A stretch of 64,000 nucleotides of DNA from a virus. Location of the stretch: the IMG/VR virus record IMGVR_UViG_3300032265_001317, positions 28,159 through 92,158 of that record. One strand, 5' to 3'. Position 1 is the stretch's first letter. Every line of letters starts with the position of its first letter. This document shows, in pieces, positions 1 through 64,000 of the stretch. The notes below the pieces were generated by a model. That model was not told the DNA's origin, ran no database searches, and saw only the letters and a list, made by a program, of their open reading frames with translations. Made by a program: the position numbers and the translations under genes.

Positions 1-1352
1 TCAAAGATATTAGGGTCAATGTTAATACCTTTCTTGTTTAGATACAGCTTGAACTCAAGATCAAACTGTTCGTTCATTAGGGTTTGTAGTCGTTCGCAGT
101 ATTTGTTAAATCTAAGCTCTTGAATGTACGCGGTTCCAACTCGACCATCATTGAAGTTAGATCCTCCATCGTCAGAGCCGGTAGGTAGATAAGAACTAGG
201 TATGCGTAAAGCACGGAACAACTTATTAGTAAAATACTTAAGATCATCAATTTCCCCTAAATTTTGTCCACCTTGCAGGATTTCAACTTTGCTTCCGCGA
301 CCTTCTGCTGTTTGTGGAAAGAAATAGTCTTCGTTTATGCTTAATGGATTGTATCCACTGTCAATAACACTTTGACTACCACCTGTGCTACTGGGAATTC
401 TACGTTGATTCACTTCGTTTTTAACACGTTCAACAAATCCCATTGCCAAATGACTTGGCATATTACCTACGTCAATGTAAAATACTCTACGTTCAGGAGC
501 ACGTTGTACACGATAGATAATGATACTGTCTTCCAACAGTTCTTTCTGTTTGAATACTTTGAAAATACTTTCTAAAAGGCTGTTACCAAACGGAAAGTTG
601 TTGTCAATACCTTCGCTCATGCTAATATGAATCACATGTTTAGCATCAATTGCGTATTGATTTTGATTTTGACTAAAACGACCACCAGTGGTGCTGGTAG
701 GAAATGCTCCAACCATGCCACGACTTCCACCTGCTCCGCCTTGACCTGTGCCGTAACTTCCACCAAATGTGCTTCCACCACCTTGCACATTGCTAGGTTG
801 TATAGCTGTTGTAGCAAGTGTTTCTAAGTTAGGATTAAAATCACGTATCATGTATTGTTCTGGCTTCTTGCCATCGCTTTCGTTTACAATGATTTTATCT
901 ACCTTGGCAGGATCTATATACATCCATGCCAGTGTTTCTGGATCACGTACAAAAAAACTGTCACCGTATTTGAACGCATTACGTACAATTTTAAAAATAC
1001 GCTTGTCAAACTTGTTGAGCTTGGTCCATTGTTGCAGGGCCTTCTTGATAATCTTGATTTCTGTGCCGGTTGCCTTCTCTTTGAAGAAAGTTTGAAACGG
1101 TGTACGATTTTCATCGTTTGTTTGTGAACAGAACTCAGCCAAAATATCCAATGCCGCATTAACTTCTGAGTCTGCATCCATTGTATCATACTGTCCATAA
1201 CGTTCTAAACGATTTGGATGGCCAGCATAGATATCTGGCAGATAACTGCTGTAATTCATTCTAGCTGGATTTGCTGATCCACCCATTGATCCACTTATTG
1301 GACTTAGATTACCTTTGGTAGCTACGGGTGTAAAATACTTTTTCCAAGACAT
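1..1352 (-). CDS. 20: Portal vertex protein gp20 (3' end cut by window edge)
   Basis: Head portal: a dodecameric ring at the capsid vertex through which the terminase packages DNA and to which the neck and tail attach. Reading the minus strand from the ATG at 1352 (N-terminus MSWKKYFTPV) gives about 450 codons without a stop up to the window edge. The translation contains stretches typical of T4-type portals from aquatic phages: DSEVNAALDILAEFC, KYGDSFFVRDPETLAW, LLEDSIIIYRVQRAPERRVF, VERVKNEVNQRR and RIPSSYLPTG. T4 gp20 is 524 residues, so roughly the last 70-100 residues are missing. An AGGA ribosome site lies about 8 bases before the ATG. It starts 13 bases after the tape-measure gene, in the same orientation, so co-transcription is likely. 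The identification is secure. Confidence 0.94.
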   Translation of the reverse strand, partial: MSWKKYFTPVATKGNLSPISGSMGGSANPARMNYSSYLPDIYAGHPNRLERYGQYDTMDADSEVNAALDILAEFCSQTNDENRTPFQTFFKEKATGTEIKIIKKALQQWTKLNKFDKRIFKIVRNAFKYGDSFFVRDPETLAWMYIDPAKVDKIIVNESDGKKPEQYMIRDFNPNLETLATTAIQPSNVQGGGSTFGGSYGTGQGGAGGSRGMVGAFPTSTTGGRFSQNQNQYAIDAKHVIHISMSEGIDNNFPFGNSLLESIFKVFKQKELLEDSIIIYRVQRAPERRVFYIDVGNMPSHLAMGFVERVKNEVNQRRIPSSTGGSQSVIDSGYNPLSINEDYFFPQTAEGRGSKVEILQGGQNLGEIDDLKYFTNKLFRALRIPSSYLPTGSDDGGSNFNDGRVGTAYIQELRFNKYCERLQTLMNEQFDLEFKLYLNKKGINIDPNIF

Positions 1353-1365
1353 GTAATTTTCCTAA

Positions 1366-3675
1366 TTATGCAAATGCATCGCCGGACATGCCTTTTAAAG
1401 CATCATTATTACGTTTTGTGTAATCCGTCATTTCGGCTATGTATGATAGCATTTGTTTGTTTTGTGTATTTAACATGTTCATTAGGCTAGTGATAGCTTT
1501 ATCGGATTCCCCTGTACGGGCTAGTAGAGCCGCAATGCTGTCATTGGATACCACGTTGCCGCTGGCTCCTACGTTTAATAACTCTGGGCCTTTTTCACCA
1601 ACTAGATAGCTACCTGCATTGATTGGACCGCCACTGGCTTTGGGCTGTGGCATAACCGGTTTTACAATATCGTTGAAATCTTTATCTTTTACTAGTCCTT
1701 CTTTTTTGATGTCGTCAATTTGCCTTGTATAGGCTTTGACATCATTTTCGGCTATCTTTCTTTCAAACCAAGTTGAATTCTTATTTTCTAGTACTTTTTG
1801 ATTTTCAGCTAGCTTTGCAACTGCTTCTTTTAATTCTCTCTCAGCTTGTTCTTCTTTGCTACCTGAACCAAACAGCATCCTACCAAATGTGGTATTTCTT
1901 GATTCTTTGACAATAAAGTCAAGTACATCTTTGAATACTGCTCCCATACCTTTTTTAATATCATCCCAAAATCCCATTATCGCTGGCTTGATATCTTTGG
2001 CCCAAAAATCCTTGATTGCTGTACCTACTGGTCCATCCATGAATTCCTTATAGGTCTTTTTAATATTATTCCATGCTTCGGTTGCTTTAGATGATAACGT
2101 ATCAAAAAATTCTTTTGAAGTTTTTGCATTGCCAAGATCTTTGAACGCACTTCCAAGCCAGCCAGTAACATCGCCGAATGATTTTATTAATCCGTCTAAC
2201 ATTCCCGATAGTGGACCACCGTCCTTTGTTAAACCTTCGGCCATTTTCATAAATGTTTCGCTATAGCCCACCAGTTGTGTTGTTACCGGACCAAGCACTT
2301 TGTTCATCATAGCAGTTAAACCATTACCAAAATTCTGTATCGATTGATTAGCTTGTCCTAGTGCCGCGGCATTACCAGCACCTTGTTCGTCTTGACGTTT
2401 TTTTGCATTTTCATAAGCTTCGGCTATGGTAATATTGCCTTTTCTTAATTGTTGACCCATATTGATCATAGGTGCGCCAACATTGGTAAACATTTCGGCG
2501 TTCACTGCACGTTGTTGATCTGTCATACTGTTACTCCAATCAACAATATTACCGCTGGCCTTTCCTAATTTGTCTAACATTATTTTTTTTGCTTCTTCGG
2601 GAGAGTATCCTTTAATAACTAACTCTCTAGAAAGCTGTGCAATTTCTGTATACATGCCTCTGCTGGCTGTGTTTAAATCCTGTCCGGCTTTAGTGGTTGG
2701 TCCAATAATACCTTGACTTCCTAACTTGATAGCATCGGCTACCCCAGGTCCAAATGTGGCGCTAACAGTTTCTAACGAATCTAATACTGCCTTACCACCT
2801 TTGTCAAGACTACCTTTAAATAGCTGGAAGCCTTGGTCATTCATATTCTTTTTAAGTATGGCTTCAACATCAGCTTTTTGTATACCTGTTAATTTTGTCA
2901 ATCCATCAAGCTCAACCAAATAATCTTTTGTTTTTTCTGCTAGCTGGTCAGATGTCAACGCATTTTTAGTACCCATGATACCTTGCCTAGCAATAACCAT
3001 AGCTAGTCCAGCACCGGCCTCATCTGCTGTGTATCCTAGACCAAAAAGTTGTTTAGAAAATTTACTGCCAGGCCCTAACAATGCTCCGCTAGCTTGAGTA
3101 AATTTATCTATTCCGCTTTGCACATCAAACCCCATGGTTGAAAATATTTCACCGTTTTGACTTACGATTGCAGAAAATCCTTGCAATGATAATCCCGACT
3201 TGGCGGCCGCTGTACTCATGGCAAATAGATCTCCGCCAAAGCTGGCACCAGCTTTGGTCATGTTTCTATAAAATCCAGCAAGTTTATCCGCATAGTCAAA
3301 AACTTCTGCAATAATAGGAGCCAATCTACCCAGTAAAGGAATATCCTTAAACACCAACGCCAGTTGTCCCAGGGAAGCAGTACCATTCATTGCGGCTTTG
3401 GAAAAATCATAGAAATTGCCAGCTAAATCTGTTGCAGTGCCAACAATGCCGCCAATTACAGTACCTAGTAGATTAAACGGAACAGCTATTGCTTTGGCCG
3501 CAAGTCCTGCAACACTAAAACTGCTAGCGGCCGAGGAGGCTGCTGACGCCAATCCACCAGTTGGACTATTAGTAGCGGTGCCACCAGACGCTTTGATAAA
3601 ATTTGATAAGTTTACGTTCATGGCCTTAGCCACTAATAGTAGTTCTTGTAGTGTAGCTTCTGATGCACCGTTCAT
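1366..3675 (-). CDS. Tail tape-measure protein
   Basis: Probable tail length tape measure (769 residues), the rod-like protein inside the tail tube that sets tail length. Residues about 30-150 are Ala/Gly-rich hydrophobic segments, followed by long helical stretches. The C-terminal region holds the motif ASGGPINAGSYLVGEKGPEL, a hallmark of tape-measure proteins of many tailed phages. T4 gp29 (590 residues) is the functional counterpart, but direct similarity is not evident by eye. The start at 3675 lacks a clear Shine-Dalgarno site, and M19 is an alternative start. A late-type element (GATAAATA on this strand) lies at 3732-3739. The divergent neighbour is the gp26-like gene with a frameshift extension, matching the usual chaperone/tape-measure pairing in phage genomes. 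Confidence 0.8.
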   Translation of the reverse strand: MNGASEATLQELLLVAKAMNVNLSNFIKASGGTATNSPTGGLASAASSAASSFSVAGLAAKAIAVPFNLLGTVIGGIVGTATDLAGNFYDFSKAAMNGTASLGQLALVFKDIPLLGRLAPIIAEVFDYADKLAGFYRNMTKAGASFGGDLFAMSTAAAKSGLSLQGFSAIVSQNGEIFSTMGFDVQSGIDKFTQASGALLGPGSKFSKQLFGLGYTADEAGAGLAMVIARQGIMGTKNALTSDQLAEKTKDYLVELDGLTKLTGIQKADVEAILKKNMNDQGFQLFKGSLDKGGKAVLDSLETVSATFGPGVADAIKLGSQGIIGPTTKAGQDLNTASRGMYTEIAQLSRELVIKGYSPEEAKKIMLDKLGKASGNIVDWSNSMTDQQRAVNAEMFTNVGAPMINMGQQLRKGNITIAEAYENAKKRQDEQGAGNAAALGQANQSIQNFGNGLTAMMNKVLGPVTTQLVGYSETFMKMAEGLTKDGGPLSGMLDGLIKSFGDVTGWLGSAFKDLGNAKTSKEFFDTLSSKATEAWNNIKKTYKEFMDGPVGTAIKDFWAKDIKPAIMGFWDDIKKGMGAVFKDVLDFIVKESRNTTFGRMLFGSGSKEEQAERELKEAVAKLAENQKVLENKNSTWFERKIAENDVKAYTRQIDDIKKEGLVKDKDFNDIVKPVMPQPKASGGPINAGSYLVGEKGPELLNVGASGNVVSNDSIAALLARTGESDKAITSLMNMLNTQNKQMLSYIAEMTDYTKRNNDALKGMSGDAFA

Positions 3676-3702
3676 ATATTAAATTTGGCCATTAAATAGG
3701 TA

Positions 3703-3710
3703 GATAAATA
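3703..3710 (+). promoter_or_regulatory. T4-type late promoter element
   Basis: GATAAATA, one mismatch from the T4 late consensus TATAAATA, placed about 40 bp before the ATG of the gp26-like gene. It would be used by the gp55 sigma factor encoded at 10210-11124. Confidence 0.45.
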
Positions 3711-3731
3711 GAATAACATAATCCTATTGAT

Positions 3732-3739
3732 TATTTATC
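3732..3739 (-). promoter_or_regulatory. T4-type late promoter element
   Basis: On the minus strand this reads GATAAATA, about 57 bp before the tape-measure start. With the plus element at 3703-3710 it forms a divergent, overlapping late promoter pair in the 76-bp gap. Confidence 0.4.
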
Positions 3740-3751
3740 GGAGAAAAAACC

Positions 3752-4630
3752 ATGCAACCAACAACCTTTCCAACGCCAGGAGCAAGACAAAATCCGTTGA
3801 CTAGCTACATGCGTCAACCAAAGATTTATATCAAATTGCCCAGCCAAGGAAACTATTGGCCTGCAAAAAGTATCAACATGCCCGAAAATGGTGAAATCCC
3901 AGTCTACTCAATGACAGCAAGAGATGAATTGGTATTCAAAACTCCCGATGCATTGCTGAATGGACAAGCTGTAGTAGATGTTATTCAAAGTTGTATGCCA
4001 AATATCAAAGATGCATGGCAACTACCCAGCATCGATCTTGACATGATTTTAATTGCTATACGTTTGGCTACATATGGCGAAAAAATGACTATTAAACATA
4101 CCATTCCTGTTATCAAAGAAGAAGTGGAATACGAAATTGATCTTAGAATGTTATTAGATCAACAGAGCCAAAATATCTGGGCTGAACAAGTAGCGATCGA
4201 CGACAACATGATTGTGTACGTAAGACCTTTAACCTATAGACACATAACCCAGGCCAGCATCAAGAGTTTTGAAACCAGCAGGATCATGAACATGGTCAAC
4301 GATGAATCTATACCAGATGATAAAAAAATTGAAATGTTCCAACAGAGCTTTGCCATATTGACCAAAGTCACAGTTGATATGCTCAGTGAAGGAATTTACA
4401 AAATAGTGACTCCGGACGCAGAAGTAACTGATAGGAAGTTTATACAAGAGTTTGTTAATAACAGTGACAAGGTGGTGTTTGAAAAAATCAATCAACACTT
4501 ATCTGAGATGAAAAAATTAAACGATCTTAAGCCTTTGCAGTTCTCTACCACTGACGAACAAAGAGCACAAGGTGCTCCAGAAAGCTACGAAGTACCTATT
4601 AACTTCAATCAATCAGATTTTTTCGCATAA
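3752..4630 (+). CDS. 26: Baseplate hub assembly protein, gp26-like
   Basis: This 292-residue protein belongs to the T4 gp26-type baseplate family (recognisable N-terminus MRQPKIYIKLPSQGNYWP and a central region with RLATYGEKMTIKH). In T4, gp26 is needed to assemble the central baseplate hub. The ATG at 3752 has a good site (GGAG, 7 bases upstream) and a late-type element at 3703-3710. The last codons are GAT TTT TTC GCA TAA: a canonical slippery heptamer, T TTT TTC in the zero frame, sits two codons before the stop, and the -1 frame continues into the next reading frame (see 4636-4854). Two products are therefore expected: 292 residues unshifted and 367 residues shifted. Family assignment is fairly sure; the frameshift is inference from sequence. 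Confidence 0.82.
   Translation: MQPTTFPTPGARQNPLTSYMRQPKIYIKLPSQGNYWPAKSINMPENGEIPVYSMTARDELVFKTPDALLNGQAVVDVIQSCMPNIKDAWQLPSIDLDMILIAIRLATYGEKMTIKHTIPVIKEEVEYEIDLRMLLDQQSQNIWAEQVAIDDNMIVYVRPLTYRHITQASIKSFETSRIMNMVNDESIPDDKKIEMFQQSFAILTKVTVDMLSEGIYKIVTPDAEVTDRKFIQEFVNNSDKVVFEKINQHLSEMKKLNDLKPLQFSTTDEQRAQGAPESYEVPINFNQSDFFA
4618..4624 (+). promoter_or_regulatory. Candidate -1 ribosomal frameshift site (T TTT TTC)
   Basis: Slippery heptamer of the X XXY YYZ class in the zero frame of the gp26-like gene, just before its stop at 4628-4630. The -1 frame is open from 4603 (a TAA in that frame lies at 4600-4602), so the two frames overlap only 4603-4630, and the slippery site lies inside that overlap. 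Confidence 0.6.
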
Positions 4631-4635
4631 GGCTT

Positions 4636-4854
4636 TTGACTTTAACACTTGACGAAATCCAGGAAGTAGTTACAGAGTTAGAAAAAGAGTCAAAAGCCAT
4701 TAAAGAAGAAATTTACAAACTAGCCTGGTACATGCGCGGTGCTATTAGCATCACAGAAGCATACACACTTGACACTCAAGACAGAGAAATCTTGAACAAG
4801 ATTATCGTGGATAATTTACAGACTGCTAAAGAAACAGGGTTGCCGTTTTTTTAA
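4636..4854 (+). CDS. C-terminal extension of gp26-like protein (-1 frame) or small tail protein
   Basis: Open frame in the -1 phase relative to the gp26-like gene. It could start at TTG 4636 (72 residues), but there is no properly spaced ribosome site: AAGG is only 3 bases away. More likely it is reached by -1 slippage at 4618-4624, which would give residues R-I-R-L-L and then this segment, a 367-residue fusion ending at 4854. The sequence is a charged helix (EVVTELEKESKAIKEEIYKL) followed by WYMRGAIS and the end TAKETGLPFF. Small proteins of this kind follow gp26 in other T4-like phages. By position it resembles the G/GT tail assembly chaperone arrangement; function is inferred. Confidence 0.6.
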   Translation: MTLTLDEIQEVVTELEKESKAIKEEIYKLAWYMRGAISITEAYTLDTQDREILNKIIVDNLQTAKETGLPFF

Positions 4855-5975
4855 ATTTCAATACCCAAGAATCTACTTTGGTATCCGACACGACTTTCAC
4901 TTAACCCACCTTGGTGTAATTTTAAGTTAGGTTTTCCATCTGTACCAGTTGCCTGTGTTTGATCTGCTGGTTCGGCTTGCGATTGTGCTGGTTGTTCCTG
5001 TTCTGGGTGAATAGTATTAAAGTACCCTAATACTTTTTTAGCGTCATCAGATGAAAATGCCGCAACTACTTGATGTAAATCTAGCATAGACATCAATGCA
5101 CCACGTGCCATTTGATAATCTTGTTTCATGTGTGTCGGTATTGCCGCTACTTTTCCGGCGGCTGTTGCTAATGCACCCGGAGTGGCTTTAGCTATATCTG
5201 CGGCTTTGCTAGCACCTGTCTTTATACCTTGTACTGCTTGCGTACCTAGCTTACCGGCAATACGACCAGCTTTGGTCATTGTACCTGTATTAGGATTTTT
5301 AGAAAGATTGGTTGCTCTAGTTGGATCGTTGTACCCAAACTTGGCACCTTTTACAAAGTTACCAATACCTTTTTTAGCATTGCTGGCCATACCTTTGAGA
5401 TCAAATTCGTCAAGTTCTAGACTTTCTCCCATGGCCACTCGTTTCTGCAACATTGTTCTAACTCGTTCAACATCGTCGCCTTTTAGGTGTTGTAACGATG
5501 TTAATAAACTTTTATCGCTTAGTGGATTCGCTACTTCAGCTGATTTTGGTGCAGATACATCACCAGCATTGCCCATAGCGTTTGAACCCGATACAGCAGT
5601 GGAAGCACCTGTGTTATTATTTACAGCTGGAGTACCTGATACCGCCGGAGATGATCCTGTGTTATTTGGCACAGCAGTATTACCAGTTGCCGCTGTGTTA
5701 TTTGAATTATTATATGATTGTGACGAACTTCCGCCATCAAGCTGATCAGCTTGTGCTCTAAGTTTTTGTGCTTTGGCTTGATTAATAGCCTGTTTGCTGT
5801 CACCACTTACTGCACTTCTACCTGCGGTATATCCTTTACCAAATGCATCACCAGCGCCACGGATTCCACCTACTACAGCACCAGCACCTTTGGCTAGTCC
5901 TCCAGCAATAGAACCTATAGCACTTCCAATACCTTCTTCAGTATTGCTTTCTAAAATAATATCATTGATACGCAT
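4851..5975 (-). CDS. Gly/Ala-rich phage protein of unknown function
   Basis: I do not recognise this 374-residue protein. Residues about 15-60 are a Gly/Ala-rich hydrophobic stretch (GSIAGGLAKGAGAVVGGIRG). Residues about 85-140 are low-complexity Asn/Ser/Thr/Ala with imperfect repeats (NNTGSSPAVSG, NNTGASTAVSG). A compact part (about 145-190) contains LTSLQHLKGDDVERVRTMLQKR. The last residues are VGYQSRFLGIEI. The 3' end overlaps the end of the convergent gp26-extension frame by 4 bases. The start (MRINDIILES) has an AAGGAATTCC region upstream and a late-type element at 6004-6011, so a virion or assembly role is plausible but not shown. Confidence 0.75.
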   Translation of the reverse strand: MRINDIILESNTEEGIGSAIGSIAGGLAKGAGAVVGGIRGAGDAFGKGYTAGRSAVSGDSKQAINQAKAQKLRAQADQLDGGSSSQSYNNSNNTAATGNTAVPNNTGSSPAVSGTPAVNNNTGASTAVSGSNAMGNAGDVSAPKSAEVANPLSDKSLLTSLQHLKGDDVERVRTMLQKRVAMGESLELDEFDLKGMASNAKKGIGNFVKGAKFGYNDPTRATNLSKNPNTGTMTKAGRIAGKLGTQAVQGIKTGASKAADIAKATPGALATAAGKVAAIPTHMKQDYQMARGALMSMLDLHQVVAAFSSDDAKKVLGYFNTIHPEQEQPAQSQAEPADQTQATGTDGKPNLKLHQGGLSESRVGYQSRFLGIEI

Positions 5976-6003
5976 AAAAGGAATTCCTTGTCTTATTAAA
6001 TTT

Positions 6004-6011
6004 TATTTATG
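6004..6011 (-). promoter_or_regulatory. T4-type late promoter element
   Basis: Minus strand CATAAATA, one mismatch from TATAAATA, about 29 bp before the start of the gene ending at 4851. Confidence 0.45.
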
Positions 6012-6139
6012 TTATGAAATGAGCTAACGCTCATTTGCTATATCGCTTACGCTCATAGCATTTTATCTTCTTTAGAAGATTTAAGTATTATCCAGATTCC
6101 TTGGTCACACTTCGCCCTGCACCGGGCGAAAAAATGACA

Positions 6140-6253
6140 TTATCCGAGTTCGAATAGTTCACACAGCGTTAGAGCATTACAGAGGCGGTCATCCGGTACC
6201 TCGAGCTCAGTCTTCATTGACGGCAGTTCATGTATATACGCTATCATACACAT
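6140..6253 (-). CDS. Possible 37-residue small protein in the structured region
   Basis: Minus-strand frame from ATG at 6253 to TAA, with an acidic, Leu/Glu-rich product ending RLCNALTLCELFELG. A purine-rich AAGGGAG lies about 15 bases upstream, which is farther than usual. In-frame ATGs also occur at codons 3 and 13. It falls inside the hairpin-rich region, so it could equally be chance; there is no family evidence. Confidence 0.22.
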   Translation of the reverse strand: MCMIAYIHELPSMKTELEVPDDRLCNALTLCELFELG

Positions 6254-6452
6254 AAACCCAGGGTTTTTCTCCCTTCTTTTGGCCTTTTATTACATTTTCA
6301 AACAATCAAACCGCGGCAATTTTGCGATCCTCGTCCTGTAAAGGATAGTGATTGAGTACTCTTAACGGCGAGAGATTTCCGTCCCTGCGATCCGAGATCC
6401 AGGTTTAGAGCGCATGAAGTTGGCCTGCGCAAGCTGTTACCGTCTAGTGAGC

Positions 6453-6881
6453 CTAAGTTTTTTTGATTATGTGTGAGCCATGTACACGGACTTGTATGTG
6501 TCCATTGTAGTATTCGTCGGATTCTAATACCTTGCGGTCGAATTGTTCTCGGGCCTCAATGTAAGATGTTTCTGATTTGCTAGTACAATAATATAATATT
6601 TCGCGGGTAAATTTATCTATGCCTAGTTGTGTGATGTCTGCTGTTAAGTTAGGACTGGACCCGTAATATTCCTGCCAGTCACTGTCGATTTTGCTTCGAA
6701 TTTTCTTTTTCTTCTTGGTGCCGTTCTTTAACTTTACAGTCTTGTAGGTCGTTTTACTAAACTTTGCTAATTTTTTGCCAATATATTTCCGCCCCGTAAC
6801 TGTGTTAGTAATAAGATAAACAAAACCAACACATGTTTCAGGTAACTCTGTAACTATAGCACCTTGATACAGCCAAGTCAA
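6453..6881 (-). CDS. GIY-YIG-like nuclease
   Basis: Putative single-domain endonuclease of 142 residues. The N-terminal half has the GIY-YIG signature in the form GFVYLITN (Y22) and KYIGKK (Y33-I-G35). A downstream conserved stretch follows (DWQEYYGSS), and a Glu/Arg-containing helix near residues 110-120 (EAREQFDRKV) would supply the metal-binding Glu. T4-like phages carry several free-standing GIY-YIG enzymes (Seg type). The only plausible start is TTG at 6881, directly after the TAA of the upstream gene and in the same frame, with no clear ribosome site. Expression would need reinitiation, coupling or stop readthrough. Whether it cuts DNA, and where, is unknown. Confidence 0.65.
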   Translation of the reverse strand: MTWLYQGAIVTELPETCVGFVYLITNTVTGRKYIGKKLAKFSKTTYKTVKLKNGTKKKKKIRSKIDSDWQEYYGSSPNLTADITQLGIDKFTREILYYCTSKSETSYIEAREQFDRKVLESDEYYNGHIQVRVHGSHIIKKT

Positions 6882-7079
6882 TTACTTTGCTGCCTTGGCT
6901 TCCTTGCGGGCATTCTTTTCAGCTGTGATTTCGTTGCGACGAGCTTTGACTAGTTTGCCTAGTTCTGCTAATGCCTTGCGACTGCGTGTGCCAGCGGCAC
7001 TGTTACCACCGGTAAACTTAGCATCTTCTGCTAGGAATTCTGCAAAAGCGGCTTGTAGTTGTGTATTGGTATCATTCAT
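6882..7079 (-). CDS. Small basic Ala/Lys-rich protein, histone-like
   Basis: 65 residues with a core AAGTRSRKALAELGKLVKARR and a Lys/Ala-rich C-terminal tail (EKNARKEAKAAK). Similar short proteins occur in many phages, usually annotated as hypothetical or histone-like; binding to DNA is suggested by charge only. The ATG at 7079 overlaps the end of the preceding gene by 8 bases and has GAGA upstream. It ends with TAA immediately followed, in frame, by the GIY-YIG gene. Confidence 0.6.
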   Translation of the reverse strand: MNDTNTQLQAAFAEFLAEDAKFTGGNSAAGTRSRKALAELGKLVKARRNEITAEKNARKEAKAAK

Positions 7080-7380
7080 GTTTATTCTCTTTTTTATTAT
7101 GAACCCTGGGCGGTGAGTTTAATTTTCGAAGTGCAACAGTTTCTTTTTTTAAACGTCTGGCTTCGGCCCTTCCTTTTTTCTCAATTAGAAATAAATCCCA
7201 AACTAATGAGAGCATCTCTTTCTCTGTCTTTCTAAGTTCTCTCAACATCCTTCTAAGATCTTGAGCTCCTAGTTCTGTAGTTTTTTTTAAGAAATCTTGA
7301 TTCCTGTTATGATAGTTGGCAATGGTGGTAACCATGCTGTTGTATAATTCTTTATATCTTTCAAGTTCAGGATTCGACAT
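7072..7380 (-). CDS. Conserved phage protein, predicted helical
   Basis: 102 residues, strongly charged and probably all helical (LRRMLRELRKTEKEMLSLVW, KKGRAEARRLKKETVALRK). I do not recognise a family. Its start overlaps the 3' end of gene 46 by 14 bases without its own ribosome site, so it is probably translated by coupling to gp46 and belongs to the 55-47-46 transcription unit. Confidence 0.6.
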   Translation of the reverse strand: MSNPELERYKELYNSMVTTIANYHNRNQDFLKKTTELGAQDLRRMLRELRKTEKEMLSLVWDLFLIEKKGRAEARRLKKETVALRKLNSPPRVHNKKENKHE

Positions 7381-9151
7381 AATCTACATCATTACTATAG
7401 CTGGTAAACCCGTTTTCTTTTATTACTCTTAATACATTGTTTACTCTACCTACCAATTCGTCTTTGTGACTAATCAAGTATATATTCTTATTCCTCTCCC
7501 TGGCCATCTTTTTTAGGACCGCTAGGGCACTTTCAACACCGGCACTATCCATTCCAGCATCTACAAGTTCGTCGATAAACAATAGATTAATACTTTGGTA
7601 AAGTCCTTCCCATACATCTCGGAAAGCAAAACTCAAACTTAGAATCAATCTGTTACGTTCACCGCGTGATAAATTATCAAAATCTAAATCTTGTCCTAAT
7701 TGTGTAATCTCTACTGTTAAATCATTTTGGAAAACTACACGATGTGGTAAACCGAGTTTATCGATATAGTATCCGAGACGTTTATTCAAGTAGGTAAGAT
7801 TCTGATCGATAATTTTCTTGCGTATAAAACTGTCTTTGTTAGTCAGTAATTTATATAAGAATTCTTGATGATCTCTTAATTTTGAAAGCTCGTTGATCAG
7901 GTCCCAAGTTATTTCTTGTATAGCTGTTTTCTTTAATTCTTCGATTTGTTCTTCGAACGGATTGGACTTATTAATTTCGTTTGTAAGTTGCTTTTCCAAA
8001 CTATCTACATTATTTTTATGTCCCAGTGCTTCTGCTTCTGTATCGTAAAAGGTTGCAGGTCTCTTTGGTAATTCACCTATTTCTGCGATACTTTGATTAA
8101 TACCTGCTAGGTCGCTGGTTACTTTATCAAAGTATGTGACAGCATCAACAAGACTTTTTTCAGCCATAGCACTCATTTCTTCGTGCTTGTGATCGTGTAA
8201 AGATTGTTCACATGCTGGACAAGTTTTATCTTCTAGCTTTTCTAATTCTTTGGTATACTTGTTTACAGTTTTATCGGCTTGGCTTAATGCGGCTTCTAGT
8301 GTTGCTTTTTGCTTGCCTAGATTTTTTATTGCTGTATTATTATCTTCCCATTGCTTTAGAGACTGGTGAGATTCTAACTCTGCTGTAATATCGACTCCTT
8401 CAAGTTTCATTATAGCACGACCGAGATTTTCTATATCTTGATCTTTTTTACTTTCCCAAGCACTACTTTTAATGGTTAGACTATCAATACTTTTCTGTAC
8501 ATTCTCGTTAGCAGTTTTAACACTTTCAATTCTAAATTGTTCTTTTTGTATAGAGTCTTTGGTTTCTTTAACAAGTGCTTTAAGATTTTCTGCTTTTTCA
8601 CTAAGCATGGTAATACCTAGCAACTGCTCGATGATTTCGCGTTGTTCGGCCGCCTTCATTGACAGAAACGGCTCTGTATAGGTGTTTAACGCAACCAAGT
8701 GTTTAAACATGGTATGTGACATTTCTAGCATTTGCTCAATGGCTTTCTGCGTTTCTCTGCTGTCACCTTGACTATCATCTTCCTCTTTAGCGTCTTTTAA
8801 CTGCTCATCGTTAACAAATAATCTAAGTATATTGGGCTTACGACCACGTTCAATTCTGTATAGAATTCCGCCTTTTTCAAACTCTACTGTTACCAACATG
8901 GCCTTGCCGTTGGTTTTATTAATAAGGTTTTCCTTGCGGATATTGGTTAATGCTTGCCCGTATAGTGCATAGCTTAACGCATTGATAATTGTGGTTTTAC
9001 CTGTGCCATTACGAGACCCTGTGTCATCTCCTCCTAGATCTAGGTTAGCACCTAGCACAAGTGTTAGGTGCTCTTTATCAAAGTCTACTGCTTGGGTTTG
9101 ATTACCTACACTTAGAAAGTTTTTTACTGTTATATTTTTTAATTTAAACAT
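7367..9151 (-). CDS. 46: Recombination endonuclease subunit gp46 (Rad50/SbcC-like)
   Basis: ATPase subunit of the gp46/gp47 exonuclease that resects DNA ends for recombination-dependent replication. The 594-residue protein (T4: 560) has an N-terminal Walker A (GSRNGTGKTT, about residues 45-54), coiled coils flanking a zinc-hook CPACEQ near the middle, the ABC signature LSRGERNRLILSLSFAFRD, Walker B LLFIDELVDAGMD and an H-loop (LISHKDE). The ATG at 9151 overlaps the gp47 stop (TAATG), indicating coupled translation. The architecture leaves little doubt. Confidence 0.95.
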   Translation of the reverse strand: MFKLKNITVKNFLSVGNQTQAVDFDKEHLTLVLGANLDLGGDDTGSRNGTGKTTIINALSYALYGQALTNIRKENLINKTNGKAMLVTVEFEKGGILYRIERGRKPNILRLFVNDEQLKDAKEEDDSQGDSRETQKAIEQMLEMSHTMFKHLVALNTYTEPFLSMKAAEQREIIEQLLGITMLSEKAENLKALVKETKDSIQKEQFRIESVKTANENVQKSIDSLTIKSSAWESKKDQDIENLGRAIMKLEGVDITAELESHQSLKQWEDNNTAIKNLGKQKATLEAALSQADKTVNKYTKELEKLEDKTCPACEQSLHDHKHEEMSAMAEKSLVDAVTYFDKVTSDLAGINQSIAEIGELPKRPATFYDTEAEALGHKNNVDSLEKQLTNEINKSNPFEEQIEELKKTAIQEITWDLINELSKLRDHQEFLYKLLTNKDSFIRKKIIDQNLTYLNKRLGYYIDKLGLPHRVVFQNDLTVEITQLGQDLDFDNLSRGERNRLILSLSFAFRDVWEGLYQSINLLFIDELVDAGMDSAGVESALAVLKKMARERNKNIYLISHKDELVGRVNNVLRVIKENGFTSYSNDVDYVES

Positions 9152-10164
9152 TAGATATTTCTATAAATTTCAAGTAGCATTGCTTTGTCAAACTGTTCCG
9201 ACTCAATATTAACCAATTGTTCTGAAACAATTTGATCAACACTTTCGAACTGCTGATCTGGATTATCGTCTACTGTGCCTTCAAGGTTAGTTTTATCTTG
9301 TATAAGACTGATCTCTCTGATGTCGTATTCGTTGACGAATGTTTCTTTGATAAAATTTGCCTCTTCATAACTGATGTCAATGTCAAGATGCACTTTTAAA
9401 TGCATCTTGCTTTTCATGATTGAGTCTTTTTTGTCAATAAGGTCGCTAAGTTTAACAGTACGATACTTGGGAGCATCTGGCCAGTTAATAAATTCCGGCT
9501 CACCTCCCCATTCTAATGTCATCATACCTCTATCATCATCCCATGCATCAGAGAAGTTGTGAGGAAACGCATTTCCTATATAGATTACCTTTTGATTGGA
9601 TTGGCGTTTGTGAAAGTGCCCGCTGAACACATAGTCAGGAACCGTAAAGTCCTCAGCATGCAATTCTCCATGATCTGGCATCTGCACCATTGCGTTCATA
9701 AAGAATTTAGGCAATTCAAAATGCCCAAACACATACTTGCTTTTGATCCCACTCATGACCTTCCATTCATCACCTACTAACCAAGGTACAAGGGTAACAT
9801 CACCCCGGGTCATAATACTGTCTACAACAGTGACGCCTGGAACGTGCCTACCAAAAGTACTCGAGTGAATGTCACGCTTGTCTTTATAAAATAAATCGTG
9901 GTTACCAGGAAACCAATAAAAGTTTTCAAATGCCGCGCCCAGTTTTTCAAGGCATCGCAAGCTGGAATCTAATGTTATAAGATTTAGACTGTTACGGTTG
10001 TGGCTCCAGTCACCTAAAAATATACCAGTTTCGCAACCTGCGGCCTTGGCTTCGGCAATGTACCAATCTACAAATTCTTCGCAGTCTTTAAGATGTGCAG
10101 TTGAGTTGCCTTTTAGGCCAAAATGTATATCAGTAAAACATGCTACCTTTTTAAACAAGGTCAT
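9151..10164 (-). CDS. 47: Recombination endonuclease subunit gp47 (Mre11/SbcD-like)
   Basis: Nuclease subunit partnering gp46. The 337-residue length matches T4 gp47 (339). Metallophosphoesterase motifs appear in order: DIHFG (about 12-16), GDWSHNR, PGNHD, FGHFELP and SGHFHKRQ, which supply the two-metal site. It is followed by gp46 with a one-base overlap. A host-type promoter (TTGACA, 17 bp, TAAACT) lies at 10185-10213 and GGAG precedes the ATG. Confidence 0.95.
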   Translation of the reverse strand: MTLFKKVACFTDIHFGLKGNSTAHLKDCEEFVDWYIAEAKAAGCETGIFLGDWSHNRNSLNLITLDSSLRCLEKLGAAFENFYWFPGNHDLFYKDKRDIHSSTFGRHVPGVTVVDSIMTRGDVTLVPWLVGDEWKVMSGIKSKYVFGHFELPKFFMNAMVQMPDHGELHAEDFTVPDYVFSGHFHKRQSNQKVIYIGNAFPHNFSDAWDDDRGMMTLEWGGEPEFINWPDAPKYRTVKLSDLIDKKDSIMKSKMHLKVHLDIDISYEEANFIKETFVNEYDIREISLIQDKTNLEGTVDDNPDQQFESVDQIVSEQLVNIESEQFDKAMLLEIYRNI

Positions 10165-10184
10165 AAAGTATTCTCCTAACTAAA

Positions 10185-10213
10185 AGTTTAACAGGCTGAT
10201 TGGGCAATGTCAA
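10185..10213 (-). promoter_or_regulatory. Host-type (sigma70-like) promoter for gene 47
   Basis: Minus strand TTGACA (10208-10213), 17-bp spacer, TAAACT (10185-10190), overlapping the gp55 stop codon. It would let 47/46 be expressed early, independent of the gp55 promoter. Confidence 0.5.
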
Positions 10214-11124
10214 GCGGTAGGAGTAGATTCTTCGTCCTCTTCTTCAGGTACATCTTCGCTTTTTGGCATACGCATATTTTTGTATAGCTCTGCTTGCCGT
10301 GCAATTTCTTCTGCGTATTCTTGGCTGTTCTGTCTAGTCATACTCGGTGCTAGTCCTGCTTCTTCTAACAAATCATCTCGGATGTTTTGACTTTTCTTTT
10401 CAATGTTTAGAATTCTGGTAAAGCTGTTTGTTACTGCGGCAGTATAGTAAGCAAACGGATTATCGGACTTTGATTCATCAAACTGTAGACCAATCTGACT
10501 TAGCTGTAGGATAGCCTGCCCCTTCATTTCGTCAACATAGGTGTATCCTCTCCAGTTGCTACGCTGTGCGTAACGCTCTGATAATTTGATATACATTTTG
10601 CCTAAGTTTTCTGTAATGCGTCCGTGATCCTTGCTGAAGTGTCCGGTATCTAGCGGACCTTTCCAGTGACTTTTGCCAACGCATATTAGTTCGTCTTGGT
10701 CATCAAATTTCCAATGTTGATACGGAGGAAAGTTCACTTTATCGTGTGCATCTGCTGTAGTTTTAGTGGTCTTTTTACGACCCGGTGCTAGCGGAATATG
10801 TTCGAAAGTCATTATTCTAATTACAATATCAGTTTTGGCAATTGTTTTGTAATCTGGAGTGACTTCGAGTAATTTGGTTTTTTTATCTCCGGCAAGTCTT
10901 AGTTTATTAAATGCTTCGATGCCTAGTCTTTTTGCCCGAGCACGTTTAGCCTCTGCAATGGTGCGTATGTTGATTTTGTCTAAATTTGGAAGAATTAAAT
11001 CGTGTTGACTGTATTCTGGTTTTTCATAGACTGAAAATGAACATTTGCTACGGTGTATTTCTGCTAATAAATCTTTGTTGTTTAAGTACTTAACTTTTCT
11101 TGTGGTTACAATGGGTGTGGACAT
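10210..11124 (-). CDS. 55: Late-transcription sigma factor gp55
   Basis: Sigma factor that directs host RNA polymerase to late promoters (NATAAATA in this genome). The C-terminal part (about residues 195-270) matches gp55-type proteins: YVDEMKGQAILQLSQIGLQF, NPFAYYTAAVTNSFTRILN and EKKSQNIRDDLLEEAG. At 304 residues it is much longer than T4 gp55 (185); the extra N-terminal ~110 residues are basic and unrecognised. The 55-47-46 order is as in T4. Its promoter (11152-11179) has a host-type sequence with a palindrome between -35 and -10. The C-terminal tail is acidic (EDVPEEEDEES). Confidence 0.85.
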   Translation of the reverse strand: MSTPIVTTRKVKYLNNKDLLAEIHRSKCSFSVYEKPEYSQHDLILPNLDKINIRTIAEAKRARAKRLGIEAFNKLRLAGDKKTKLLEVTPDYKTIAKTDIVIRIMTFEHIPLAPGRKKTTKTTADAHDKVNFPPYQHWKFDDQDELICVGKSHWKGPLDTGHFSKDHGRITENLGKMYIKLSERYAQRSNWRGYTYVDEMKGQAILQLSQIGLQFDESKSDNPFAYYTAAVTNSFTRILNIEKKSQNIRDDLLEEAGLAPSMTRQNSQEYAEEIARQAELYKNMRMPKSEDVPEEEDEESTPTA

Positions 11125-11151
11125 GTTGTTATTATTTTCCCTTTAGTTGTT

Positions 11152-11179
11152 AGTATACAACAGATTAAACATCTGTCAA
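11152..11179 (-). promoter_or_regulatory. Host-type promoter of gene 55 with embedded inverted repeat
   Basis: Minus strand TTGACA (11174-11179), 16-bp spacer, TATACT (11152-11157). The spacer contains the inverted repeat ACAGAT-N5-ATCTGT (11160-11176), placed where a repressor or activator could act. Confidence 0.55.
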
Positions 11180-11239
11180 CCGAATATAATTAAATTAGCC
11201 TTTTATTTATTGGTTAAATAAGCTATAGAGGAATAAAAT

Positions 11240-12436
11240 ATGCCTACAACCTACACTCAAGCCACCTACACTCAAACGATTGATTCGTTAAATTCGGCAC
11301 TGGCTAAAACACAGCCCGGAACACCGGCATATACATCGATCCTAAATCAAATAAACACAGTTAAAAACGACTATACAACACAAGTTAAGGTGTCTATTGA
11401 CAATGTACAAGCGGCGCAACAGCAAACAGCCAGTGCATCTCAAACCGGTAATATAGCCGCTATCTTAGCCGGCCAGGCGGCAATAGTTGCCGCTACATCA
11501 TTAGTTAAATCGCAAAAAAGCACAATTGATCTATCGACTAAATCCACCGATGCAGTAGAAAATACAATCAAACCTACTAACGATAATGCCGCTACTACTG
11601 CATCAGCAGACAAAGTGGCAAACGCAGGTGTAGTTGGAAACCCTAACGGAGATCCTAATCCTAATGCTGTAATTACTCCCGGCACTGGTAGTAACCCTGT
11701 TGCCAATGTTGATATTACTGGTCAGATGCAAGGCAAACTTGATACATCGATGCCAAAAATACCTGCTCCGGTAACACCGACAGTTATTTCTAAAAACTCA
11801 TCAGGTCCTCCGGATCACCGTGTAAAAATAATTGTGCCAGACTCATATATTCAAATGGCAACTCGTGGAAATATCATGGATGGTAGTGGCGGCCATATTT
11901 TTACTAATCATGGAATTGTATTTCCTTATACACCTACTATTAGTTACGAGCATAAGGCAGATTACACAGATCAAAAAATTATGCATAGTAACTATAATCA
12001 ATACTTTTATCAAAGAAGTTATGTAAGTCCTTTCACTATCACTGGCAAATTTACAGTACAAAACGATGGTGATGCCATGGCCTATCTTGCCACAGTACAC
12101 CTACTAAGATCGTTAACAAAAATGCTATACGGTGGAGATACTGGTGACGAAATGAGTGGGTCACCACCACCTGTTTGTAGATTAAAGGCCTACGGAGATT
12201 ACATGCTTGACGGAGTTCCTATTAGCATAACTGGTGTAAAGTTTGAATTGCCAGATGCAGTTGATTACTATACGCTAGGCAACGTGTCACCTAATAGAGT
12301 ATTTGGACGTACTACGGTTCCAACATTATCAAGTATTACCGTATCATGTATTCCTATGTACAGCCGTGCTGAACAACAAAAGTTTTCTGTTAAGAGTTGG
12401 CTTGCTGGCGACCTAAGAAAGAAAGGATATCTATAA
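11240..12436 (+). CDS. Baseplate tail-tube cap/initiator (gp48- or gp54-like)
   Basis: 398 residues. The first ~190 are low-complexity Ala/Thr/Asn/Gln and probably extended. The C-terminal ~200 form a compact domain (KIIVPDSYIQMAT, VFPYTPTISYEHKADYTDQK, FYQRSYVSPFTITGKFTVQN) ending SCIPMYSRAEQQKFSVKSWL. This tail-tube-like fold and position, directly before gp53, fit gp48 or gp54, the proteins that cap the baseplate and start tube polymerisation; I cannot tell which. The ribosome site is GAGG before the ATG. It opens the 32-kb late plus-strand block. Confidence 0.65.
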   Translation: MPTTYTQATYTQTIDSLNSALAKTQPGTPAYTSILNQINTVKNDYTTQVKVSIDNVQAAQQQTASASQTGNIAAILAGQAAIVAATSLVKSQKSTIDLSTKSTDAVENTIKPTNDNAATTASADKVANAGVVGNPNGDPNPNAVITPGTGSNPVANVDITGQMQGKLDTSMPKIPAPVTPTVISKNSSGPPDHRVKIIVPDSYIQMATRGNIMDGSGGHIFTNHGIVFPYTPTISYEHKADYTDQKIMHSNYNQYFYQRSYVSPFTITGKFTVQNDGDAMAYLATVHLLRSLTKMLYGGDTGDEMSGSPPPVCRLKAYGDYMLDGVPISITGVKFELPDAVDYYTLGNVSPNRVFGRTTVPTLSSITVSCIPMYSRAEQQKFSVKSWLAGDLRKKGYL

Positions 12437-12739
12437 ATGACTATCTACAGTAAAACAAGTCCTTACTATACCACTGGATATGCTAGCGGATATTTAGATG
12501 TAATTAATTTTAGAAATATTCCAGCACAAACTGATGACATTTATTTTGAAATAACAAAAAATTATGAAAATCGTCCTGACCTATTGGCTTATGATTTATA
12601 TAAAGATGTAGGCCTTTGGTGGGTGTTTGCTGTGAGAAATAGATCAACAATTAAAGATCCAGTGTTTGATTTTGTTGCAGGTACAAAAATTTATATACCA
12701 AAGATTACCACAATCAGAACAGCATTGGCAGGTGCCTAA
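12437..12739 (+). CDS. 53: Baseplate wedge protein gp53
   Basis: 100-residue LysM-like wedge component. YENRPDLLAYDLYKDVGLWW followed by FAVRNRSTIKDPVFDF and AGTKIYIP are the conserved gp53 signatures. T4 gp53 is 196 residues, so this is the short form common in aquatic T4-like phages. It starts immediately after the TAA of the preceding gene, with AAAGGA 9 bases upstream inside that gene. Confidence 0.88.
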   Translation: MTIYSKTSPYYTTGYASGYLDVINFRNIPAQTDDIYFEITKNYENRPDLLAYDLYKDVGLWWVFAVRNRSTIKDPVFDFVAGTKIYIPKITTIRTALAGA

Positions 12740-12741
12740 TT

Positions 12742-15738
12742 ATGCCTATTGATTTATCCGCTACTACTAGTACAGCCTTTACTACAGGATTAAAATTTAT
12801 AGATCCAAAAGTAGGCAACGTACTAAACAATTACAGATCATATACTTATAATTTTACTCTAGATGCATTACCTACGGAATTTGCAAATGACCCTAAAAAA
12901 TGGGAATTGTCTGGTGCAGAAGCGGCATCGGCACCTTATAGAATTTTAAAATCAGGCGGCAAAGGCACCACAGGTCTAAAAACTCCAAGCGGTCCAACGT
13001 CGGCGCAAGTTGAGGCAAATACTAATTTGCAAACTGATCGAGCAGCCACAGTAGAATCTATTGCGGCGTCTCAAAAAAATATAGATACTTTGCAATTTAA
13101 TGCAGATCTAGTTCCTGGTTTTAATAAAAATAGTCCAGGCAGATTTGATTTTTTTATTGACAAGTGGGAAATGACCACTTCGTACTCCCCGAGCGATTTA
13201 TACGGATTTATTCCAAATGCCAACTTTAATTTCACAGTTGTAGAACCTTATAGCATAAATGGATTTCTAGAAGTATTACATGCGGCTTCAGTTGCCGCTG
13301 GCTATACTAGTTATATGGCCGCAACATTTTTAATGACTCTTAAATTCCTTGGTTATCCAGATAATGACTCTGCAGATTCCCCTGCAGAGCCAGAGGAAGT
13401 GCCGCATTCTACTAGATCGTGGCTTATTAATATCACTAATGCTTCCTTAGAAGTTACAGAAAAAGGTTCAGTATATGTTTGCCAAGCTACTGTAACTAGT
13501 GGATTTGCAGTGGCAGATAGTAATAATAAACTTAAAAAAAGTATCACATTTGAAGGCAGGACCGTGCAAGATTGTCTTGCAGGTCCGTTAGATTCAGAAA
13601 GACCTGCTAACTATGCAGGAAACGATTTTGTCACAAAAGTTAATCTTTTACAAAAAGAAAGTACCAAAGACCGAACAGGCAGTGATATCTATGATGAATA
13701 TCGAGTATATTTTCCTGAGGTAACCGATACCGGAGACCTGGATTATACCAAAGTTAACAAGATAGGTCGAACAAAACTGGCAGATAGCGCACAACTGTTA
13801 AAAAGTAGTGGAATGGAAGATCCACAAACTACTGAGAAAAAAACAAATTATAAAAACAAGCCAGAGGATACTAGCACAGAAATTACCAAACTAGATCCTG
13901 CAACAGGCAAGTACCAGCTTCAATTTCCTGAAAGTTTTAATATAAGTGATCTTATCACAAACATTATACGAGACAGTGAATTTTATGCCGACTTGCTAAA
14001 GTCTCTAAAAGAAAATTCGGGTAGTGTAATTGATCAGCACGGATATATTGATTACTTTAGGTTGCGTACCGAAGTAGAATTATCTAAAGCAATTAACCCT
14101 GAAACAAAAAAACCAAAATCAATTTTTAAATTTATTGTTACTCCATTCAAGGTTCATATTAGTAACTTGTCAAAAGGCATACCTACTCCGTTATGGGATG
14201 CTACTAAGTATCCTCCATTTGTGGTAAGAACCTACAACTACATGTACACAGGAAAAAATGTTGATGTGATCAATTTTAAATTGTCTTTAAATGGATTATA
14301 TCATGCCGTGACTCCTGTGGAACTAAACAATGATGTAATACAATCTACCTACGGAGCTGGTCCTTCAAATTCAACTGATATTACTTTTAAAAATCTAACA
14401 TCTAGTAACGATGTAGCCCAGCTTCAAAACGGTGTGGCAACATCAAGGGCCGGCAGTGTACCGTATGTTCCTAAAGAAGGCCCGGGACTGCCTAAATCGG
14501 ATAGTCCTTACAGAAATATTGCAAGGAGTATACATACACAATTTTTAAACTTTCACGAAGCGGCAATGTCGCTCACAGTAGATATCATTGGCGATCCTTT
14601 ATATATTGCTACTAATGGTATGAATGGTCTAATCCAAAACAAGGACGGAGCCGGATTCACAAGCAACGGAGAGGCCGATTTTATAACTTATCAAGTGCCA
14701 GTTAGTATAACATTTAGAAACCCAGTAGATATAGGCAAATCCGGTTTTATGGATTTTTCTGAAGATCAGATACCCTACAGTGGCATATATCAAGTGACCA
14801 GTATCAATAATTATTTCAATGAAGGAATTTTTAAGCAACGTCTTAACATGACAAGATTAAGTGGTCAACTGGAAGGCAAACCAATTAAGGTAAAAGATTA
14901 TTCAGATCTATTTGAAGAATCTGCAAATCCACTTGATCAAATTACAACAGACACAACCGAAGGTGCGCCAAACGTTGCCGGTAAAGTATCTGATGCTACA
15001 ATAAAAAGACTAGGTGGTACAGTATTATCAAATTTAGGAAAAGCTGCCGCACTAGTCGGAGCTGCCGGATTATTAAAGAATGTATCAGGACAAGCGGCAA
15101 CGGTATTAGCCGCATCATTAGCAGTACCGGCAGTTATCGGTGTAGCAAAAAGTGCAATTGATACAGTCAATAGTTTGGCATCAAAAGCCACAGGTTTAAT
15201 AGGGGATGCAAATAAAAAAGTTGCATCTGCACCGAACGTGTCTGCAAGTACAGATCCTACTAACAATATTACCGCCGCAGCCAAAGCCAACATACCTGTA
15301 GATATATTAACCCAGGATCAGTTGGCAAATATTCCAAAATCTGCTCCTCCTGCTACTGCTCCAGGACCGCAAGTTGATGTATCGACATTGCAAAGTTTAT
15401 ATAAATCTGGTGGAGTAGCGGCCATTGCTAAAGCATATGGCGTAAAAGATATTACTAATATTTCTCCTACAGAATTGCCACTAGGTACGGTAAAAATGAT
15501 AGAAGAAACAATAACGCCGTCAAATCCTTTGACAACATTAAAAGGAGTAGTAGCTAATGCATCTAGTGTAGTTGATGCTTCGATAGTAACTGACAAACTA
15601 GCGTCGGCACAAACATTGCTAAATGGCGCACAATCAGTGGTAACAATTATACCACGAGATGCTAGTCAAGCTACATCTATTTTGACCCAAGCGGGTAGTA
15701 ACGTGACCAGCCCGCTAACTAAAATATTACAAGGATAA
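12742..15738 (+). CDS. Large baseplate structural protein (possible hub, gp27 position)
   Basis: 998 residues between gp53 and the gp5-like spike, where a hub protein would be expected. Conserved-looking segments are VLNNYRSYTYNFTLDAL (N-terminus), DLITNIIRDSEFYADLLKSL, DQHGYIDYFRLRTEVEL and VVRTYNYMYTGKNVDVINFK. These resemble large structural proteins of other marine myoviruses. Residues from about 755 on are Ala/Val/Thr-rich low-complexity sequence with hydrophobic helices (KAAALVGAAGLLKN). A gp27-type role (gp5 partner) is inferred from position only. Confidence 0.55.
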   Translation: MPIDLSATTSTAFTTGLKFIDPKVGNVLNNYRSYTYNFTLDALPTEFANDPKKWELSGAEAASAPYRILKSGGKGTTGLKTPSGPTSAQVEANTNLQTDRAATVESIAASQKNIDTLQFNADLVPGFNKNSPGRFDFFIDKWEMTTSYSPSDLYGFIPNANFNFTVVEPYSINGFLEVLHAASVAAGYTSYMAATFLMTLKFLGYPDNDSADSPAEPEEVPHSTRSWLINITNASLEVTEKGSVYVCQATVTSGFAVADSNNKLKKSITFEGRTVQDCLAGPLDSERPANYAGNDFVTKVNLLQKESTKDRTGSDIYDEYRVYFPEVTDTGDLDYTKVNKIGRTKLADSAQLLKSSGMEDPQTTEKKTNYKNKPEDTSTEITKLDPATGKYQLQFPESFNISDLITNIIRDSEFYADLLKSLKENSGSVIDQHGYIDYFRLRTEVELSKAINPETKKPKSIFKFIVTPFKVHISNLSKGIPTPLWDATKYPPFVVRTYNYMYTGKNVDVINFKLSLNGLYHAVTPVELNNDVIQSTYGAGPSNSTDITFKNLTSSNDVAQLQNGVATSRAGSVPYVPKEGPGLPKSDSPYRNIARSIHTQFLNFHEAAMSLTVDIIGDPLYIATNGMNGLIQNKDGAGFTSNGEADFITYQVPVSITFRNPVDIGKSGFMDFSEDQIPYSGIYQVTSINNYFNEGIFKQRLNMTRLSGQLEGKPIKVKDYSDLFEESANPLDQITTDTTEGAPNVAGKVSDATIKRLGGTVLSNLGKAAALVGAAGLLKNVSGQAATVLAASLAVPAVIGVAKSAIDTVNSLASKATGLIGDANKKVASAPNVSASTDPTNNITAAAKANIPVDILTQDQLANIPKSAPPATAPGPQVDVSTLQSLYKSGGVAAIAKAYGVKDITNISPTELPLGTVKMIEETITPSNPLTTLKGVVANASSVVDASIVTDKLASAQTLLNGAQSVVTIIPRDASQATSILTQAGSNVTSPLTKILQG

Positions 15739-15744
15739 TCAAAC

Positions 15745-17826
15745 ATGGGATTTGACGGAAGACGAAAAGGCAAATTACCGCATCCGGGTCCGTACCTGGC
15801 AGAGATAACAAACCATCTAGATTCTACTTATATGGGTAGATTAGAAGTTGCGTTAAAAAAAGGTACTCCTAGTAGCGCAGGTTCTCAAGGCGAAACATAC
15901 ATTGTAAAGTATCTAAGTCCATTTTATGGAATAGCACAAACACGATATCAAGGTAACAACTCCGGGTCATTTGACGATGTACAAAAAAGCTACGGCATGT
16001 GGATGATTCCGCCCGATGTAGGTTCAACAGTAATGGTTATATTCATTGAGGGTGATCCTAACGAAGGCTATTGGATTGGTTGTGCAATGAATGATACCTT
16101 CCAGAATCACATGGTTCCCGGAATAGCCGCCAGCGACAAAGTTATTATGACTCCGGAGCAACGCAAGAGATACGGTAGTGATTATTTGCCTGTTGCAGAG
16201 TTCTTGAAAAAGACACAAACAGGACAAAATCCAAACCCCGAATCCTATGCAAGACCAGTGCATCCTTTTGCCGATAGACTGCTAGCGCAAGGTTTATTAT
16301 TAGATAAAGTTCGTGGTGTAACATCCAGCAGTGCTCGACGTGACGTACCTAGTAGCGTTTTTGGAATAAGCACACCCGGCCCATTAGATCCTAATGGAAA
16401 AAAAGGAAAAGTAGGATACGATGGAAATAAACAAACTCCTGTAAGCAGACTTGGCGGTGCAACTTTTGTCATGGACGATGGAGATGTTAATGGCGAAAAT
16501 GAACTAGTTAGAATTAGAACAAGAACAGGACATCAAATTCTAATGCACAATAGTCACGATCTTATCTACATTGCCAACGCCGCAGGTACAGCCTGGATAG
16601 AAATGACCGCTCAAGGCAAAATAGATATCTATGCAGGGGATTCGGTCAGTATTCATAGCGAGGCTGATTTCAACTTCCGCGCCGATAGAGATATAAATTT
16701 GGAGGCTGGCAGAAATTTTAATGTCAACATAGGCAATGACCATAGTGTTAATCTTGTTGGTGATTATAGTTTTATTGCAAATGACGGAAAATTAAAATTT
16801 ACAGGTTCTTATGATAAAACAATAGGAACTGATATGAAAATGACTGTAGGATCTGCCCTACACATTGGATCGTCAAAGTTATATATGTCATCTGCAGGTA
16901 CACTTGATCTTAAAGGTTCTACTAATAATTTTACAGCCAGCGGCGACACAAATATTGCCAGCGGCGGCAATCATTTAGAAACTGCCGGAAAAATACATAT
17001 GAATGGTCCTGCAGCCGGGCAGGCCGCCGCCGCGACTGCGGCAAATGCTCCTAGCCCGTTGGGATTGTTTAACTTACCTAACAGAAGTGCCAGTGCTGGA
17101 TGGGGAGATGGCAACTATTATAATGCTGGCTCTATTGCTAGTATCATGCAACGTGTGCCAACTCACGAGCCCTGGGATCAACACGAAAACATCGATCCTG
17201 TTAGATTTACAAAAACTTTTACAGACACTGTAATTGGACAGTCACCGGGCGATGTTGCTAATTCATCTGCTAACCAGTCTTTCCCTCAGCCTAACAAAGA
17301 TGTTCCTGCAGACTGGAGTAAAGATTTAGATTTTATTAATAAAGTAAAGGATGTTTGTAAAGGACTTGGATGCAATTACATTGATTTATTATGTTGCATG
17401 CAATTTGAATCTGGCATGAATCCAGCACAACCTAACCTACAGGGCGGAAGTGCAACTGGATTGATTCAGTTCATTGAAAGTACTGCAAAAAATCTTGGAA
17501 CAACTACTGCATATCTAAGAACTCTGACTCGTGTACAACAGATGGATTGGGTAGAAAAATATTTCAAAGCTACTCCTATATCCAAGGTACCTAATCCAAC
17601 ATTGTCCGATGTTTACATGTGTATCCTAGGACCGGCCTATTGCGGCAAGCCAGACAACACGCCTGTGTATTCTAAACCGTCGCCCAACTACTACGGAAAC
17701 GCCGGACTTGATATAAACGGCGACGGAACCATTACCAAAGAAGAAGCAACAGCCAAAGGCCCTGCAACAAAACGTGCCTACGTAATGCAACAATTGGTCA
17801 ACGCTGGTGTTGAAAAACCCGGCTAA
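15745..17826 (+). CDS. 5: Baseplate hub/tail lysozyme gp5-like spike
   Basis: Cell-puncturing spike protein, 693 residues. The N-terminal part (about 15-140) is the OB-fold of gp5/VgrG proteins (HPGPYLAEITNHLDSTYMGR, YGMWMIPPDVGSTVMVIFIE). Residues about 240-420 contain VgrG-like beta-helix repeats. A C-terminal murein-hydrolase domain has MQFESGMNPA with likely catalytic E555 and ATGLIQF, typical of soluble lytic transglycosylases. Near the end a perfect EF-hand loop occurs (DINGDGTITKEE, D656-E667). In T4 gp5 the lysozyme is of another family and lies between the OB-fold and the helix, so this architecture differs. The hub role is secure and the enzyme class probable. Confidence 0.85.
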   Translation: MGFDGRRKGKLPHPGPYLAEITNHLDSTYMGRLEVALKKGTPSSAGSQGETYIVKYLSPFYGIAQTRYQGNNSGSFDDVQKSYGMWMIPPDVGSTVMVIFIEGDPNEGYWIGCAMNDTFQNHMVPGIAASDKVIMTPEQRKRYGSDYLPVAEFLKKTQTGQNPNPESYARPVHPFADRLLAQGLLLDKVRGVTSSSARRDVPSSVFGISTPGPLDPNGKKGKVGYDGNKQTPVSRLGGATFVMDDGDVNGENELVRIRTRTGHQILMHNSHDLIYIANAAGTAWIEMTAQGKIDIYAGDSVSIHSEADFNFRADRDINLEAGRNFNVNIGNDHSVNLVGDYSFIANDGKLKFTGSYDKTIGTDMKMTVGSALHIGSSKLYMSSAGTLDLKGSTNNFTASGDTNIASGGNHLETAGKIHMNGPAAGQAAAATAANAPSPLGLFNLPNRSASAGWGDGNYYNAGSIASIMQRVPTHEPWDQHENIDPVRFTKTFTDTVIGQSPGDVANSSANQSFPQPNKDVPADWSKDLDFINKVKDVCKGLGCNYIDLLCCMQFESGMNPAQPNLQGGSATGLIQFIESTAKNLGTTTAYLRTLTRVQQMDWVEKYFKATPISKVPNPTLSDVYMCILGPAYCGKPDNTPVYSKPSPNYYGNAGLDINGDGTITKEEATAKGPATKRAYVMQQLVNAGVEKPG

Positions 17827-17834
17827 TTTAGGAC

Positions 17835-17842
17835 AATAAATA
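17835..17842 (+). promoter_or_regulatory. T4-type late promoter element
   Basis: AATAAATA just before gene 25 (ATG at 17847). It is very close to the start, so transcripts from it would serve gene 6 and beyond rather than gene 25 itself. Confidence 0.3.
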
Positions 17843-17846
17843 CAGT

Positions 17847-18281
17847 ATGCCATACAAGTCTAAAGAAATCACTAATGCTAGATCAATAAATCAAGCGACC
17901 ACACAAGAAAGCCACTTTTATAAAGGGTTTAGTTCTGTAGGGGATACCTCTTTTGGTACACGTCTTTATGATTTTGAATTAGTAAAACAAGACATCATCA
18001 ATAATTTTAACACTCGTAAAGGTGAAAGATTAATGGATCCCGAGTTTGGCTGTGTTATTTGGGATCTGCTAATGGAACCGTTAACTGATAGCGTAAGAGA
18101 ACAGCTGACTACGGATATTGCGGCAATTTGTAATAAAGATCCTAGAGTATATCCAACACAAATTAAACTTACCGAGCTTGATTCTGGGTTCCTATTAGAG
18201 CTCACACTGGTGCTAAGACAAACTAACCAATCTTCAAATTTAAGATTAACTTTTGATCAAAGTATTGGACTACAACAATAA
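17847..18281 (+). CDS. 25: Baseplate wedge protein gp25
   Basis: 144 residues (T4: 132) of the gp25/lysozyme-like wedge family that docks the sheath onto the baseplate. Signature: DIINNFNTRKGERLMDPEFG, then VYPTQIKLTE. It follows the gp5 gene by about 20 bases and precedes gp6, as in many T4-like late clusters. Confidence 0.93.
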   Translation: MPYKSKEITNARSINQATTQESHFYKGFSSVGDTSFGTRLYDFELVKQDIINNFNTRKGERLMDPEFGCVIWDLLMEPLTDSVREQLTTDIAAICNKDPRVYPTQIKLTELDSGFLLELTLVLRQTNQSSNLRLTFDQSIGLQQ

Positions 18282-18301
18282 TGTACCTACTTTATCTAAC
18301 A

Positions 18302-18309
18302 AATAAATA
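18302..18309 (+). promoter_or_regulatory. T4-type late promoter element
   Basis: AATAAATA in the 48-bp gap, 21 bp before the gene 6 start. Confidence 0.4.
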
Positions 18310-18329
18310 TGGTATAACCGAAAAAAACT

Positions 18330-21300
18330 ATGATTCCATCAACCAACAGTAAACTTTTAGTCGCAGAAGATTGGAAAAAGATATATCAATCTTTTAGAAA
18401 TGCTGACTTTAAAAGCTATGATTTTGAAACATTAAGAAGAACAATGATAACCTATCTTCAGGAAAATTATCCTGAAGATTTCAACGACTTTATTGATTCA
18501 AGCGAATACATTGCTCTTATTGATCTAATTGCCTATTTGGGTCAAAACCTAAGTTTCCGCATTGACCTAAACGCCCGTGAAAACTTCTTGGAAACTGCAC
18601 AGCGCCGGGATAGCATACTGCGTTTGGCACAGTTAGTTAGCTATGTACCTAAGCGTAATACTCCTGCCAGCGGCTTTTTGAAATTAACGGCAGTATCTAC
18701 TACAGATAATGTTATTGACAACAACGGAATTAATCTAGCAAATACAACTGTAGGATGGAATGACAGCACAAATATCAGCTGGTATCAACAGTTTATAACC
18801 ATAATGAATAGCGCAATGCCTAGCAGTTATACATTTGGAAATCCTTATGGCAGAAGCACAATCAATGGAGTGTTGACAGAACGATATAAAATTAACAGTT
18901 CGAATACTGACGTGCCGTTGTACAGTTTCCAAAAAAATATCAACGGTTCCAGCATGAGTTTTGAAGTAGTCAGTTGTTCTTTTGAAGGATCAACCACTGT
19001 ATACGAAGAAGCACCTAAGCCTGCTAATATGTTTGGATTTTTGTATCAAAACGACAATAAAGGTTCGTCAAGTCCAAATACTGGATTCTTTGCACATTTC
19101 CGCCAAGGCGCATTAAGCCTATCAAATTTTAGTCTTGACAATCCTGTACCTAATGAAATTGTTGGAGTTAACACTTCAAACATTAACGATACTGATGTAT
19201 GGTTATGGCAGTTAGATGCCAACAACAATTATACAACACTATGGACTAAAGTCAATGCCCTGGTAGGTAGTAACATTATCTATAACAGTTTGAATAATGA
19301 TATTAGAAATATCTATAGTGTAACAACTAGAGATCAAGATCAGATTGATTTAAACTTTGCCGACGGCAGTTTTGGTAACTTGCCTAAAGGTCAATTCAGT
19401 TTATTTTACCGTCAAAGTAATGGATCAACATATACAATTAAACCAGAGCAGATGTCTGGTATTGTTGTGCAAATTCCTTATAAAAATAAATCTGGACAAC
19501 AGCATACGCTTACCTTAACTCTTTCTTTACAGTACACAGTTAACAATAGCACAGGTCCAGAATCTAATACAAACATTAGAACCAAAGCACCGCAAACTTA
19601 CTATACACAAAATCGTATGGTAACTGGTGAGGATTATAATATTGTTCCATTGACACTGGGAAGTAACATATTAAAAGTAAAAAGTATTGCCCGTGTAACA
19701 GGCGGACTTAGCAAATATTTTGATCTTTCAGATGTCACAGGAAAATACAGTCAGACAAATATTTTTGCATCTGACGGAATGGTATATCAACAAAATCAAG
19801 AACAAAAATTTGAGTTTACTTTTACTACACGAAATGATGTGTTCTCTGTGGTTAAGAAGAAACTTGAACCTATTGTGTCTTCGCCGTCATTGAGATCATT
19901 TTATTTAGATAGATATGATAGACCCAATCTTGGCAGTTTGAATTTAACATGGGTAAATGTTAATACTGTATCAAATCAATCTAAGGGATATCTGCAATCG
20001 GCATCGTCTCCGGTGGCTGTTGGAGAGTTTAACGATAGTAATTTAAGATATCTTACTGTGGGAGCATTAATTAAATTTGCACCACCTACCGGGCAATATT
20101 TTTCTTCGAGTGGAAAATTAACCACTGTACGTTCTTCTGATACTACCGACTATAGATGGGCTACTGTAATTTCTGTTACCGGCGATGGTAGCAATTCTGG
20201 ATTAGGCACATTAAGTGATGGCACCGGTCCTATCGCGTTAAGTGATGTTATTGATTCCGATGCAGTACCTATTGAAATTATTCCAAAATTTGTCAGCACC
20301 TATGCTTATAGCTTTGAATCAGAAATTGTTAACCTATGTTTGGCAAAAAGTAATTTTGGTTTGAGTTTTGATGCTCTTGCTAGAAAATGGAACATTATTG
20401 CAGATACAAACTTAGACTTGATTAACGGATTTAATTTAGAATATCAAAACGATGTTACTAATAATAATCTAGATGCCAGCTGGATGATTGCATTCGTATG
20501 GCAAGGTGCTAGCTACCAGGTAACATACAGAGTTACAGATTACATATTTGAAAGCGAAAGAGAAACAGCATTTTTTGTCGATTCAACAAACATCAATTAT
20601 GACTTTGTAAACGATACTGTAATCAAAGATAAAATTTCTGTATTAGGTATTAATACAAGTCCAATGAATTACGGCAACGCAGAAGTAACTATTGCATCTG
20701 TAGGGGCTTACGGCAGTATAAAATCTTTCAACATAGTTAATAGTGGAACTGGATTTGTATCAACTCCTTCTCTTAGCTTTGCTAACGGTCGTAATGGATA
20801 TTTTATTCCTATACTTAAAAATGGTTCTATAAGCAGTGTTTACATTGTAAATTCAGGAACAGCATATACTGTAGGCGATTCGGCAATTATTCAAGCATCA
20901 GACTCTGCTTACTCAACATTGCCGTTAGGTGCAGATTTTAATTGGCAAGTTGATTCTGCTATTGTTGAATCTGACGGATATGTTGAACCAAAAAAAGTTA
21001 AGGTAAGTTTTTATGATTATAATAATTCAGGACAAATATCCGACCCTGATACGTTTAAATCTATTGTTGCACCCTCTTCGTTAAATCCAACAACAGGATA
21101 CCAAGACAAGTTTGTTTATTTCCAAACACTTTCAAATGGAAATAGATATCAACTTTCTACAGAAACATTTATTGCTTACCCTACTCCGGCTGATGCTGAT
21201 GATGCAATAACAGCAGGAACGATCACTCCTGCTACCGGAGATTTATTCTATTTTTATAATAGTGCATACGATGTTGTTAATACCTATTCGTTATCAACTG

Positions 21301-21995
21301 TAACCAATTTACATTCTTGGATATATCAACCGTCGTATTTTGCTCGCCCAGGCAGAACAGGATTGAAATTCCATTATGTGCATAACAGTGGTGAAAATAG
21401 AAGAATAGATCCTAGCAAGAGTAATATAATTGATATCTATATGCTAACTGCTGATTATGATTCGGCTTTTAGAACATGGTTAACCACAGGCACCGGAACT
21501 AAACCTTTGCCTCCTACAACCCAGAGCCTAGAAAGCAATTACGGAACATCTTTGGAATTGCAAAAAACCATTAGCGATGAAATTATTTTTCAGCCAGTAA
21601 ATTATGTAGTATTGTTTGGAACAGAAGCTGATATAAATCTGCAAGCAACATTTAAGGCAGTTCAAAGTCCATCTAGTACAATGAGTTCTAACTCGTTGAT
21701 AACAGGAATACTTGATGCAATAAACAGTTTCTTTGCACTAGAAAATTGGGAGTTTGGTCAAAGTTTTCACTTCAGTGAATTATCAACCTATGTTATGAAT
21801 TTAATGACTCCTGATATTACTAACTTTATAATTGTGCCAAAAATAAATTCGTTTGGTGGCCTATACGAAATATCATGTCAGACAAATCAAATTTTTATCA
21901 GCGGAACCTCTGCATCAGACATACAAATAATTAGTGCAATTACAGCATCACAGTTATTATCTACTGCAACCATTGTAACAAGTATCGGATCATAA
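18330..21995 (+). CDS. 6: Baseplate wedge protein gp6 (enlarged)
   Basis: The N-terminal ~130 residues carry the gp6 signature (DWKKIYQSFRNADFKSYDFE, YLQENYPEDFNDFIDSSEYI, IDLIAYLGQNLSFRIDLNAR). Gp6 forms the ring that joins the baseplate wedges. At 1221 residues it is almost twice T4 gp6 (660). The extra sequence includes a segment around residues 800-850 (ASVGAYGSIKSFNIVNSGTG, FVSTPSLSF) resembling the Gly-rich beta modules in the giant protein that follows. It is followed after 3 bases by the giant gene. Confidence 0.88.
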   Translation: MIPSTNSKLLVAEDWKKIYQSFRNADFKSYDFETLRRTMITYLQENYPEDFNDFIDSSEYIALIDLIAYLGQNLSFRIDLNARENFLETAQRRDSILRLAQLVSYVPKRNTPASGFLKLTAVSTTDNVIDNNGINLANTTVGWNDSTNISWYQQFITIMNSAMPSSYTFGNPYGRSTINGVLTERYKINSSNTDVPLYSFQKNINGSSMSFEVVSCSFEGSTTVYEEAPKPANMFGFLYQNDNKGSSSPNTGFFAHFRQGALSLSNFSLDNPVPNEIVGVNTSNINDTDVWLWQLDANNNYTTLWTKVNALVGSNIIYNSLNNDIRNIYSVTTRDQDQIDLNFADGSFGNLPKGQFSLFYRQSNGSTYTIKPEQMSGIVVQIPYKNKSGQQHTLTLTLSLQYTVNNSTGPESNTNIRTKAPQTYYTQNRMVTGEDYNIVPLTLGSNILKVKSIARVTGGLSKYFDLSDVTGKYSQTNIFASDGMVYQQNQEQKFEFTFTTRNDVFSVVKKKLEPIVSSPSLRSFYLDRYDRPNLGSLNLTWVNVNTVSNQSKGYLQSASSPVAVGEFNDSNLRYLTVGALIKFAPPTGQYFSSSGKLTTVRSSDTTDYRWATVISVTGDGSNSGLGTLSDGTGPIALSDVIDSDAVPIEIIPKFVSTYAYSFESEIVNLCLAKSNFGLSFDALARKWNIIADTNLDLINGFNLEYQNDVTNNNLDASWMIAFVWQGASYQVTYRVTDYIFESERETAFFVDSTNINYDFVNDTVIKDKISVLGINTSPMNYGNAEVTIASVGAYGSIKSFNIVNSGTGFVSTPSLSFANGRNGYFIPILKNGSISSVYIVNSGTAYTVGDSAIIQASDSAYSTLPLGADFNWQVDSAIVESDGYVEPKKVKVSFYDYNNSGQISDPDTFKSIVAPSSLNPTTGYQDKFVYFQTLSNGNRYQLSTETFIAYPTPADADDAITAGTITPATGDLFYFYNSAYDVVNTYSLSTVTNLHSWIYQPSYFARPGRTGLKFHYVHNSGENRRIDPSKSNIIDIYMLTADYDSAFRTWLTTGTGTKPLPPTTQSLESNYGTSLELQKTISDEIIFQPVNYVVLFGTEADINLQATFKAVQSPSSTMSSNSLITGILDAINSFFALENWEFGQSFHFSELSTYVMNLMTPDITNFIIVPKINSFGGLYEISCQTNQIFISGTSASDIQIISAITASQLLSTATIVTSIGS

Positions 21996-21998
21996 AGA

Positions 21999-24900
21999 AT
22001 GGCTAATTCAATCAAAACAATTAATTTGTTGCCCGAGTTTTTAAGAACAGATAAAAATAGCAAATTTTTATCTAGCACTGTTGACCAATGGATTAAAAAA
22101 CCAGAACTAGAACGTATTGATGGATACGTGGGATCTACATTGACTCCTACTTACAATTCTACTGCCGATGTTTATATTTCAGAATCGTTGCCTTTAAGAA
22201 AACAATATCAACTTGAACCTGCGGTTGTAATAAAAGATAATCAAAGTATTGTAACTGGTGCAGTAGCCATTGACGACCTTGTTAACGAAATTTCTATCAA
22301 AGGTGGACAAACAGGAAATTTTGACAAACTATTTAGAAGTGAATTTTATTCGTACGATCCGCATATTGATTTGGATAAGCTAGTTAACTATACTGAATAT
22401 TATTGGTTAACAACTGGTCCAAATACTGTTGTTATAAGTGGACAACCTACAAATACAACAAGTACGTTTACCGTGGTTGATAATGAAGTTAAATCTGCAT
22501 TTATTTTTACACCTAACGGACTAACACCAAACCCGATTGTTACCTTGTATAGAGGAAATACATATAATTTTGAAATAAGTTCAGTATATAAATTTTATGT
22601 AAAAACTGATTCATCATCTGGTCCTTTTGGTTTGTTAACTAGAAATATAACAAATAACGGAATTACAACTGGCACTATTACATTAACGGTTGATCAATAC
22701 ACTCCTGAAACTTTATATTATATTTCTGAAACAGATGACAAGGTACAAGGACAATTTGTTATTAAAGATTCTACACAAAATTCGATAATTGATGTAGAAA
22801 AAGAAGTTATTGGGAAAAAGAGTTATAGATCAGGAACCGGAATTGAATTATCAAACGGAATGAAAGTTCGTTTTGGTGGAACGGTTATCCCTGAATCATA
22901 TCAAAATAAAGAATACTGGGTAGAAGGTGTTGGTGAATCTATTAGCTTGATAGATTATGAATTATTATCATCCCCTGAGGCAATGGCCAGTGTATTTGAC
23001 GAAAACTTTGATGCTACTGGATTTGACGATTATCCGTTTGATAATTTTAAAACACTGCCGATTACCCCCGAGTATATTACTATTAATCGTGCCAGTAAAG
23101 ATTTAAATCCATGGTCTAGATACAATCGATGGGTTCATTCGGATGTAATTAGAATTAGTGCAGAAGCATCTGGGCAAGATCCGGTATATTCAGTTAACCT
23201 TAGGGCAAAACGTCCTATTATTGAATTTAAAGCAGATTTAAAATTATATAATTTTGGAACAACTGGTGCAACAAACGTTGACCTAATTGACAATGTGACG
23301 CACGATGCATTTTCAGCTGTCGAAGGATCTGCTGGATATTATGTTGACGGACTTTTATTACAACAAGGGCAACGAATTATATTCAATGCAGATACTGATT
23401 CAACTGTAAGAGAAAAAATCTACGAAGTAAATTATGTTACTGTTAACGGATATAAATCAAGATTACAATTAGTTCCTGTAACCACAAGCATTTCCGGATG
23501 TTCTGTTTCTGTAAATTACGGAAATGATTTTGCAGGTACTGCATGGTGGTACAACGGATCTAATTGGGTATATGCTCAACAACATAACAAACTTAATCAA
23601 GCTCCTTTATTTGATTTATTTGACAAAAATGGTTATAGTTACAGCGATACCACTGCTTATCAAAGTAATTTTAGTGGAACTAAAATATTTGGTTACGAAG
23701 TAGGTACCAACGGTGCTAATGATGCTGTATTAGGGTTTCCTTTAAAATATAAAAATAGTGTAGGCGTTGGTAGCTATCTTTTTAAAAATTATTTTACTAC
23801 AGATCAAATTTCTGTTTCAGTTAATAACGTTGAAACTATTAGTGTATCAGCAGGGCAAACATTTTTAAAATTTGCTCACGCCGCAGGCGATGTATATTCA
23901 AATGTATGGACAGCCACTGAGCCATATCCTATTCCGTTGAACGCAAATGGATATTATGATACACCTTTAGGACTTACAAATAATCCACTAAACGGACCTA
24001 TTTCTAATTTTACTCTAAGTGAAATCAGCGATCATCTTGGAACTGCTGTTGCTAGATTGCCTAACTTTGTAGGAGCATTCCCAGGAGTTAGTAATTTACG
24101 TGACAGGCCAGATGTTGCTAGATATGCCAGCAGATTAATTTCAAATGCAAATCCTATGGCATTTGCACATTTGTTTATTGGTAAAAAAGAACACAGCATC
24201 GTTGATGCAGTTACAAAAGTAGGCGACCAATACAATCAATTTAAAATGTCATTTTTGAATAAAATGATATCAGTTGGAAATCTTAACAATCCAATTGCAT
24301 CAGTTGATACAATTTTAGCAGAATTAAATTTAGGAAAAAATTTACAATCTCCTTATTTCTTATCTGATATGATTGCCTATGGCAATGACAAAGTAACCAG
24401 ACAATGGACTGTAAAAAATATTAGAAATACAGTCTACCCTATTTCTGCTGACTTTGATCCTGTTGCTTTAGGTTTAAGATCGGTACTAGTTTATTTGAAT
24501 GGATCTCAACTGGTATTAGGGCAAGATTATAATTTTATTACCAACGATTCATCAATAGAAATTTTAACCACATTAATGCTGGGCGATGTAATTACAGTTA
24601 ATGATTATGCTACAACCGAAGGGTGCTTTGTACCGCCTACTCCGACCAAACTTGGATTATATCCTAAATTTAAACCAGCAAAATACATTGACGATACCTA
24701 TGCTACACCGACACCTGTAATCCAGTGCCACGATGGTAGCATAATGGTTGCCTATAACGATTTTAGAGATGACATTGTTCTTGAATTAGAAAAACGAATT
24801 TACAATAATATTAAGGCAGTATATCAAACAGAACTATTTGATATTAATTCTGTAATACCCGGCGCATTCAGAAATAGTGAGTATACATTAGCCGACTGTA

Positions 24901-27900
24901 ATTCTATATTAATTAACGATTTTATTAAATGGTCTGGTTTTTATGGAATTGAGTACACAGAAAATTCTACCTTCGATCCAGACAATTCTTTCACATGGAA
25001 TTATTCTGGTAGTACCAACAAGTTATTATCTATACAAGTTGATGGAAACTGGAGAGCAGTTTATAAATTCTTCTACGATACTGATCGCCCTCACACCGCA
25101 CCGTGGGAAATGCTAGGATTAACTGCTATGCCTGATTGGTGGGAGTCGTTGTATGGTCCTGCCCCGTATACCAACGGTAACTTATTATTATGGGAAGATT
25201 TAGAAAAAGGATTAATAAAATATCCTAGCGGTTGGGTACGTGATCCTATATATGCTAGACCCGATTTGAGAAATATTATACCGGTAGACGAAGGCGGCAA
25301 TTTACTTGATCCTACGGTATTATTAAGTGAGTACACACCATACAGTGTTAGACAAAATTGGAAATTTGGTGACCTAGGACCTGCAGAAACAGCATGGCGC
25401 CGTAGTAGCCATTGGCCTTTTGCGTTACAAAAATTATTAGCATTATTAAAACCTGCTAGCTATGCATCATTAATGTATGATCCTAGTAGGATGACACAAA
25501 ATAAAGCAGGACAGTGGTCGTACGATATTGCCGGGTCTTTCTTAAATCCTAAAAATGTAAAAATATTTGATACACTTACTACTTTAACAAGCGGTTATAG
25601 CGTATTACTTGTTGAATCAGGTAAACAGAGATCTGTTAATTACGTCAACGAGTTAACACAAGATTTAAATTTTTTCGATATTAATTTATTTCACAAAGTA
25701 GGCGGATTTGTCAACAAGGGAAATTTACAAATTGTTATCGATGCATACGAGCCAACCAGCACTGGCCCGGGTGCATTGCTTCCTCAAGAAAATTATCAAT
25801 TATATCTTAATACCAGTAACCCAGTTAATACAACAAGTATTTCTGGTTTAATTATACAAAAAGTCGACGGCAAATTTGTTATAAAAGGGTATGACAAGTA
25901 TCGTCCTTACTTCACAGTATATACTCCTGTAAGAAATAGTTCAACTCCAACATTAAGTGTTGGAGGAATCAGTTCACCATATATAAATTGGTCTGCTGGT
26001 ACAGCCGATGCAGGAGCATCTAATCTTAATTCGATAGATCTTACAACAGCCAATAGCTCTCCTGTTGGCAAGTTTTATAAAACAGGACAGATTGTTAACT
26101 ACGGTAATAGATATTATATAGTAATTAAAGATCACTATGCTGAGAGTGTGTTCAATGTAGCTTATTATCAGTCACTTCCATCGTTGCCTATCTCGGGAGG
26201 CGCAACAGTTCAAACATATTATAAGTTTGACAAGGTAGGAGTAAGAATTCCTTATGGAACACAGTTTGATAACATACAACAAGTGTATGATTTTATTGTT
26301 GGCTACGGCGACTGGTTGTCAGATCAGGGATTTATTTTTAATCAATATAATTCAACTTTAAATTCTGTATTAGATTGGAATTTCACTGCTAAAGAATTTT
26401 TATATTGGACTACACAAAATTGGGCCAATAATAGTATTATTGCTCTTAGCCCGTTTGCGGATCAACTTCAATTTAAATTTAGCAATAGTGTTGTAGATAA
26501 TATTTTTGATAGTTTTTATGATTACGGAATTTTAAAAGAAAATGGTCTCGAATTTCCTAAAAATAATTTAAATATCGGCAGGGACGAAGGTGTTTGTACT
26601 ATTAGATCTATAAACACCACAGAAGGAATTTATTTTGCACAATTAAATTCTGTACAAAAAGAACACGCCATGGTGTTTGATAACACCACAGTTTTCAACG
26701 ATACTATCTATGACATTGAAACTGGATATCGTCAACGCCGCGTAAAATTAATTGGGTTTAGAACTGCCAACTGGAATGGAGATTATTTCACTCCTGGATT
26801 TGTGTACGACACAGCTCAAATATCTACCTGGGCCCAATTTACTGATTACAAATACGGCGAAGTTGTAAGATTTAACAGCAAATATTATTCAGCAATACAA
26901 GATGTTATTGGATCCAGTAAATTTGATTTTACTAAATGGGTGTTACTCGGAAGCAAGCCTGTAGCAGAATTAATTCCTAACTTTGATTACAAAATTAATC
27001 AGTTTGAAGATTTTTATAGTCTTGACATTGACAACTTTGACAGTAACCAACAAGAGCTTGCACAGCACTTGGTTGGATATACACCACGAGTATATCTAAA
27101 TAATATCTTTATTAATCCTATTGCACAATATAAATTCTATCAAGGATTTATTAAAGAAAAAGGATCAAAAAATTCTATTATCAAATTAAGTAAAGCCAGT
27201 ATACAAAATCAGCAAGGATCAATTTCTTTTAATGAAGAATGGGCATTTAGAGTTGGTAGTTATGGTTCTTACGAAACGTACAACGAAATAGAAACTACTC
27301 TACATGAAGGAAGTTTCAAATCAAATCCTCAGGCAATTAACTTTGTAGATACTGTGCCAGTAGTTCCTGATGATTTATTATTGTATAAAACTCCTGGCAA
27401 TTTAGCTATAGTTCCTGATGATTATGTTCCTTCTAGCACGTTTGTAACAACATCAACTTCTAATTTTGAATTAATGACAGCGGGCTATGTAAATCTAAAC
27501 GATGTTACATCTACTGCTTATAATGAAGATAGTTTTATTGCCATTGCCAATACTCGTGCATTAAACGATGGTGAAGTTATATGGCTAGGAAATACCAATA
27601 ATGGTGATTGGGATGTTCGTAGATATCAAAGATCTACAGCCGGTATTATTTCCGTACAGATATATAATCCTGCAGAAAGTATTTCTTTCTCAACTGATGT
27701 TCCACACGAATTGAGCATAGGAGAAATTATTTCTGTATCTCAATATGACGACCAAGTCAATGGGGTATATCGAGTAATTGACATATTGTCAAGAACAGAG
27801 TTTGTTGTATCTTCTACACTTTCTTTTATTACTACATTTACTACAGATTCTCCAGGTCTGTTATTCAGCTTCAAAAGTGTTAGATATAGTAATTTTGATT

Positions 27901-30900
27901 CTATACCTTTGGATCAAGAATTACAAGAATTGCCATATGGAGCTAAATTCTGGATTGACAATGACATTTCTAGCAGTTGGAAAGTTTATGAAAAAATTGA
28001 CAATTATTCAATAACACATATTACAACCAATACCAGTGGATCATACTACGGTGCAACAATATACAAAAACAAAGGCGAGAACATAGTAATTGAAGCATCT
28101 CCGTATTATTCTTCTCCAAGTAGATTTGACATAGGTACAATATTTGTCAAGTATATTGATCTTGATGGATATATTTTTAATTATAATATTAATCAAGCAT
28201 CTTATAATCAATACTATACAGGTACAGTACATACTGAGTTTGGAGCATCTGTTGTATATGACAGTCAAGAATATAACAATACAGGCTTTGGGTTGTTCTA
28301 TGCAGGAGCTCCTGGCACTAGCGGAATTAAATCTTCAAGTAGCCCAACAGGTCTTAGATATGCATCGGCGGCCGGAACTGCATCTTCACGTGTTCATGAA
28401 GGTTTAGTAAAAATCAGTAGCGTTGACCCATTGTTGTTTACAGAATTTACAGAACATGTGTTGTTAAGTCCTGCACCGGCCAGTTATGATCGTTTTGGAC
28501 AATCAATATTTGTACAAACTAGTAACACATCTACTAAATCTCTGTTGGTAGGTGCCCCAGGTAACAACGGAGTGCTTGCCGGCGCAGTACATTTATATAA
28601 TATTTCGTTGAATACTACTACTAATATTACTTTCAACAGAAGTATCAGTCCTCTGGTTTACTGGCTTGGCGGCGAATGGGGCTACAGCATATCTGGTTTA
28701 TCAAACGCTAGCACAGTTGCGATTAGTGCTCCTAGTTACCAACAAGGTGTAGGTTATGTTGCAATATTAACTGGTACAAATTATACCAATCTTTCTCAAA
28801 TAATTTTTGGTAACACAGCCGGCCTTGATAAAAAAAGTAGATTTGGCGACAAGGTAATATTGTCCAATGATGGTACATATCTATTTGCTACAGCGCCAGG
28901 ATTTATTAATTTTGATAATTCAAAAGGAGCTGTCGCAGTATTTAAATCTGTAAATGGTGCATTTGAATTTAAACAATTAATTACTAATCCAGTAGCAGGG
29001 CCTGGAATGACTTTTGGACAAGACATTGATATCGGTACCATGTCTGACAAGTTAATTGTATCTGCACTAGGAACTGATAGAATTGATAGATCTTTTGATA
29101 ACAAGCTAGCAGACAATACAACGTTTGATAGTAAGACTACAATATTTGAAGATAGCATGACAAAATCTGGATGCGTTTTTGTATATGATAGATACAATGA
29201 ACGTTTTGTTTTTGCACAAGAAATTAATCCTGGAAATTTAACAACAGCTACCAACTTTGGTCAAAGTATAGTGTTAGATGACACTGATGTTTTAATTGGT
29301 GCTCCTAATATTAACATCACAGCTGATGGACAAACTGATTATAGTGCAACATACAGATACAGTAAAATTGATCCGTTAGCAGACAGTTGGAAAATATTAA
29401 GACAATTTGATAATCTAGTGGACGTCAATACTTTACAAAAAGTTAGATTGATCGATACTTCTAATGATACTGTTGTTACATACCTTGATGTTATTGATCC
29501 ATTAAAAGGAAAAATTTCAGGAATTGCCGACGAAGAAATACGCTATAAAACATCAGTTGATCCTGCCATCTATTCTATTGGTACTACATCTACCACTGTA
29601 TTGCAAGATACAAATTGGACCGATATCCAGGTTGGTGAACTATGGTGGGATTTATCAACTGTTAAGTATGTCTGGTACGAACAAGGCGACTTGAATTATA
29701 GAAAAAATAATTGGGGAATGTTATTTCCTGGATCAAGCATTGATATTTACGAATGGGTAGAATCAACATATCTACCAAGCGAGTGGGCCGCGTTAGCAGA
29801 TACTGCTAACGGCATTGCTAAGGGAATTAGTGGACAACCAAAGTTTCCTGATAACACTGTATTATCTGTAAAACAAGGTTACGATTCAGTTTCAAATTCT
29901 TTTACTAACATTTACTATTTCTGGGTAAAAAATAAAGTATTGGTTCCTGAGACTAAAAACAGAAGAATGTCTTCATACGATGTTGCATCTCTAATAAATG
30001 ATCCTTCGTATAACGGATCAATGTATGCCGCTATTATTTCTGGCAATGGTGTAATGTTATCGGATGTTGCATCTGAATTAGTTGGCGACCGTATTAATTT
30101 AAATATTGCATTTGACAATATAAAAAATCAAATACCGAGACATACTGAATGGTTGTTAATTGAAGAAAATTCTGTAACATCAGCTCCTAATACGTTGTTA
30201 GAGAAAAAATTAATTGACAGTTTACTTGGACATGATTCTCTTGGTAATGCTGTACCCGATCCTGCATTATCAAGCAGAGTTCGTTATGGAATAGGTATTA
30301 GACCACAGCAAACCTTGTTTAAAGATAGACTAGGTGCCTTGAGAAATCTAGTTGAATTTTCAAATTCTGTCTTGAAAGAAAATATCATTACAGGTCGCTA
30401 TAATTTTTCTAATTTAAATGCTCAGGAAAGTATTCCTGATCAATATTCACACGAGTATGATCGTATTGTTGAAGACAACTATACCTTAGAAACAATTGAT
30501 ACTAGAAAGCTATCTCAGGCAAAATTAACAGCACAAATATATGACGGTAGAGTAATTGGGGTTACAATTGATAATCCAGGATTTGGTTATATCATAAGTC
30601 CTACAGTAACAGTTACCGGTAACTGCATTTCAAGTGCAGTAATTACTACTGCTATTGATTCCAGTGGACGAGTAATATCAGTTGACATTGTTGATGCCGG
30701 AAACGGATATTCTGCAACACCTACATTAGAAGTAAGACCTTTTACTGTTATAGTTTTAGCAGATAGCATTTACAATGGCAAATGGTCAAAATTTGTATGG
30801 AAAAGCGAACTTGCACTATTTGTTAGATCTCATACACAAAAATATAATACATCTCTGTACTGGAACAAGGTTGACTGGACAAGTGCCGATTACAATCAAT

Positions 30901-33900
30901 ATCAAGATTATTTGTTTACAGTTGATGCGGTATACGGAATTTACACATTGTCAAATGTTGCAGTGGGCGAATATGTCAAAGTTAAAAACAGCGGCGACGG
31001 CAATTATATCATACTAGAAAAAATGCCTACTGGCTCAGTGGGTACGTTTGGCAATGATTACAATATTGTTTATAAACAAAATGGAACAATACAAATATCT
31101 GATGCAGTATGGAATACAGCTAATAGTACCTATGGTTTTGATCAGATATCGAGCTTTGACCAAACATTGTATGATCAGACTCCTGATTTAGAATTGCAAT
31201 ATTTGTTATCTGCATTAAAGAATGATATTTTTATAAATGAGCTAAAAGTTAATTGGAATAAATTCTTTTTCAAAGCAGTAAAATATGCAATGTCCGAACA
31301 AAAATTACTAGACTGGGCATTTAAAACTTCATTTATTAATGTTATTAATAATGCAGGTGCGTTGGATCAACGTCCTGTTTATAAACTTCAAAACACACAA
31401 TATTTTGAAGATTACATTAGCGAAGTAAAACCTTACCATAGTCAAATACGTTCGTTCACAACGCAATACGATAATCTAGATCAATCACACAGTTATACAA
31501 CTGACTTTGATTTGCCTACACATTATAATGGCGACACAGGAATTTTTACTTCTATAACCGCAGACAGTACATTAACCAATGTATACCCATGGAAGTCATG
31601 GAGCGATAACAGAACATTTACTGTAGGAAGTATTGTGGTTGGTAATCCGGGCGCAGGATACACCATATCGCCCACTGTTGAAATTACTGCACAACCGGGC
31701 GATCTTGGAACAGGTGCGACCGCTGTTGCATACATACGTTCTGGAGAGATAATTTCTATAGAAGTTACTAATCCTGGTAGCGGATATTTGGTTCCGCCAA
31801 TAGTTAGTATCAAGGGCGGAGGCAGCACAACCTTAACACCTGCTAGAGCCTATGCACAACTCTATAATGGTAAAGTACGTTCAAATACTATTGAAATGAA
31901 ATTCGATCGTATTAATCGTTCTAATCAGATTGGAGATATACGAGTTTCTGATTCCTTTATCTGTAACGGAATACAAAACGAATGGACACTCGGTTGGTTA
32001 GCTGATGCAAACAAATTGGATATCACAGTTACCCTTGATAAAATACGTGTGCTAAGTGCAGATTACACCATAACTTATTACACAGAAAAATACAATGGTT
32101 ATAATAAAAAATATTGCAAAATTGTTTTCTTAAATTATATTCCAAAAAATAATCAAATACTTTCAGTATCTTACAGAAAATCTAAAAATCTGTTCACGGC
32201 ATTAGAAAGAATTGAAAATTATTATGAACCAACAAGCGGAATGCCTGGAAAAGTTCCAGCTCAGTTAATGAGCGGGTTAGAATATCCTAGAACACAAATT
32301 CAAGGGTTAGGCTTAACTGCAACTACACATTGGGACGTATTGTTTGGAACAAATGTATATTCTGGCTTTGGTGATGCATCTTATGCAGATGATATTTCTT
32401 ATTATACCACAGTTTCTTTAACTGGCACAGCACCTGCTGGTACCAGTACTGTATCGGTTAGCACAACTACAGGATTAATGGTTGGACAGTTTGCAAATAT
32501 TATCAGTAATACTGTAAATCAGTTCAGTACCTCAACTGTGAAAATAAAGTCAATTGATACAGCCGGCTCTAGTGTAACATTTAATTCAACTATTATTAAC
32601 ACATTGACTAACGCCACAATTGAATTATGGACATATGATCAAAATTCAACAACATTAGATACAGCTATTGATGGCGGCAATTTAATATACAATACTGCCT
32701 TGGGAATCAATCCAGACGAAATTGTTATTGATGGCGACAAATTTTATACTCCTAGTACTGGATTTGCTCCTGAAGAGTTATTAGACGGACAGGTAACTGA
32801 AAGTCTTGGTATCAATGTATATACAAAAAATGCCAACGGTGCTCCTTTAATTTTTTCTAGCTCTTTTGATATAGATGCAAATGTTCAAGTTGTAGAATCT
32901 TTAACTATGATTCCGACTACAGTTAATAGCATTACTGTGAGTTTTAATAATAGGGTATTTGCTTATAACTCTACCACAAACTTTATGTCAACTTCGGAGT
33001 TTAATATAGATTGGGGAACTGGTTCTATTATTCTTCCTCCTCAATCGATTGGTGGAAAAGTATCTTATAGAATCATTGGTATCGGTGGAGGCAACCCAGA
33101 TGCATTTGCCGGTGTTATCGATTATCAAATACTTTCTGAGCACGATGAAGCCGTTGGTACTGTGGTAAGTTTATCGGGTATTAATACTGTAAAGAGTGCG
33201 TTTGTTACCGTGGATGGTATCGCTATCAGTACAGGAACTACTGGTTTATATTATACATTAGGACCAGATAGTCTTTTAAACGAAAGAGCCGCAGTAACAG
33301 TATATAATTTGCCAAGCGGTGCAAATACAATACAAGCATGGTTCTTTGGAACTGATGTCAATTATTATAATGAATTAGAAGAGCAAATATTTACTGTTGG
33401 TGTTGGGTTGCCTGTAACTTCTTTTGTTCTTACAAACCCGCCAAATGTAATACATCCTGCTGATGCAGAAGTTCTTGTAGAAATCAAAGACGGCGCTGGC
33501 CGCCGTCAATTGCTACCACCTTATATCAGTTATTATCAAGTTACCAATACCAACGATAGAACATTTACTATTGATAATCATGTATTACGTCCACCTTCGA
33601 CTTACAACTTGAATACAGTTAGAGTATATCGTAATGGAGAAGTGTTGTTACCTGGCTTTGATTTTAATGTCAATGTTAACGACAATACTGTTACTGTATA
33701 TCCAAATATTTTAGCAGTGGGTGATGCTATTGCTGTATTAGGATTGGTACCGGGTGATTATGATTATGACATTGTTGGAAATATTTTAAATGTTCCACTA
33801 CAGTCTGGTCAAGGCGTGTTGAATGCCGAAATAAAAATTATTACCTATAACGATCAAGATGGAATGCTGATTCAGGCAGAAAGATTTCCTGGAAATGCCA

Positions 33901-35123
33901 ACAAGAGATTTAAACTTAGTAGATCCGTTCTACATTTAGATTATGTTTGGGTCAGTTTAAATGGTGTTCCTCTAAAGAGCGGAATTGATTATGATGTACT
34001 TGACGATGCAGTAACGCTACAATTATCTGATGCATTTATCATAACATCTGCGGATGACATTTTAGTTACCAGTATTAGTAGTAATAAATTATCTTCTACT
34101 GTGCTCGGCTATAGAATTTTTATTGATATGCTTGGCAGAACTCATTATAAGCGTCTAAGCAAGCAGGCAACCACACGACTAACACAGCCGTTGTCTTATA
34201 CAGATACAGAAATTTATGTGGAAGATTCAACAGTTTTAACTCCTCCGTTGTTATCACAAAAAATACCAGGAGTTGTGCTGATTGATGGAGAACGTATTGA
34301 GTATCTACAAATTGATGGAAATGTTTTAAGAAAATTACGCAGAGGAACATTGGGTACATCACCATCTTTCTATGCAGATATCAATACAAAAGTAATTGAT
34401 CAGAGCCCTAGTCAGACAGTTCCTTACACTGAAATACCTAAAAAACAGATACAATTTACACGTTCATCTACTAACATTTATAACATTAGTACTGGAACAT
34501 TTAGTACAGCAACAACATTTAATACAGGTACAGTTATTAAATCTGATGGTATTTTATTGTCGCAGGCATTTACTGCTGAAAATCAAATAGCGGTATATTA
34601 CGGCGGCAGAGAGCTAAGAAAAACAGGATCATTTATTCACGATACGACTTTTGCTTATGATAGTCCTCCTGGATCTGTTCTAGGAACTACCGCAACTGTA
34701 GCAGGGTTGCCATTGACCACAACAATAGGAGATTCATATATTGTAACCTCTACAAATCAAGTATGGGTTTATACCGGTGATACCAAAATTGACGCAGTTA
34801 AAGGATATGTTTACCAAGGATTGACTTATCTTGCCCCGGAGTTTACTGTTAATACTTCTACTGGCGTTTTAATGTTAAATATGTCTAAAGAGGTCCAAGA
34901 TGATATTGAACTTGTTATTGTACAAAAACAATACAGTCAAACAGCAGAATGGAACAACTATGGAATTTCGTTAATGAATAGTACTACCGACCCTGCTAAA
35001 TTCTTACAACAACAGCCTGCGGAGCTACCAGATATTTGGTACTACGGCGGCGACGTTACACTAAGAACTAGTGGAGGAACTCCATTAACTGATGGAAATC
35101 AGGAACCAATACAAGGATTTTAA
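21999..35123 (+). CDS. Giant baseplate/tail structural protein (4374 residues)
   Basis: The largest gene of the window, one fifth of it. The N-terminus (INLLPEFLRTDKNSKFLSST, ERIDGYVGSTLTP) and a central part (about 950-1100: FIKWSGFYGIEYTEN, YDTDRPHTAPWEMLGL) match very large virion proteins in marine T4-like phages that occupy the gp7/gp8 position. Residues about 2150-2450 hold FG-GAP/integrin-type propeller repeats (DRFGQSIFV, LLVGAPGNN, RFGDKVILSND, FGQSIVLDDTDVLIGAPN). Later there are at least three Gly-rich modules of the form NPGFGYIISPTVTVTG (about 2855-3270). The role is probably wedge periphery plus receptor contact; that is inferred from position and domains. There is no frameshift or stop through 13 kb. 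Confidence 0.8.
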   Translation: MANSIKTINLLPEFLRTDKNSKFLSSTVDQWIKKPELERIDGYVGSTLTPTYNSTADVYISESLPLRKQYQLEPAVVIKDNQSIVTGAVAIDDLVNEISIKGGQTGNFDKLFRSEFYSYDPHIDLDKLVNYTEYYWLTTGPNTVVISGQPTNTTSTFTVVDNEVKSAFIFTPNGLTPNPIVTLYRGNTYNFEISSVYKFYVKTDSSSGPFGLLTRNITNNGITTGTITLTVDQYTPETLYYISETDDKVQGQFVIKDSTQNSIIDVEKEVIGKKSYRSGTGIELSNGMKVRFGGTVIPESYQNKEYWVEGVGESISLIDYELLSSPEAMASVFDENFDATGFDDYPFDNFKTLPITPEYITINRASKDLNPWSRYNRWVHSDVIRISAEASGQDPVYSVNLRAKRPIIEFKADLKLYNFGTTGATNVDLIDNVTHDAFSAVEGSAGYYVDGLLLQQGQRIIFNADTDSTVREKIYEVNYVTVNGYKSRLQLVPVTTSISGCSVSVNYGNDFAGTAWWYNGSNWVYAQQHNKLNQAPLFDLFDKNGYSYSDTTAYQSNFSGTKIFGYEVGTNGANDAVLGFPLKYKNSVGVGSYLFKNYFTTDQISVSVNNVETISVSAGQTFLKFAHAAGDVYSNVWTATEPYPIPLNANGYYDTPLGLTNNPLNGPISNFTLSEISDHLGTAVARLPNFVGAFPGVSNLRDRPDVARYASRLISNANPMAFAHLFIGKKEHSIVDAVTKVGDQYNQFKMSFLNKMISVGNLNNPIASVDTILAELNLGKNLQSPYFLSDMIAYGNDKVTRQWTVKNIRNTVYPISADFDPVALGLRSVLVYLNGSQLVLGQDYNFITNDSSIEILTTLMLGDVITVNDYATTEGCFVPPTPTKLGLYPKFKPAKYIDDTYATPTPVIQCHDGSIMVAYNDFRDDIVLELEKRIYNNIKAVYQTELFDINSVIPGAFRNSEYTLADCNSILINDFIKWSGFYGIEYTENSTFDPDNSFTWNYSGSTNKLLSIQVDGNWRAVYKFFYDTDRPHTAPWEMLGLTAMPDWWESLYGPAPYTNGNLLLWEDLEKGLIKYPSGWVRDPIYARPDLRNIIPVDEGGNLLDPTVLLSEYTPYSVRQNWKFGDLGPAETAWRRSSHWPFALQKLLALLKPASYASLMYDPSRMTQNKAGQWSYDIAGSFLNPKNVKIFDTLTTLTSGYSVLLVESGKQRSVNYVNELTQDLNFFDINLFHKVGGFVNKGNLQIVIDAYEPTSTGPGALLPQENYQLYLNTSNPVNTTSISGLIIQKVDGKFVIKGYDKYRPYFTVYTPVRNSSTPTLSVGGISSPYINWSAGTADAGASNLNSIDLTTANSSPVGKFYKTGQIVNYGNRYYIVIKDHYAESVFNVAYYQSLPSLPISGGATVQTYYKFDKVGVRIPYGTQFDNIQQVYDFIVGYGDWLSDQGFIFNQYNSTLNSVLDWNFTAKEFLYWTTQNWANNSIIALSPFADQLQFKFSNSVVDNIFDSFYDYGILKENGLEFPKNNLNIGRDEGVCTIRSINTTEGIYFAQLNSVQKEHAMVFDNTTVFNDTIYDIETGYRQRRVKLIGFRTANWNGDYFTPGFVYDTAQISTWAQFTDYKYGEVVRFNSKYYSAIQDVIGSSKFDFTKWVLLGSKPVAELIPNFDYKINQFEDFYSLDIDNFDSNQQELAQHLVGYTPRVYLNNIFINPIAQYKFYQGFIKEKGSKNSIIKLSKASIQNQQGSISFNEEWAFRVGSYGSYETYNEIETTLHEGSFKSNPQAINFVDTVPVVPDDLLLYKTPGNLAIVPDDYVPSSTFVTTSTSNFELMTAGYVNLNDVTSTAYNEDSFIAIANTRALNDGEVIWLGNTNNGDWDVRRYQRSTAGIISVQIYNPAESISFSTDVPHELSIGEIISVSQYDDQVNGVYRVIDILSRTEFVVSSTLSFITTFTTDSPGLLFSFKSVRYSNFDSIPLDQELQELPYGAKFWIDNDISSSWKVYEKIDNYSITHITTNTSGSYYGATIYKNKGENIVIEASPYYSSPSRFDIGTIFVKYIDLDGYIFNYNINQASYNQYYTGTVHTEFGASVVYDSQEYNNTGFGLFYAGAPGTSGIKSSSSPTGLRYASAAGTASSRVHEGLVKISSVDPLLFTEFTEHVLLSPAPASYDRFGQSIFVQTSNTSTKSLLVGAPGNNGVLAGAVHLYNISLNTTTNITFNRSISPLVYWLGGEWGYSISGLSNASTVAISAPSYQQGVGYVAILTGTNYTNLSQIIFGNTAGLDKKSRFGDKVILSNDGTYLFATAPGFINFDNSKGAVAVFKSVNGAFEFKQLITNPVAGPGMTFGQDIDIGTMSDKLIVSALGTDRIDRSFDNKLADNTTFDSKTTIFEDSMTKSGCVFVYDRYNERFVFAQEINPGNLTTATNFGQSIVLDDTDVLIGAPNINITADGQTDYSATYRYSKIDPLADSWKILRQFDNLVDVNTLQKVRLIDTSNDTVVTYLDVIDPLKGKISGIADEEIRYKTSVDPAIYSIGTTSTTVLQDTNWTDIQVGELWWDLSTVKYVWYEQGDLNYRKNNWGMLFPGSSIDIYEWVESTYLPSEWAALADTANGIAKGISGQPKFPDNTVLSVKQGYDSVSNSFTNIYYFWVKNKVLVPETKNRRMSSYDVASLINDPSYNGSMYAAIISGNGVMLSDVASELVGDRINLNIAFDNIKNQIPRHTEWLLIEENSVTSAPNTLLEKKLIDSLLGHDSLGNAVPDPALSSRVRYGIGIRPQQTLFKDRLGALRNLVEFSNSVLKENIITGRYNFSNLNAQESIPDQYSHEYDRIVEDNYTLETIDTRKLSQAKLTAQIYDGRVIGVTIDNPGFGYIISPTVTVTGNCISSAVITTAIDSSGRVISVDIVDAGNGYSATPTLEVRPFTVIVLADSIYNGKWSKFVWKSELALFVRSHTQKYNTSLYWNKVDWTSADYNQYQDYLFTVDAVYGIYTLSNVAVGEYVKVKNSGDGNYIILEKMPTGSVGTFGNDYNIVYKQNGTIQISDAVWNTANSTYGFDQISSFDQTLYDQTPDLELQYLLSALKNDIFINELKVNWNKFFFKAVKYAMSEQKLLDWAFKTSFINVINNAGALDQRPVYKLQNTQYFEDYISEVKPYHSQIRSFTTQYDNLDQSHSYTTDFDLPTHYNGDTGIFTSITADSTLTNVYPWKSWSDNRTFTVGSIVVGNPGAGYTISPTVEITAQPGDLGTGATAVAYIRSGEIISIEVTNPGSGYLVPPIVSIKGGGSTTLTPARAYAQLYNGKVRSNTIEMKFDRINRSNQIGDIRVSDSFICNGIQNEWTLGWLADANKLDITVTLDKIRVLSADYTITYYTEKYNGYNKKYCKIVFLNYIPKNNQILSVSYRKSKNLFTALERIENYYEPTSGMPGKVPAQLMSGLEYPRTQIQGLGLTATTHWDVLFGTNVYSGFGDASYADDISYYTTVSLTGTAPAGTSTVSVSTTTGLMVGQFANIISNTVNQFSTSTVKIKSIDTAGSSVTFNSTIINTLTNATIELWTYDQNSTTLDTAIDGGNLIYNTALGINPDEIVIDGDKFYTPSTGFAPEELLDGQVTESLGINVYTKNANGAPLIFSSSFDIDANVQVVESLTMIPTTVNSITVSFNNRVFAYNSTTNFMSTSEFNIDWGTGSIILPPQSIGGKVSYRIIGIGGGNPDAFAGVIDYQILSEHDEAVGTVVSLSGINTVKSAFVTVDGIAISTGTTGLYYTLGPDSLLNERAAVTVYNLPSGANTIQAWFFGTDVNYYNELEEQIFTVGVGLPVTSFVLTNPPNVIHPADAEVLVEIKDGAGRRQLLPPYISYYQVTNTNDRTFTIDNHVLRPPSTYNLNTVRVYRNGEVLLPGFDFNVNVNDNTVTVYPNILAVGDAIAVLGLVPGDYDYDIVGNILNVPLQSGQGVLNAEIKIITYNDQDGMLIQAERFPGNANKRFKLSRSVLHLDYVWVSLNGVPLKSGIDYDVLDDAVTLQLSDAFIITSADDILVTSISSNKLSSTVLGYRIFIDMLGRTHYKRLSKQATTRLTQPLSYTDTEIYVEDSTVLTPPLLSQKIPGVVLIDGERIEYLQIDGNVLRKLRRGTLGTSPSFYADINTKVIDQSPSQTVPYTEIPKKQIQFTRSSTNIYNISTGTFSTATTFNTGTVIKSDGILLSQAFTAENQIAVYYGGRELRKTGSFIHDTTFAYDSPPGSVLGTTATVAGLPLTTTIGDSYIVTSTNQVWVYTGDTKIDAVKGYVYQGLTYLAPEFTVNTSTGVLMLNMSKEVQDDIELVIVQKQYSQTAEWNNYGISLMNSTTDPAKFLQQQPAELPDIWYYGGDVTLRTSGGTPLTDGNQEPIQGF

Positions 35124-35125
35124 AA

Positions 35126-37969
35126 ATGCCACAAGTTAATACGCTACCGTTATTAAGCACAACTACTAACCAAACATACTTTGTTGTGGTTGATAATAAT
35201 CTGACCAAAAGATTAAACTTTTCAACACTCTTTAGTAATTTTGCCGGCCCTACTGGTAGTCAAGGACCCATTGGACCATTTGGTAGTACAGGCCCTAAAG
35301 GTTTTACAGGCAGTATAGGATACATTGGTAGTCAGGGTATACAGGGGTATATCGGTAGTCAAAGTATTGTTCCTGGATTTGTTGGTAGCCCTGGATTTGT
35401 AGGAAGTCAAGGATCTGGTTTTACTGGATCAAAAGGAGATCCTGCTGGCTATACAGGTAGCCAAGGATATTATGGATCAAAAGGCGATCCGGGCGGTTAC
35501 ACAGGTAGTCAAGGATTTGTAGGCAGCGCCGGCGTTGGATTCACTGGTAGTCGTAGCACATTGGTAGGATATTTTGGTAGCCAAGGATATAACGGTAGTC
35601 CTGGATTTACTGGTAGTGCCAGTACCGCAAGTGGATACACCGGTAGTGCCGGATACGACGGAAGTGTAGGATTTACTGGTAGCTTTGGTGCTACTGGATT
35701 CAACGGCAGTGCTGGTCGAGATGGATACACCGGTAGTCAAGGTTATGCAGGAAGTCGAGGATATACAGGTAGTGTAGGCTATATTGGTAGCTTTGGATTT
35801 ACTGGAAGTTTAGGATTCACTGGAAGTTTAGGATTCACTGGATCAATTGGATTCACAGGATCAACTGGATTTGTGGGTAGTCAAGGTTATATTGGATTTA
35901 CAGGAAGTCTTGGCTATGTAGGTAGTCAAGGTACTGTGGGATTTGTGGGTAGTCAAGGTACTGTGGGATTTACAGGCAGTCAAGCCTACACAGGTAGCCA
36001 AGGATATTTTGGTAGCGTAGGATTTAATGGCTCTGCTGGCTTTACAGGATCGGCAAGTACAGCAACAGGTTACACAGGTAGCCAAGGTTACACAGGTAGC
36101 CAAGGTACAACTGGATTTGTCGGAAGCGCCAGCACAGCACCAGGCTATGCAGGTAGCATTGGCTACGCCGGTAGCGCCAGCACAGTAGTTGGATATACAG
36201 GTAGCCAAGCCTATACAGGTAGTCAAGGATATTTTGGTAGCCTAGGCTATACAGGTAGTTTAGGATTTACTGGATCAGCTGGTACTGGTTTTAACTTGAA
36301 AGGTGCTTTTGCAACCACTTCAAGTTTGACAACAGTTGTAAGTCCTGCATTAACAGATGCATACACTATTATTAATACAGGACAGTTATGGGTATATCAA
36401 AATTCATCAGCACCTGGTAACATCTCAGGATTTACTAATTTTGGACAGTTTGTTGGATACAATGGTAGTGTAGGTTACACTGGCTCTATTGGATATGTTG
36501 GCAGTCAGAGTACTGCTACCGGATTTACAGGAAGTCCCGGCTATGTAGGCAGTGCAGGATTTGTAGGCAGTGCAGGATTCACTGGTAGTGCAGGTACAAG
36601 CGGATTCAATGGTAGTAATGGATTTACAGGTAGTGCTGGTACTAATGGTTATACCGGTAGTGCAGGATTTACTGGAAGTTATGGATATACCGGAAGTATT
36701 GGATACGTGGGTAGTGCTGGTGCAGGATTTACTGGAAGCCAAGGTGTGGGATTCGTGGGTAGTCAAGCCTACACAGGTAGTCAAGGTTACACAGGTAGCA
36801 GTGGATCAATTGGATATACTGGTAGTATCGGAACCGGCTATACAGGATCAATTGGGTATGGCGGTAGCCAAGGCCCGTTAGGTTGGACAGGTAGTGCCGG
36901 CTTTGCTGGATCTAATGGATATACAGGATCTGGATATAGTGCAGATCAAGCTCTTGCAACAACCAGTAGTGTTCGTTTTAGAGATATATATCTATCAGGA
37001 GGATTTGGACCTACCAGTACCTATACCAATACTGCTAGTTTGTTTATAGCAGGTAACGGAGGAATTTCAGTAGGTGGCGACATATTTGCTGGTGGCGACA
37101 TTAGAATTTGGGGAACCATGACTTTTGTAACAGCAACAGCATTTGCTTTCGGTAATGGTGCTTCAGCAACAACTGGTACAGTTACAATTGGTAACAGTGC
37201 CGGTACAAGCCCTCGCGGTGCTGGCACTGTTGCAATTGGTTCACTAGCAGGACAGGCCCGACAAGGGGCGCAGGCAATTGCTATTGGACAATCCGCTGGA
37301 CTTAGTACACAATCTAACTATGCGATTGCAATCGGATATCTTGCAGGACAAGCAGGGCAAGGTGGCTATTCTATCGCGATTGGAAACAATGCTGGATATA
37401 GTTTCCAATCGCAGTACAGTATTTGTTTAAATGCAACTGGACAACAAATTAGTCCGCAATATCCAGGATTATATATTGCGCCAATTGCACAAGATACCAC
37501 TGCTCCGTTACTGATGTATTATAACTCTTCAACGTATCAAGTATCGTGGGGAGAACTTACTAGGATTACTCAACCTATTAAAATATTAGACACTACAGCC
37601 GCAACATCTACTACTACAGGTGCATTAAGTGTGGCTGGCGGACTAGGTGTTGGTGGATTTATTGTAGAAAGTGTTAGTCCGAGTGTAGCGGCTAATGGAT
37701 CAACTTACGCAAATGCTACAGCATTGACTAGCAGTATTAACATTATTGGAAACAATGCCGCAAACCAAGGTGTTGCATTACCGACAGCATACCCAGGTAT
37801 GGTGGTTACTTTATATAATGTGTCTACAACTACTGCCACTAACGTGTATGCACCATTGAATAGCGGAGCCAGAATCAATGCATTAAGTACCACAACTGCT
37901 TATAGTTTAGCGGCAGTTACAGGTATGAGATTTGTAGCGGCAACAACAGCACAGTGGTATACAATATAA
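35126..37969 (+). CDS. Collagen-like tail fibre with YadA-type head repeats
   Basis: 947 residues. Residues about 40-385 are Gly-X-Y repeats with a dominant six-residue unit (G-[FY]-[TVI]-G-S-x), nearly free of proline. A non-collagen insert (about 390-445, NLKGAFATTSSLTTVVS) interrupts, then Gly-X-Y resumes to about 600. Residues about 670-770 are YadA/Hia-type head repeats (VTIGNSAG, VAIGSLAG, IAIGQSAG, IAIGYLAG, IAIGNNAG). A trimeric, elongated fibre is the natural reading. It is followed by four fibre genes, so it probably belongs to the host-contact apparatus. The DNA in the repeat part is itself highly repetitive. Confidence 0.8.
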   Translation: MPQVNTLPLLSTTTNQTYFVVVDNNLTKRLNFSTLFSNFAGPTGSQGPIGPFGSTGPKGFTGSIGYIGSQGIQGYIGSQSIVPGFVGSPGFVGSQGSGFTGSKGDPAGYTGSQGYYGSKGDPGGYTGSQGFVGSAGVGFTGSRSTLVGYFGSQGYNGSPGFTGSASTASGYTGSAGYDGSVGFTGSFGATGFNGSAGRDGYTGSQGYAGSRGYTGSVGYIGSFGFTGSLGFTGSLGFTGSIGFTGSTGFVGSQGYIGFTGSLGYVGSQGTVGFVGSQGTVGFTGSQAYTGSQGYFGSVGFNGSAGFTGSASTATGYTGSQGYTGSQGTTGFVGSASTAPGYAGSIGYAGSASTVVGYTGSQAYTGSQGYFGSLGYTGSLGFTGSAGTGFNLKGAFATTSSLTTVVSPALTDAYTIINTGQLWVYQNSSAPGNISGFTNFGQFVGYNGSVGYTGSIGYVGSQSTATGFTGSPGYVGSAGFVGSAGFTGSAGTSGFNGSNGFTGSAGTNGYTGSAGFTGSYGYTGSIGYVGSAGAGFTGSQGVGFVGSQAYTGSQGYTGSSGSIGYTGSIGTGYTGSIGYGGSQGPLGWTGSAGFAGSNGYTGSGYSADQALATTSSVRFRDIYLSGGFGPTSTYTNTASLFIAGNGGISVGGDIFAGGDIRIWGTMTFVTATAFAFGNGASATTGTVTIGNSAGTSPRGAGTVAIGSLAGQARQGAQAIAIGQSAGLSTQSNYAIAIGYLAGQAGQGGYSIAIGNNAGYSFQSQYSICLNATGQQISPQYPGLYIAPIAQDTTAPLLMYYNSSTYQVSWGELTRITQPIKILDTTAATSTTTGALSVAGGLGVGGFIVESVSPSVAANGSTYANATALTSSINIIGNNAANQGVALPTAYPGMVVTLYNVSTTTATNVYAPLNSGARINALSTTTAYSLAAVTGMRFVAATTAQWYTI
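35240..36930 (+). repeat. Repetitive DNA encoding Gly-X-Y hexapeptides
   Basis: Short degenerate tandem units such as GGATTTACTGGTAGT and ACAGGTAGCCAAGG recur throughout, in two blocks split by a unique segment at about 36290-36455. Near-identical longer units at 35800-36000 suggest recent unit duplication, and repeat number could change by recombination. Confidence 0.75.
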
Positions 37970-37987
37970 TAGCACTTAATAACCCTA

Positions 37988-37995
37988 GATAAATA
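37988..37995 (+). promoter_or_regulatory. T4-type late promoter element
   Basis: GATAAATA 8 bp before the ATG at 38003 in the 33-bp gap after the collagen-like gene. It could give a separate transcript for the fibre genes. Confidence 0.35.
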
Positions 37996-38002
37996 TTACA
38001 TT

Positions 38003-38623
38003 ATGAATGATACTAAAAAAACAAACGAATTTGGCAAGATAAGTGTCAGAGGACACTTAAAAATCTTTGATCCAGAAACTAAAGAAGTATTCTTAAACAA
38101 GAGTAACGCTATACACTATGAAAATTTTAGTCAGGCGCTGGCTCAAAGTATTAGTAATCAAGGGTATGGAATGATTTCTGACATGGCATTTGGCAACGGT
38201 GGAACTAGGGTTGATCAGACAGGTATTATTACCTACTTGACTCCTAATGTGATTGGAAACAATGCCGGATTATACAATCAGACATATTACAAAACTGTAG
38301 ATGCACAGCAAACATACGACCTTGACCCTGCACGTAATTTTATGGAAGTACGACATGTTACAGGCACAGCCTATAGCGATATTTTAGTAAGTTGTTTGTT
38401 AGACTTTGGTGAACCCAGTGGTCAAAACGCTTTTGATAATTCTACAGATGCCAACGGCAATTTTGTATTTGACGAAATTGGCTTGTTATCATATAGTCCT
38501 AACGGACCGGGCGCAGGATCTTTATTGACTCATGTTATTTTTCACCCAGTACAGAAATCTTTGAACAGAATGATTCAAATTGACTATACAGTGAGAATAC
38601 AAAGTCTTACTAGCGGAATTTAA
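38003..38623 (+). CDS. Virion structural protein of fibre cluster
   Basis: 206 residues, no catalytic motif. GKISVRGHLKIFDPETKEVF at the start and RMIQIDYTVRIQ at the end are typical of a conserved structural protein found next to fibre genes in marine myoviruses. Probably a fibre connector or attachment protein; the role is inferred from neighbours. Confidence 0.6.
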   Translation: MNDTKKTNEFGKISVRGHLKIFDPETKEVFLNKSNAIHYENFSQALAQSISNQGYGMISDMAFGNGGTRVDQTGIITYLTPNVIGNNAGLYNQTYYKTVDAQQTYDLDPARNFMEVRHVTGTAYSDILVSCLLDFGEPSGQNAFDNSTDANGNFVFDEIGLLSYSPNGPGAGSLLTHVIFHPVQKSLNRMIQIDYTVRIQSLTSGI

Positions 38624-38625
38624 AC

Positions 38626-40395
38626 ATGCCTTATACACTGAATTTTTCTGATCCAACAAAACAAACCACAATCACAGTGCCAGACATGCCGCCCGGTATT
38701 AACTCTGTTGACACCAGTTTAAATTTAGTAGGCAGAGCATATCCAAATTACGGACAGAAGTTTGCAGAAAATTTTTTGCACCTATTAGAAAATTTCGCCA
38801 GCCCGTTGCCTCCAACAAATCCTATTGAAGGACAGCTATGGTTTGATACCAGTGATCCTGCACACAAAGTTTTACGTATCATGGACGGTACAGCCAGCGC
38901 AGTAAGATGGCCTAGTGCAAATGGTATCTACCAACAAAGTTCGGATCCTAACGTTTCTTACGCAGTTAAAAATGGAGATATTTGGGTAGACACAAATGCT
39001 AATAATTTAAAAATCTGGAACGGATTAAGTTGGCAAATTGTCGGTCCTAACAGCAACACTTCTGATAGTTTGTTAACCGGATCTGTTGTAGAAACTGTTA
39101 GTGCTATTAATGGCTCTTCGTATCCTGTTATTAAAAATTATGTCAACGGCGATGTAATATCTATTATATCAGGATTTACTACAGCGACATTTACTCCGCT
39201 AAGTGTAATACAAGGATTTTTACAAATTAAACCTGGTATTAATATGAGTTCCATGACAGTGAATAATCAAACTGCTCAGGTATATGGAACCGCACAAAAT
39301 GCCTACAATCTTAATATCAATGGAATCAACTATGGTAGTTCAGATTTTTTAAGAAAATCTGACACAACTCCTGCCGGTCAAGAGATTACAGGCAAGATAG
39401 TTTTTCGCACAACATCAACAACTGGATCTCTAGGAAGAGACGGAGTAGTAATTTTACCTCAAGGTAAAACAACTGAGTATGTTCAACTTTATAAAAACTC
39501 TAACGATGCAGTATTATTAAACAATACCATCGGTGGCAAAATACAGTTGCAGGTTAATCCAACTGGCGAAATTACAGATATTAAAACAGGCATAGAACTC
39601 GATCCAGTCAATGGTGTAACAATTTCTACAGCAACATCCTTTTCAGGAAAAATCACAGCGTTGGCCGGCCTTGTAGCTAGTACCGCATCTGTATTCCAGG
39701 GTACTGTTTCAATAACCGGTGATGTAGTTACTCAAGCAACCATTACATCGGGCGACGATATTACAGTTGGCGGCCAGCTGTATGTAAATTGGAACAATGG
39801 ACAAGCTGGCTCTGCGATACTGCCCGGCGTATCTGGAGCAACACTAGATAACAGATTTGACATCGGTGCTTCAAATGCTAATTTTAGAAGAATATATGCA
39901 AAACAAATAGGTACCGCTGGTGTAACACAATTTTACGGAACACTAACTGGTTCTGCAACCAAATTAGATAAACCTATACAGTTGGCAATTCAAGGACAGG
40001 TAACTGCAAGCATAGTTACTATTCAAGGAGATGGAGTAGGTTCAACTGTCAATATGGCGCTGACCAAGTATGCAGTATCGAATCAGACTTCGATAACCAC
40101 TGCAACTTCGACAGCTACTATGTTGGTAGTAAACAATGGTCAACTTGCTCAGATTTCTAAAAATAATTTTTTACAAGATATCGCCGTAACCGGTATGATA
40201 TCTATTTGGACCAGTTCAACGCCTCCGACAGGTTGGTTGCTGTGTGACGGTTCAGCAAAGAGCATAATAACCTATGCTAATTTATTTTCTGTAATAAGCT
40301 ATAACTACGGAAACTCAGGTGCAGTATTCAACGTACCTAGTTTGTTATTGCAGGATTTAAATGCTAAACCACTTTACTACATTATAAAATACTAA
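38626..40395 (+). CDS. Tail fibre protein with C-terminal collar domain
   Basis: 589 residues. The N-terminal ~130 are the module shared by four consecutive genes (SLNLVGRAYPNYGQKFAENF, LLENFA, PIEGQLWFDTSD). The middle is beta-rich, and the end (GMISIWTSSTPPTGWLLCDG, then FNVPSL) is a phage tail collar domain, commonly the distal part of fibres. First of the tandem series; it starts 2 bases after the previous stop. Confidence 0.8.
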   Translation: MPYTLNFSDPTKQTTITVPDMPPGINSVDTSLNLVGRAYPNYGQKFAENFLHLLENFASPLPPTNPIEGQLWFDTSDPAHKVLRIMDGTASAVRWPSANGIYQQSSDPNVSYAVKNGDIWVDTNANNLKIWNGLSWQIVGPNSNTSDSLLTGSVVETVSAINGSSYPVIKNYVNGDVISIISGFTTATFTPLSVIQGFLQIKPGINMSSMTVNNQTAQVYGTAQNAYNLNINGINYGSSDFLRKSDTTPAGQEITGKIVFRTTSTTGSLGRDGVVILPQGKTTEYVQLYKNSNDAVLLNNTIGGKIQLQVNPTGEITDIKTGIELDPVNGVTISTATSFSGKITALAGLVASTASVFQGTVSITGDVVTQATITSGDDITVGGQLYVNWNNGQAGSAILPGVSGATLDNRFDIGASNANFRRIYAKQIGTAGVTQFYGTLTGSATKLDKPIQLAIQGQVTASIVTIQGDGVGSTVNMALTKYAVSNQTSITTATSTATMLVVNNGQLAQISKNNFLQDIAVTGMISIWTSSTPPTGWLLCDGSAKSIITYANLFSVISYNYGNSGAVFNVPSLLLQDLNAKPLYYIIKY

Positions 40396-40396
40396 T

Positions 40397-41377
40397 ATGG
40401 CATACACAATTTTAAATCCCGATGGTAGCGTACTTACTCTGTTAGCAGATGGTAGGATTGATCAATCTACGACTAGTCTAGCACTGGTTGGAAAAAATAC
40501 AAACGGTTTTGGTCAATATATAAATGAAAATTTTGTAGTGCTACTATCAAATGGTGCAAATACATCAGGCAATCCTCCAAGAAATCCTTTAAAAGGTCAA
40601 ACTTGGTACGATACAACAGTAAGAAAATTAAAAGTTTACGATAATGGATTTAAAAACGTTGCCGGTGTAACAGTATCAAGTTCTTATCCTGTAGAGTTAG
40701 GAACAGGCGATTTATGGTTTGATAGCATTAACATGCAATTAAAAATATTGAACGGTGGTGCATTGTACGTAGTTGGTCCTATGTTTCCAAAATCTATAGG
40801 CGACAATGGATGGATAGTTCCTGCTATTTCTATTAAAGACATTAACAATACTCCCCAACAAGTTACTGTGCTTAAAAATTATGGTAATACTATAGGGTTT
40901 ATTTCTCAAACACAATTTACCCCATCAGTTACTGATAACACAAATTATTTCAGTACCAGTACATCACAAAAAGTAGTGGCTGGTATCACTATTAATGGCG
41001 ACATTAATTACACAGGTAAAGCAGTAGATAAACAATTATCATGGTTTATTGATGTCGATGTTTTAGCTAACACTATTAATAACATCGGCGGCGACATAAG
41101 CGTACCGGCAAATGTCGGAGCTCAAAATAATGCCATTAGAAATATATTGGCTACTATGTTTCCTCCAAACACTAGTTCTAGTCCGCTTAATCATCAAATA
41201 CAAGAATTTGGTCTTCCTGTAGGCTCTGTATGTAAAGTGCTTGTTAGATATTCACAAGGTGGCTCAAACGCTACATCTGGCGGTAGAATAAACGGCGAGG
41301 GATACCAAGTTAGAAGATTTAAAATAAACTCAGTTGGTGCTTGGGAATATGTCAACACTACAGAATTATCGCTATAA
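40397..41377 (+). CDS. Tail fibre paralogue 2
   Basis: 326 residues. The N-terminal module is the same as in its neighbours (TTSLALVGKNTNGFGQYINE, NPLKGQTWYDTTVRKLKVYD). The C-terminal ~150 residues differ (IQEFGLPVGSVCKVLVRYSQ) and are unrecognised. Separated from the previous gene by a single base. Confidence 0.72.
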   Translation: MAYTILNPDGSVLTLLADGRIDQSTTSLALVGKNTNGFGQYINENFVVLLSNGANTSGNPPRNPLKGQTWYDTTVRKLKVYDNGFKNVAGVTVSSSYPVELGTGDLWFDSINMQLKILNGGALYVVGPMFPKSIGDNGWIVPAISIKDINNTPQQVTVLKNYGNTIGFISQTQFTPSVTDNTNYFSTSTSQKVVAGITINGDINYTGKAVDKQLSWFIDVDVLANTINNIGGDISVPANVGAQNNAIRNILATMFPPNTSSSPLNHQIQEFGLPVGSVCKVLVRYSQGGSNATSGGRINGEGYQVRRFKINSVGAWEYVNTTELSL

Positions 41378-41386
41378 GGATCAATC

Positions 41387-42415
41387 ATGGCATATCAAAT
41401 AAACAAGAGCGACGGAACAGCACTAGTAATATTAGAAGATGGTATTGTTGATAGTACAACAAGTTTAAAACTTGTTGGAAAAAACGTAGTTAATTACGGA
41501 GAGGTGCAAAACGAAAATTTTGTATTCTTGCTAGAAAATTTTGCCAACAGTAGTTTTAGTCCACCAAGTAATCCGGTGTCTGGACAACTATGGTTTAATA
41601 CAGATGACAGTAGATTACGTTTGCGTGATACTGCCGGAGTATGGAATAAAATACCAACTATAGCAGTTCAATCAACAGTGACTAATCAGTCAGTTGGTGA
41701 TTTCTGGTTAGACAACACAAATAATATTTTGTATGCTAAATCAGACAATGGCGGATATATAAGAATTGGTCCAAATACTGTAGCTACTACAGCCGCAAGA
41801 TTTGCAACTCCTGTGAATATCAATGATGTATCTTTTGATGGTACAGCAGACATTACAGTATCATCAACAACTACTCAATATCTTTCAGCTGGTAATTATC
41901 TAACAGGTGTTAGTTTTAATGGAAGTCAGCCGCTTACATGGGATGTTAATGTTGGTGTAATAAATCAACCTACTCCATTTAGCGTAGTAGCTCGAGACAG
42001 TATTGGAGACATTTACTTTTCTACCGGGCACGGTGTTAGTCTACAGGCCAAGTTTGCAGACCTTGCTGAAAAATATCTAATCGAAGGTGAGTTTGAAGTT
42101 GGTACGGTTGTTACTGTAGGTGGATCTTTAGAAATGAGACCTTGTCGTCAGAACGACAGGGCAGTTGGTGTTGTTTCGGGTAACCCTGCTTACTTAATGA
42201 ATAAAGATTTAGAAGGCGGAACTCCTGTTGCACTCAAAGGTCGTGTACCTACAAATATTCATGGGTCGATTAGAAAAGGCGATGAGCTAGTTGCAGGCCC
42301 AAATGGTAGAGCTATTAGTGCCACTGCTGGTCGATCTATTCCTAATTCAAAAGTTTTTGCAATAGCACTTGAAGATAGCCTTGGAAAAGATAGGATTGAA
42401 GCACTTGTGCTGTAA
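41387..42415 (+). CDS. Tail fibre paralogue 3
   Basis: 342 residues. It has the shared N-terminal module (TTSLKLVGKNVVNYGEVQNE, NPVSGQLWFNTDDSRLRLRD). A C-terminal domain (ADLAEKYLIEGEFEVGTVVT, AVGVVSGNPAYLMN, VALKGRVPTNIHG) is also present in the next gene. That domain is frequent at the ends of aquatic phage fibres; I cannot name its activity. Confidence 0.74.
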   Translation: MAYQINKSDGTALVILEDGIVDSTTSLKLVGKNVVNYGEVQNENFVFLLENFANSSFSPPSNPVSGQLWFNTDDSRLRLRDTAGVWNKIPTIAVQSTVTNQSVGDFWLDNTNNILYAKSDNGGYIRIGPNTVATTAARFATPVNINDVSFDGTADITVSSTTTQYLSAGNYLTGVSFNGSQPLTWDVNVGVINQPTPFSVVARDSIGDIYFSTGHGVSLQAKFADLAEKYLIEGEFEVGTVVTVGGSLEMRPCRQNDRAVGVVSGNPAYLMNKDLEGGTPVALKGRVPTNIHGSIRKGDELVAGPNGRAISATAGRSIPNSKVFAIALEDSLGKDRIEALVL

Positions 42416-42432
42416 ATAATAAAGAGAAATTT

Positions 42433-43659
42433 ATGCCATATATTTTATACAAATCAAACGGTACAACACTTGCAACAGTGCCAGATGCCAGTTTGGACTC
42501 AACAACTAGTTTGCAGTTTGTTGGAAGAAATTATTCTGGATACGGTCAAGTAGTTAATGAGAATTTTGTAAAACTTTTAGAAAACTTTGCTAAAAATACT
42601 CCTCCGGCAAATTCTGTAGTAGGACAACTATGGTACGACACTACTCTGGGTAGAATAAATGTTAACTATGATGGTAGTAATTTTAAAAGTTTGGCGAACA
42701 TTTATGTTGCTGACGAAACTCATCTTCCTAGTATTGCTAACACACAAGAAGGTGACTTCTGGTGGGATACTACTACTGGACAATTAAAAGCCAAACACGG
42801 TTCTAGTTACATCATTGTTGGTCCACCAAATGCATCAAATAATAAATCTCAGATGGTTCCAACAGAAGAGCTATCACAAGAAAATCAATTAATTTCTACT
42901 CCGTTTATAAAGACATTAATTGGAAGCATACCGATTGCAACATTCTCGGATACAGAATTTACTCCAGTTGCTGGATCAACCTTGTATGGAAATTTTCCAA
43001 AAGTATATAAAGGTATAACATTAACCGGTGCTGATGTTACTGGATCAACACAGAATACTAGATATTATTTTTGGGGAACAGCCTCGGATGCATTAAAATC
43101 TAATACTTCTACTACAGCTACTATTGCAATGACTGTTTCTGTAGGAAAAGATGAAACCAGTGCAACGCCGTATTACATGGCTTTTGTTAGCACATCTAGT
43201 GGTAATCGTCAGATTATGACTAGTGGAAACATATATTATAGTCCATCATCAAATGTTTTAAATGTTACTGCTACTAGTGCCCGTTATGCTGATTTGGCAG
43301 AACGCTACGAAGCAGATGCAGTATACGATGAAGGGACCGTTCTAGTGCTGGGTGGCGAAAAAGAAGTCACTGTTACGTCAACATTTGCTGATACAAGGGT
43401 AGCGGGTGTGGTTAGTAAAAACCCTGCATATATGATGAATTCTGAGGCAGGAACTGACGAAACTCACCCCTTTATTGCCTTAAAAGGTCGGGTTCCTTGC
43501 AAAGTTCAGGGGTATATTAAGAAAGGTGATTTAATCGTAACAAGCAGTACACCCGGATACGGAATTGCCGCGAATAGCGTAGTCAGTGGCGCAATAATAG
43601 GAAAAGCCCTAGGAACACAATCCGAGGGCTTTGGAGTTATTGAAGTATTGGTAGTCTAA
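42433..43659 (+). CDS. Tail fibre paralogue 4
   Basis: 408 residues. Shared N-terminal module (TTSLQFVGRNYSGYGQVVNE, VVGQLWYDTTLGRINVNYDG), a longer middle, and the same C-terminal domain as the previous gene (ADLAERYEADAVYDEGTVLV, VAGVVSKNPAYMMN, IALKGRVPCKVQGYIKKGDL). Last gene of the plus-strand late block; its stop overlaps that of the convergent thymidylate synthase gene. Confidence 0.74.
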   Translation: MPYILYKSNGTTLATVPDASLDSTTSLQFVGRNYSGYGQVVNENFVKLLENFAKNTPPANSVVGQLWYDTTLGRINVNYDGSNFKSLANIYVADETHLPSIANTQEGDFWWDTTTGQLKAKHGSSYIIVGPPNASNNKSQMVPTEELSQENQLISTPFIKTLIGSIPIATFSDTEFTPVAGSTLYGNFPKVYKGITLTGADVTGSTQNTRYYFWGTASDALKSNTSTTATIAMTVSVGKDETSATPYYMAFVSTSSGNRQIMTSGNIYYSPSSNVLNVTATSARYADLAERYEADAVYDEGTVLVLGGEKEVTVTSTFADTRVAGVVSKNPAYMMNSEAGTDETHPFIALKGRVPCKVQGYIKKGDLIVTSSTPGYGIAANSVVSGAIIGKALGTQSEGFGVIEVLVV

Positions 43660-44543
43660 ACAGCCATTGGAGCCTTGATGGCTTCGTGGCTTTCATACCC
43701 GATTAACGCAACATCTTCCATTCCAAAATCTGTAATAACAGAAATTTCTGGATTCAACCAAATAGTAGGAGCGGCAAACGGCTTGCGTGTAAGTTGCTCT
43801 TTTACTTGATCAATATGATTATTATAAATGTGGGCATCGCCAATTGTTATAATCAATTCATCCACTTCTAAATTGCATACCTGTGCAATCATGTGAGTAA
43901 ACAATGCATAACTGGCAATGTTAAATGGAACTCCTAAAAACATATCAGCACTACGCTGGTACATCTGACAACTCAACTTTCCGTTATTAACATAAAATTG
44001 CGCCATCATGTGACATGGAGGCAATGCCATCATATCTAACTCACCGGGGTTCCATGCTGAAATAATATGTCGTCTGCTGTATGGATCATCTTTGATACCG
44101 CTAATCAATTCAAGTAGCTGATCGTGGTTTTGTAGAATAACCTTATTAATACGCACTACGGGCTTGCGCCATCTGCGCCATTGTACTCCGTATACTCGTC
44201 CTAGATCGCCAGGATGTCGTTGTTGTCTTTGTCTAACCCAGTAATCTGCGGTAGCATTATCGGACCAAATAGTTTTCTTTTCACTATAGCGGTCACCGTG
44301 GAGTATTTCTCGTAATCGATATTCGTCTCCGCTACCTTCGATAAACCATAACAGCTCGGATACCACAGCTTTCCATGCTAATTTTTTTGTTGTAATTGCC
44401 GGAAATCCATCTTGCAAATTAAATCGCATCTGCAATCCAAATATACTTTTGGTTCCTGTGCCGGTTCTATCGCTACGGTCGTTACCGTTTTCCATTATGT
44501 CTTTTAATGCATCTATGTATACTTGATCTGCTTTATTTTTCAT
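43656..44543 (-). CDS. thyA: Thymidylate synthase
   Basis: Converts dUMP to dTMP with methylene-tetrahydrofolate. At 295 residues it is complete: RTGTGT (about 26-31), WFIEG, a nucleophile in LPPCHMM (C177), QRSADMFLGVPFNIA and GDAHIYNNH. It lies 18 bp after a strong hairpin with a T-rich tail on this strand. As in T4 (gene td), it supplies dTTP for phage DNA synthesis. No intron is seen. Confidence 0.97.
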   Translation of the reverse strand: MKNKADQVYIDALKDIMENGNDRSDRTGTGTKSIFGLQMRFNLQDGFPAITTKKLAWKAVVSELLWFIEGSGDEYRLREILHGDRYSEKKTIWSDNATADYWVRQRQQRHPGDLGRVYGVQWRRWRKPVVRINKVILQNHDQLLELISGIKDDPYSRRHIISAWNPGELDMMALPPCHMMAQFYVNNGKLSCQMYQRSADMFLGVPFNIASYALFTHMIAQVCNLEVDELIITIGDAHIYNNHIDQVKEQLTRKPFAAPTIWLNPEISVITDFGMEDVALIGYESHEAIKAPMAV

Positions 44544-44561
44544 TTTATTTCCTACAAATAA

Positions 44562-44603
44562 AATCAGGGCACTAGGCCCTGATTATGTTACAACAAAGTT
44601 GTA
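44562..44603 (-). terminator. Hairpin terminator between the 44604 gene and thyA
   Basis: Perfect 9-bp stem AATCAGGGC/GCCCTGATT (44562-44584, 5-base loop), followed on the minus strand by TTTTATTTG. A second small hairpin, TACAAC-N3-GTTGTA (44589-44603), stands just upstream. It probably ends the upstream transcript or attenuates thyA, which begins only 18 bp later with no promoter visible in between. Confidence 0.6.
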
Positions 44604-45212
44604 TTAAGCCTCAACTGAAACTTTTTTAGCTTTAGTTTTTGGCGGATCCAATGTATCTGCTTGCTTGCGTAGAGCCTGCGCTTCTTTAAATAGCTTGTCT
44701 GCTCGTGAACGCATAGCGGTAGGACTTAGCTCTTCTGTTGATTCAACAGCGGCAGTTTCCTCACTAACATTAACAGTTTCGCTGGTAGTTCTAGCCGCAT
44801 CATTTTTCTTTGATTTTGGATTAACTTGACTTCCGTCAGTAATAGCTAGTTCATCTACTGTGATACCTTTTTGTTCGGCAATGATAACGTTAAGTTCGTT
44901 TAATGGTACACTGGTTGAATTAGTAGGAGTCACAAGAACGCTGTCTGTGGAAACCTTTCTTAACAATCCATTTTTGTGAAACCATTCGAGCATATTGCTA
45001 CCATCGGGAAATTTTCTAACCGCCATAACATCGGCTAACTCATTAGCCTGTTGTGCGCGATCATCCTGGACCGTAGACATTAATGTATCGTGGTACGACT
45101 CACCCAAATTGTTTGTTCCGATTACCAATGCGCTATAAGGATCCCCTGGTAGCGTACGATAAGCGATAACGACCTTAGCGCCGTTATTTTTCATTTTTCC
45201 CACATGTTTCAT
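44604..45212 (-). CDS. Conserved T4-like phage protein
   Basis: 202 residues. The first ~115 are a compact domain (GAKVVIAYRTLPGDPYSALV, ANELADVMAVRKFPDGSNML, PLNELNVIIAEQKGI), seen in many aquatic T4-like phages and of unknown role. The rest is a linker and a Lys/Ala-rich helical tail (RADKLFKEAQALRKQADTLD). An AAAGGAG site precedes the ATG. Confidence 0.7.
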   Translation of the reverse strand: MKHVGKMKNNGAKVVIAYRTLPGDPYSALVIGTNNLGESYHDTLMSTVQDDRAQQANELADVMAVRKFPDGSNMLEWFHKNGLLRKVSTDSVLVTPTNSTSVPLNELNVIIAEQKGITVDELAITDGSQVNPKSKKNDAARTTSETVNVSEETAAVESTEELSPTAMRSRADKLFKEAQALRKQADTLDPPKTKAKKVSVEA

Positions 45213-45227
45213 GTGATTCTCCTTTAA

Positions 45228-45467
45228 TTAAGCACTTGGTGGCTGTTGACTTGCATCCGATGCTGGAGCAGGAGCCACAGCATTCAAGAAAGTATTCAAC
45301 CGATCAAATGTACTACCGACACCTGTCATCTCCGCGGCTCCGAACGCACCTCTGCGTGATGCAACATCGATGATTGTGCGAATATTTTGCAAATCATTAA
45401 TAGTCAACTCTGGCGCAGGTTGTTGTGTTGCTTCCGCCGGCTGTTGATTAAGTTCTTGTTCTTCCAT
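45228..45467 (-). CDS. Small conserved phage protein
   Basis: 79 residues from the ATG at 45467 (MEEQELNQ), chosen over an upstream in-frame ATG because AAAGGA lies 7 bases before it and the upstream choice would overlap the previous gene. Conserved core: LTINDLQNIRTIIDVASRRG, then AAEMTGVGSTFDRLNTFL. Short proteins with this core are common in T4-like phages; function unknown. Confidence 0.65.
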   Translation of the reverse strand: MEEQELNQQPAEATQQPAPELTINDLQNIRTIIDVASRRGAFGAAEMTGVGSTFDRLNTFLNAVAPAPASDASQQPPSA

Positions 45468-45477
45468 GTTAATTCCT

Positions 45478-45762
45478 TTAATTATTGTCATGTAATAGAT
45501 GGCACCCTAAACTCAGCATCAGGATTTCTTTCGGATCCTCGATACCTATTTCTAGCACTTCGACCATTTTACGGTCTTGATCAAGTGAAAGACTTTTCTT
45601 TAGAGCATACCTGCTATTTAAATTGTAATTAATCCAATGATCAACAAGTTTGATATCGACTGTTTTATTAACCGTAATACTGCTAAAGTGTTTGGGTATA
45701 AAAGATAGTTTTCTTATACCCAAAACACCTAGCGGATTAACTTCGCCTCTACTTAATGACAT
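45478..45762 (-). CDS. Hypothetical phage protein
   Basis: 94 residues (start MSLSRGEVNPLGVLG, end LSLGCHLLHDNN). No family is recognised. It is preceded by a perfect late-type element at 45781-45788 and followed 10 bases later by the next gene. Confidence 0.55.
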   Translation of the reverse strand: MSLSRGEVNPLGVLGIRKLSFIPKHFSSITVNKTVDIKLVDHWINYNLNSRYALKKSLSLDQDRKMVEVLEIGIEDPKEILMLSLGCHLLHDNN

Positions 45763-45779
45763 TAAATTAAATACCTACT

Positions 45780-47036
45780 TTATTTATAATGCGCTGTCTG
45801 GCCGAAGGGTGAAATTATGGAATCATTTCCGTGAACAATGAATAATGTATCACAGTAGTCCTCATCACCCCAACTGCCGCATGGATAGCCGTCTGTAAAC
45901 ATAATGAATTTCTTTGGTAAAATATCATTATCTTTCATAAACTGCCAGTTTACTTCAAAATCTGTACCACCACCACCATTTACTTTATAGTCGTGGATGT
46001 CTTCTGCTGTGTCTCCAGTAAATTGTGCATAGTTATACACGCTGGTATCAAAACACCACATGTCCAATTTAAAGTCTTTGTATTCGTCCATAATGCCTTT
46101 AACTTCACTAATGAAATCTTTGGCTTGTTTGTCTGAAATACTACCAGACATATCAATAGCAACAGATACGTCAATGGTTTCTTCGTTCATTAATCCTGGA
46201 AGTATAGCCCCGCAATGTTGACTCTTACGATTTGGACGATTAAAACTGTAGTTGCTTTTGACAATACTTTGGATATTCATACGCAACAATTGGCGCCAGT
46301 CCATTTGCGGCTCAGTAAAATCCTGGATCATACGTGCAATACCTGCAGGAACTTTTCCTGCACCTGCGGCTTGTGCGGCCGCAACTACTGCTTCTTTGAT
46401 CTCATCGCGAATCTTTTTCTTTTCTTCCGCAGTTAGTTTTGGACGACCCTTGCCATCTTTTTCATCACCGTCGCCATCACCGTCGCCATCACCATCACCA
46501 TCACCATCAAGATGTTCGTCCAACAGTTCACCAAGTTGGCTCATGTCAATCTTGATTGCTTTTTGCTCTACATCGGCGTAGATCTGTTCATATGACCACC
46601 CGCGGTATTTGTTATCCTGATAGATCTTGATCCATTCTGGAACATGTCCGATGTTTTCGTCCTTGAGGATTTGGTTAGCGGCATAGTCAGCGGCAATGTT
46701 ACTAAGCTGAGGATCTCGATCATTTCGACGACCCATATGATCAAACACATTATGTAATACTTCATGTGCAAAACCAAACTCGGCTTCGCGTGGAGTTAGC
46801 TTGTGTACAAAGTCGTTATTGTAGTAAAAGTTACGACCATCAGTTGCCAGTGTGCTACACCATTCTGTAGCATCAATCAATTTCATACGAGTGGCCAAGT
46901 TACCAAAGAAAGGATGACGCAACAATAGACCCACACGGGCAGTTACCAGTTTCTCGATAATTTTATTTTTTTGGTCGGCAGTAAAATTCTGTTTCTGAAT
47001 TTTAGATGTTTTCTCTGCTTTCATTACACTACTCAT
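45780..47036 (-). CDS. VWA-domain protein with metallopeptidase-like motif
   Basis: 418 residues. The N-terminal half has HEVLH (H91-H95) in a helix, the pattern of the putative metallopeptidase region found ahead of VWA-like domains. A low-complexity Asp/Gly stretch (about 175-192) follows. The C-terminal half is a VWA-like domain with an intact metal site: DMSGS, GGGTDF and MFTDGYP. It is co-oriented with and follows a MoxR-type AAA+ ATPase (47126-48208), the classic partner pair (compare RavA/ViaA). The pair would act as a remodelling or chaperone system; the substrate is unknown. It has its own promoter (47066-47094) and AGGAG 6 bases before the ATG. Confidence 0.82.
   Translation of the reverse strand: MSSVMKAEKTSKIQKQNFTADQKNKIIEKLVTARVGLLLRHPFFGNLATRMKLIDATEWCSTLATDGRNFYYNNDFVHKLTPREAEFGFAHEVLHNVFDHMGRRNDRDPQLSNIAADYAANQILKDENIGHVPEWIKIYQDNKYRGWSYEQIYADVEQKAIKIDMSQLGELLDEHLDGDGDGDGDGDGDGDEKDGKGRPKLTAEEKKKIRDEIKEAVVAAAQAAGAGKVPAGIARMIQDFTEPQMDWRQLLRMNIQSIVKSNYSFNRPNRKSQHCGAILPGLMNEETIDVSVAIDMSGSISDKQAKDFISEVKGIMDEYKDFKLDMWCFDTSVYNYAQFTGDTAEDIHDYKVNGGGGTDFEVNWQFMKDNDILPKKFIMFTDGYPCGSWGDEDYCDTLFIVHGNDSIISPFGQTAHYK
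45781..45788 (-). promoter_or_regulatory. T4-type late promoter, perfect TATAAATA
   Basis: Minus strand TATAAATA overlapping the stop codon of the VWA gene, 18 bp before the ATG at 45762. The best late-promoter match in the window; it would switch 45762-43656 to late expression. Confidence 0.6.
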
Positions 47037-47065
47037 CTGTCACTCCTGTTTACTGTATATATACT

Positions 47066-47094
47066 ATTATACACTATCTTTGTCCAAAATGCAA
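47066..47094 (-). promoter_or_regulatory. Host-type promoter for VWA gene
   Basis: Minus strand TTGCAT (47089-47094), 17-bp spacer, perfect TATAAT (47066-47071), about 30 bp before the ATG at 47036. Confidence 0.6.
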
Positions 47095-47097
47095 GTT

Positions 47098-47123
47098 AAA
47101 ATGGGCAGTTGCCTGCCCATTTT
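47098..47123 (-). terminator. Hairpin terminator after the MoxR-type gene
   Basis: Perfect 11-bp stem AAAATGGGCAG/CTGCCCATTTT with a 4-base loop, just after the AAA+ stop and before the VWA promoter. On the minus strand the 3' arm ends in TTTTAA. It probably limits read-through so that the VWA gene depends on its own promoter. Confidence 0.6.
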
Positions 47124-47125
47124 GT

Positions 47126-48208
47126 TTAATTATCCATTGCTTGAACAACGTACTTTCCGTATTTGTTATAGAACTTATCAAAGTTCTGCAATTTGCTGGA
47201 ATCAAACGGTAGTTTGTAGTTAGCAATAGCAGTCTTGGCACCCATAACAACTAACTCAGTTGGAAAGTTATCCATCATAAATCCAAAGAAGTTATCTGCC
47301 AACCCGTCCCAGCCTTTAACTTTCTTTTCGTAAGCAGTTTGGAGTTCGTAGCACATACTCACAGTTAGTGAATACATGGCAGAGATTTCTTTAATTTCTG
47401 CTTTGGTTACCTTACCTGCCAAAATATCTTCTGGTTTAGGCATCTGTTTTGCAACCTTGCGGTGTGCCATAAACTTAACAGCTAGCCCTTCGCCAACAGC
47501 GCCTGCGACCAAATCGGTCAGTGTGTTTTCAGACAAGTCGTCATCTTTAAGCAAGTCGCTAACAAATGACCAGCTACGTGGAGTAGCAAACGCACGGCTT
47601 GAAGATTTCGGATCAAAGTCGTACAAGTCTTGTTTGGCAAAACCCAAGTAACCAACAACCTGTTCGTGTACACGATTTGTGGTAGCCCAGTTGAGCCAGT
47701 CATCATAATCAGTTTTCAATTCCAGGTGCAGAAAGCGGTTAGCCAACGGCGCAGGCATACGATAAGTAACACCTTTGTCGGTTTCGCGGTTACCGGCGGC
47801 CACAATACTAACGCCTTTTGGCAGTACATAAGTGCCAACACGTCGGTTCAAAATAAGTTGATAAGCGGCGGCCTGTGTAGCAGGTGCGGCAGAGTTCAAT
47901 TCGTCCAAGAACAAAATACTGGTATCTTCTGGATCAGTTGGCAGTTCTGCTGGAGGAGCCCAAGTCATCGTATTAGCTTGGCTATTGTAATACGGAATAC
48001 CTTTAATATCAGTAGGTTCCCAAAGACTCAAACGAACGTCGATAACGTTACGTTCCTGCTCGTCGCCGATTTGTTTGACAATATCGGACTTACCAATTCC
48101 TGGAGGACCCCACATGAAAACGGGGCGTTGGATTTTAATACACTTACGGATGCTACGTTTAGCATCATTCGGAGTAACTGTACGATTTGCTGAAATTTGC
48201 TCTGCCAT
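47126..48208 (-). CDS. MoxR-type AAA+ ATPase
   Basis: 360 residues. Walker A is GPPGIGKS (about 34-41), Walker B ILFLDELN, sensor VAAGNRE and an arginine-finger region PLANRFLHLEL. The MoxR family works with VWA proteins, and the next gene downstream is one. The C-terminal part is helical. Transcribed from a consensus promoter at 48261-48289. Confidence 0.88.
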   Translation of the reverse strand: MAEQISANRTVTPNDAKRSIRKCIKIQRPVFMWGPPGIGKSDIVKQIGDEQERNVIDVRLSLWEPTDIKGIPYYNSQANTMTWAPPAELPTDPEDTSILFLDELNSAAPATQAAAYQLILNRRVGTYVLPKGVSIVAAGNRETDKGVTYRMPAPLANRFLHLELKTDYDDWLNWATTNRVHEQVVGYLGFAKQDLYDFDPKSSSRAFATPRSWSFVSDLLKDDDLSENTLTDLVAGAVGEGLAVKFMAHRKVAKQMPKPEDILAGKVTKAEIKEISAMYSLTVSMCYELQTAYEKKVKGWDGLADNFFGFMMDNFPTELVVMGAKTAIANYKLPFDSSKLQNFDKFYNKYGKYVVQAMDN

Positions 48209-48260
48209 TTTGCGCTTTCTTTAAGTTAAAAAACAATTGAATGTGTTTCAATATGTATTA

Positions 48261-48289
48261 ATTATACGGCAAAACTGTCAGTTTGTCAA
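48261..48289 (-). promoter_or_regulatory. Consensus host-type promoter for MoxR-type gene
   Basis: Minus strand TTGACA (48284-48289), 17-bp spacer, TATAAT (48261-48266): both hexamers perfect. The spacer contains the palindrome AAACTGACAGTTT. The -35 hexamer overlaps the end of the upstream gene. Confidence 0.75.
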
Positions 48290-48669
48290 GCGCCTTCTTT
48301 GTGATTCTTGGCTTTGATAGTTACATACTGTGCAATGTCGCCTGCAAACAACACCAGCTGTACAGCCATTTTTTCGCTAAAAACGTAGATTTCTTTTTGG
48401 GTTAGGTAGTAGGGGCAATCCATAAAATTGTCTAACCAAATTATCAGTTGATTGGTAAAATTTACAGGATTTTCAAATTCAATCTTGTAAGATTTAACAC
48501 CTGCTTTGATCAAGCAATCGAACCCTTGATCAGTTAGGCGTAGTCCGCCTTGATCTTTTGTTCTAGTATTTGCCCACCATGCAGGCAATGTTTTCTTGAC
48601 TCTTTCGTCCGTAACTGGCAAACCTGCAAATTCTAGTACAGCTCGGGTTATGTTATTCTTTTGATTCAT
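48286..48669 (-). CDS. Conserved phage protein of unknown function
   Basis: 127 residues (AVLEFAGLPVTDERVKKTLP, GLRLTDQGFDCLIKAGVKSY, NQLIIWLDNFMDCPYYLTQK). Such proteins are found in many T4-like phages without known role. The start overlaps the preceding gene by 17 bases. Confidence 0.65.
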   Translation of the reverse strand: MNQKNNITRAVLEFAGLPVTDERVKKTLPAWWANTRTKDQGGLRLTDQGFDCLIKAGVKSYKIEFENPVNFTNQLIIWLDNFMDCPYYLTQKEIYVFSEKMAVQLVLFAGDIAQYVTIKAKNHKEGA

Positions 48670-48952
48670 CGGTTAGCTTCTCTCCAGTAACCAATTTAAA
48701 AACGGAGAATTCAGTAGAATTAAAAATTTTATTAAGTTTTTCGGCCAAATTAATAGCATGTCCGCTATTGGAAAAACTAACTTTTTTATACTTAGGACCT
48801 AGGTGTTGCACTACCAAACTACTGGTTTTTAAATTAATCGGTTTGTCCTGATAAAAAACAGCCCAAATGGCATCGGCTTCTAAAACTTGCTCAGTTTTAT
48901 AGGTTTTTTTATTAGTGATTTCTAACAAAACAGTTGGTTTAGGACGACTCAT
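48653..48952 (-). CDS. Conserved phage protein of unknown function
   Basis: 99 residues from the ATG at 48952 (MSRPKPTVLLEITNKKTYKT), preferred over a longer frame starting at 48991 because GGAGAG lies 8 bases before it. The core ADAIWAVFYQDKPINLK and KYKKVSFSNSGHAINLA is widespread in T4-like phages. Function unknown. Confidence 0.65.
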   Translation of the reverse strand: MSRPKPTVLLEITNKKTYKTEQVLEADAIWAVFYQDKPINLKTSSLVVQHLGPKYKKVSFSNSGHAINLAEKLNKIFNSTEFSVFKLVTGEKLTDESKE

Positions 48953-48995
48953 TATACACGCTCTCCGATTAGTGCGTATATATTTATTCATTATG

Positions 48996-49220
48996 CTAGA
49001 ATTTTCCGCCGTCCATTTTAACTTCTAACGAAGATGCTTGGGAAGGTTGTGAAACTAGTTGATCTAATTCGCCCGACAATCTAGTCATAACAACACTTAG
49101 ACTATTTTGTAAATCGGCGGCTTCTCTAATAGTTAAAGTAACTGACTGCTGATTGCTTTTTATTGCAATACGTGTTCGATCTAAAAAATCTTCGATTGGT
49201 AAGGTGTTAAGTTGTTTCAT
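48996..49220 (-). CDS. Small phage protein
   Basis: 74 residues from the ATG at 49220 (MKQLNTLPIEDFLDRTRIAI), chosen because AGGA is 6 bases upstream. Probably helical; unknown function. The start overlaps the preceding gene by 14 bases. Confidence 0.55.
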   Translation of the reverse strand: MKQLNTLPIEDFLDRTRIAIKSNQQSVTLTIREAADLQNSLSVVMTRLSGELDQLVSQPSQASSLEVKMDGGKF

Positions 49221-49698
49221 TGTTTTTCCTATCAATCTTACTTAACATTGCTTTCATGTCTGCTTCAGTTTTAAAAGGACCATAATATGGATAACGATCT
49301 AGTGTAATCAATTTAGGACAAAAACTAGTCGCCCATCCTTTTCTACGTGAAATAATATAGTAACCTGCGCAGTATTGACTTTTACTTTTGGAACTCTTTG
49401 AAAATAGTGGGAGTTTCTTTTTTATGCTGTATACAGGATCAAAGGGTTTACTACGACACGGAAAATCATAAATGCTATAACTTTTATCTACTGGGTCTTT
49501 ATGCTTTTTAATACTTTCTTCAAATAGTACAATACCCAGTTGTTTCTTGACTTCGGAGAGATCTTTGAATTCCAAACTTCTTCCATTTTTTAAAAAAGTA
49601 TAACCTTTTTTATTTTTACAAATAGATCCAATTTTTTCTTTGTCTTCTGTAACTAGCCATTCTTTATTTGGGACTAATATTTTTGCTGTCGAGTTCAT
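49207..49698 (-). CDS. Conserved phage protein of unknown function
   Basis: 163 residues, basic. The C-terminal part (SQYCAGYYIISRRKGWATSF, CPKLITLDRYPYYGPFKTEA) is conserved among aquatic T4-like phages; no activity is known to me. The ATG overlaps the RNase H stop. Confidence 0.6.
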   Translation of the reverse strand: MNSTAKILVPNKEWLVTEDKEKIGSICKNKKGYTFLKNGRSLEFKDLSEVKKQLGIVLFEESIKKHKDPVDKSYSIYDFPCRSKPFDPVYSIKKKLPLFSKSSKSKSQYCAGYYIISRRKGWATSFCPKLITLDRYPYYGPFKTEADMKAMLSKIDRKNNETT

Positions 49699-50687
49699 AG
49701 TACATACCTTGCATTAAGAGGTTCAGCATAACTAGTAACCTGTTCGCTAACTTTTTGTAAATCGTATTCTGCACAAAATTTAAGCAATCTAACACCAACT
49801 TGCGGAATATTCTTTTCTGCTGTAGTTGCTGTATCAATTGTTTCTTTAATGAGCAATTTAATATTGTCAGGTTGTGCAGTAAGATCACACAACACTACAT
49901 TACGATTATAATCATCGAGCACACGATGTTCGACACCTTCGTGGTCTGTCCAACGTTGCAACATCATGTTGTTCCAATTATATCCGCGAGTGGATCTGTC
50001 TGCAAAGGCTTCGCGGAGACCAACTTTATTCTTTGTGCCTTTCTCACGTACTCCCGGATAAGCACTAAAGATGTTATCGGAGGTGTCGCCACGCATACAC
50101 TTCTCAAAGAGTAACCATGTTGGGTCCGGAGCGCCTTTTGCTTCATTAGTTTTCTTATCTTTAACAGGCTTGCCCTTTTCATCAAAGTATCCTTCGTGTG
50201 TAGTTGTAATCTGCATTACACCATTGTACTGTTTTACATTTGGTGCAATCAACTGTGCAAAGTCGCCATCTGTCGAAATAATAACATGGTTATCATCTGG
50301 ATGTGCTTGAATGAAGCCAGCAATCAAATCATCTGCTTCTAGTTGTTGATGATGCAGTACTGTACAGTTAGTTTTATTAATAATAAAATCTTTAAACTGA
50401 TCAAATGTTTCCCAAAATACTTTTTCTTCTTCTTGCTCTCTTGGGCTATGCGAAGCACGAGCTTCTGCCCTTTGTCGCTTGTATGGCTCGTAATGATCCT
50501 TGCGCCACGATCTACCCTCGAGGCAGAAAATTACATGAGTACCTTTAAAGTCTTTCCATGCTTTGCGAACACTGCCTAACACAGTGGCCAAACTCATTCC
50601 GACTTTGTCCTCTAGACTACCACGCACAACATGTCGTGCCCTAAAGAATGTATTTGCGGTATCAACTAGAATATAGGTATTTGTCAT
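49695..50687 (-). CDS. rnh: RNase H / 5'-3' flap exonuclease
   Basis: 330 residues (T4 Rnh: 305). PIN/FEN-type motifs with acidic metal ligands: ILVDTANTFFRARH (D9), LEADDLIAGF, STDGDFAQL and MRGDTSDNI, plus the KRQRAEAR arch region. Removes RNA primers from lagging-strand fragments. The order within the minus-strand early block and the length agree with the T4 enzyme. Confidence 0.9.
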   Translation of the reverse strand: MTNTYILVDTANTFFRARHVVRGSLEDKVGMSLATVLGSVRKAWKDFKGTHVIFCLEGRSWRKDHYEPYKRQRAEARASHSPREQEEEKVFWETFDQFKDFIINKTNCTVLHHQQLEADDLIAGFIQAHPDDNHVIISTDGDFAQLIAPNVKQYNGVMQITTTHEGYFDEKGKPVKDKKTNEAKGAPDPTWLLFEKCMRGDTSDNIFSAYPGVREKGTKNKVGLREAFADRSTRGYNWNNMMLQRWTDHEGVEHRVLDDYNRNVVLCDLTAQPDNIKLLIKETIDTATTAEKNIPQVGVRLLKFCAEYDLQKVSEQVTSYAEPLNARYVL

Positions 50688-51133
50688 TAAAAAATCTCAG
50701 TTCTTCCGTCATCACGTAACGCTCTGTTAACATATCCAGATCCTCTACGTTCCATTTCGACACCAGATTCGGCGCCAACATTTCTACATAGTTCTTGGAA
50801 CCACAAGTCGACTATTTCTTCTTCTGTGACTCCAATGTATCCGGCCTCTGTTAATTGTAACACAAAGTATTCATTCCAGTCAAGTTCAAAAAAACCATTG
50901 CGTACATTGTCCTTGTTTACTTTGGTTTCCAACACCGCAATGTATGGTTCTTTTTTTTCAGTGGCTAATTCTTTAGGAGTCAGTTTGGATACCCGTTCTG
51001 CTTCGGCGGCACGTTCAGCGGCAACAGTGGCTTCCTCTGCTAGTTTTTTAGCAGACTCTGCTTGCTGTAATGATTCTTCGATTCTGGCTTCAATTTTATC
51101 TATGCCAAACATTTTTTTAATAAATCTATTCAT
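50687..51133 (-). CDS. Conserved phage protein with coiled-coil N-terminus
   Basis: 148 residues from the ATG at 51133, which overlaps the queE stop as TAATG and has GGGGA 5 bases upstream (a GTG four codons earlier is the alternative). Residues about 15-50 form an Ala/Glu coiled coil. The C-terminal domain (VNKDNVRNGFFELDWNEYFV, EEEIVDLWFQELCRNVG) is conserved in aquatic T4-like phages; role unknown. Confidence 0.65.
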   Translation of the reverse strand: MNRFIKKMFGIDKIEARIEESLQQAESAKKLAEEATVAAERAAEAERVSKLTPKELATEKKEPYIAVLETKVNKDNVRNGFFELDWNEYFVLQLTEAGYIGVTEEEIVDLWFQELCRNVGAESGVEMERRGSGYVNRALRDDGRTEIF

Positions 51134-51981
51134 TAAGTTCCCCACTCATTTTTAAATAATGGCACTTGTAAACGGTCACTATAACGTAGTCCGTTTTTCA
51201 TAGCCAACAATGCCACATTCTTATTGTTCATTGCATATACGCTTTCTACACCACCTACCGGCATCAAGTATACGTGTCCTTTAAATCCTGCTGAACGATA
51301 TGCGGCAATGGCACATTCTGCATCTGCAAAGTCTTGTTCTGTGGCAATAACAAACTTCAAATATGCTGTGCCATAATTTTCATAGTCGCAAACTACTTCT
51401 GGTTTGATAGCATCATCCCACGGTTCACCTGAACATGGAAGTTTAGCACTTACACTAAAAGTAACTTCTCTTTCATCGCTACCAAATGCCCAGTCTTTTA
51501 AGTATTCTTTAAATGCAGTAGTAAGGCGCATTGAACCATTAGTTTCAAATGTAATTTCTTTCAAGTCTGCCATCTTGGGATGGCTCAACAAGTCCGGATA
51601 ACATTTTTGCCAACCTAACAATGGTTCACCTCCGGTAATAACAAGATGAGCTTCGCCCCATTCGTTATCGGGAAGCATTTCCATAATGCGTTCTACAATA
51701 CCATCAGTTTCGACCAATGGGCTAAGATGTTTAAAACGTGCATCCCAGCTAGCATAGCTATCGCAACCAGTTGATACCAATGGCAGTTCATTGTAATCTT
51801 TAAACTCTACAATGCGTTCTGCGATAGCTTCTCTCTCATTAGATAGTTCACCACGCGGCATACCAAAACCTTGACAGGTAAAGTTACAACCAAATGTACG
51901 CAAGAACACACTTGGTACACCCATGTAGCGTCCTTCTCCTTGTATACTATAAAACAATTCTGCTAATTTAATTTTGCTCAT
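51133..51981 (-). CDS. queE: 7-carboxy-7-deazaguanine synthase QueE
   Basis: Radical-SAM enzyme that converts 6-carboxytetrahydropterin to 7-carboxy-7-deazaguanine. 282 residues. FYSIQGEGRYMG (about 10-21) and ITGGEPLLG are the family marks. The iron-sulphur cysteines are C32, C36 (CNFTC) and probably C73 (TGCDSYASW), so about 36 residues are inserted before the third ligand. This is a variant, not the compact CxxxCxxC form. With the QueD-like protein (55856-56305) and DpdA (56847-58403) it forms a deazapurine pathway for DNA modification. Confidence 0.9.
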   Translation of the reverse strand: MSKIKLAELFYSIQGEGRYMGVPSVFLRTFGCNFTCQGFGMPRGELSNEREAIAERIVEFKDYNELPLVSTGCDSYASWDARFKHLSPLVETDGIVERIMEMLPDNEWGEAHLVITGGEPLLGWQKCYPDLLSHPKMADLKEITFETNGSMRLTTAFKEYLKDWAFGSDEREVTFSVSAKLPCSGEPWDDAIKPEVVCDYENYGTAYLKFVIATEQDFADAECAIAAYRSAGFKGHVYLMPVGGVESVYAMNNKNVALLAMKNGLRYSDRLQVPLFKNEWGT

Positions 51982-52312
51982 GTCGTTCTTTCTTAAATTG
52001 CTTTACATCTAGTATAGCACACTTTAATGTTTCTGTATAGTTCAATGCCTGTTGCTCGGTCATAATGATACTGCCTTCGTATTCTATGTAGCCTTTGGTC
52101 AACAATGTCCAAATCTTTTGCCAACGATTCATGCTCCACCATTTGGATTTTTGTTGTGTGTACGTAGTAACAGTGACACTATTATCATCCGCTTCAATCC
52201 AGATATTATGATCGTGGTTGCTATCACCGCACTCGCAAACAACCTGATAGGTCATTGCATCGCCCCAATCTTGACGTTTTAAAATACCAACAGCTGGTGT
52301 TTGAGCTTTCAT
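51968..52312 (-). CDS. Small phage protein
   Basis: 114 residues from the ATG at 52312 (MKAQTPAVGILKRQDWGDAM), chosen because GAGG is 8 bases upstream. Contains VVCECGDSNHDHNIWIEA, a Cys/His pair that may bind a metal, then a Trp-rich segment. I do not recognise a family. Confidence 0.6.
   Translation of the reverse strand: MKAQTPAVGILKRQDWGDAMTYQVVCECGDSNHDHNIWIEADDNSVTVTTYTQQKSKWWSMNRWQKIWTLLTKGYIEYEGSIIMTEQQALNYTETLKCAILDVKQFKKERHEQN
52011..52039 (-). promoter_or_regulatory. Possible host-type promoter for queE
   Basis: Minus strand TATACA, 17 bp, TATACT inside the upstream gene, 30 bp before the queE ATG. The -35 match is weak. Confidence 0.3.
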
Positions 52313-52314
52313 AA

Positions 52315-52590
52315 TCATACCTCGTAAATGTTAGACCATTTTTTTAATTTTTCAATTTTGGCATTACTAGCAGTCTCGATATTATTCCAACTAACAATAT
52401 CCATTTCTTGTAAAATATTAATCATTGCATAGAGATCACCGAGTTCTTCTTCTAGATGCTCTCTATTGGTTTTAGGTTTTCCAGGTTTAACATTGTCCAA
52501 CCCAAAACGACTAATTTTACTAACCGCTTGAATAACCTCTGCACATTCTTCTTGTAGAATGTCCATTACTTCTTTAGTTCTTGTATCCAT
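52315..52590 (-). CDS. mazG: MazG-like nucleotide pyrophosphohydrolase
   Basis: 91 residues with the MazG metal-binding motifs EECAEVI (about 14-20) and EEELGDLYAMI (about 47-57). Enzymes of this family hydrolyse (d)NTPs or ppGpp-like nucleotides; marine phages often carry one. The stop overlaps the next start (ATGA). Confidence 0.82.
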   Translation of the reverse strand: MDTRTKEVMDILQEECAEVIQAVSKISRFGLDNVKPGKPKTNREHLEEELGDLYAMINILQEMDIVSWNNIETASNAKIEKLKKWSNIYEV

Positions 52591-52970
52591 TTTTTATAGT
52601 TTCCTTTACCAGGAATAGTATTCCTTACTCCGCCTATTGGATCTTCTACATCGCCATCGTATCTAGGTATGAGATGAATATGTGGCCACTCTACAGTCTG
52701 CCCGCCTGCTTGTCCGTAATTTAATCCAATATTAAATCCATCGCACTCTCCTGCTTTGACCATTGCCCGCCCATATCTAAATGCATCATTAAATGCTTCG
52801 CTTAACACATGAGTTGTATTATATTTAGGTACGAACAATAAATGCCCGTGGCTAACTGGGTATTTGTCTTTATATACCGCTACGTGGAAATCTTCTTTGA
52901 GAACATCTGACCACGGTGCGTTACTATCTTCTAATGCTTCTGGAAGTTTTGCATTAATTATATCTTTCAT
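52566..52970 (-). CDS. HIT-family hydrolase/transferase
   Basis: 134 residues. HGHLLFVPKYNTTHV in the middle and the triad WPHIHLIPR (about 107-115) define the HIT fold, which acts on nucleotide phosphates. The substrate in the phage is unknown. Overlaps mazG by 25 bases. Confidence 0.82.
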   Translation of the reverse strand: MKDIINAKLPEALEDSNAPWSDVLKEDFHVAVYKDKYPVSHGHLLFVPKYNTTHVLSEAFNDAFRYGRAMVKAGECDGFNIGLNYGQAGGQTVEWPHIHLIPRYDGDVEDPIGGVRNTIPGKGNYKKWIQELKK

Positions 52971-53425
52971 TTCGCTTTCATTGTTTCTAAATATTGTTCA
53001 TTATGGACCCACTTGTTATTAACAAGGAATCCCCATTCGCGCTTTTGTGGACCTGGCATAAACAATGTCCATGCAGTTATGCCATCAGCCAGTTCGATGC
53101 GATGATAAGACCTAGGACTGCAAATGCGACAATGTCCGGGCCCACGCCACTTACGAATCTCGCAACTTTTTGTACCGTCTGGGTTAAACTGAGGAATCCA
53201 TTCATAGTAACCACCTTTCAAAATTAGTGTAAAATAAGGCCATGGATGATCGTGAACATCATCTGGGTCACCCTTTAAAAATTTGTGTAAAAAAATATTA
53301 AATGGAAAAGATTTTCTATCTTTTAAAAATATATAGTAGCGTTCCAAATACGGCTCGTTATTGACACGATCCATAATAATACGTTTACGATCGTGTCTCT
53401 CTAACCAGTTAAGTAAAAATTTCAT
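52967..53425 (-). CDS. Cupin-fold protein
   Basis: 152 residues. VHDHPWPYFTLILKGGYYEW (about 57-76) supplies two metal-ligand His residues, and PRSYHRIEL (about 104-112) a third, the usual cupin arrangement. Similar proteins occur in T4-like phages, mostly unassigned. Stands beside GalE and a glycosyltransferase, so a sugar role is possible. Confidence 0.7.
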   Translation of the reverse strand: MKFLLNWLERHDRKRIIMDRVNNEPYLERYYIFLKDRKSFPFNIFLHKFLKGDPDDVHDHPWPYFTLILKGGYYEWIPQFNPDGTKSCEIRKWRGPGHCRICSPRSYHRIELADGITAWTLFMPGPQKREWGFLVNNKWVHNEQYLETMKAK

Positions 53426-53428
53426 ATA

Positions 53429-54409
53429 TTAATATTGAGGTTGGTTACAATACCATTTATAGGCATCTCTAATTATATCTTCAATTGTACTATATGTTGG
53501 TTCCCAAGTCAACTCTTTGTTTGCTCGGGTTGCATCTGCAACTAGTTCCGCAGGGTCGCCTGCACGTCTTGGACCGTTTTGCACATTTTTAATTCCAAAA
53601 TGTAATTTAACATAATCGACAATTTCTTGATTGCTAGTACCTTTATTAGTACCAAGATTAAAAATATGGGCCCCTGGATTAGATTCAAGATATGTAGCGG
53701 CTTTAAGATGTGCAGTAGCTAGATCCATAACATGAATATAATCTCTTATACATGTTCCATCTGCGGTAGGAAAATCCTTGCCATTAAGTATAAATGGCAG
53801 GTGTTTTAAACTTGCCTCCAATGCTCGTGCAACAATATGTGTAGCACCCCAGGGTTGTCCTAAATCTGATTCAACTGGCCAAGCACCTGCGGCATTAAAG
53901 TATCTAAAACAGACGCTACTAATTCCGTAGGCATTACTATAATCTGCTAATAATTTTTCAATCATTAATTTTGTATTGCCGTATGGACTGATTGGATCAA
54001 GGGGGTGGTCTTCGGTAATCGGAACTTCTTTTGGATCGCCATATACGCTGGCACTACTACTAAAAATAATTACAGGTTTTTTAGGACGATCTTTAAGAAA
54101 GTTTAACAACGAGATAGTTTTGCTAACATTATTAGAGTAGTAGTCGCTGGGATTAATTACACTGGGTCCGACTAAACTAGTTCCTGCACAGTGAACAATA
54201 ATGTCTGGATTCTTTTCTGCAATAAAACTTAAAGAATTTACACTGGCATAGTCTGCTTGTACAAATCCGTCAATATCTTTCAAAGTGTTATCAAACCGTA
54301 GTCTATCTACAATATACACTTTGTTATTGGCATCTAATTGCTTGAATGCTCGTGCGACATGGCTACCAATGTAGCCACATCCGCCTGTTACAATAATGGT
54401 TTTACTCAT
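53429..54409 (-). CDS. galE: UDP-glucose 4-epimerase-like protein (GalE)
   Basis: 326 residues, extended SDR. NAD-binding GGCGYIGSH (about 9-17), SSSASVYGDP, catalytic YxxxK (PYGNTKLMIE), RYFNAAGA and YIHVMDLA are all present. Interconverts UDP-glucose and UDP-galactose. Followed within 4 bases by the glycosyltransferase upstream in the transcript, suggesting linked function. Confidence 0.88.
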   Translation of the reverse strand: MSKTIIVTGGCGYIGSHVARAFKQLDANNKVYIVDRLRFDNTLKDIDGFVQADYASVNSLSFIAEKNPDIIVHCAGTSLVGPSVINPSDYYSNNVSKTISLLNFLKDRPKKPVIIFSSSASVYGDPKEVPITEDHPLDPISPYGNTKLMIEKLLADYSNAYGISSVCFRYFNAAGAWPVESDLGQPWGATHIVARALEASLKHLPFILNGKDFPTADGTCIRDYIHVMDLATAHLKAATYLESNPGAHIFNLGTNKGTSNQEIVDYVKLHFGIKNVQNGPRRAGDPAELVADATRANKELTWEPTYSTIEDIIRDAYKWYCNQPQY

Positions 54410-54412
54410 TTA

Positions 54413-55624
54413 TTAATATTTGCTTTCATGAGTGTGTTTACGATAGTCTGTTGACATACGTCTCCATTGACCTGCTTTACAACTCATACCGTCTTCGGCT
54501 ACTGTTCCGGCAGTTTCCATGATATCACAAATCCTATCAATCGTGCCATCTGTCCAGTTACTGATATTGCCAATGTTTGCATGTGGCTTACGAATAAGAC
54601 GTTCTAGTTTGTTAATGGCATCTTCTAGTGACCAAGGAATATATAGTCGTTCGTGGTCGTTAGCAAAAGTTTCAGGGAAAGACCTATATGCAGGATATAA
54701 AACGTTACAACCAAGAGTATCGGCTTCTGATACGGTGTTAGATACCCAATCCTGTAAAGCACAATTAAAAAGTACACGAGAGTCGTTAAGTAAAGCGTAA
54801 TAATCATTTTTTTCTAAGTCCTCATACACGGTTAACAAGCCTCGTGCTTGCAAATCTCGTGTACGAGCCATATAACTATTGTTATTTGATTTAAGTTTAC
54901 TGCCTGCAAAAACTGCGAATTCTACCCTCTGCCCTGGGTGACGTTCGTTCCATAGTTCTGCCAAGTCCATGTAGAAGTCTGGTTGTTTCTCTTGATCCCA
55001 ACGTGCGGCAAATCCTACACGGAATTTACGTTGATCAAATGGCTTTAGATCTCCAGGCACTCTTGCACGTACTTCATCTTTGCCAAATGCTAATCCGCTG
55101 ATGTTATAGATTGGACTCTTCCAACCTGCTACTTTCATGTGCATGACCATTTCTTCATTGCTGGCAAGAACGCCATCAACAAAGCTATCTACCATTTTTT
55201 CGTAGTGACCCATAAACTCGCTCATGCCCCATACATGTACGAAATCATCCGGATCGATTGACTGAGCAAGACAGCGGACAAATATACGAGGCCGCAAAGT
55301 ATGATCGATTTGATTAAGAATGTACGGAAGGCTTTCAATACCAGGCTGAAACATGTCTTCGAAGTAGATAACATCTTCATGATTAATTTCTCCAGCTTTC
55401 ATCATCTTAACTAGATTCATTAGTTGCGACATGCCGAAATATGTGCGTCCGTGTGCATCCAATACTTGCCCTGTTACAATGGCCTGATCGTTACTAAGCG
55501 TTTCGCCAGGCACTAATATATAATCAATGCCTCTGCGTTTAAATACAGCTTCGTTCCAGTCTTGTAACTGTAGAGTATAACGTGCTTTGTAAGGCTCCAG
55601 GCCCATGTAATAGAGTTTTCTCAT
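54413..55624 (-). CDS. GT-B type glycosyltransferase
   Basis: 403 residues from the ATG at 55624 (MRKLYYMGLEPYKARYTLQL). It was chosen because CAGGG lies 7 bases before it and it overlaps the previous stop as ATGA; a longer frame to 55693 lacks support. The C-terminal half resembles GT4 enzymes: FAARWDQEKQPDFYMDLAEL, then FNCALQDWVSNTVSEADTLG with the acidic donor-binding position. The acceptor is unknown: modified DNA base, virion protein, or host surface. Confidence 0.72.
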   Translation of the reverse strand: MRKLYYMGLEPYKARYTLQLQDWNEAVFKRRGIDYILVPGETLSNDQAIVTGQVLDAHGRTYFGMSQLMNLVKMMKAGEINHEDVIYFEDMFQPGIESLPYILNQIDHTLRPRIFVRCLAQSIDPDDFVHVWGMSEFMGHYEKMVDSFVDGVLASNEEMVMHMKVAGWKSPIYNISGLAFGKDEVRARVPGDLKPFDQRKFRVGFAARWDQEKQPDFYMDLAELWNERHPGQRVEFAVFAGSKLKSNNNSYMARTRDLQARGLLTVYEDLEKNDYYALLNDSRVLFNCALQDWVSNTVSEADTLGCNVLYPAYRSFPETFANDHERLYIPWSLEDAINKLERLIRKPHANIGNISNWTDGTIDRICDIMETAGTVAEDGMSCKAGQWRRMSTDYRKHTHESKY

Positions 55625-55845
55625 CGAGCACCCTGTCCGTAGCGAGCTTCTTTCTTGGCCTTGCGAGCATAGTAGTCCTGCTCGCGTTGCCATGCTCTGT
55701 AAGCATCGCTTCTATACAAATCCTTGGGATTGTAAGGAAGAAGATTAAGGCGGCAGTGATCCAGCCACTTTTCAAGATCATCAAAAATCTTGCTCACTTC
55801 TGGTTTCATACGAAGAGTCTTGGTAATATAATTTGGAAGAGACAT
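55621..55845 (-). CDS. Small conserved phage protein
   Basis: 74 residues (KIFDDLEKWLDHCRLNLLPY, SDAYRAWQREQDYYARKAKK), highly charged, helical. Found beside glycosyltransferase-like genes in related phages as a hypothetical; role unknown. Confidence 0.6.
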   Translation of the reverse strand: MSLPNYITKTLRMKPEVSKIFDDLEKWLDHCRLNLLPYNPKDLYRSDAYRAWQREQDYYARKAKKEARYGQGAR

Positions 55846-55855
55846 AATAGTTTTT

Positions 55856-56305
55856 TTAAATTACGATTGATTGACTTGGACGGGTGAGGTTATAGTCAAT
55901 TGAACATCCGTTTTCACCGTCCTCGGATACTTCAATTGTTACTGCACGATTTGGATAACGTGCGGCAATTTGTAGATATAAATCGTCTGCGATCATTTCG
56001 CATGATTTCCAGTCTAGTTCTAAAACGGAACCCGAACCATTATACAGCGACTCGCACCATCGTTTGAACTGGATGAACTCGATGTCCCTGTCATTATGGA
56101 ACACATCGATTGACACCCTGAAATGAAATATATGGCGATGAGGATTAGCAAGGAACGATACATCATATTCTCCAGCTGTATTTAATGCTGGATCAGTACC
56201 AGCGGCAGGATAACAATGAATTCCTTCCTTGCGGAATGTAATCCAAATTTGTCGTTTAGCAGAATCTTTGATTCTCTCAATTGTTTCTCTTTGTTCTTGG
56301 TTCAT
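55856..56305 (-). CDS. QueD/PTPS-like T-fold protein (divergent)
   Basis: 149 residues. Aligned by eye with QueD, the landmarks fall in order: EGIHCYP (H30) for the first zinc His; PHRHIFHFRV (H56, H58) for the HGHxY pair; IEFIQFK for the DFxxLK segment; SCEMIADDL (E103) in place of PTxE; EDGENGCSIDY for the terminal ETxxxGCxY. QueD makes 6-carboxytetrahydropterin, the substrate of QueE, which is encoded 4 kb away. Related phage proteins are usually called hypothetical. The assignment is inference; changed active-site residues could mean altered or lost activity. Confidence 0.55.
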   Translation of the reverse strand: MNQEQRETIERIKDSAKRQIWITFRKEGIHCYPAAGTDPALNTAGEYDVSFLANPHRHIFHFRVSIDVFHNDRDIEFIQFKRWCESLYNGSGSVLELDWKSCEMIADDLYLQIAARYPNRAVTIEVSEDGENGCSIDYNLTRPSQSIVI

Positions 56306-56829
56306 TTGATTACCTTGTCTTGGGTATATTTAGACCACGGAGTAAAGTTACTTCTATTTTTTAAATTGTGTAAACTGTGACACCATACACCTGGATTGGT
56401 TGCGTTAAAGTCTTTGTCGTCTAACTTAATTGTAGCATTATAACCGTACTGTTGTATATAAGGCAATTTAACCGAAATCATTGGAATGAAATTATGTCTT
56501 TCTACCAAGAAGGATTCAAGTAACCCTTCTGCACAACTGATATCTAAATCCAATGTACATAGATAATTACGCATCAAACATTGTTCGATCATGCTCTCCC
56601 ACAATCTCCAATTATCAGCATCGTTTATTTCTAACTTTGGAAAACTTTGATTAGCACCAAAATAGATATGAGTTACTTCGTTCTCTCTAGCTTGTGCAAT
56701 AATTTCGTCAACTGGTTGTATACCTACTACAAATAGAGTAGGTTCACCATAAGCAGGTGTGTGTTCAACTTCGGTACCGAGAAACATGGTTGCTTGATCG
56801 CTGATACCTGAATCGTAATCTCTTTTCAT
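56302..56829 (-). CDS. Conserved phage protein in deazapurine cluster
   Basis: 175 residues (PTLFVVGIQPVDEIIAQARE, VTHIYFGANQSFPKLEIND, TLDLDISCAEGLLESFLVE). I do not recognise the fold. It sits between the QueD-like gene (4-base overlap) and dpdA, so an accessory role in base modification is possible. No ribosome site is visible; a host-type promoter at 56836-56864 would start the transcript at or next to the ATG. Confidence 0.65.
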   Translation of the reverse strand: MKRDYDSGISDQATMFLGTEVEHTPAYGEPTLFVVGIQPVDEIIAQARENEVTHIYFGANQSFPKLEINDADNWRLWESMIEQCLMRNYLCTLDLDISCAEGLLESFLVERHNFIPMISVKLPYIQQYGYNATIKLDDKDFNATNPGVWCHSLHNLKNRSNFTPWSKYTQDKVIK

Positions 56830-56835
56830 GTTATT

Positions 56836-56864
56836 AGTTTACTTGATTATTTGTTATCTGTCAA
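56836..56864 (-). promoter_or_regulatory. Host-type promoter, possibly giving a leaderless mRNA
   Basis: Minus strand TTGACA (56859-56864), 17 bp, TAAACT (56836-56841), overlapping the dpdA stop. The ATG at 56829 is 6 bases beyond the -10 element. Confidence 0.45.
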
Positions 56865-58403
56865 CACTTCTTGTTCCAGAGCCATTAATTTTTCATCGTC
56901 CATATCTTCTGTGTCAATTTCGTCTGGACTTGTAACTTCCTCTACTTCGAACAAACTATGGAATTTGTTACGAGCAGGACCACCTTGTAATCGAGCACCA
57001 TCTAAACTGGTAATAAAAGTTGTAGCTTCGTCAATTAATGCAAATGCTTCAGCTTTAGTCTTAGTTTCAAACAATTCATTTATGAACTGTTCAAAATATA
57101 GTATGCTACGTGGCACGTATGGACTTGGCTCGTCAATTGACATATTTTTACCATTGAGTCTTGCAAAGTCTCTCCATGTCTTTTTAAATCTAGCATGTTC
57201 AATATCTGCTAGATGATTTGCACGTTGTACCGCTACGATATGGCAATAGACATTATGACCCATATATAACGCATAGCTAAAACTATCCCAAGAAGTTTTA
57301 CCTTCTTTACCGATCTTATTTAGATCGCCAGGAGCATAATAGCAAATATCGCCCATTGTTAACCTGCGGCCGAATTCACTTTCGAAGGGGAATGGGATAT
57401 CGCTTCCTGCAAGTGCTTTGTTATCTGGGGCTTTGTCCATAACAGTACTCCACTTTTTGGGCGTGTGGATTGGATTTGTGTATGCAAGTCCGTGCGCTGT
57501 TGCGACAAACGGTGAGGCGCAATCAAAAGAGATGGTAAGTTCTTCATTAATATGTTTCCTAATTTGTCGTTGAATTGATGTCAAATAGCAAGACCAGTCT
57601 AGCTGTGCCGTACCCAAAAAGTGAATCCAGTTCTTGCCTGTTAGCAAGCCGTCTTCACGCATGGTCATTATACGCTTTAGTGTAATATCCATTTTACACA
57701 TATTCACGCCTCCGAACGCCCAACCTTCTGCGGCCTTGTCGCCCCAAATGGCCGGATCGCTGAATTGTTTAACTCCTTGATACCACTGTTCAGCAGTATC
57801 CCAGTCGCTACCTTGTAGCACATTTAAGAATTTGGTTTCACCTAGTCTACGAGTCAACCAGTATTCATTATTATAACATGTTTTATCTAAGCAGTCTTGG
57901 AAACTGGTTAATCCTGTGCGTTCTCTATTAACAGGATCGCATGCCCAACTAGGAACGTCTAACAACATTGACCAATCTGCTGTACACTCTAGCCATGCTA
58001 AAATATCATCACGGATTTTATTAGCGGCCTTGCCTTTAAAATCCTTCCAGTCGAATTTAAGAATACCCTTACCAATCTGGTATCCGCCCGAGTCGCCAAG
58101 GATCATGGTTTGTTTACGATCTCGTTGTTGCAACATACTATCCTGCGTCCAGGCCTTGGTCAAGTCCAACTGTGCATGACCTGCAGAATACAAGGCATAC
58201 TTGTAGACAAAATATCCTTCTTCTGGATTAAGAAAGTTCATACCTTCGATGCCGCGATCAAATCCTTTAGGAATACGTTCTTTTGGAACAAATTCTTCTA
58301 ATCTTTGTTTAGCAACATAGGTACTATAAAAACTACTGATAGCTGGCAAATACACAGCATAGTCTTTTTGTAATGGAGTTAGGTCAACTGGTGGTCTTGT
58401 CAT
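56847..58403 (-). CDS. dpdA: DpdA-type DNA guanine transglycosylase
   Basis: TGT-like enzyme expected to exchange guanine in DNA for a 7-deazaguanine base. 518 residues. TGT-family landmarks: ILGDSGGYQIGKG (D104 and the SGGYQ loop), LLDVPSWA (D149), FLNVLQG, GWAFGG, HFLGTA and SFDCASP (D294, candidate nucleophile). The zinc site of tRNA TGTs is not evident, and the C-terminal ~150 residues are additional, ending in an acidic tail. QueE and a QueD-like gene in the same block support DNA rather than tRNA modification. Exact DpdA subtype not determined. Confidence 0.82.
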   Translation of the reverse strand: MTRPPVDLTPLQKDYAVYLPAISSFYSTYVAKQRLEEFVPKERIPKGFDRGIEGMNFLNPEEGYFVYKYALYSAGHAQLDLTKAWTQDSMLQQRDRKQTMILGDSGGYQIGKGILKFDWKDFKGKAANKIRDDILAWLECTADWSMLLDVPSWACDPVNRERTGLTSFQDCLDKTCYNNEYWLTRRLGETKFLNVLQGSDWDTAEQWYQGVKQFSDPAIWGDKAAEGWAFGGVNMCKMDITLKRIMTMREDGLLTGKNWIHFLGTAQLDWSCYLTSIQRQIRKHINEELTISFDCASPFVATAHGLAYTNPIHTPKKWSTVMDKAPDNKALAGSDIPFPFESEFGRRLTMGDICYYAPGDLNKIGKEGKTSWDSFSYALYMGHNVYCHIVAVQRANHLADIEHARFKKTWRDFARLNGKNMSIDEPSPYVPRSILYFEQFINELFETKTKAEAFALIDEATTFITSLDGARLQGGPARNKFHSLFEVEEVTSPDEIDTEDMDDEKLMALEQEVLTDNK

Positions 58404-58774
58404 TGTTCTTCACTTAATATTGATGTCACTTTTAATTGTTCTTCTGCTTCTTTCAACGTCTGTTTGGCACGATTAACATTTTCTCTTGCAATTTTTACAG
58501 CAGGATTATCGCTGGGCAAAGATAGCAACACTTCTTCCTCGTGTTTCTTTTTCCTTGCCCAATCTAATAACGCTAATGTTTCTCCGTCAAGTTGTACTGT
58601 AGCATAACTAGAATTTATTGTCATCCAGTTATTGCCACTCCATACTTGCATATCGCTACCGTTAATACGGATCATGCCTTGCATGGGATTATTTGTATCC
58701 TGACTAATGTAAGGAACACTAGTATTGCCTCCCATTACACTAACACCAGGTCCGTGTGTTAACCCTTTTATCAT
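58400..58774 (-). CDS. Conserved phage protein, structural-like N-terminus
   Basis: 124 residues. The N-terminal half (HGPGVSVMGGNTSVPYISQD, MQGMIRINGSDMQVWSGNNW) looks like a beta-rich virion segment; the C-terminal half is helical and charged. Similar proteins occur next to gene 45 or structural genes in related phages. Overlaps both neighbours by 4 bases. Confidence 0.6.
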   Translation of the reverse strand: MIKGLTHGPGVSVMGGNTSVPYISQDTNNPMQGMIRINGSDMQVWSGNNWMTINSSYATVQLDGETLALLDWARKKKHEEEVLLSLPSDNPAVKIARENVNRAKQTLKEAEEQLKVTSILSEEQ

Positions 58775-59508
58775 GCGTTAGCAGGAATGATATACTTGTA
58801 AGTTGCTAGACCACTATCTAACGTGATCTGCATAGCACCACTTTCGTTACTAAAACTCATTGTGGTATTGTTGACATCAGCGGCCTTAAGGATACTCAAT
58901 ACAGAGCTAACTGGATATGTCCATGCCTTGGTTAGTTTGCCTGTTACATTGGAAGCAAATGTAAATTCGCCACCGTGTGTACTGATATCGCCAAATGTAA
59001 ACTTCAAATTGCCGTTATCTGTTTTTGCCAAGAATGTAGTATGCTCTGTGTTAGCACCTGCTTGGAAACTAAAACGCTGAATAGCATTTAGTGTTGGAGT
59101 AACTTCTACATCCCATTTGGCACCTCGGAATTTAACGGTCTTTAGTTTTTCGTTAATAACTTCGGTATTCATGAAACGATAATCGTTTTTAAAATCTCCG
59201 TCTTTGTTTTCAAAGTGAATGCCAACTGGAAGTTCTGTACCGTTTCTAGTACCGAGAGTTACTTCAATTTTTGCATCCTCTTGATATTCTTTACCATCTA
59301 ATAGATAGCGTAGTTTTTCAAGTTGTGGCATACCAAATGTGCCAATCATATCCGGATACGGATTTGCAGTTTCAGCATACATGATAACTGTTCGATCCTC
59401 TGCCATTGAATCAATCAATGTTTTATCTTCTGTACCTGTAACCTTAACAATGTTAAGGAAGCCCAGTTTGTTTGTGTGTGCAACGATGTCGCTTAGAATG
59501 TCTTTCAT
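58771..59508 (-). CDS. 45: Sliding clamp gp45
   Basis: Trimeric DNA polymerase processivity clamp, also the activator of late transcription in T4. 245 residues (T4: 228). The C-terminal half, FTFGDISTHGGEFTFASNVT, VLSILKAADVNNTTMSFSNE and YKYIIPA, fits gp45. It lies next to gene 43. The leader has AAGGAG and a promoter at 59527-59555. Genes 44/62 (clamp loader) are not in the window. Confidence 0.85.
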   Translation of the reverse strand: MKDILSDIVAHTNKLGFLNIVKVTGTEDKTLIDSMAEDRTVIMYAETANPYPDMIGTFGMPQLEKLRYLLDGKEYQEDAKIEVTLGTRNGTELPVGIHFENKDGDFKNDYRFMNTEVINEKLKTVKFRGAKWDVEVTPTLNAIQRFSFQAGANTEHTTFLAKTDNGNLKFTFGDISTHGGEFTFASNVTGKLTKAWTYPVSSVLSILKAADVNNTTMSFSNESGAMQITLDSGLATYKYIIPANA

Positions 59509-59526
59509 AAAAATTCTCCTTGTTTA

Positions 59527-59555
59527 AGTATATTTAGATTTCTTGATATTGTCAA
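59527..59555 (-). promoter_or_regulatory. Host-type promoter for gene 45
   Basis: Minus strand TTGACA (59550-59555), 17-bp spacer, TATACT (59527-59532), in the 55-bp gap between genes 43 and 45. Confidence 0.7.
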
Positions 59556-59563
59556 CGTATATT

Positions 59564-62233
59564 TTACTCAAAGTCAAATAAACTATTGAACGTGTTACTT
59601 TGGGTAGTGGACTCTAAGTCCCATTCCAACACGCCAATAAGATTATCTAATTTATTGTTAATAATTGTTGTTTCCATTTCTGCATGATCAAATGGTAATT
59701 CTTGGAACCACTTGGGCAAACGCAATTCGTCTACCGGGTAAGCAATACTGGTAAAGCCCAATGGATTTGCTTTCATTTTACAAACAATAACTTTCATACC
59801 ATCTACAATTTGTTGACTGTACTTGTCACCGTTCATGCGTTTTAAGGTATTCCAGTTAATGCTGGCACGAACGTGTCCGGGCATATTGGCCTTGCCTTGT
59901 TTTCTTTCTTTTTCCTGATACTCTGCAATGTTGTTGGCACGTTTAGGTGAACCTTTTTCCCAACCTGGTCTAGATTTAAATTCAGTTCTAAACTCGCCAA
60001 TGCGTTCTAGAATATCTGCTTCCTGCGCATTGTTAAGAACTTTGGTAAGAATCTCTTCCAAAAACTTCTGCATGAATTCTGGAGTGTCACTGCGCTTCAA
60101 ATCCAATCCCATGGCCTTGATCTTGCCCGGTTTCCCTTCTATGTCACTGCGTTTGCCTTCTTTATCGTAGTACAATACTGCATAACGCTTCTTGGTAATG
60201 AATAGGCCTTTGAGTGCAACAATTTCACGACCGGCTTTGATAACTTCACCACGACTCTTTGGACAATGATGTGCATCTGACATAAACTGTGCAAAGGTAC
60301 TGTTAACCTCTTCGGCAATGGTATCGTACAGTTGAACAACGGTATCTTTGGTCCACGGAATCTCGCCTTTGTCAATTTCTTTCTTTAGTACGTTGTATGC
60401 GCTAAAGTATGCAGAGTCTGTGTCGCCATAGATAATAGCTTTACCGACGTGATCATATTCACCTGTAACTACTTCATTTATCTTAGCGGCCATGTGCCGA
60501 GCAATTCCACGCCCGGTAAGGGTGGTTGACTGACCAATGCGATTGTCAAAGAAACGACAGCCCATGTTGAGAATAGCACCATACAGGCTGTTAAGATTAA
60601 TCTTTTTAACAAGTTGGCGTTTATCCCAGTATTCTTCTTCAATTTTATTCTCCGCTTTGATAGCATCTTTTAGTTTGGCCTGCATTTCTTTACGTTCAGC
60701 ATACCAGCGTTTTAGTAGTCCGGGAATAATACCTTCAAACTCGTGTGTAAAGATTGTACCGTTAGCACTTAGCATCCAGGGCTTGTTGCTTTCGTAGATT
60801 AACTCGTAGATCTCTGCGCCACTCATAACGCTAACTTCTCCGTTTTCCCACTCTACTGTGATATCATTGGCACGATCTCGATTCATAACAAACTCATACT
60901 CATTGGCACCAAACTTACCTTCCCAAGCCGCCGCAAATGAATTACCTTTGGCAATTTTTGCATCAATTTCTGCTTGTGTGTAATCTTGACGCAACTGTCC
61001 GATAATAGTTTCCGGGCCCATGTTCAGCGCACGAATCACACTCGGATACAAACTGTTAATATCCATTGATCCGATGTAGTCATGTAGACCTTTTTTAGGA
61101 TACGCAACATACGCACCAGCGGCCTGATTAACTGCGTTTTCATCTCGTTTGGGTCGACTTGGGACAATTAGTCCTCTGTGATGAGCTTCGTTTACAATGG
61201 CCTGTTCAGTTACTGCTACCGCACCCATTGTGGTTTGTAGCAACACTGTACATTCATGTGCAACTGTGTTAGCAAGATCGATAAACTTTAATTTCTTATC
61301 CAATTTATCCAACAAGGCAGTATCTTGTCTGTTGTATTCGATAAACTTACGGAAGTCGTTGTTGTAAAGTTGATCCAGTGTACCTTCGTACACCGTTTTG
61401 CTTTCTCCTACTTCCATTTCTCCAATAGCATCCAGTCTGTAAGTGTGACGTTCTTCGTATGTGTACTTGCGGTACAACTCGAGACTGTCCAAATGAACAC
61501 GACCAACCAGGTCATAAGTAATAGCCGTTTTTCCATATTTTTCGTACTCGCGCTTCTTGGGCATTTGACCCCATAGACATAGTCTGCGTGTGTCTTCTTT
61601 GCTTAGAACTTTAGTGATACGGTTAACTGTGTAAGGCATATCAAATCCTTCACTATTCCAACCGCTTAGGATATCTGCATCTTCGATTAGGTTAAGAAAC
61701 GTGTCCAACATGTCTGCTTCATTGTCGAACAAAATTGTATTAGGAAAGTCTTTGACCTGTTCTTGTGCCTGCTCCATGGTAAGAGTTTTTGGTGGCATCG
61801 CCAAACATACCAAGGTATTCATCCATTGCAGGTGAACAGCAATCGCAGTAATTGGCATGAAAGCATCTTCTGGCGAAGCATAGCCACGTTCTGGATCAAA
61901 GTCCACCTCGATATCCCAGAACGCTACATTTAGTTTTGGAGCATCTTTGCCTAGATAGTTTTCTTCCAAGCAACGGAATACCGGATTAATATCGCTTTCA
62001 AATAAACGATGTCCACTATGTATGCGTTGTTCTTTTGTGAATTCTTTAAAGCTCTTAGCAGTTACTTTGCTAAGGTTATCTCCAAAGATTGATTTGAATT
62101 TGCCTCTTTGATCTGGATAATAAAACAGATACTTGGCAGGGAACTCTTGATAAATCCTTCCCTTTTTAGGATCTCGTTCAATGACATAGATAATGTCCTT
62201 CTCACGATCCCATCGTGCGTCTACATAACTCAT
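59564..62233 (-). CDS. 43: DNA polymerase gp43 (family B)
   Basis: Replicative polymerase, 889 residues (T4: 898). Exonuclease motifs FWDIEVDF, SGWNSEGFDMPY and YNRQDTALLDKLD; polymerase motifs DINSLYPSVIRALNM (A), KKINLNSLYGA (B) and YGDTDSAYF (C). The C-terminus NSLFDFE fits the clamp-binding tail of this family. No intron or intein. The leader carries two hairpins (62244-62289) that suggest translational autoregulation. Confidence 0.97.
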   Translation of the reverse strand: MSYVDARWDREKDIIYVIERDPKKGRIYQEFPAKYLFYYPDQRGKFKSIFGDNLSKVTAKSFKEFTKEQRIHSGHRLFESDINPVFRCLEENYLGKDAPKLNVAFWDIEVDFDPERGYASPEDAFMPITAIAVHLQWMNTLVCLAMPPKTLTMEQAQEQVKDFPNTILFDNEADMLDTFLNLIEDADILSGWNSEGFDMPYTVNRITKVLSKEDTRRLCLWGQMPKKREYEKYGKTAITYDLVGRVHLDSLELYRKYTYEERHTYRLDAIGEMEVGESKTVYEGTLDQLYNNDFRKFIEYNRQDTALLDKLDKKLKFIDLANTVAHECTVLLQTTMGAVAVTEQAIVNEAHHRGLIVPSRPKRDENAVNQAAGAYVAYPKKGLHDYIGSMDINSLYPSVIRALNMGPETIIGQLRQDYTQAEIDAKIAKGNSFAAAWEGKFGANEYEFVMNRDRANDITVEWENGEVSVMSGAEIYELIYESNKPWMLSANGTIFTHEFEGIIPGLLKRWYAERKEMQAKLKDAIKAENKIEEEYWDKRQLVKKINLNSLYGAILNMGCRFFDNRIGQSTTLTGRGIARHMAAKINEVVTGEYDHVGKAIIYGDTDSAYFSAYNVLKKEIDKGEIPWTKDTVVQLYDTIAEEVNSTFAQFMSDAHHCPKSRGEVIKAGREIVALKGLFITKKRYAVLYYDKEGKRSDIEGKPGKIKAMGLDLKRSDTPEFMQKFLEEILTKVLNNAQEADILERIGEFRTEFKSRPGWEKGSPKRANNIAEYQEKERKQGKANMPGHVRASINWNTLKRMNGDKYSQQIVDGMKVIVCKMKANPLGFTSIAYPVDELRLPKWFQELPFDHAEMETTIINNKLDNLIGVLEWDLESTTQSNTFNSLFDFE

Positions 62234-62243
62234 ATTTTTCTCC

Positions 62244-62261
62244 TACCGTTTATGGCCGGCA
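62244..62261 (-). promoter_or_regulatory. Leader hairpin next to gene 43 ribosome site
   Basis: Minus-strand RNA TGCCG-GCCATAAA-CGGTA: 5-bp stem (one G-U) with an 8-base loop, directly followed by GGAG and the ATG at 62233. Size and placement match the gp43 translational operator of T4/RB69. Confidence 0.6.
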
Positions 62262-62271
62262 ACCTTCACTG

Positions 62272-62289
62272 TGCGATTTATGGCTCGCA
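62272..62289 (-). promoter_or_regulatory. Second gene 43 leader hairpin with identical loop
   Basis: Minus-strand RNA TGCGA-GCCATAAA-TCGCA: perfect 5-bp stem and the same 8-base loop as the hairpin at 62244-62261, but a different stem sequence. A possible promoter (TTGATA, 16 bp, TACTAT; 62302-62329) lies just upstream. Confidence 0.6.
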
Positions 62290-62308
62290 GAACCGTTCTC
62301 AATAGTAT

Positions 62309-62599
62309 TTAACTCAACATACGTATCAATCCAACAGAATCGATACTTACTAACAATATATAGTTAGCCAACATGCCAAAAGATTTCCTAGTCCAACTAG
62401 CCCAAGCATACATGGCACAACCAGCAATCCAAATAGGATAAAGAGCCAAAAGCGGTGGATTGGGGACTGTACTTGCCATAGTAATACTACATCCAATGCT
62501 AATAGCCCATGCAAGAAGCTCAATAACAAAACGAACTCGGTTAGACTTAAAGTCATCTCGTATCCAATCGACTGTGGGTTTAAATAAATCTATAATCAT
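62309..62599 (-). CDS. Small membrane protein
   Basis: 96 residues with three hydrophobic segments (about 23-43 FVIELLAWAISIGCSITMAS, 50-68 LLALYPIWIAGCAMYAWAS, 75-92), so probably an inner-membrane protein with two or three spans. Similar small membrane proteins precede gene 43 in other aquatic T4-like phages; role unknown. Confidence 0.65.
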   Translation of the reverse strand: MIIDLFKPTVDWIRDDFKSNRVRFVIELLAWAISIGCSITMASTVPNPPLLALYPIWIAGCAMYAWASWTRKSFGMLANYILLVSIDSVGLIRMLS

Positions 62600-62868
62600 T
62601 AGTCTTCACGGCGGTGAGAATGTCCACTAATATCGACAATAGTTTCGAGATCGTCAAACTCTCTCCAAACGCTATCCCATTGATCTTTTTGTGCAATTTT
62701 AATTGCTTTTTTGATCACACTAGGTTTTACTTCCAATTCTTCGGCTACTGCTTTAATAGTTTCGTTAAGGCCCTCGGTAAGGTCTTGAATTTCCTGCATA
62801 ACGGTCATGCCCTCTGCTACGATTTGTTTGATTTTGGCCTGTTCCGGCGCACCAAATGCTTTGCCCAT
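62599..62868 (-). CDS. DsbA-like small DNA-binding protein
   Basis: 89 residues, the same length as T4 DsbA. Mainly helical; the core AEELEVKPSVIKKAIKIAQK and the Asp/Glu-rich DDLETIVD resemble T4 DsbA-type double-stranded-DNA-binding proteins. The match is by eye. Driven by a consensus promoter at 62890-62918 with AGGAG before the ATG. Confidence 0.5.
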   Translation of the reverse strand: MGKAFGAPEQAKIKQIVAEGMTVMQEIQDLTEGLNETIKAVAEELEVKPSVIKKAIKIAQKDQWDSVWREFDDLETIVDISGHSHRRED

Positions 62869-62889
62869 AGATATCTCCTGTGAATGTTT

Positions 62890-62918
62890 ATTATACAGCC
62901 CCGGGGTGTTATTGTCAA
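62890..62918 (-). promoter_or_regulatory. Consensus host-type promoter (DsbA-like gene)
   Basis: Minus strand TTGACA (62913-62918), 17-bp spacer containing CCCCGGGG, TATAAT (62890-62895). Both hexamers perfect. Likely the start of the unit that reads through the membrane protein into gene 43. Confidence 0.75.
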
Positions 62919-63446
62919 CTACTTTATGCCAATTTTCATTATTCTGGTATAATCAGTTTCAGGGTCTTTTAGATGTCGTTGTCCTGAATACAATGTTTTG
63001 GAAAGTTTGTATTCATCTAATGTGCTGTCTCTAGTCTGTAAAGCCACAAGTGTACCGGCAGGGATATTATCAAACCATCCGGAGTTTTCCATATCATTAC
63101 AACTAGTGTTAATTACAAGACTCGGTGATGTCGCCTGTCTATAGTCTAATGTGTTGGCATCTTTTACCATTGGTTCGATACGTTTAGCGATTCCTAATCG
63201 CTTGGCCAATGCCTGTCCTGTGGCTAATGCTTTACGGTCTATATCAACATTGATTATTTTTTTAAACTCAATGTATTTGTTGATAAGCAATATACTGATA
63301 TTACCGTACCAACTGCCTAATATATAAATGGTATTGAATTTGTTATGTATTTTTTCTATTTCTTTAATCAGCCATAACTTACTGATTATTAAATCTTCAG
63401 TGAAACTACCTCGTAGAGTTTTAGGACTAAATTCATCAACTCTCAT
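62919..63446 (-). CDS. Methyltransferase-like Rossmann protein
   Basis: 175 residues. YILGSWYGNISILLINKY (about 45-62) is a plausible SAM-binding motif I (GxxxGN), INVDIDRKALATGQALAKRL motif II, and LVINTSCNDMENSGWF the catalytic-side loop. No DNA-methylase DPPY motif, so the substrate is unknown. Also known as a hypothetical in related phages. Confidence 0.55.
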   Translation of the reverse strand: MRVDEFSPKTLRGSFTEDLIISKLWLIKEIEKIHNKFNTIYILGSWYGNISILLINKYIEFKKIINVDIDRKALATGQALAKRLGIAKRIEPMVKDANTLDYRQATSPSLVINTSCNDMENSGWFDNIPAGTLVALQTRDSTLDEYKLSKTLYSGQRHLKDPETDYTRIMKIGIK

Positions 63447-63457
63447 TGACTCTCTAC

Positions 63458-64000
63458 TTATTTTTTAAGTCTTGCGTCTCTACGTGCCGCTACAGCCATC
63501 TGTGCTTTTTTCTGCGGTGTTTTATTTTTGAATTGGTGATACTTGTTTGGGTTGGCTTTTTGGAAATCTTGTACCCAAACTTCTGGCTCGGCATTTGGAT
63601 CTAGCTTTTCTGCCAGTGTTGACGCTAATGATTCCATATATGAATCTGCACCTTCCGCTACACCCTGATCAGTGACTGGTTTAGGTGCCAGTGCCTTTTG
63701 TCCTATACCAGCCGGTAACGGATTATCGCAAACAGGACATTCTCCATCACTACCAAAAGACAATTTAGGACTTGCTGTATGGCAATACGGGCATTTAATT
63801 TTGGTACGGTCGTCAGATACATTTCCTTGTGCCTTATTATATTCTGCAGGGATACCACCTGGTTGTCCTAAAAAGTTGCCTTCCGCCACACCTTGCTCTT
63901 TCTTTTTAGCATCTGCGGCCGCTTGCCTTTCTTGTTTTTTACGCAATAGGGATGCATGATATGCCGCAGAACGATGTGGATATGTGGGTGGTTCGTAGCC
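63458..64000 (-). CDS. Zinc-ribbon protein with GVAEG motifs (5' end cut)
   Basis: The frame is open to the window edge, so the true start lies outside; at least 180 residues are present (an internal TTG at 63946 is not needed as start). A CPYC...CPVC zinc ribbon is flanked by two copies of QGVAEG. The C-terminal ~60 residues (EPEVWVQDFQKANPNKYHQF) are basic. VAE-G resembles the T4 prohead-protease cleavage rule ((L/I/V)xE followed by G/A/S), so an internal head protein is one idea. Unrecognised otherwise. Confidence 0.6.
   Translation of the reverse strand, partial: GYEPPTYPHRSAAYHASLLRKKQERQAAADAKKKEQGVAEGNFLGQPGGIPAEYNKAQGNVSDDRTKIKCPYCHTASPKLSFGSDGECPVCDNPLPAGIGQKALAPKPVTDQGVAEGADSYMESLASTLAEKLDPNAEPEVWVQDFQKANPNKYHQFKNKTPQKKAQMAVAARRDARLKK

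Follow-up and report, generated by a model that had tools for sequence, protein, structure and literature searches.

A predicted -1 frameshift site with a putative downstream hairpin in a T4-superfamily tail assembly chaperone gene of an uncultured phage

Gene arrangement and the two predicted products

The window analyzed here is a stretch of 64,000 nucleotides of viral DNA. Toward its beginning lies a gp26-like open reading frame whose 3′ end reads GAT TTT TTC GCA TAA. The heptamer T_TTT_TTC at this site is in the X_XXY_YYZ register, and a single sense codon separates it from the zero-frame stop. The features of this region are as follows.

3752–4630, plus strand: short form (TAC-N, gp26-type, PF12322 and phrog_150), 292 aa, from ORF, Pfam, PHROG and AlphaFold2 model
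4618–4624, plus strand: zero-frame slippery heptamer T_TTT_TTC, from sequence, present in 114 of the 117 distinct loci compared
4628–4630, plus strand: zero-frame stop TAA, from sequence, within the spacer and one codon past the heptamer
4624–4854, plus strand: extension in the -1 frame (TAC-C, putative counterpart of the C-terminal part of T4 gp51), 76 aa and a stop codon
3752–4854, plus strand: predicted long form (TAC-NC), 367 aa via a -1 shift, from heptamer register and frames
1366–3675, minus strand: candidate tape measure protein, 769 aa, divergent, from homology to an XaC1 structural protein and synteny, with a weak PHROG match

The -1 frame opens at 4603 and continues without interruption to its stop codon at 4852–4854. 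A -1 slip after TTC would continue with CGC ATA AGG CTT and join residue 291 to 76 new residues, which in the window run RIRLLTL...GLPFF. The original prediction had placed the heptamer at 4618–4624 in the zero frame and an open -1 frame at 4603–4854, and sequence, ORFs and translation bear out both. The 292-residue short form and the 367-residue shifted form that it had proposed, with the fusion junction SDFF-RIRL, agree with register and frames as predicted products. In the window ORFs of at least 180 aa, T_TTT_TTC occurs twice in the zero frame among 17,610 codons. The other occurrence, at about 25670 on the plus strand within a 4374-aa ORF (21999–35123), has a -1 extension of 2 residues and is probably due to chance.

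Two further ORFs were recorded in the window. A glycine/alanine-rich ORF of 374 aa (4851–5975, minus strand), for which neither a Pfam nor a PHROG match was found, converges on the chaperone gene, and the stop codons of the two overlap (4851–4853 and 4852–4854). An ORF of 947 aa (35126–37969, plus strand) consists mostly of collagen-like GSxGFTGS repeats and probably encodes a tail fibre or appendage protein.

On the other side, the 769-aa ORF has a homologue in Xanthomonas phage XaC1, the “virion structural protein” encoded next to gp26 (E = 5e-10); the BLASTP comparison with the corresponding neighbor in PA5oct was not significant. Annotations of XaC1, 121Q, PA5oct, RaK2 and CBB place a structural protein gene between the portal gene and a divergent gp26. 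In the window, the portal position is occupied by a 450-aa open frame (3–1352, minus strand), which by this position would encode the portal. The C-terminal GGPINAGSYLVGEKGPELL motif of the 769-aa ORF is of the kind found in tape measures. The divergent gene at 1366–3675 thus probably encodes the tape measure protein and a likely client of the chaperones. An adjacent divergent tape measure had been part of the original prediction; the XaC1 homology and the position in five jumbo phages support it, with the role itself assigned by comparison.

The short form matches PF12322 (1.1e-14, 55.1 bits, cut-off 24.5; Pfam) and phrog_150 “baseplate hub” (1.1e-17; PHROG). An AlphaFold2 model of it, built from an alignment of the window and the related loci, reached a pLDDT of 84 and matched models of T4-like “baseplate hub assembly protein” in BFVD (E 3e-21); a Foldseek search against the PDB matched no solved structure. 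From these profiles, the gene is assigned to the T4-family tail assembly chaperones. One PF12322 gene is present in the 92-kb record; as this is a genome fragment, a second paralog could lie outside it. The gp26 fold also matches proteins of ~390–550 aa from the jumbo phages RP12, RSF1 and Special G (BFVD); these model matches suggest that they could be unrecognised tail chaperones.

Gp26 and gp51 of T4 both match PF12322, and gp51 has residues beyond this domain. When the frameshift extension found in KVP40-type phages and cyanophages is compared with the C-terminus of T4-type gp51, the two align at an hhalign probability of 97.3 (E 1.7e-11). The window-type extension is collinear with the T4 gp51 C-terminus, albeit in a weak match (hhalign probability 38, E 3e-4), and a direct profile match between the window-type and the cyanophage extension failed (probability 0.6). 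Because of the shared PF12322 domain and the alignment to the gp51 C-terminus, the short form appears to be the equivalent of gp26, and the long form that of gp51.

Heptamer and downstream hairpin in related loci

A near-identity DNA search against phage records gave no match, and relatives were therefore sought by protein. In a first scan, viral contigs were searched with the gp26-like protein, yielding 50 loci, of which 47 reach the stop; gp26 identity to these relatives extends down to about 35% and is lower in the isolates of jumbo phages and cyanophages. A second scan and the inclusion of loci on genome contigs raised the number of distinct loci to 117. Without exception, the 47 complete loci of the first scan have T_TTT_TTC in the register seen in the window, and a -1 extension follows whose end is usually LPFF-like. 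Among the 117 loci, the heptamer is T_TTT_TTC in 114, T_TTT_TTT in two (XacN1 and RAS14) and T_TTT_TTG in one (phiM9), and the -1 extension is 76 aa long in 101. The alignment of related phages thus shows heptamer and frame offset, on which the original prediction depended, to be kept in those relatives within this clade whose loci extend to the stop.

The same arrangement is found in the isolates Agrobacterium phage Atu_ph07, Escherichia phage 121Q, Klebsiella phage RaK2 and Pectobacterium phage CBB. It is also present in Pseudomonas phage PA5oct, Xanthomonas phage XaC1, Vibrio phage 2.275 and Sinorhizobium phage Phosso, as well as in the cyanophages S-SSM6a and S-RIM8, the KVP40-like phage phi-pp2 and the Aeh1-like phage Asswx_1. 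In XacN1 and RAS14 the zero frame is 10–11 codons longer, giving the short form a different C-terminus.

From the codon usage of the same genes in the first 50 loci, NNT-TTT-TTC is expected by chance with a frequency of 0.146 per locus; elsewhere in these genes the ratio of TTT to TTC is 405:179 and that of NNT to NNC 4998:2293. The naive product over the 47 loci is ~1e-39, which is no true p-value since the loci are related. Judged from these sequences, the conservation of the heptamer exceeds coding need.

There is one clear exception among the loci examined, the Vibrio phage VAP7 (Ackermannviridae). Its gp26-type gene (2267–3195 of the locus) is followed by a TAATG-coupled small gene and lacks T_TTT_TTC, an arrangement alternative to both frameshift and duplication. 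The gp26 genes of T4, 44RR and Miro also lack the heptamer, and these phages have a separate gp51.

Downstream of the heptamer we identified a stem that is absent from the original prediction. Its arms are located as follows.

4631–4643, plus strand: hairpin 5′ arm (GGCTTTTGACTTT), spacer 6 nt, from stem search, fold and covariation
4686–4698, plus strand: hairpin 3′ arm (AGAGTCAAAAGCC), within the -1-frame coding region, from stem search, fold and covariation

In the window the stem comprises 13 bp with a span of 68 and begins 6 nt past the heptamer. The segment 4625–4704 folds with -20.3 kcal/mol (z = -4.34), and none of 200 shuffles was as good. A stem at this position (p ≤ 0.05) was found in 34 of the first 50 loci compared to 2–6 of 50 at six control offsets, and it was supported in 90 loci of the larger set of 117. 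Across lineages the distance to the 3′ arm varies (spans of about 32, 50 and 68–74 nt), with the spacer constant at about 5–6 nt.

We examined covariation in classes of loci. In the window class (42 gap-free sequences), 88% of cells pair. In the same class, 53 cells changed on both sides compared to a shuffled mean of 20 (0/500), and the covariation score was 0.258 compared to 0.125 in shuffles (0/500) and at most 0.064 when slid by 1–3 columns; these shuffles ignore relatedness, and pairing in the first eight pairs was one of the criteria by which class members had been picked. A second class, with a span of 50, gave the same covariation result, far above the slid controls. In all sequences of both class alignments a G immediately follows the heptamer on its 3′ side. 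Folding of the 35 nt downstream stretch gave no signal (mean z -0.43) because the loop of the main hairpin in the window class is about 42 nt; longer stretches show the hairpin. An Rfam scan of 4500–4860 found no match. As the arms overlap coding sequence, their conservation could stem in part from protein constraint. Based on position and covariation, we consider this element a putative stimulatory hairpin at the usual frameshift spacing of 5–6 nt. No earlier description of the covarying hairpin was found in the open-access literature, which is not proof of none, and the element may be new.

Other ways to reach the second frame

Alternatively, the second frame might be a small gene in its own right (“gp51”) that is expressed through termination-reinitiation or an independent start codon, with the heptamer incidental. 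Several loci have codons suited to this. ATGA overlaps the zero-frame stop in 20 of the 117, among them the two closest relatives of the window (L001 and L002), and TAATG or TGATG is present in three of the 117; a junction of this TAATG or TGATG kind occurs at the zero-frame stop in KVP40-type phages, 121Q and phiM9. Reinitiation could add product in loci of both kinds. Furthermore, the public records of S-RIM8 and phiM9 annotate a separate “baseplate hub assembly catalyst”, and VAP7 has TAATG without the heptamer. The window itself, however, reads ATA where these relatives carry the overlapping ATG. Upstream of the conserved core, the -1 frame contains no ATG in 45 of the 117 loci and none of ATG, GTG or TTG in 15. 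Second-frame start codons and ribosome sites are not conserved among the loci, unlike the heptamer, and the hairpin lies at frameshift spacing. An independent second gene was rejected on this pattern, in which starts come and go and the heptamer stays; we regard this explanation as very improbable. None of the stop-reaching relatives in this clade carries an independent start in place of the heptamer.

For the window, TTG 4636 had been named as the sole start of the second frame. It is the first but not the sole one, since ATG 4732 and GTG 4807 are also in frame; both fall within the conserved core (the WYMRG core in the case of ATG 4732). TTG 4636 had also been said to lack a usable ribosome site. 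An AAGG is in fact present at 4629–4632, yet it is 3 nt away from the TTG.

Alternatively, slippage of RNA polymerase on the run of six Ts could supply the change of frame during transcription. Some bacterial genes use transcriptional slippage, and a run of six Ts could act as such a site. Both slippage mechanisms, ribosomal and transcriptional, have been reviewed (PMC5009743). The exact X_XXY_YYZ register, the TTTTTTC run, whose six Ts in 114 of the 117 loci are few for polymerase slippage, and a covarying hairpin 5–6 nt downstream, which suits a ribosomal stimulator, led us to reject this explanation, and we rate it as even less probable than a separate gene.

The possibility that an assembly or sequencing artefact, or a decayed fusion pseudogene, explains the frame break has virtually no weight: a break in a homopolymer is the classic error signature, but independent metagenomes and independently sequenced isolate genomes show this one at 117 distinct loci, which refutes the explanation, and both frames are under selection for protein sequence. 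For the -1 frame, L001 differs from the window at 8, 2 and 20 sites in codon positions 1, 2 and 3, and L002 at 7, 0 and 18. The amino-acid sequence of the extension is conserved, and as the closest relatives differ mainly at third positions of the -1 frame, it is under selection at the protein level.

Proposed mechanism and relation to known chaperone systems

We consider it highly probable that 3752–4854 is a tail chaperone gene of a T4-superfamily myovirus that gives rise to a short form and, in a minority, to a -1-frameshifted long form, probably with stimulation by the hairpin. In the sequence comparison, heptamer, frame, extension and hairpin are conserved and family membership is recognized; the slippage and its rate, the stimulation by the hairpin and the binding roles of both forms are what we infer.

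According to this model, most ribosomes would terminate at 4628 and release the 292-aa TAC-N, the counterpart of T4 gp26. A minority would slip by -1 at T_TTT_TTC, where two tRNA-Phe would re-pair from TTT-TTC to TTT-TTT, a slip probably promoted by the hairpin 6 nt downstream. The slipped ribosomes would continue to the 367-aa TAC-NC, the counterpart of T4 gp51. The analogy to lambda gpG/gpGT suggests that the short domain would coat the tape measure protein, probably the product of 1366–3675, and that the C-terminal domain of the minority form would recruit tail-tube or baseplate-hub partners.

The lambda logic invoked in the original prediction, a short and a frameshifted chaperone beside a tape measure gene, holds as an analogy. 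The two systems are alike in the chaperone role toward a tape measure, assumed in the window, and in adjoining the tape measure gene. The lambda tape measure gene is situated downstream of G/GT, whereas the candidate in the window is divergent. The lambda slippery site is G_GGA_AAG. The Pfam and PHROG scans gave no match to a lambda-type protein. Signals of the E. coli dnaX type consist of a slippery heptamer followed by a stable hairpin after about 5–6 nt. The dnaX-type heptamer is A_AAA_AAG, compared to T_TTT_TTC in the window clade, and the hairpin loop of the window clade is long and variable (span 32–74 nt), unlike that of the dnaX type.

T4 shares with the window the PF12322 family and the logic of a short and a long product, with the difference that T4 has two paralogous genes, whereas the window has one gene with heptamer and hairpin. 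Vladimirov and colleagues (2022) reportedly found frameshifting to be conserved in several T4-like groups, T4 itself using genes 26 and 51. In two papers, tail chaperone frameshifting in T4-like phages outside T4 is attributed to Vladimirov, Gautam & Davidson 2022, Virology 566:9-15 (PMC10885494, PMC12846349). One of them names poly-T sequences as -1 signals of T4-like TAC-N genes (PMC12846349); the other states that certain T4-like phages encode the short and the fused form in separate genes (PMC10885494). As frameshifting has already been published for other T4-like groups, the mechanism is known and the window would be a new instance of it in an uncultured lineage.

Cyanophage gp51 has been reported to be ~20% of the T4 length, with the first ~200 residues missing, and gp51 was reported absent from Aeh1 (Sullivan et al. 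2010, PMC3037559). In S-RIM8 and S-SSM6a, the cyanophage “gp51” is the -1 extension after T_TTT_TTC. What was treated as an independent gene by Sullivan et al. (PMC3037559) would thus be, on the evidence presented here, the tail of a frameshift fusion. The correspondence between the gp51 C-terminus and the frameshift extension also accounts for the short cyanophage gp51 and for the reported lack of gp51 in Aeh1.

In a phylogenetic tree, gp26 and gp51 of T4, 44RR and Miro group together (95/94), apart from the KVP40-like and Aeh1-like frameshifters (93/88). Although the root of the tree and several of its long branches are uncertain, this topology fits a replacement of frameshifting by duplication in the T4 branch.

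There is about an even chance, in our estimate, that a large uncultured branch of the T4 superfamily uses a two-part signal of a near-invariant T_TTT_TTC and a covarying hairpin, that this is a structured element, so far undescribed, which stimulates frameshifting in tail chaperone genes, and that it fits an origin of T4 genes 26 and 51 by a duplication that replaced frameshifting. The analysis assigns a putative function to a gene pair for which records give either a hypothetical annotation or a stand-alone gp51, and it gives an exact, testable site at which two chaperone forms would be produced at a fixed ratio. It also links a single frameshift gene to the 26/51 gene pair of T4. With its fixed slippery site and varying loop geometry, this family provides a natural set of candidate stimulators that may be useful for defining the requirements of frameshift stimulation.

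Follow-up and report, generated by a model that had tools for sequence, protein, structure and literature searches.

Two hairpins in the leader of gene 43

The window, that is, the whole 64,000-nucleotide stretch of viral DNA analysed here, carries a gene for a family B DNA polymerase (gp43) on its minus strand. The product was identified by phrog_262 (E 8.5e-201) and Pfam DNA_pol_B, with 1clq as the best solved chain. Upstream of this gene, at 62294-62244 of the minus strand, lies a leader for which a tandem of two hairpins with a shared loop and dissimilar stems had been described; both were present when the leader was parsed on that strand. Hairpin 1 is TGCGA-GCCATAAA-TCGCA (62289-62272) and hairpin 2 is TGCCG-GCCATAAA-CGGTA (62261-62244). 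They are separated by 10 bases, and the 8-nt loops (GCCAUAAA, at 62284-62277 and 62256-62249) are identical. Hairpin 2 is followed without a gap by GGAG, and the ATG is at 62233. The features of the locus are as follows.

62306..62311, minus strand: TAAATA, probably the core of a late promoter of T4 type, with conserved spacing in the leaders
62292..62294, minus strand: unit 1, 5′ strand (GGU) of helix S1, pairing with loop GCC; its G-C/A-U switches, 9 of them counted on the tree, are compensated throughout the 145 leaders
62272..62289, minus strand: unit 1 hairpin, S2 UGCGA/UCGCA, loop GCC (S1 3′ strand, 62284-62282) and AUAAA (62281-62277)
62262..62264, minus strand: unit 2, 5′ strand (GGU) of helix S1
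62244..62261, minus strand: unit 2 hairpin, S2 (U)GCCG/CGGU(A), loop GCC (62256-62254) and AUAAA (62253-62249)
62240..62243, minus strand: Shine-Dalgarno (SD) sequence GGAG, directly adjoining unit 2
59564..62233, minus strand: gene 43-like family B DNA polymerase, 889 aa

The leader reads, 5′ to 3′, GAGAAC GGU UC UGCGA GCC AUAAA UCGCA CAGUGAA GGU U GCCG GCC AUAAA CGGU A GGAG AAAAAU AUG. The triplet GGT stands 2 nt upstream of the unit 1 stem and 0-1 nt upstream of the unit 2 stem, and can pair with the loop. The earlier note was right about the two hairpins and their placing; it overlooked this GGT:loop helix, and the hairpins are not of the simple T4 type, each unit being very probably an H-type pseudoknot. 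S2 of unit 2 in such a pseudoknot is probably 4 bp, with U62261 as a connecting loop.

Taken alone, GCCATAAA is no rarity: the window has 3 copies against 3.9 expected. The leader is the sole place in the 64 kb where two 5-bp hairpins with an identical 8-nt loop occur within 60 nt, and such pairs arose in none of 60 first-order Markov simulations.

Conservation among relatives

A search with the polymerase gave 80 IMG/VR loci of 82-99% identity. Their leaders have two hairpins of like kind with varied stems; the exception, L151, is outside that set. A protein-free scan of DNA was carried out with one stem-loop pattern only, GATCAGCCAYAADTGATC. All but three of its matches lie about 57-68 nt before the start of a gp43, and these gp43s are of 58-88% amino-acid identity. 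The three exceptions are L172, inside another gene, and L202 and L251, with the first unit before an inserted gene. Among the uncultivated relatives, 145 of 152 distinct leaders parse as two units, and in two further leaders (L261 and L192) unit 2 has a mismatch adjoining the loop. It had been suggested that structure and loop sequence are both under selection, a suggestion that a lack of conservation in relatives would contradict. Comparison of the relatives' gene 43 leaders bore it out, as loop and pairing are both conserved and both helices covary.

A covariance model of the unit found the gp43 leader in each of 13 records of 92-327 kb and no second convincing site in them. Weak matches of the model in L481, L483, L491-L493 and L495 were set aside, their appearance being unlike that of regulatory units. 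No relative was found in genome_contigs. Directly upstream of many gp43s of 60-65% identity, no such leader is present. Such units were likewise not found in isolates with 41-51% identical gp43 (Phosso, Atu_ph07, GAP32, 121Q, SCTP-2, XbC2, Vibrio 2.275), nor in the leaders of PA5oct (gp43 54% identical over two thirds) and XacN1 (32%).

Compensated changes in a second helix

A GGY triplet is found 5-9 nt before each loop and is complementary to the first three loop bases, GCC. These bases would thus supply the 3′ side of an additional helix and make each unit an H-type pseudoknot. The common plan is S1 (only 3 bp, GGY:RCC), L1 (mostly 1-2 nt), S2 (4-6 bp), the S1 3′ strand, L3 and the S2 3′ strand, with 0 bases between the S2 5′ strand and the S1 3′ strand. 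L3 is A-rich (NNAAD) and usually 5 nt long, and its AA is nearly invariant.

In the 145 leaders (with the script failing to place unit 2 in one of them), S1 pair 1 is G-C or A-U without exception, and pair 3 is U-G, C-G or U-A and never C-A. No true exception at pair 1 was seen among about 400 units; the apparent mismatches in that set came from spurious hairpins or from register errors of the script, GGU being correctly spaced. In L585, one unit combines GGU with UCC, a mismatch at S1 pair 3. In a blind test, viral_contigs was scanned for loops with U as third base, the upstream bases being left free. The loop variant GCU occurred only behind AGU instead of GGY, in 15 of 15 distinct gp43 leaders. 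The violating combination AGU...GCC (pattern AGTNNGATCAGCC) had 0 matches in viral_contigs, and a scan for a second loop base other than C found no gp43 leader.

On the gp43 tree, 9 switches in S1 were counted, each of them compensated (sign test p 0.004), a count that may exceed the independent mutational origins since leader cassettes may recombine. The AGU/GCU units have differing stem contexts (GAUCA, GGUCA, GUGUAA, UGUCA, UGUCG, GUGUGA), which despite possible recombination still give several distinct cases. With both helices taken together, 97.3% of cells in 41 distinct units are paired, against 80.8% in shuffles. Covariation in these units is 0.579 against 0.269, a value reached in 0 of 500 shuffles, and it collapses to at most 0.114 when the registers are slid.

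In a sister clade, with gp43 60-65% identical, S1 of unit 1 is GUC:GAC, AGU:ACU, GGU:ACC or AGU:GCU, and S1 of unit 2 is AGU:GCU. These swaps include the middle pair; thus all three S1 pairs vary with the pairing kept, although a few sister-clade unit-1s appear to retain only two of them. AGU/GCU is found in unit 1 where unit 2 stays GGU/GCC, which indicates pairing within a unit. Pairing between units, with the GGU of one bound to the loop of the other, was rejected since the AGU/GCU switches are confined to a single unit.

Plain T4-type hairpins, with the GGY...GCC match coincidental or of other origin, were also considered. A single-sequence fold indeed yields just the two hairpins, at an unremarkable energy (z 0.26), with a program unable to form pseudoknots. 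The exceptionless compensation at pair 1, the blind test with its 0 violators and the replacement of the whole S1 helix in the sister clade make this explanation extremely unlikely. The interleaved helices S1 and S2, each with compensatory changes, argue strongly that every unit folds as a pseudoknot, which we regard as highly probable.

Where S1 position 3 is C, L3 mostly ends in G (14 of 16), a possible tertiary contact. In one lineage (L614, L626, L631, L644 and others), unit 1 seemingly has a bulged S2 base adjoining S1 (GCG-A-G/C-CGC), with S1 kept.

Tandem geometry and the putative promoter

The distance from loop to loop is 27-30 nt in 144 of the 145 parsed leaders, and 29 in 89 of them. 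A short unit 2 spacer (5) goes with a long linker (7-9), and a long spacer (8) with a short linker (4-6). On the gp43 tree the two lengths move oppositely with loop spacing constant, a result to which the same recombination caveat applies. In 136 of 144 leaders, 0-2 nt separate unit 2 from the start of the SD sequence. One of the 144 has the same inner stem sequences in both units.

Of the 145 leaders, 119 have TAAATA 14-20 nt before S1 of unit 1, with G at -6 in 82%. This placement agrees with the spacing of T4 late promoters, by which the mRNA would start close to G62300, some 6 nt ahead of unit 1. A late sigma factor (phrog_12791) is encoded at 10210-11124 on the minus strand of the window. 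TAAATA is under-represented window-wide (38 copies, 101 expected); several copies stand just upstream of window genes, as T4-type late promoters would.

Such a start would suit pseudoknots that serve as a stabiliser at the 5′ end of a short leader, protecting the message from decay with no ligand involved. Protection alone, however, needs neither a unit 2 kept beside the SD nor a fixed loop spacing, and the conserved AA in L3 suggests recognition. This explanation is therefore considered very improbable.

Comparison with known phage operators

T4 gp43 binds a hairpin operator in its own leader, with no evidence for a pseudoknot there (PMC3014915). Translational autoregulation has one of its founding examples in this operator, which the first SELEX experiment had as its target (PMC3014915). 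The likeness to the T4 operator in place and size, pointed out in the earlier note, stood up on analysis. As in T4 and RB69, the element precedes the same gene, a T4-like family B polymerase gene, directly upstream and near the ribosome site, with a stem of about 5 bp, a loop of 8 nt and an A-rich loop core. The loop of the RB49 operator is also reported to contain UAAA (PMC3014915).

The T4 operator served as a control and was recovered (AGCCU-AAUAACUC-GGGCU). The other control loops were AAUCACUC in KMB17, AAUAACUC in PECP20 and AAUUACUC in HMGUkp2. All are single hairpins, and no S1 partner was found for any of the four; in seven other T4-like isolates no T4-type hairpin was found. In the four genomes with a T4-type operator it is one hairpin with a 4-5 bp stem and an 8-nt loop AAUNACUC, lacking S1, whereas the window has two units with the loop GCC-AUAAA and a covarying S1. 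The element would therefore work like that class and is not a member of it. Most likely, the leader is analogous to the single gp43 hairpin of T4, but doubled and pseudoknotted.

The T4-type gene 32 operator resembles the leader in being a pseudoknot before a phage replication gene with translational autoregulation; it differs in gene and protein (PMC3014915). At gene 32 a single pseudoknot is reported, 67 nt ahead of the start and parted from it by an unstructured region (PMC3014915). A literature search, with most subscription journals outside its reach, turned up no polymerase gene described as having a tandem pseudoknot.

A candidate translational operator

The gene 43 leader is most likely a translational operator consisting of two H-type pseudoknots in tandem, and a cis-acting translational role for it is likely. 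By its position, the proximal folded pseudoknot would lie inside the ribosome landing site, and its stabilisation would thus block initiation. The ligand might be the polymerase itself, as the T4 precedent and the presence of the element only before gp43 suggest; free gp43 would then repress its own synthesis. Autogenous control fits the single target, the polymerase's own gene, in the 13 long records, as in T4. On balance, gp43 seems somewhat the better choice of ligand, and a tandem-pseudoknot operator under autogenous control by gp43 is considered reasonably probable. Two units could permit cooperative or graded repression.

Binding of such an operator by another phage or host protein (a single-stranded DNA-binding protein, a RegA-like repressor or a ribosomal protein) has parallels, T4 gp32, which represses its own mRNA via a 5′ pseudoknot, and ribosomal protein S15 both using pseudoknot operators (PMC3014915). 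A regulator acting in trans would, however, often have more sites than the one before gp43 in the 13 long records, and the T4 precedent at gene 43 is the polymerase. Another protein as ligand is therefore thought unlikely.

A large clade of uncultivated phages thus has a doubled pseudoknot leader at gp43, its helices supported by covariation. The natural variants provide changes of helix, loop and spacing with function presumably kept. Two questions come within reach of direct tests through this leader: the means by which a polymerase recognises its own mRNA, and possible cooperation between two sites.

A riboswitch as an alternative

A tandem small-molecule riboswitch (for a 7-deazaguanine or a nucleotide, for example) controlling polymerase translation was weighed against the operator. 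In preQ1-I and other H-type riboswitches an H-type pseudoknot has an A-rich third loop near the SD, and the pseudoknot with A-rich L3 that abuts the SD here resembles this architecture. QueE-like and TGT-like genes are present in the same genomes, in the window as follows.

51133-51981, minus strand: QueE-like protein of the radical SAM type (phrog_2076), scoring below the NCBIfam cut-offs; present in 10 of 12 relatives
56847-58403, minus strand: TGT-like gene, 518 aa, with DSGGYQ and SFDCASPF motifs, in 12 of 12 relatives

The 518-aa TGT-like protein has no sequence match in Pfam, PHROG, NCBIfam or PDB. Its low-confidence structure model (pLDDT 47) gave tRNA-guanine transglycosylases as the top four Foldseek matches (E 0.06-0.13), so that the product is possibly a divergent 7-deazaguanine transglycosylase. 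The protein is also found in phage PA5oct (43%), where it is a hypothetical protein.

The preQ1-I pocket needs a loop between the S2 5′ strand and the S1 3′ strand; here the two are joined directly, leaving no loop for such a pocket, and the regulated gene is a DNA polymerase. S1 bases are exchangeable provided that they pair. Over the whole window Rfam gave nothing relevant at gathering score, and over 62200-62420 still nothing relevant up to E 10. In guanidine-II (mini-ykkC) RNAs, too, a gene is preceded by a tandem pair of small hairpins that share a loop and differ in their stems; there the loops interact with each other, whereas in the gene 43 leader each one pairs with the triplet upstream of it. 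The motif was not found before the QueE-like or the TGT-like gene, which leaves a 7-deazaguanine riboswitch only a minor possibility. Riboswitch control in general is quite improbable, and still less probable is a metabolite-sensing tandem minimal pseudoknot that gates polymerase synthesis in a virus with 7-deazaguanine-pathway genes.

Separately, the Rfam search gave a strong match to Polynucleobacter-1 RNA (121 bits, E 8e-26) at 6300-6435 on the minus strand of the window, between genes of this phage record.

Genes inserted before gp43

In three relatives, genes are inserted upstream of gp43, each overlapping it by 4 nt.

L202, 3222-3866: sulfotransferase-like gene
L251, minus strand: sulfotransferase-like gene
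L151, about 1361-1501: small ORF

In L202 and L251 the gene is set between the putative operator and gp43; it has no match in Pfam or NCBIfam, and sulfotransferase-like is an interpretive name. Loss of the operator in L151 was considered and rejected, as both units are kept upstream of the small inserted ORF. Since the inserted cistrons overlap gp43, its translation could stay coupled to the operator. The inserted genes look unrelated, and insertion at one common junction has apparently occurred at least twice.
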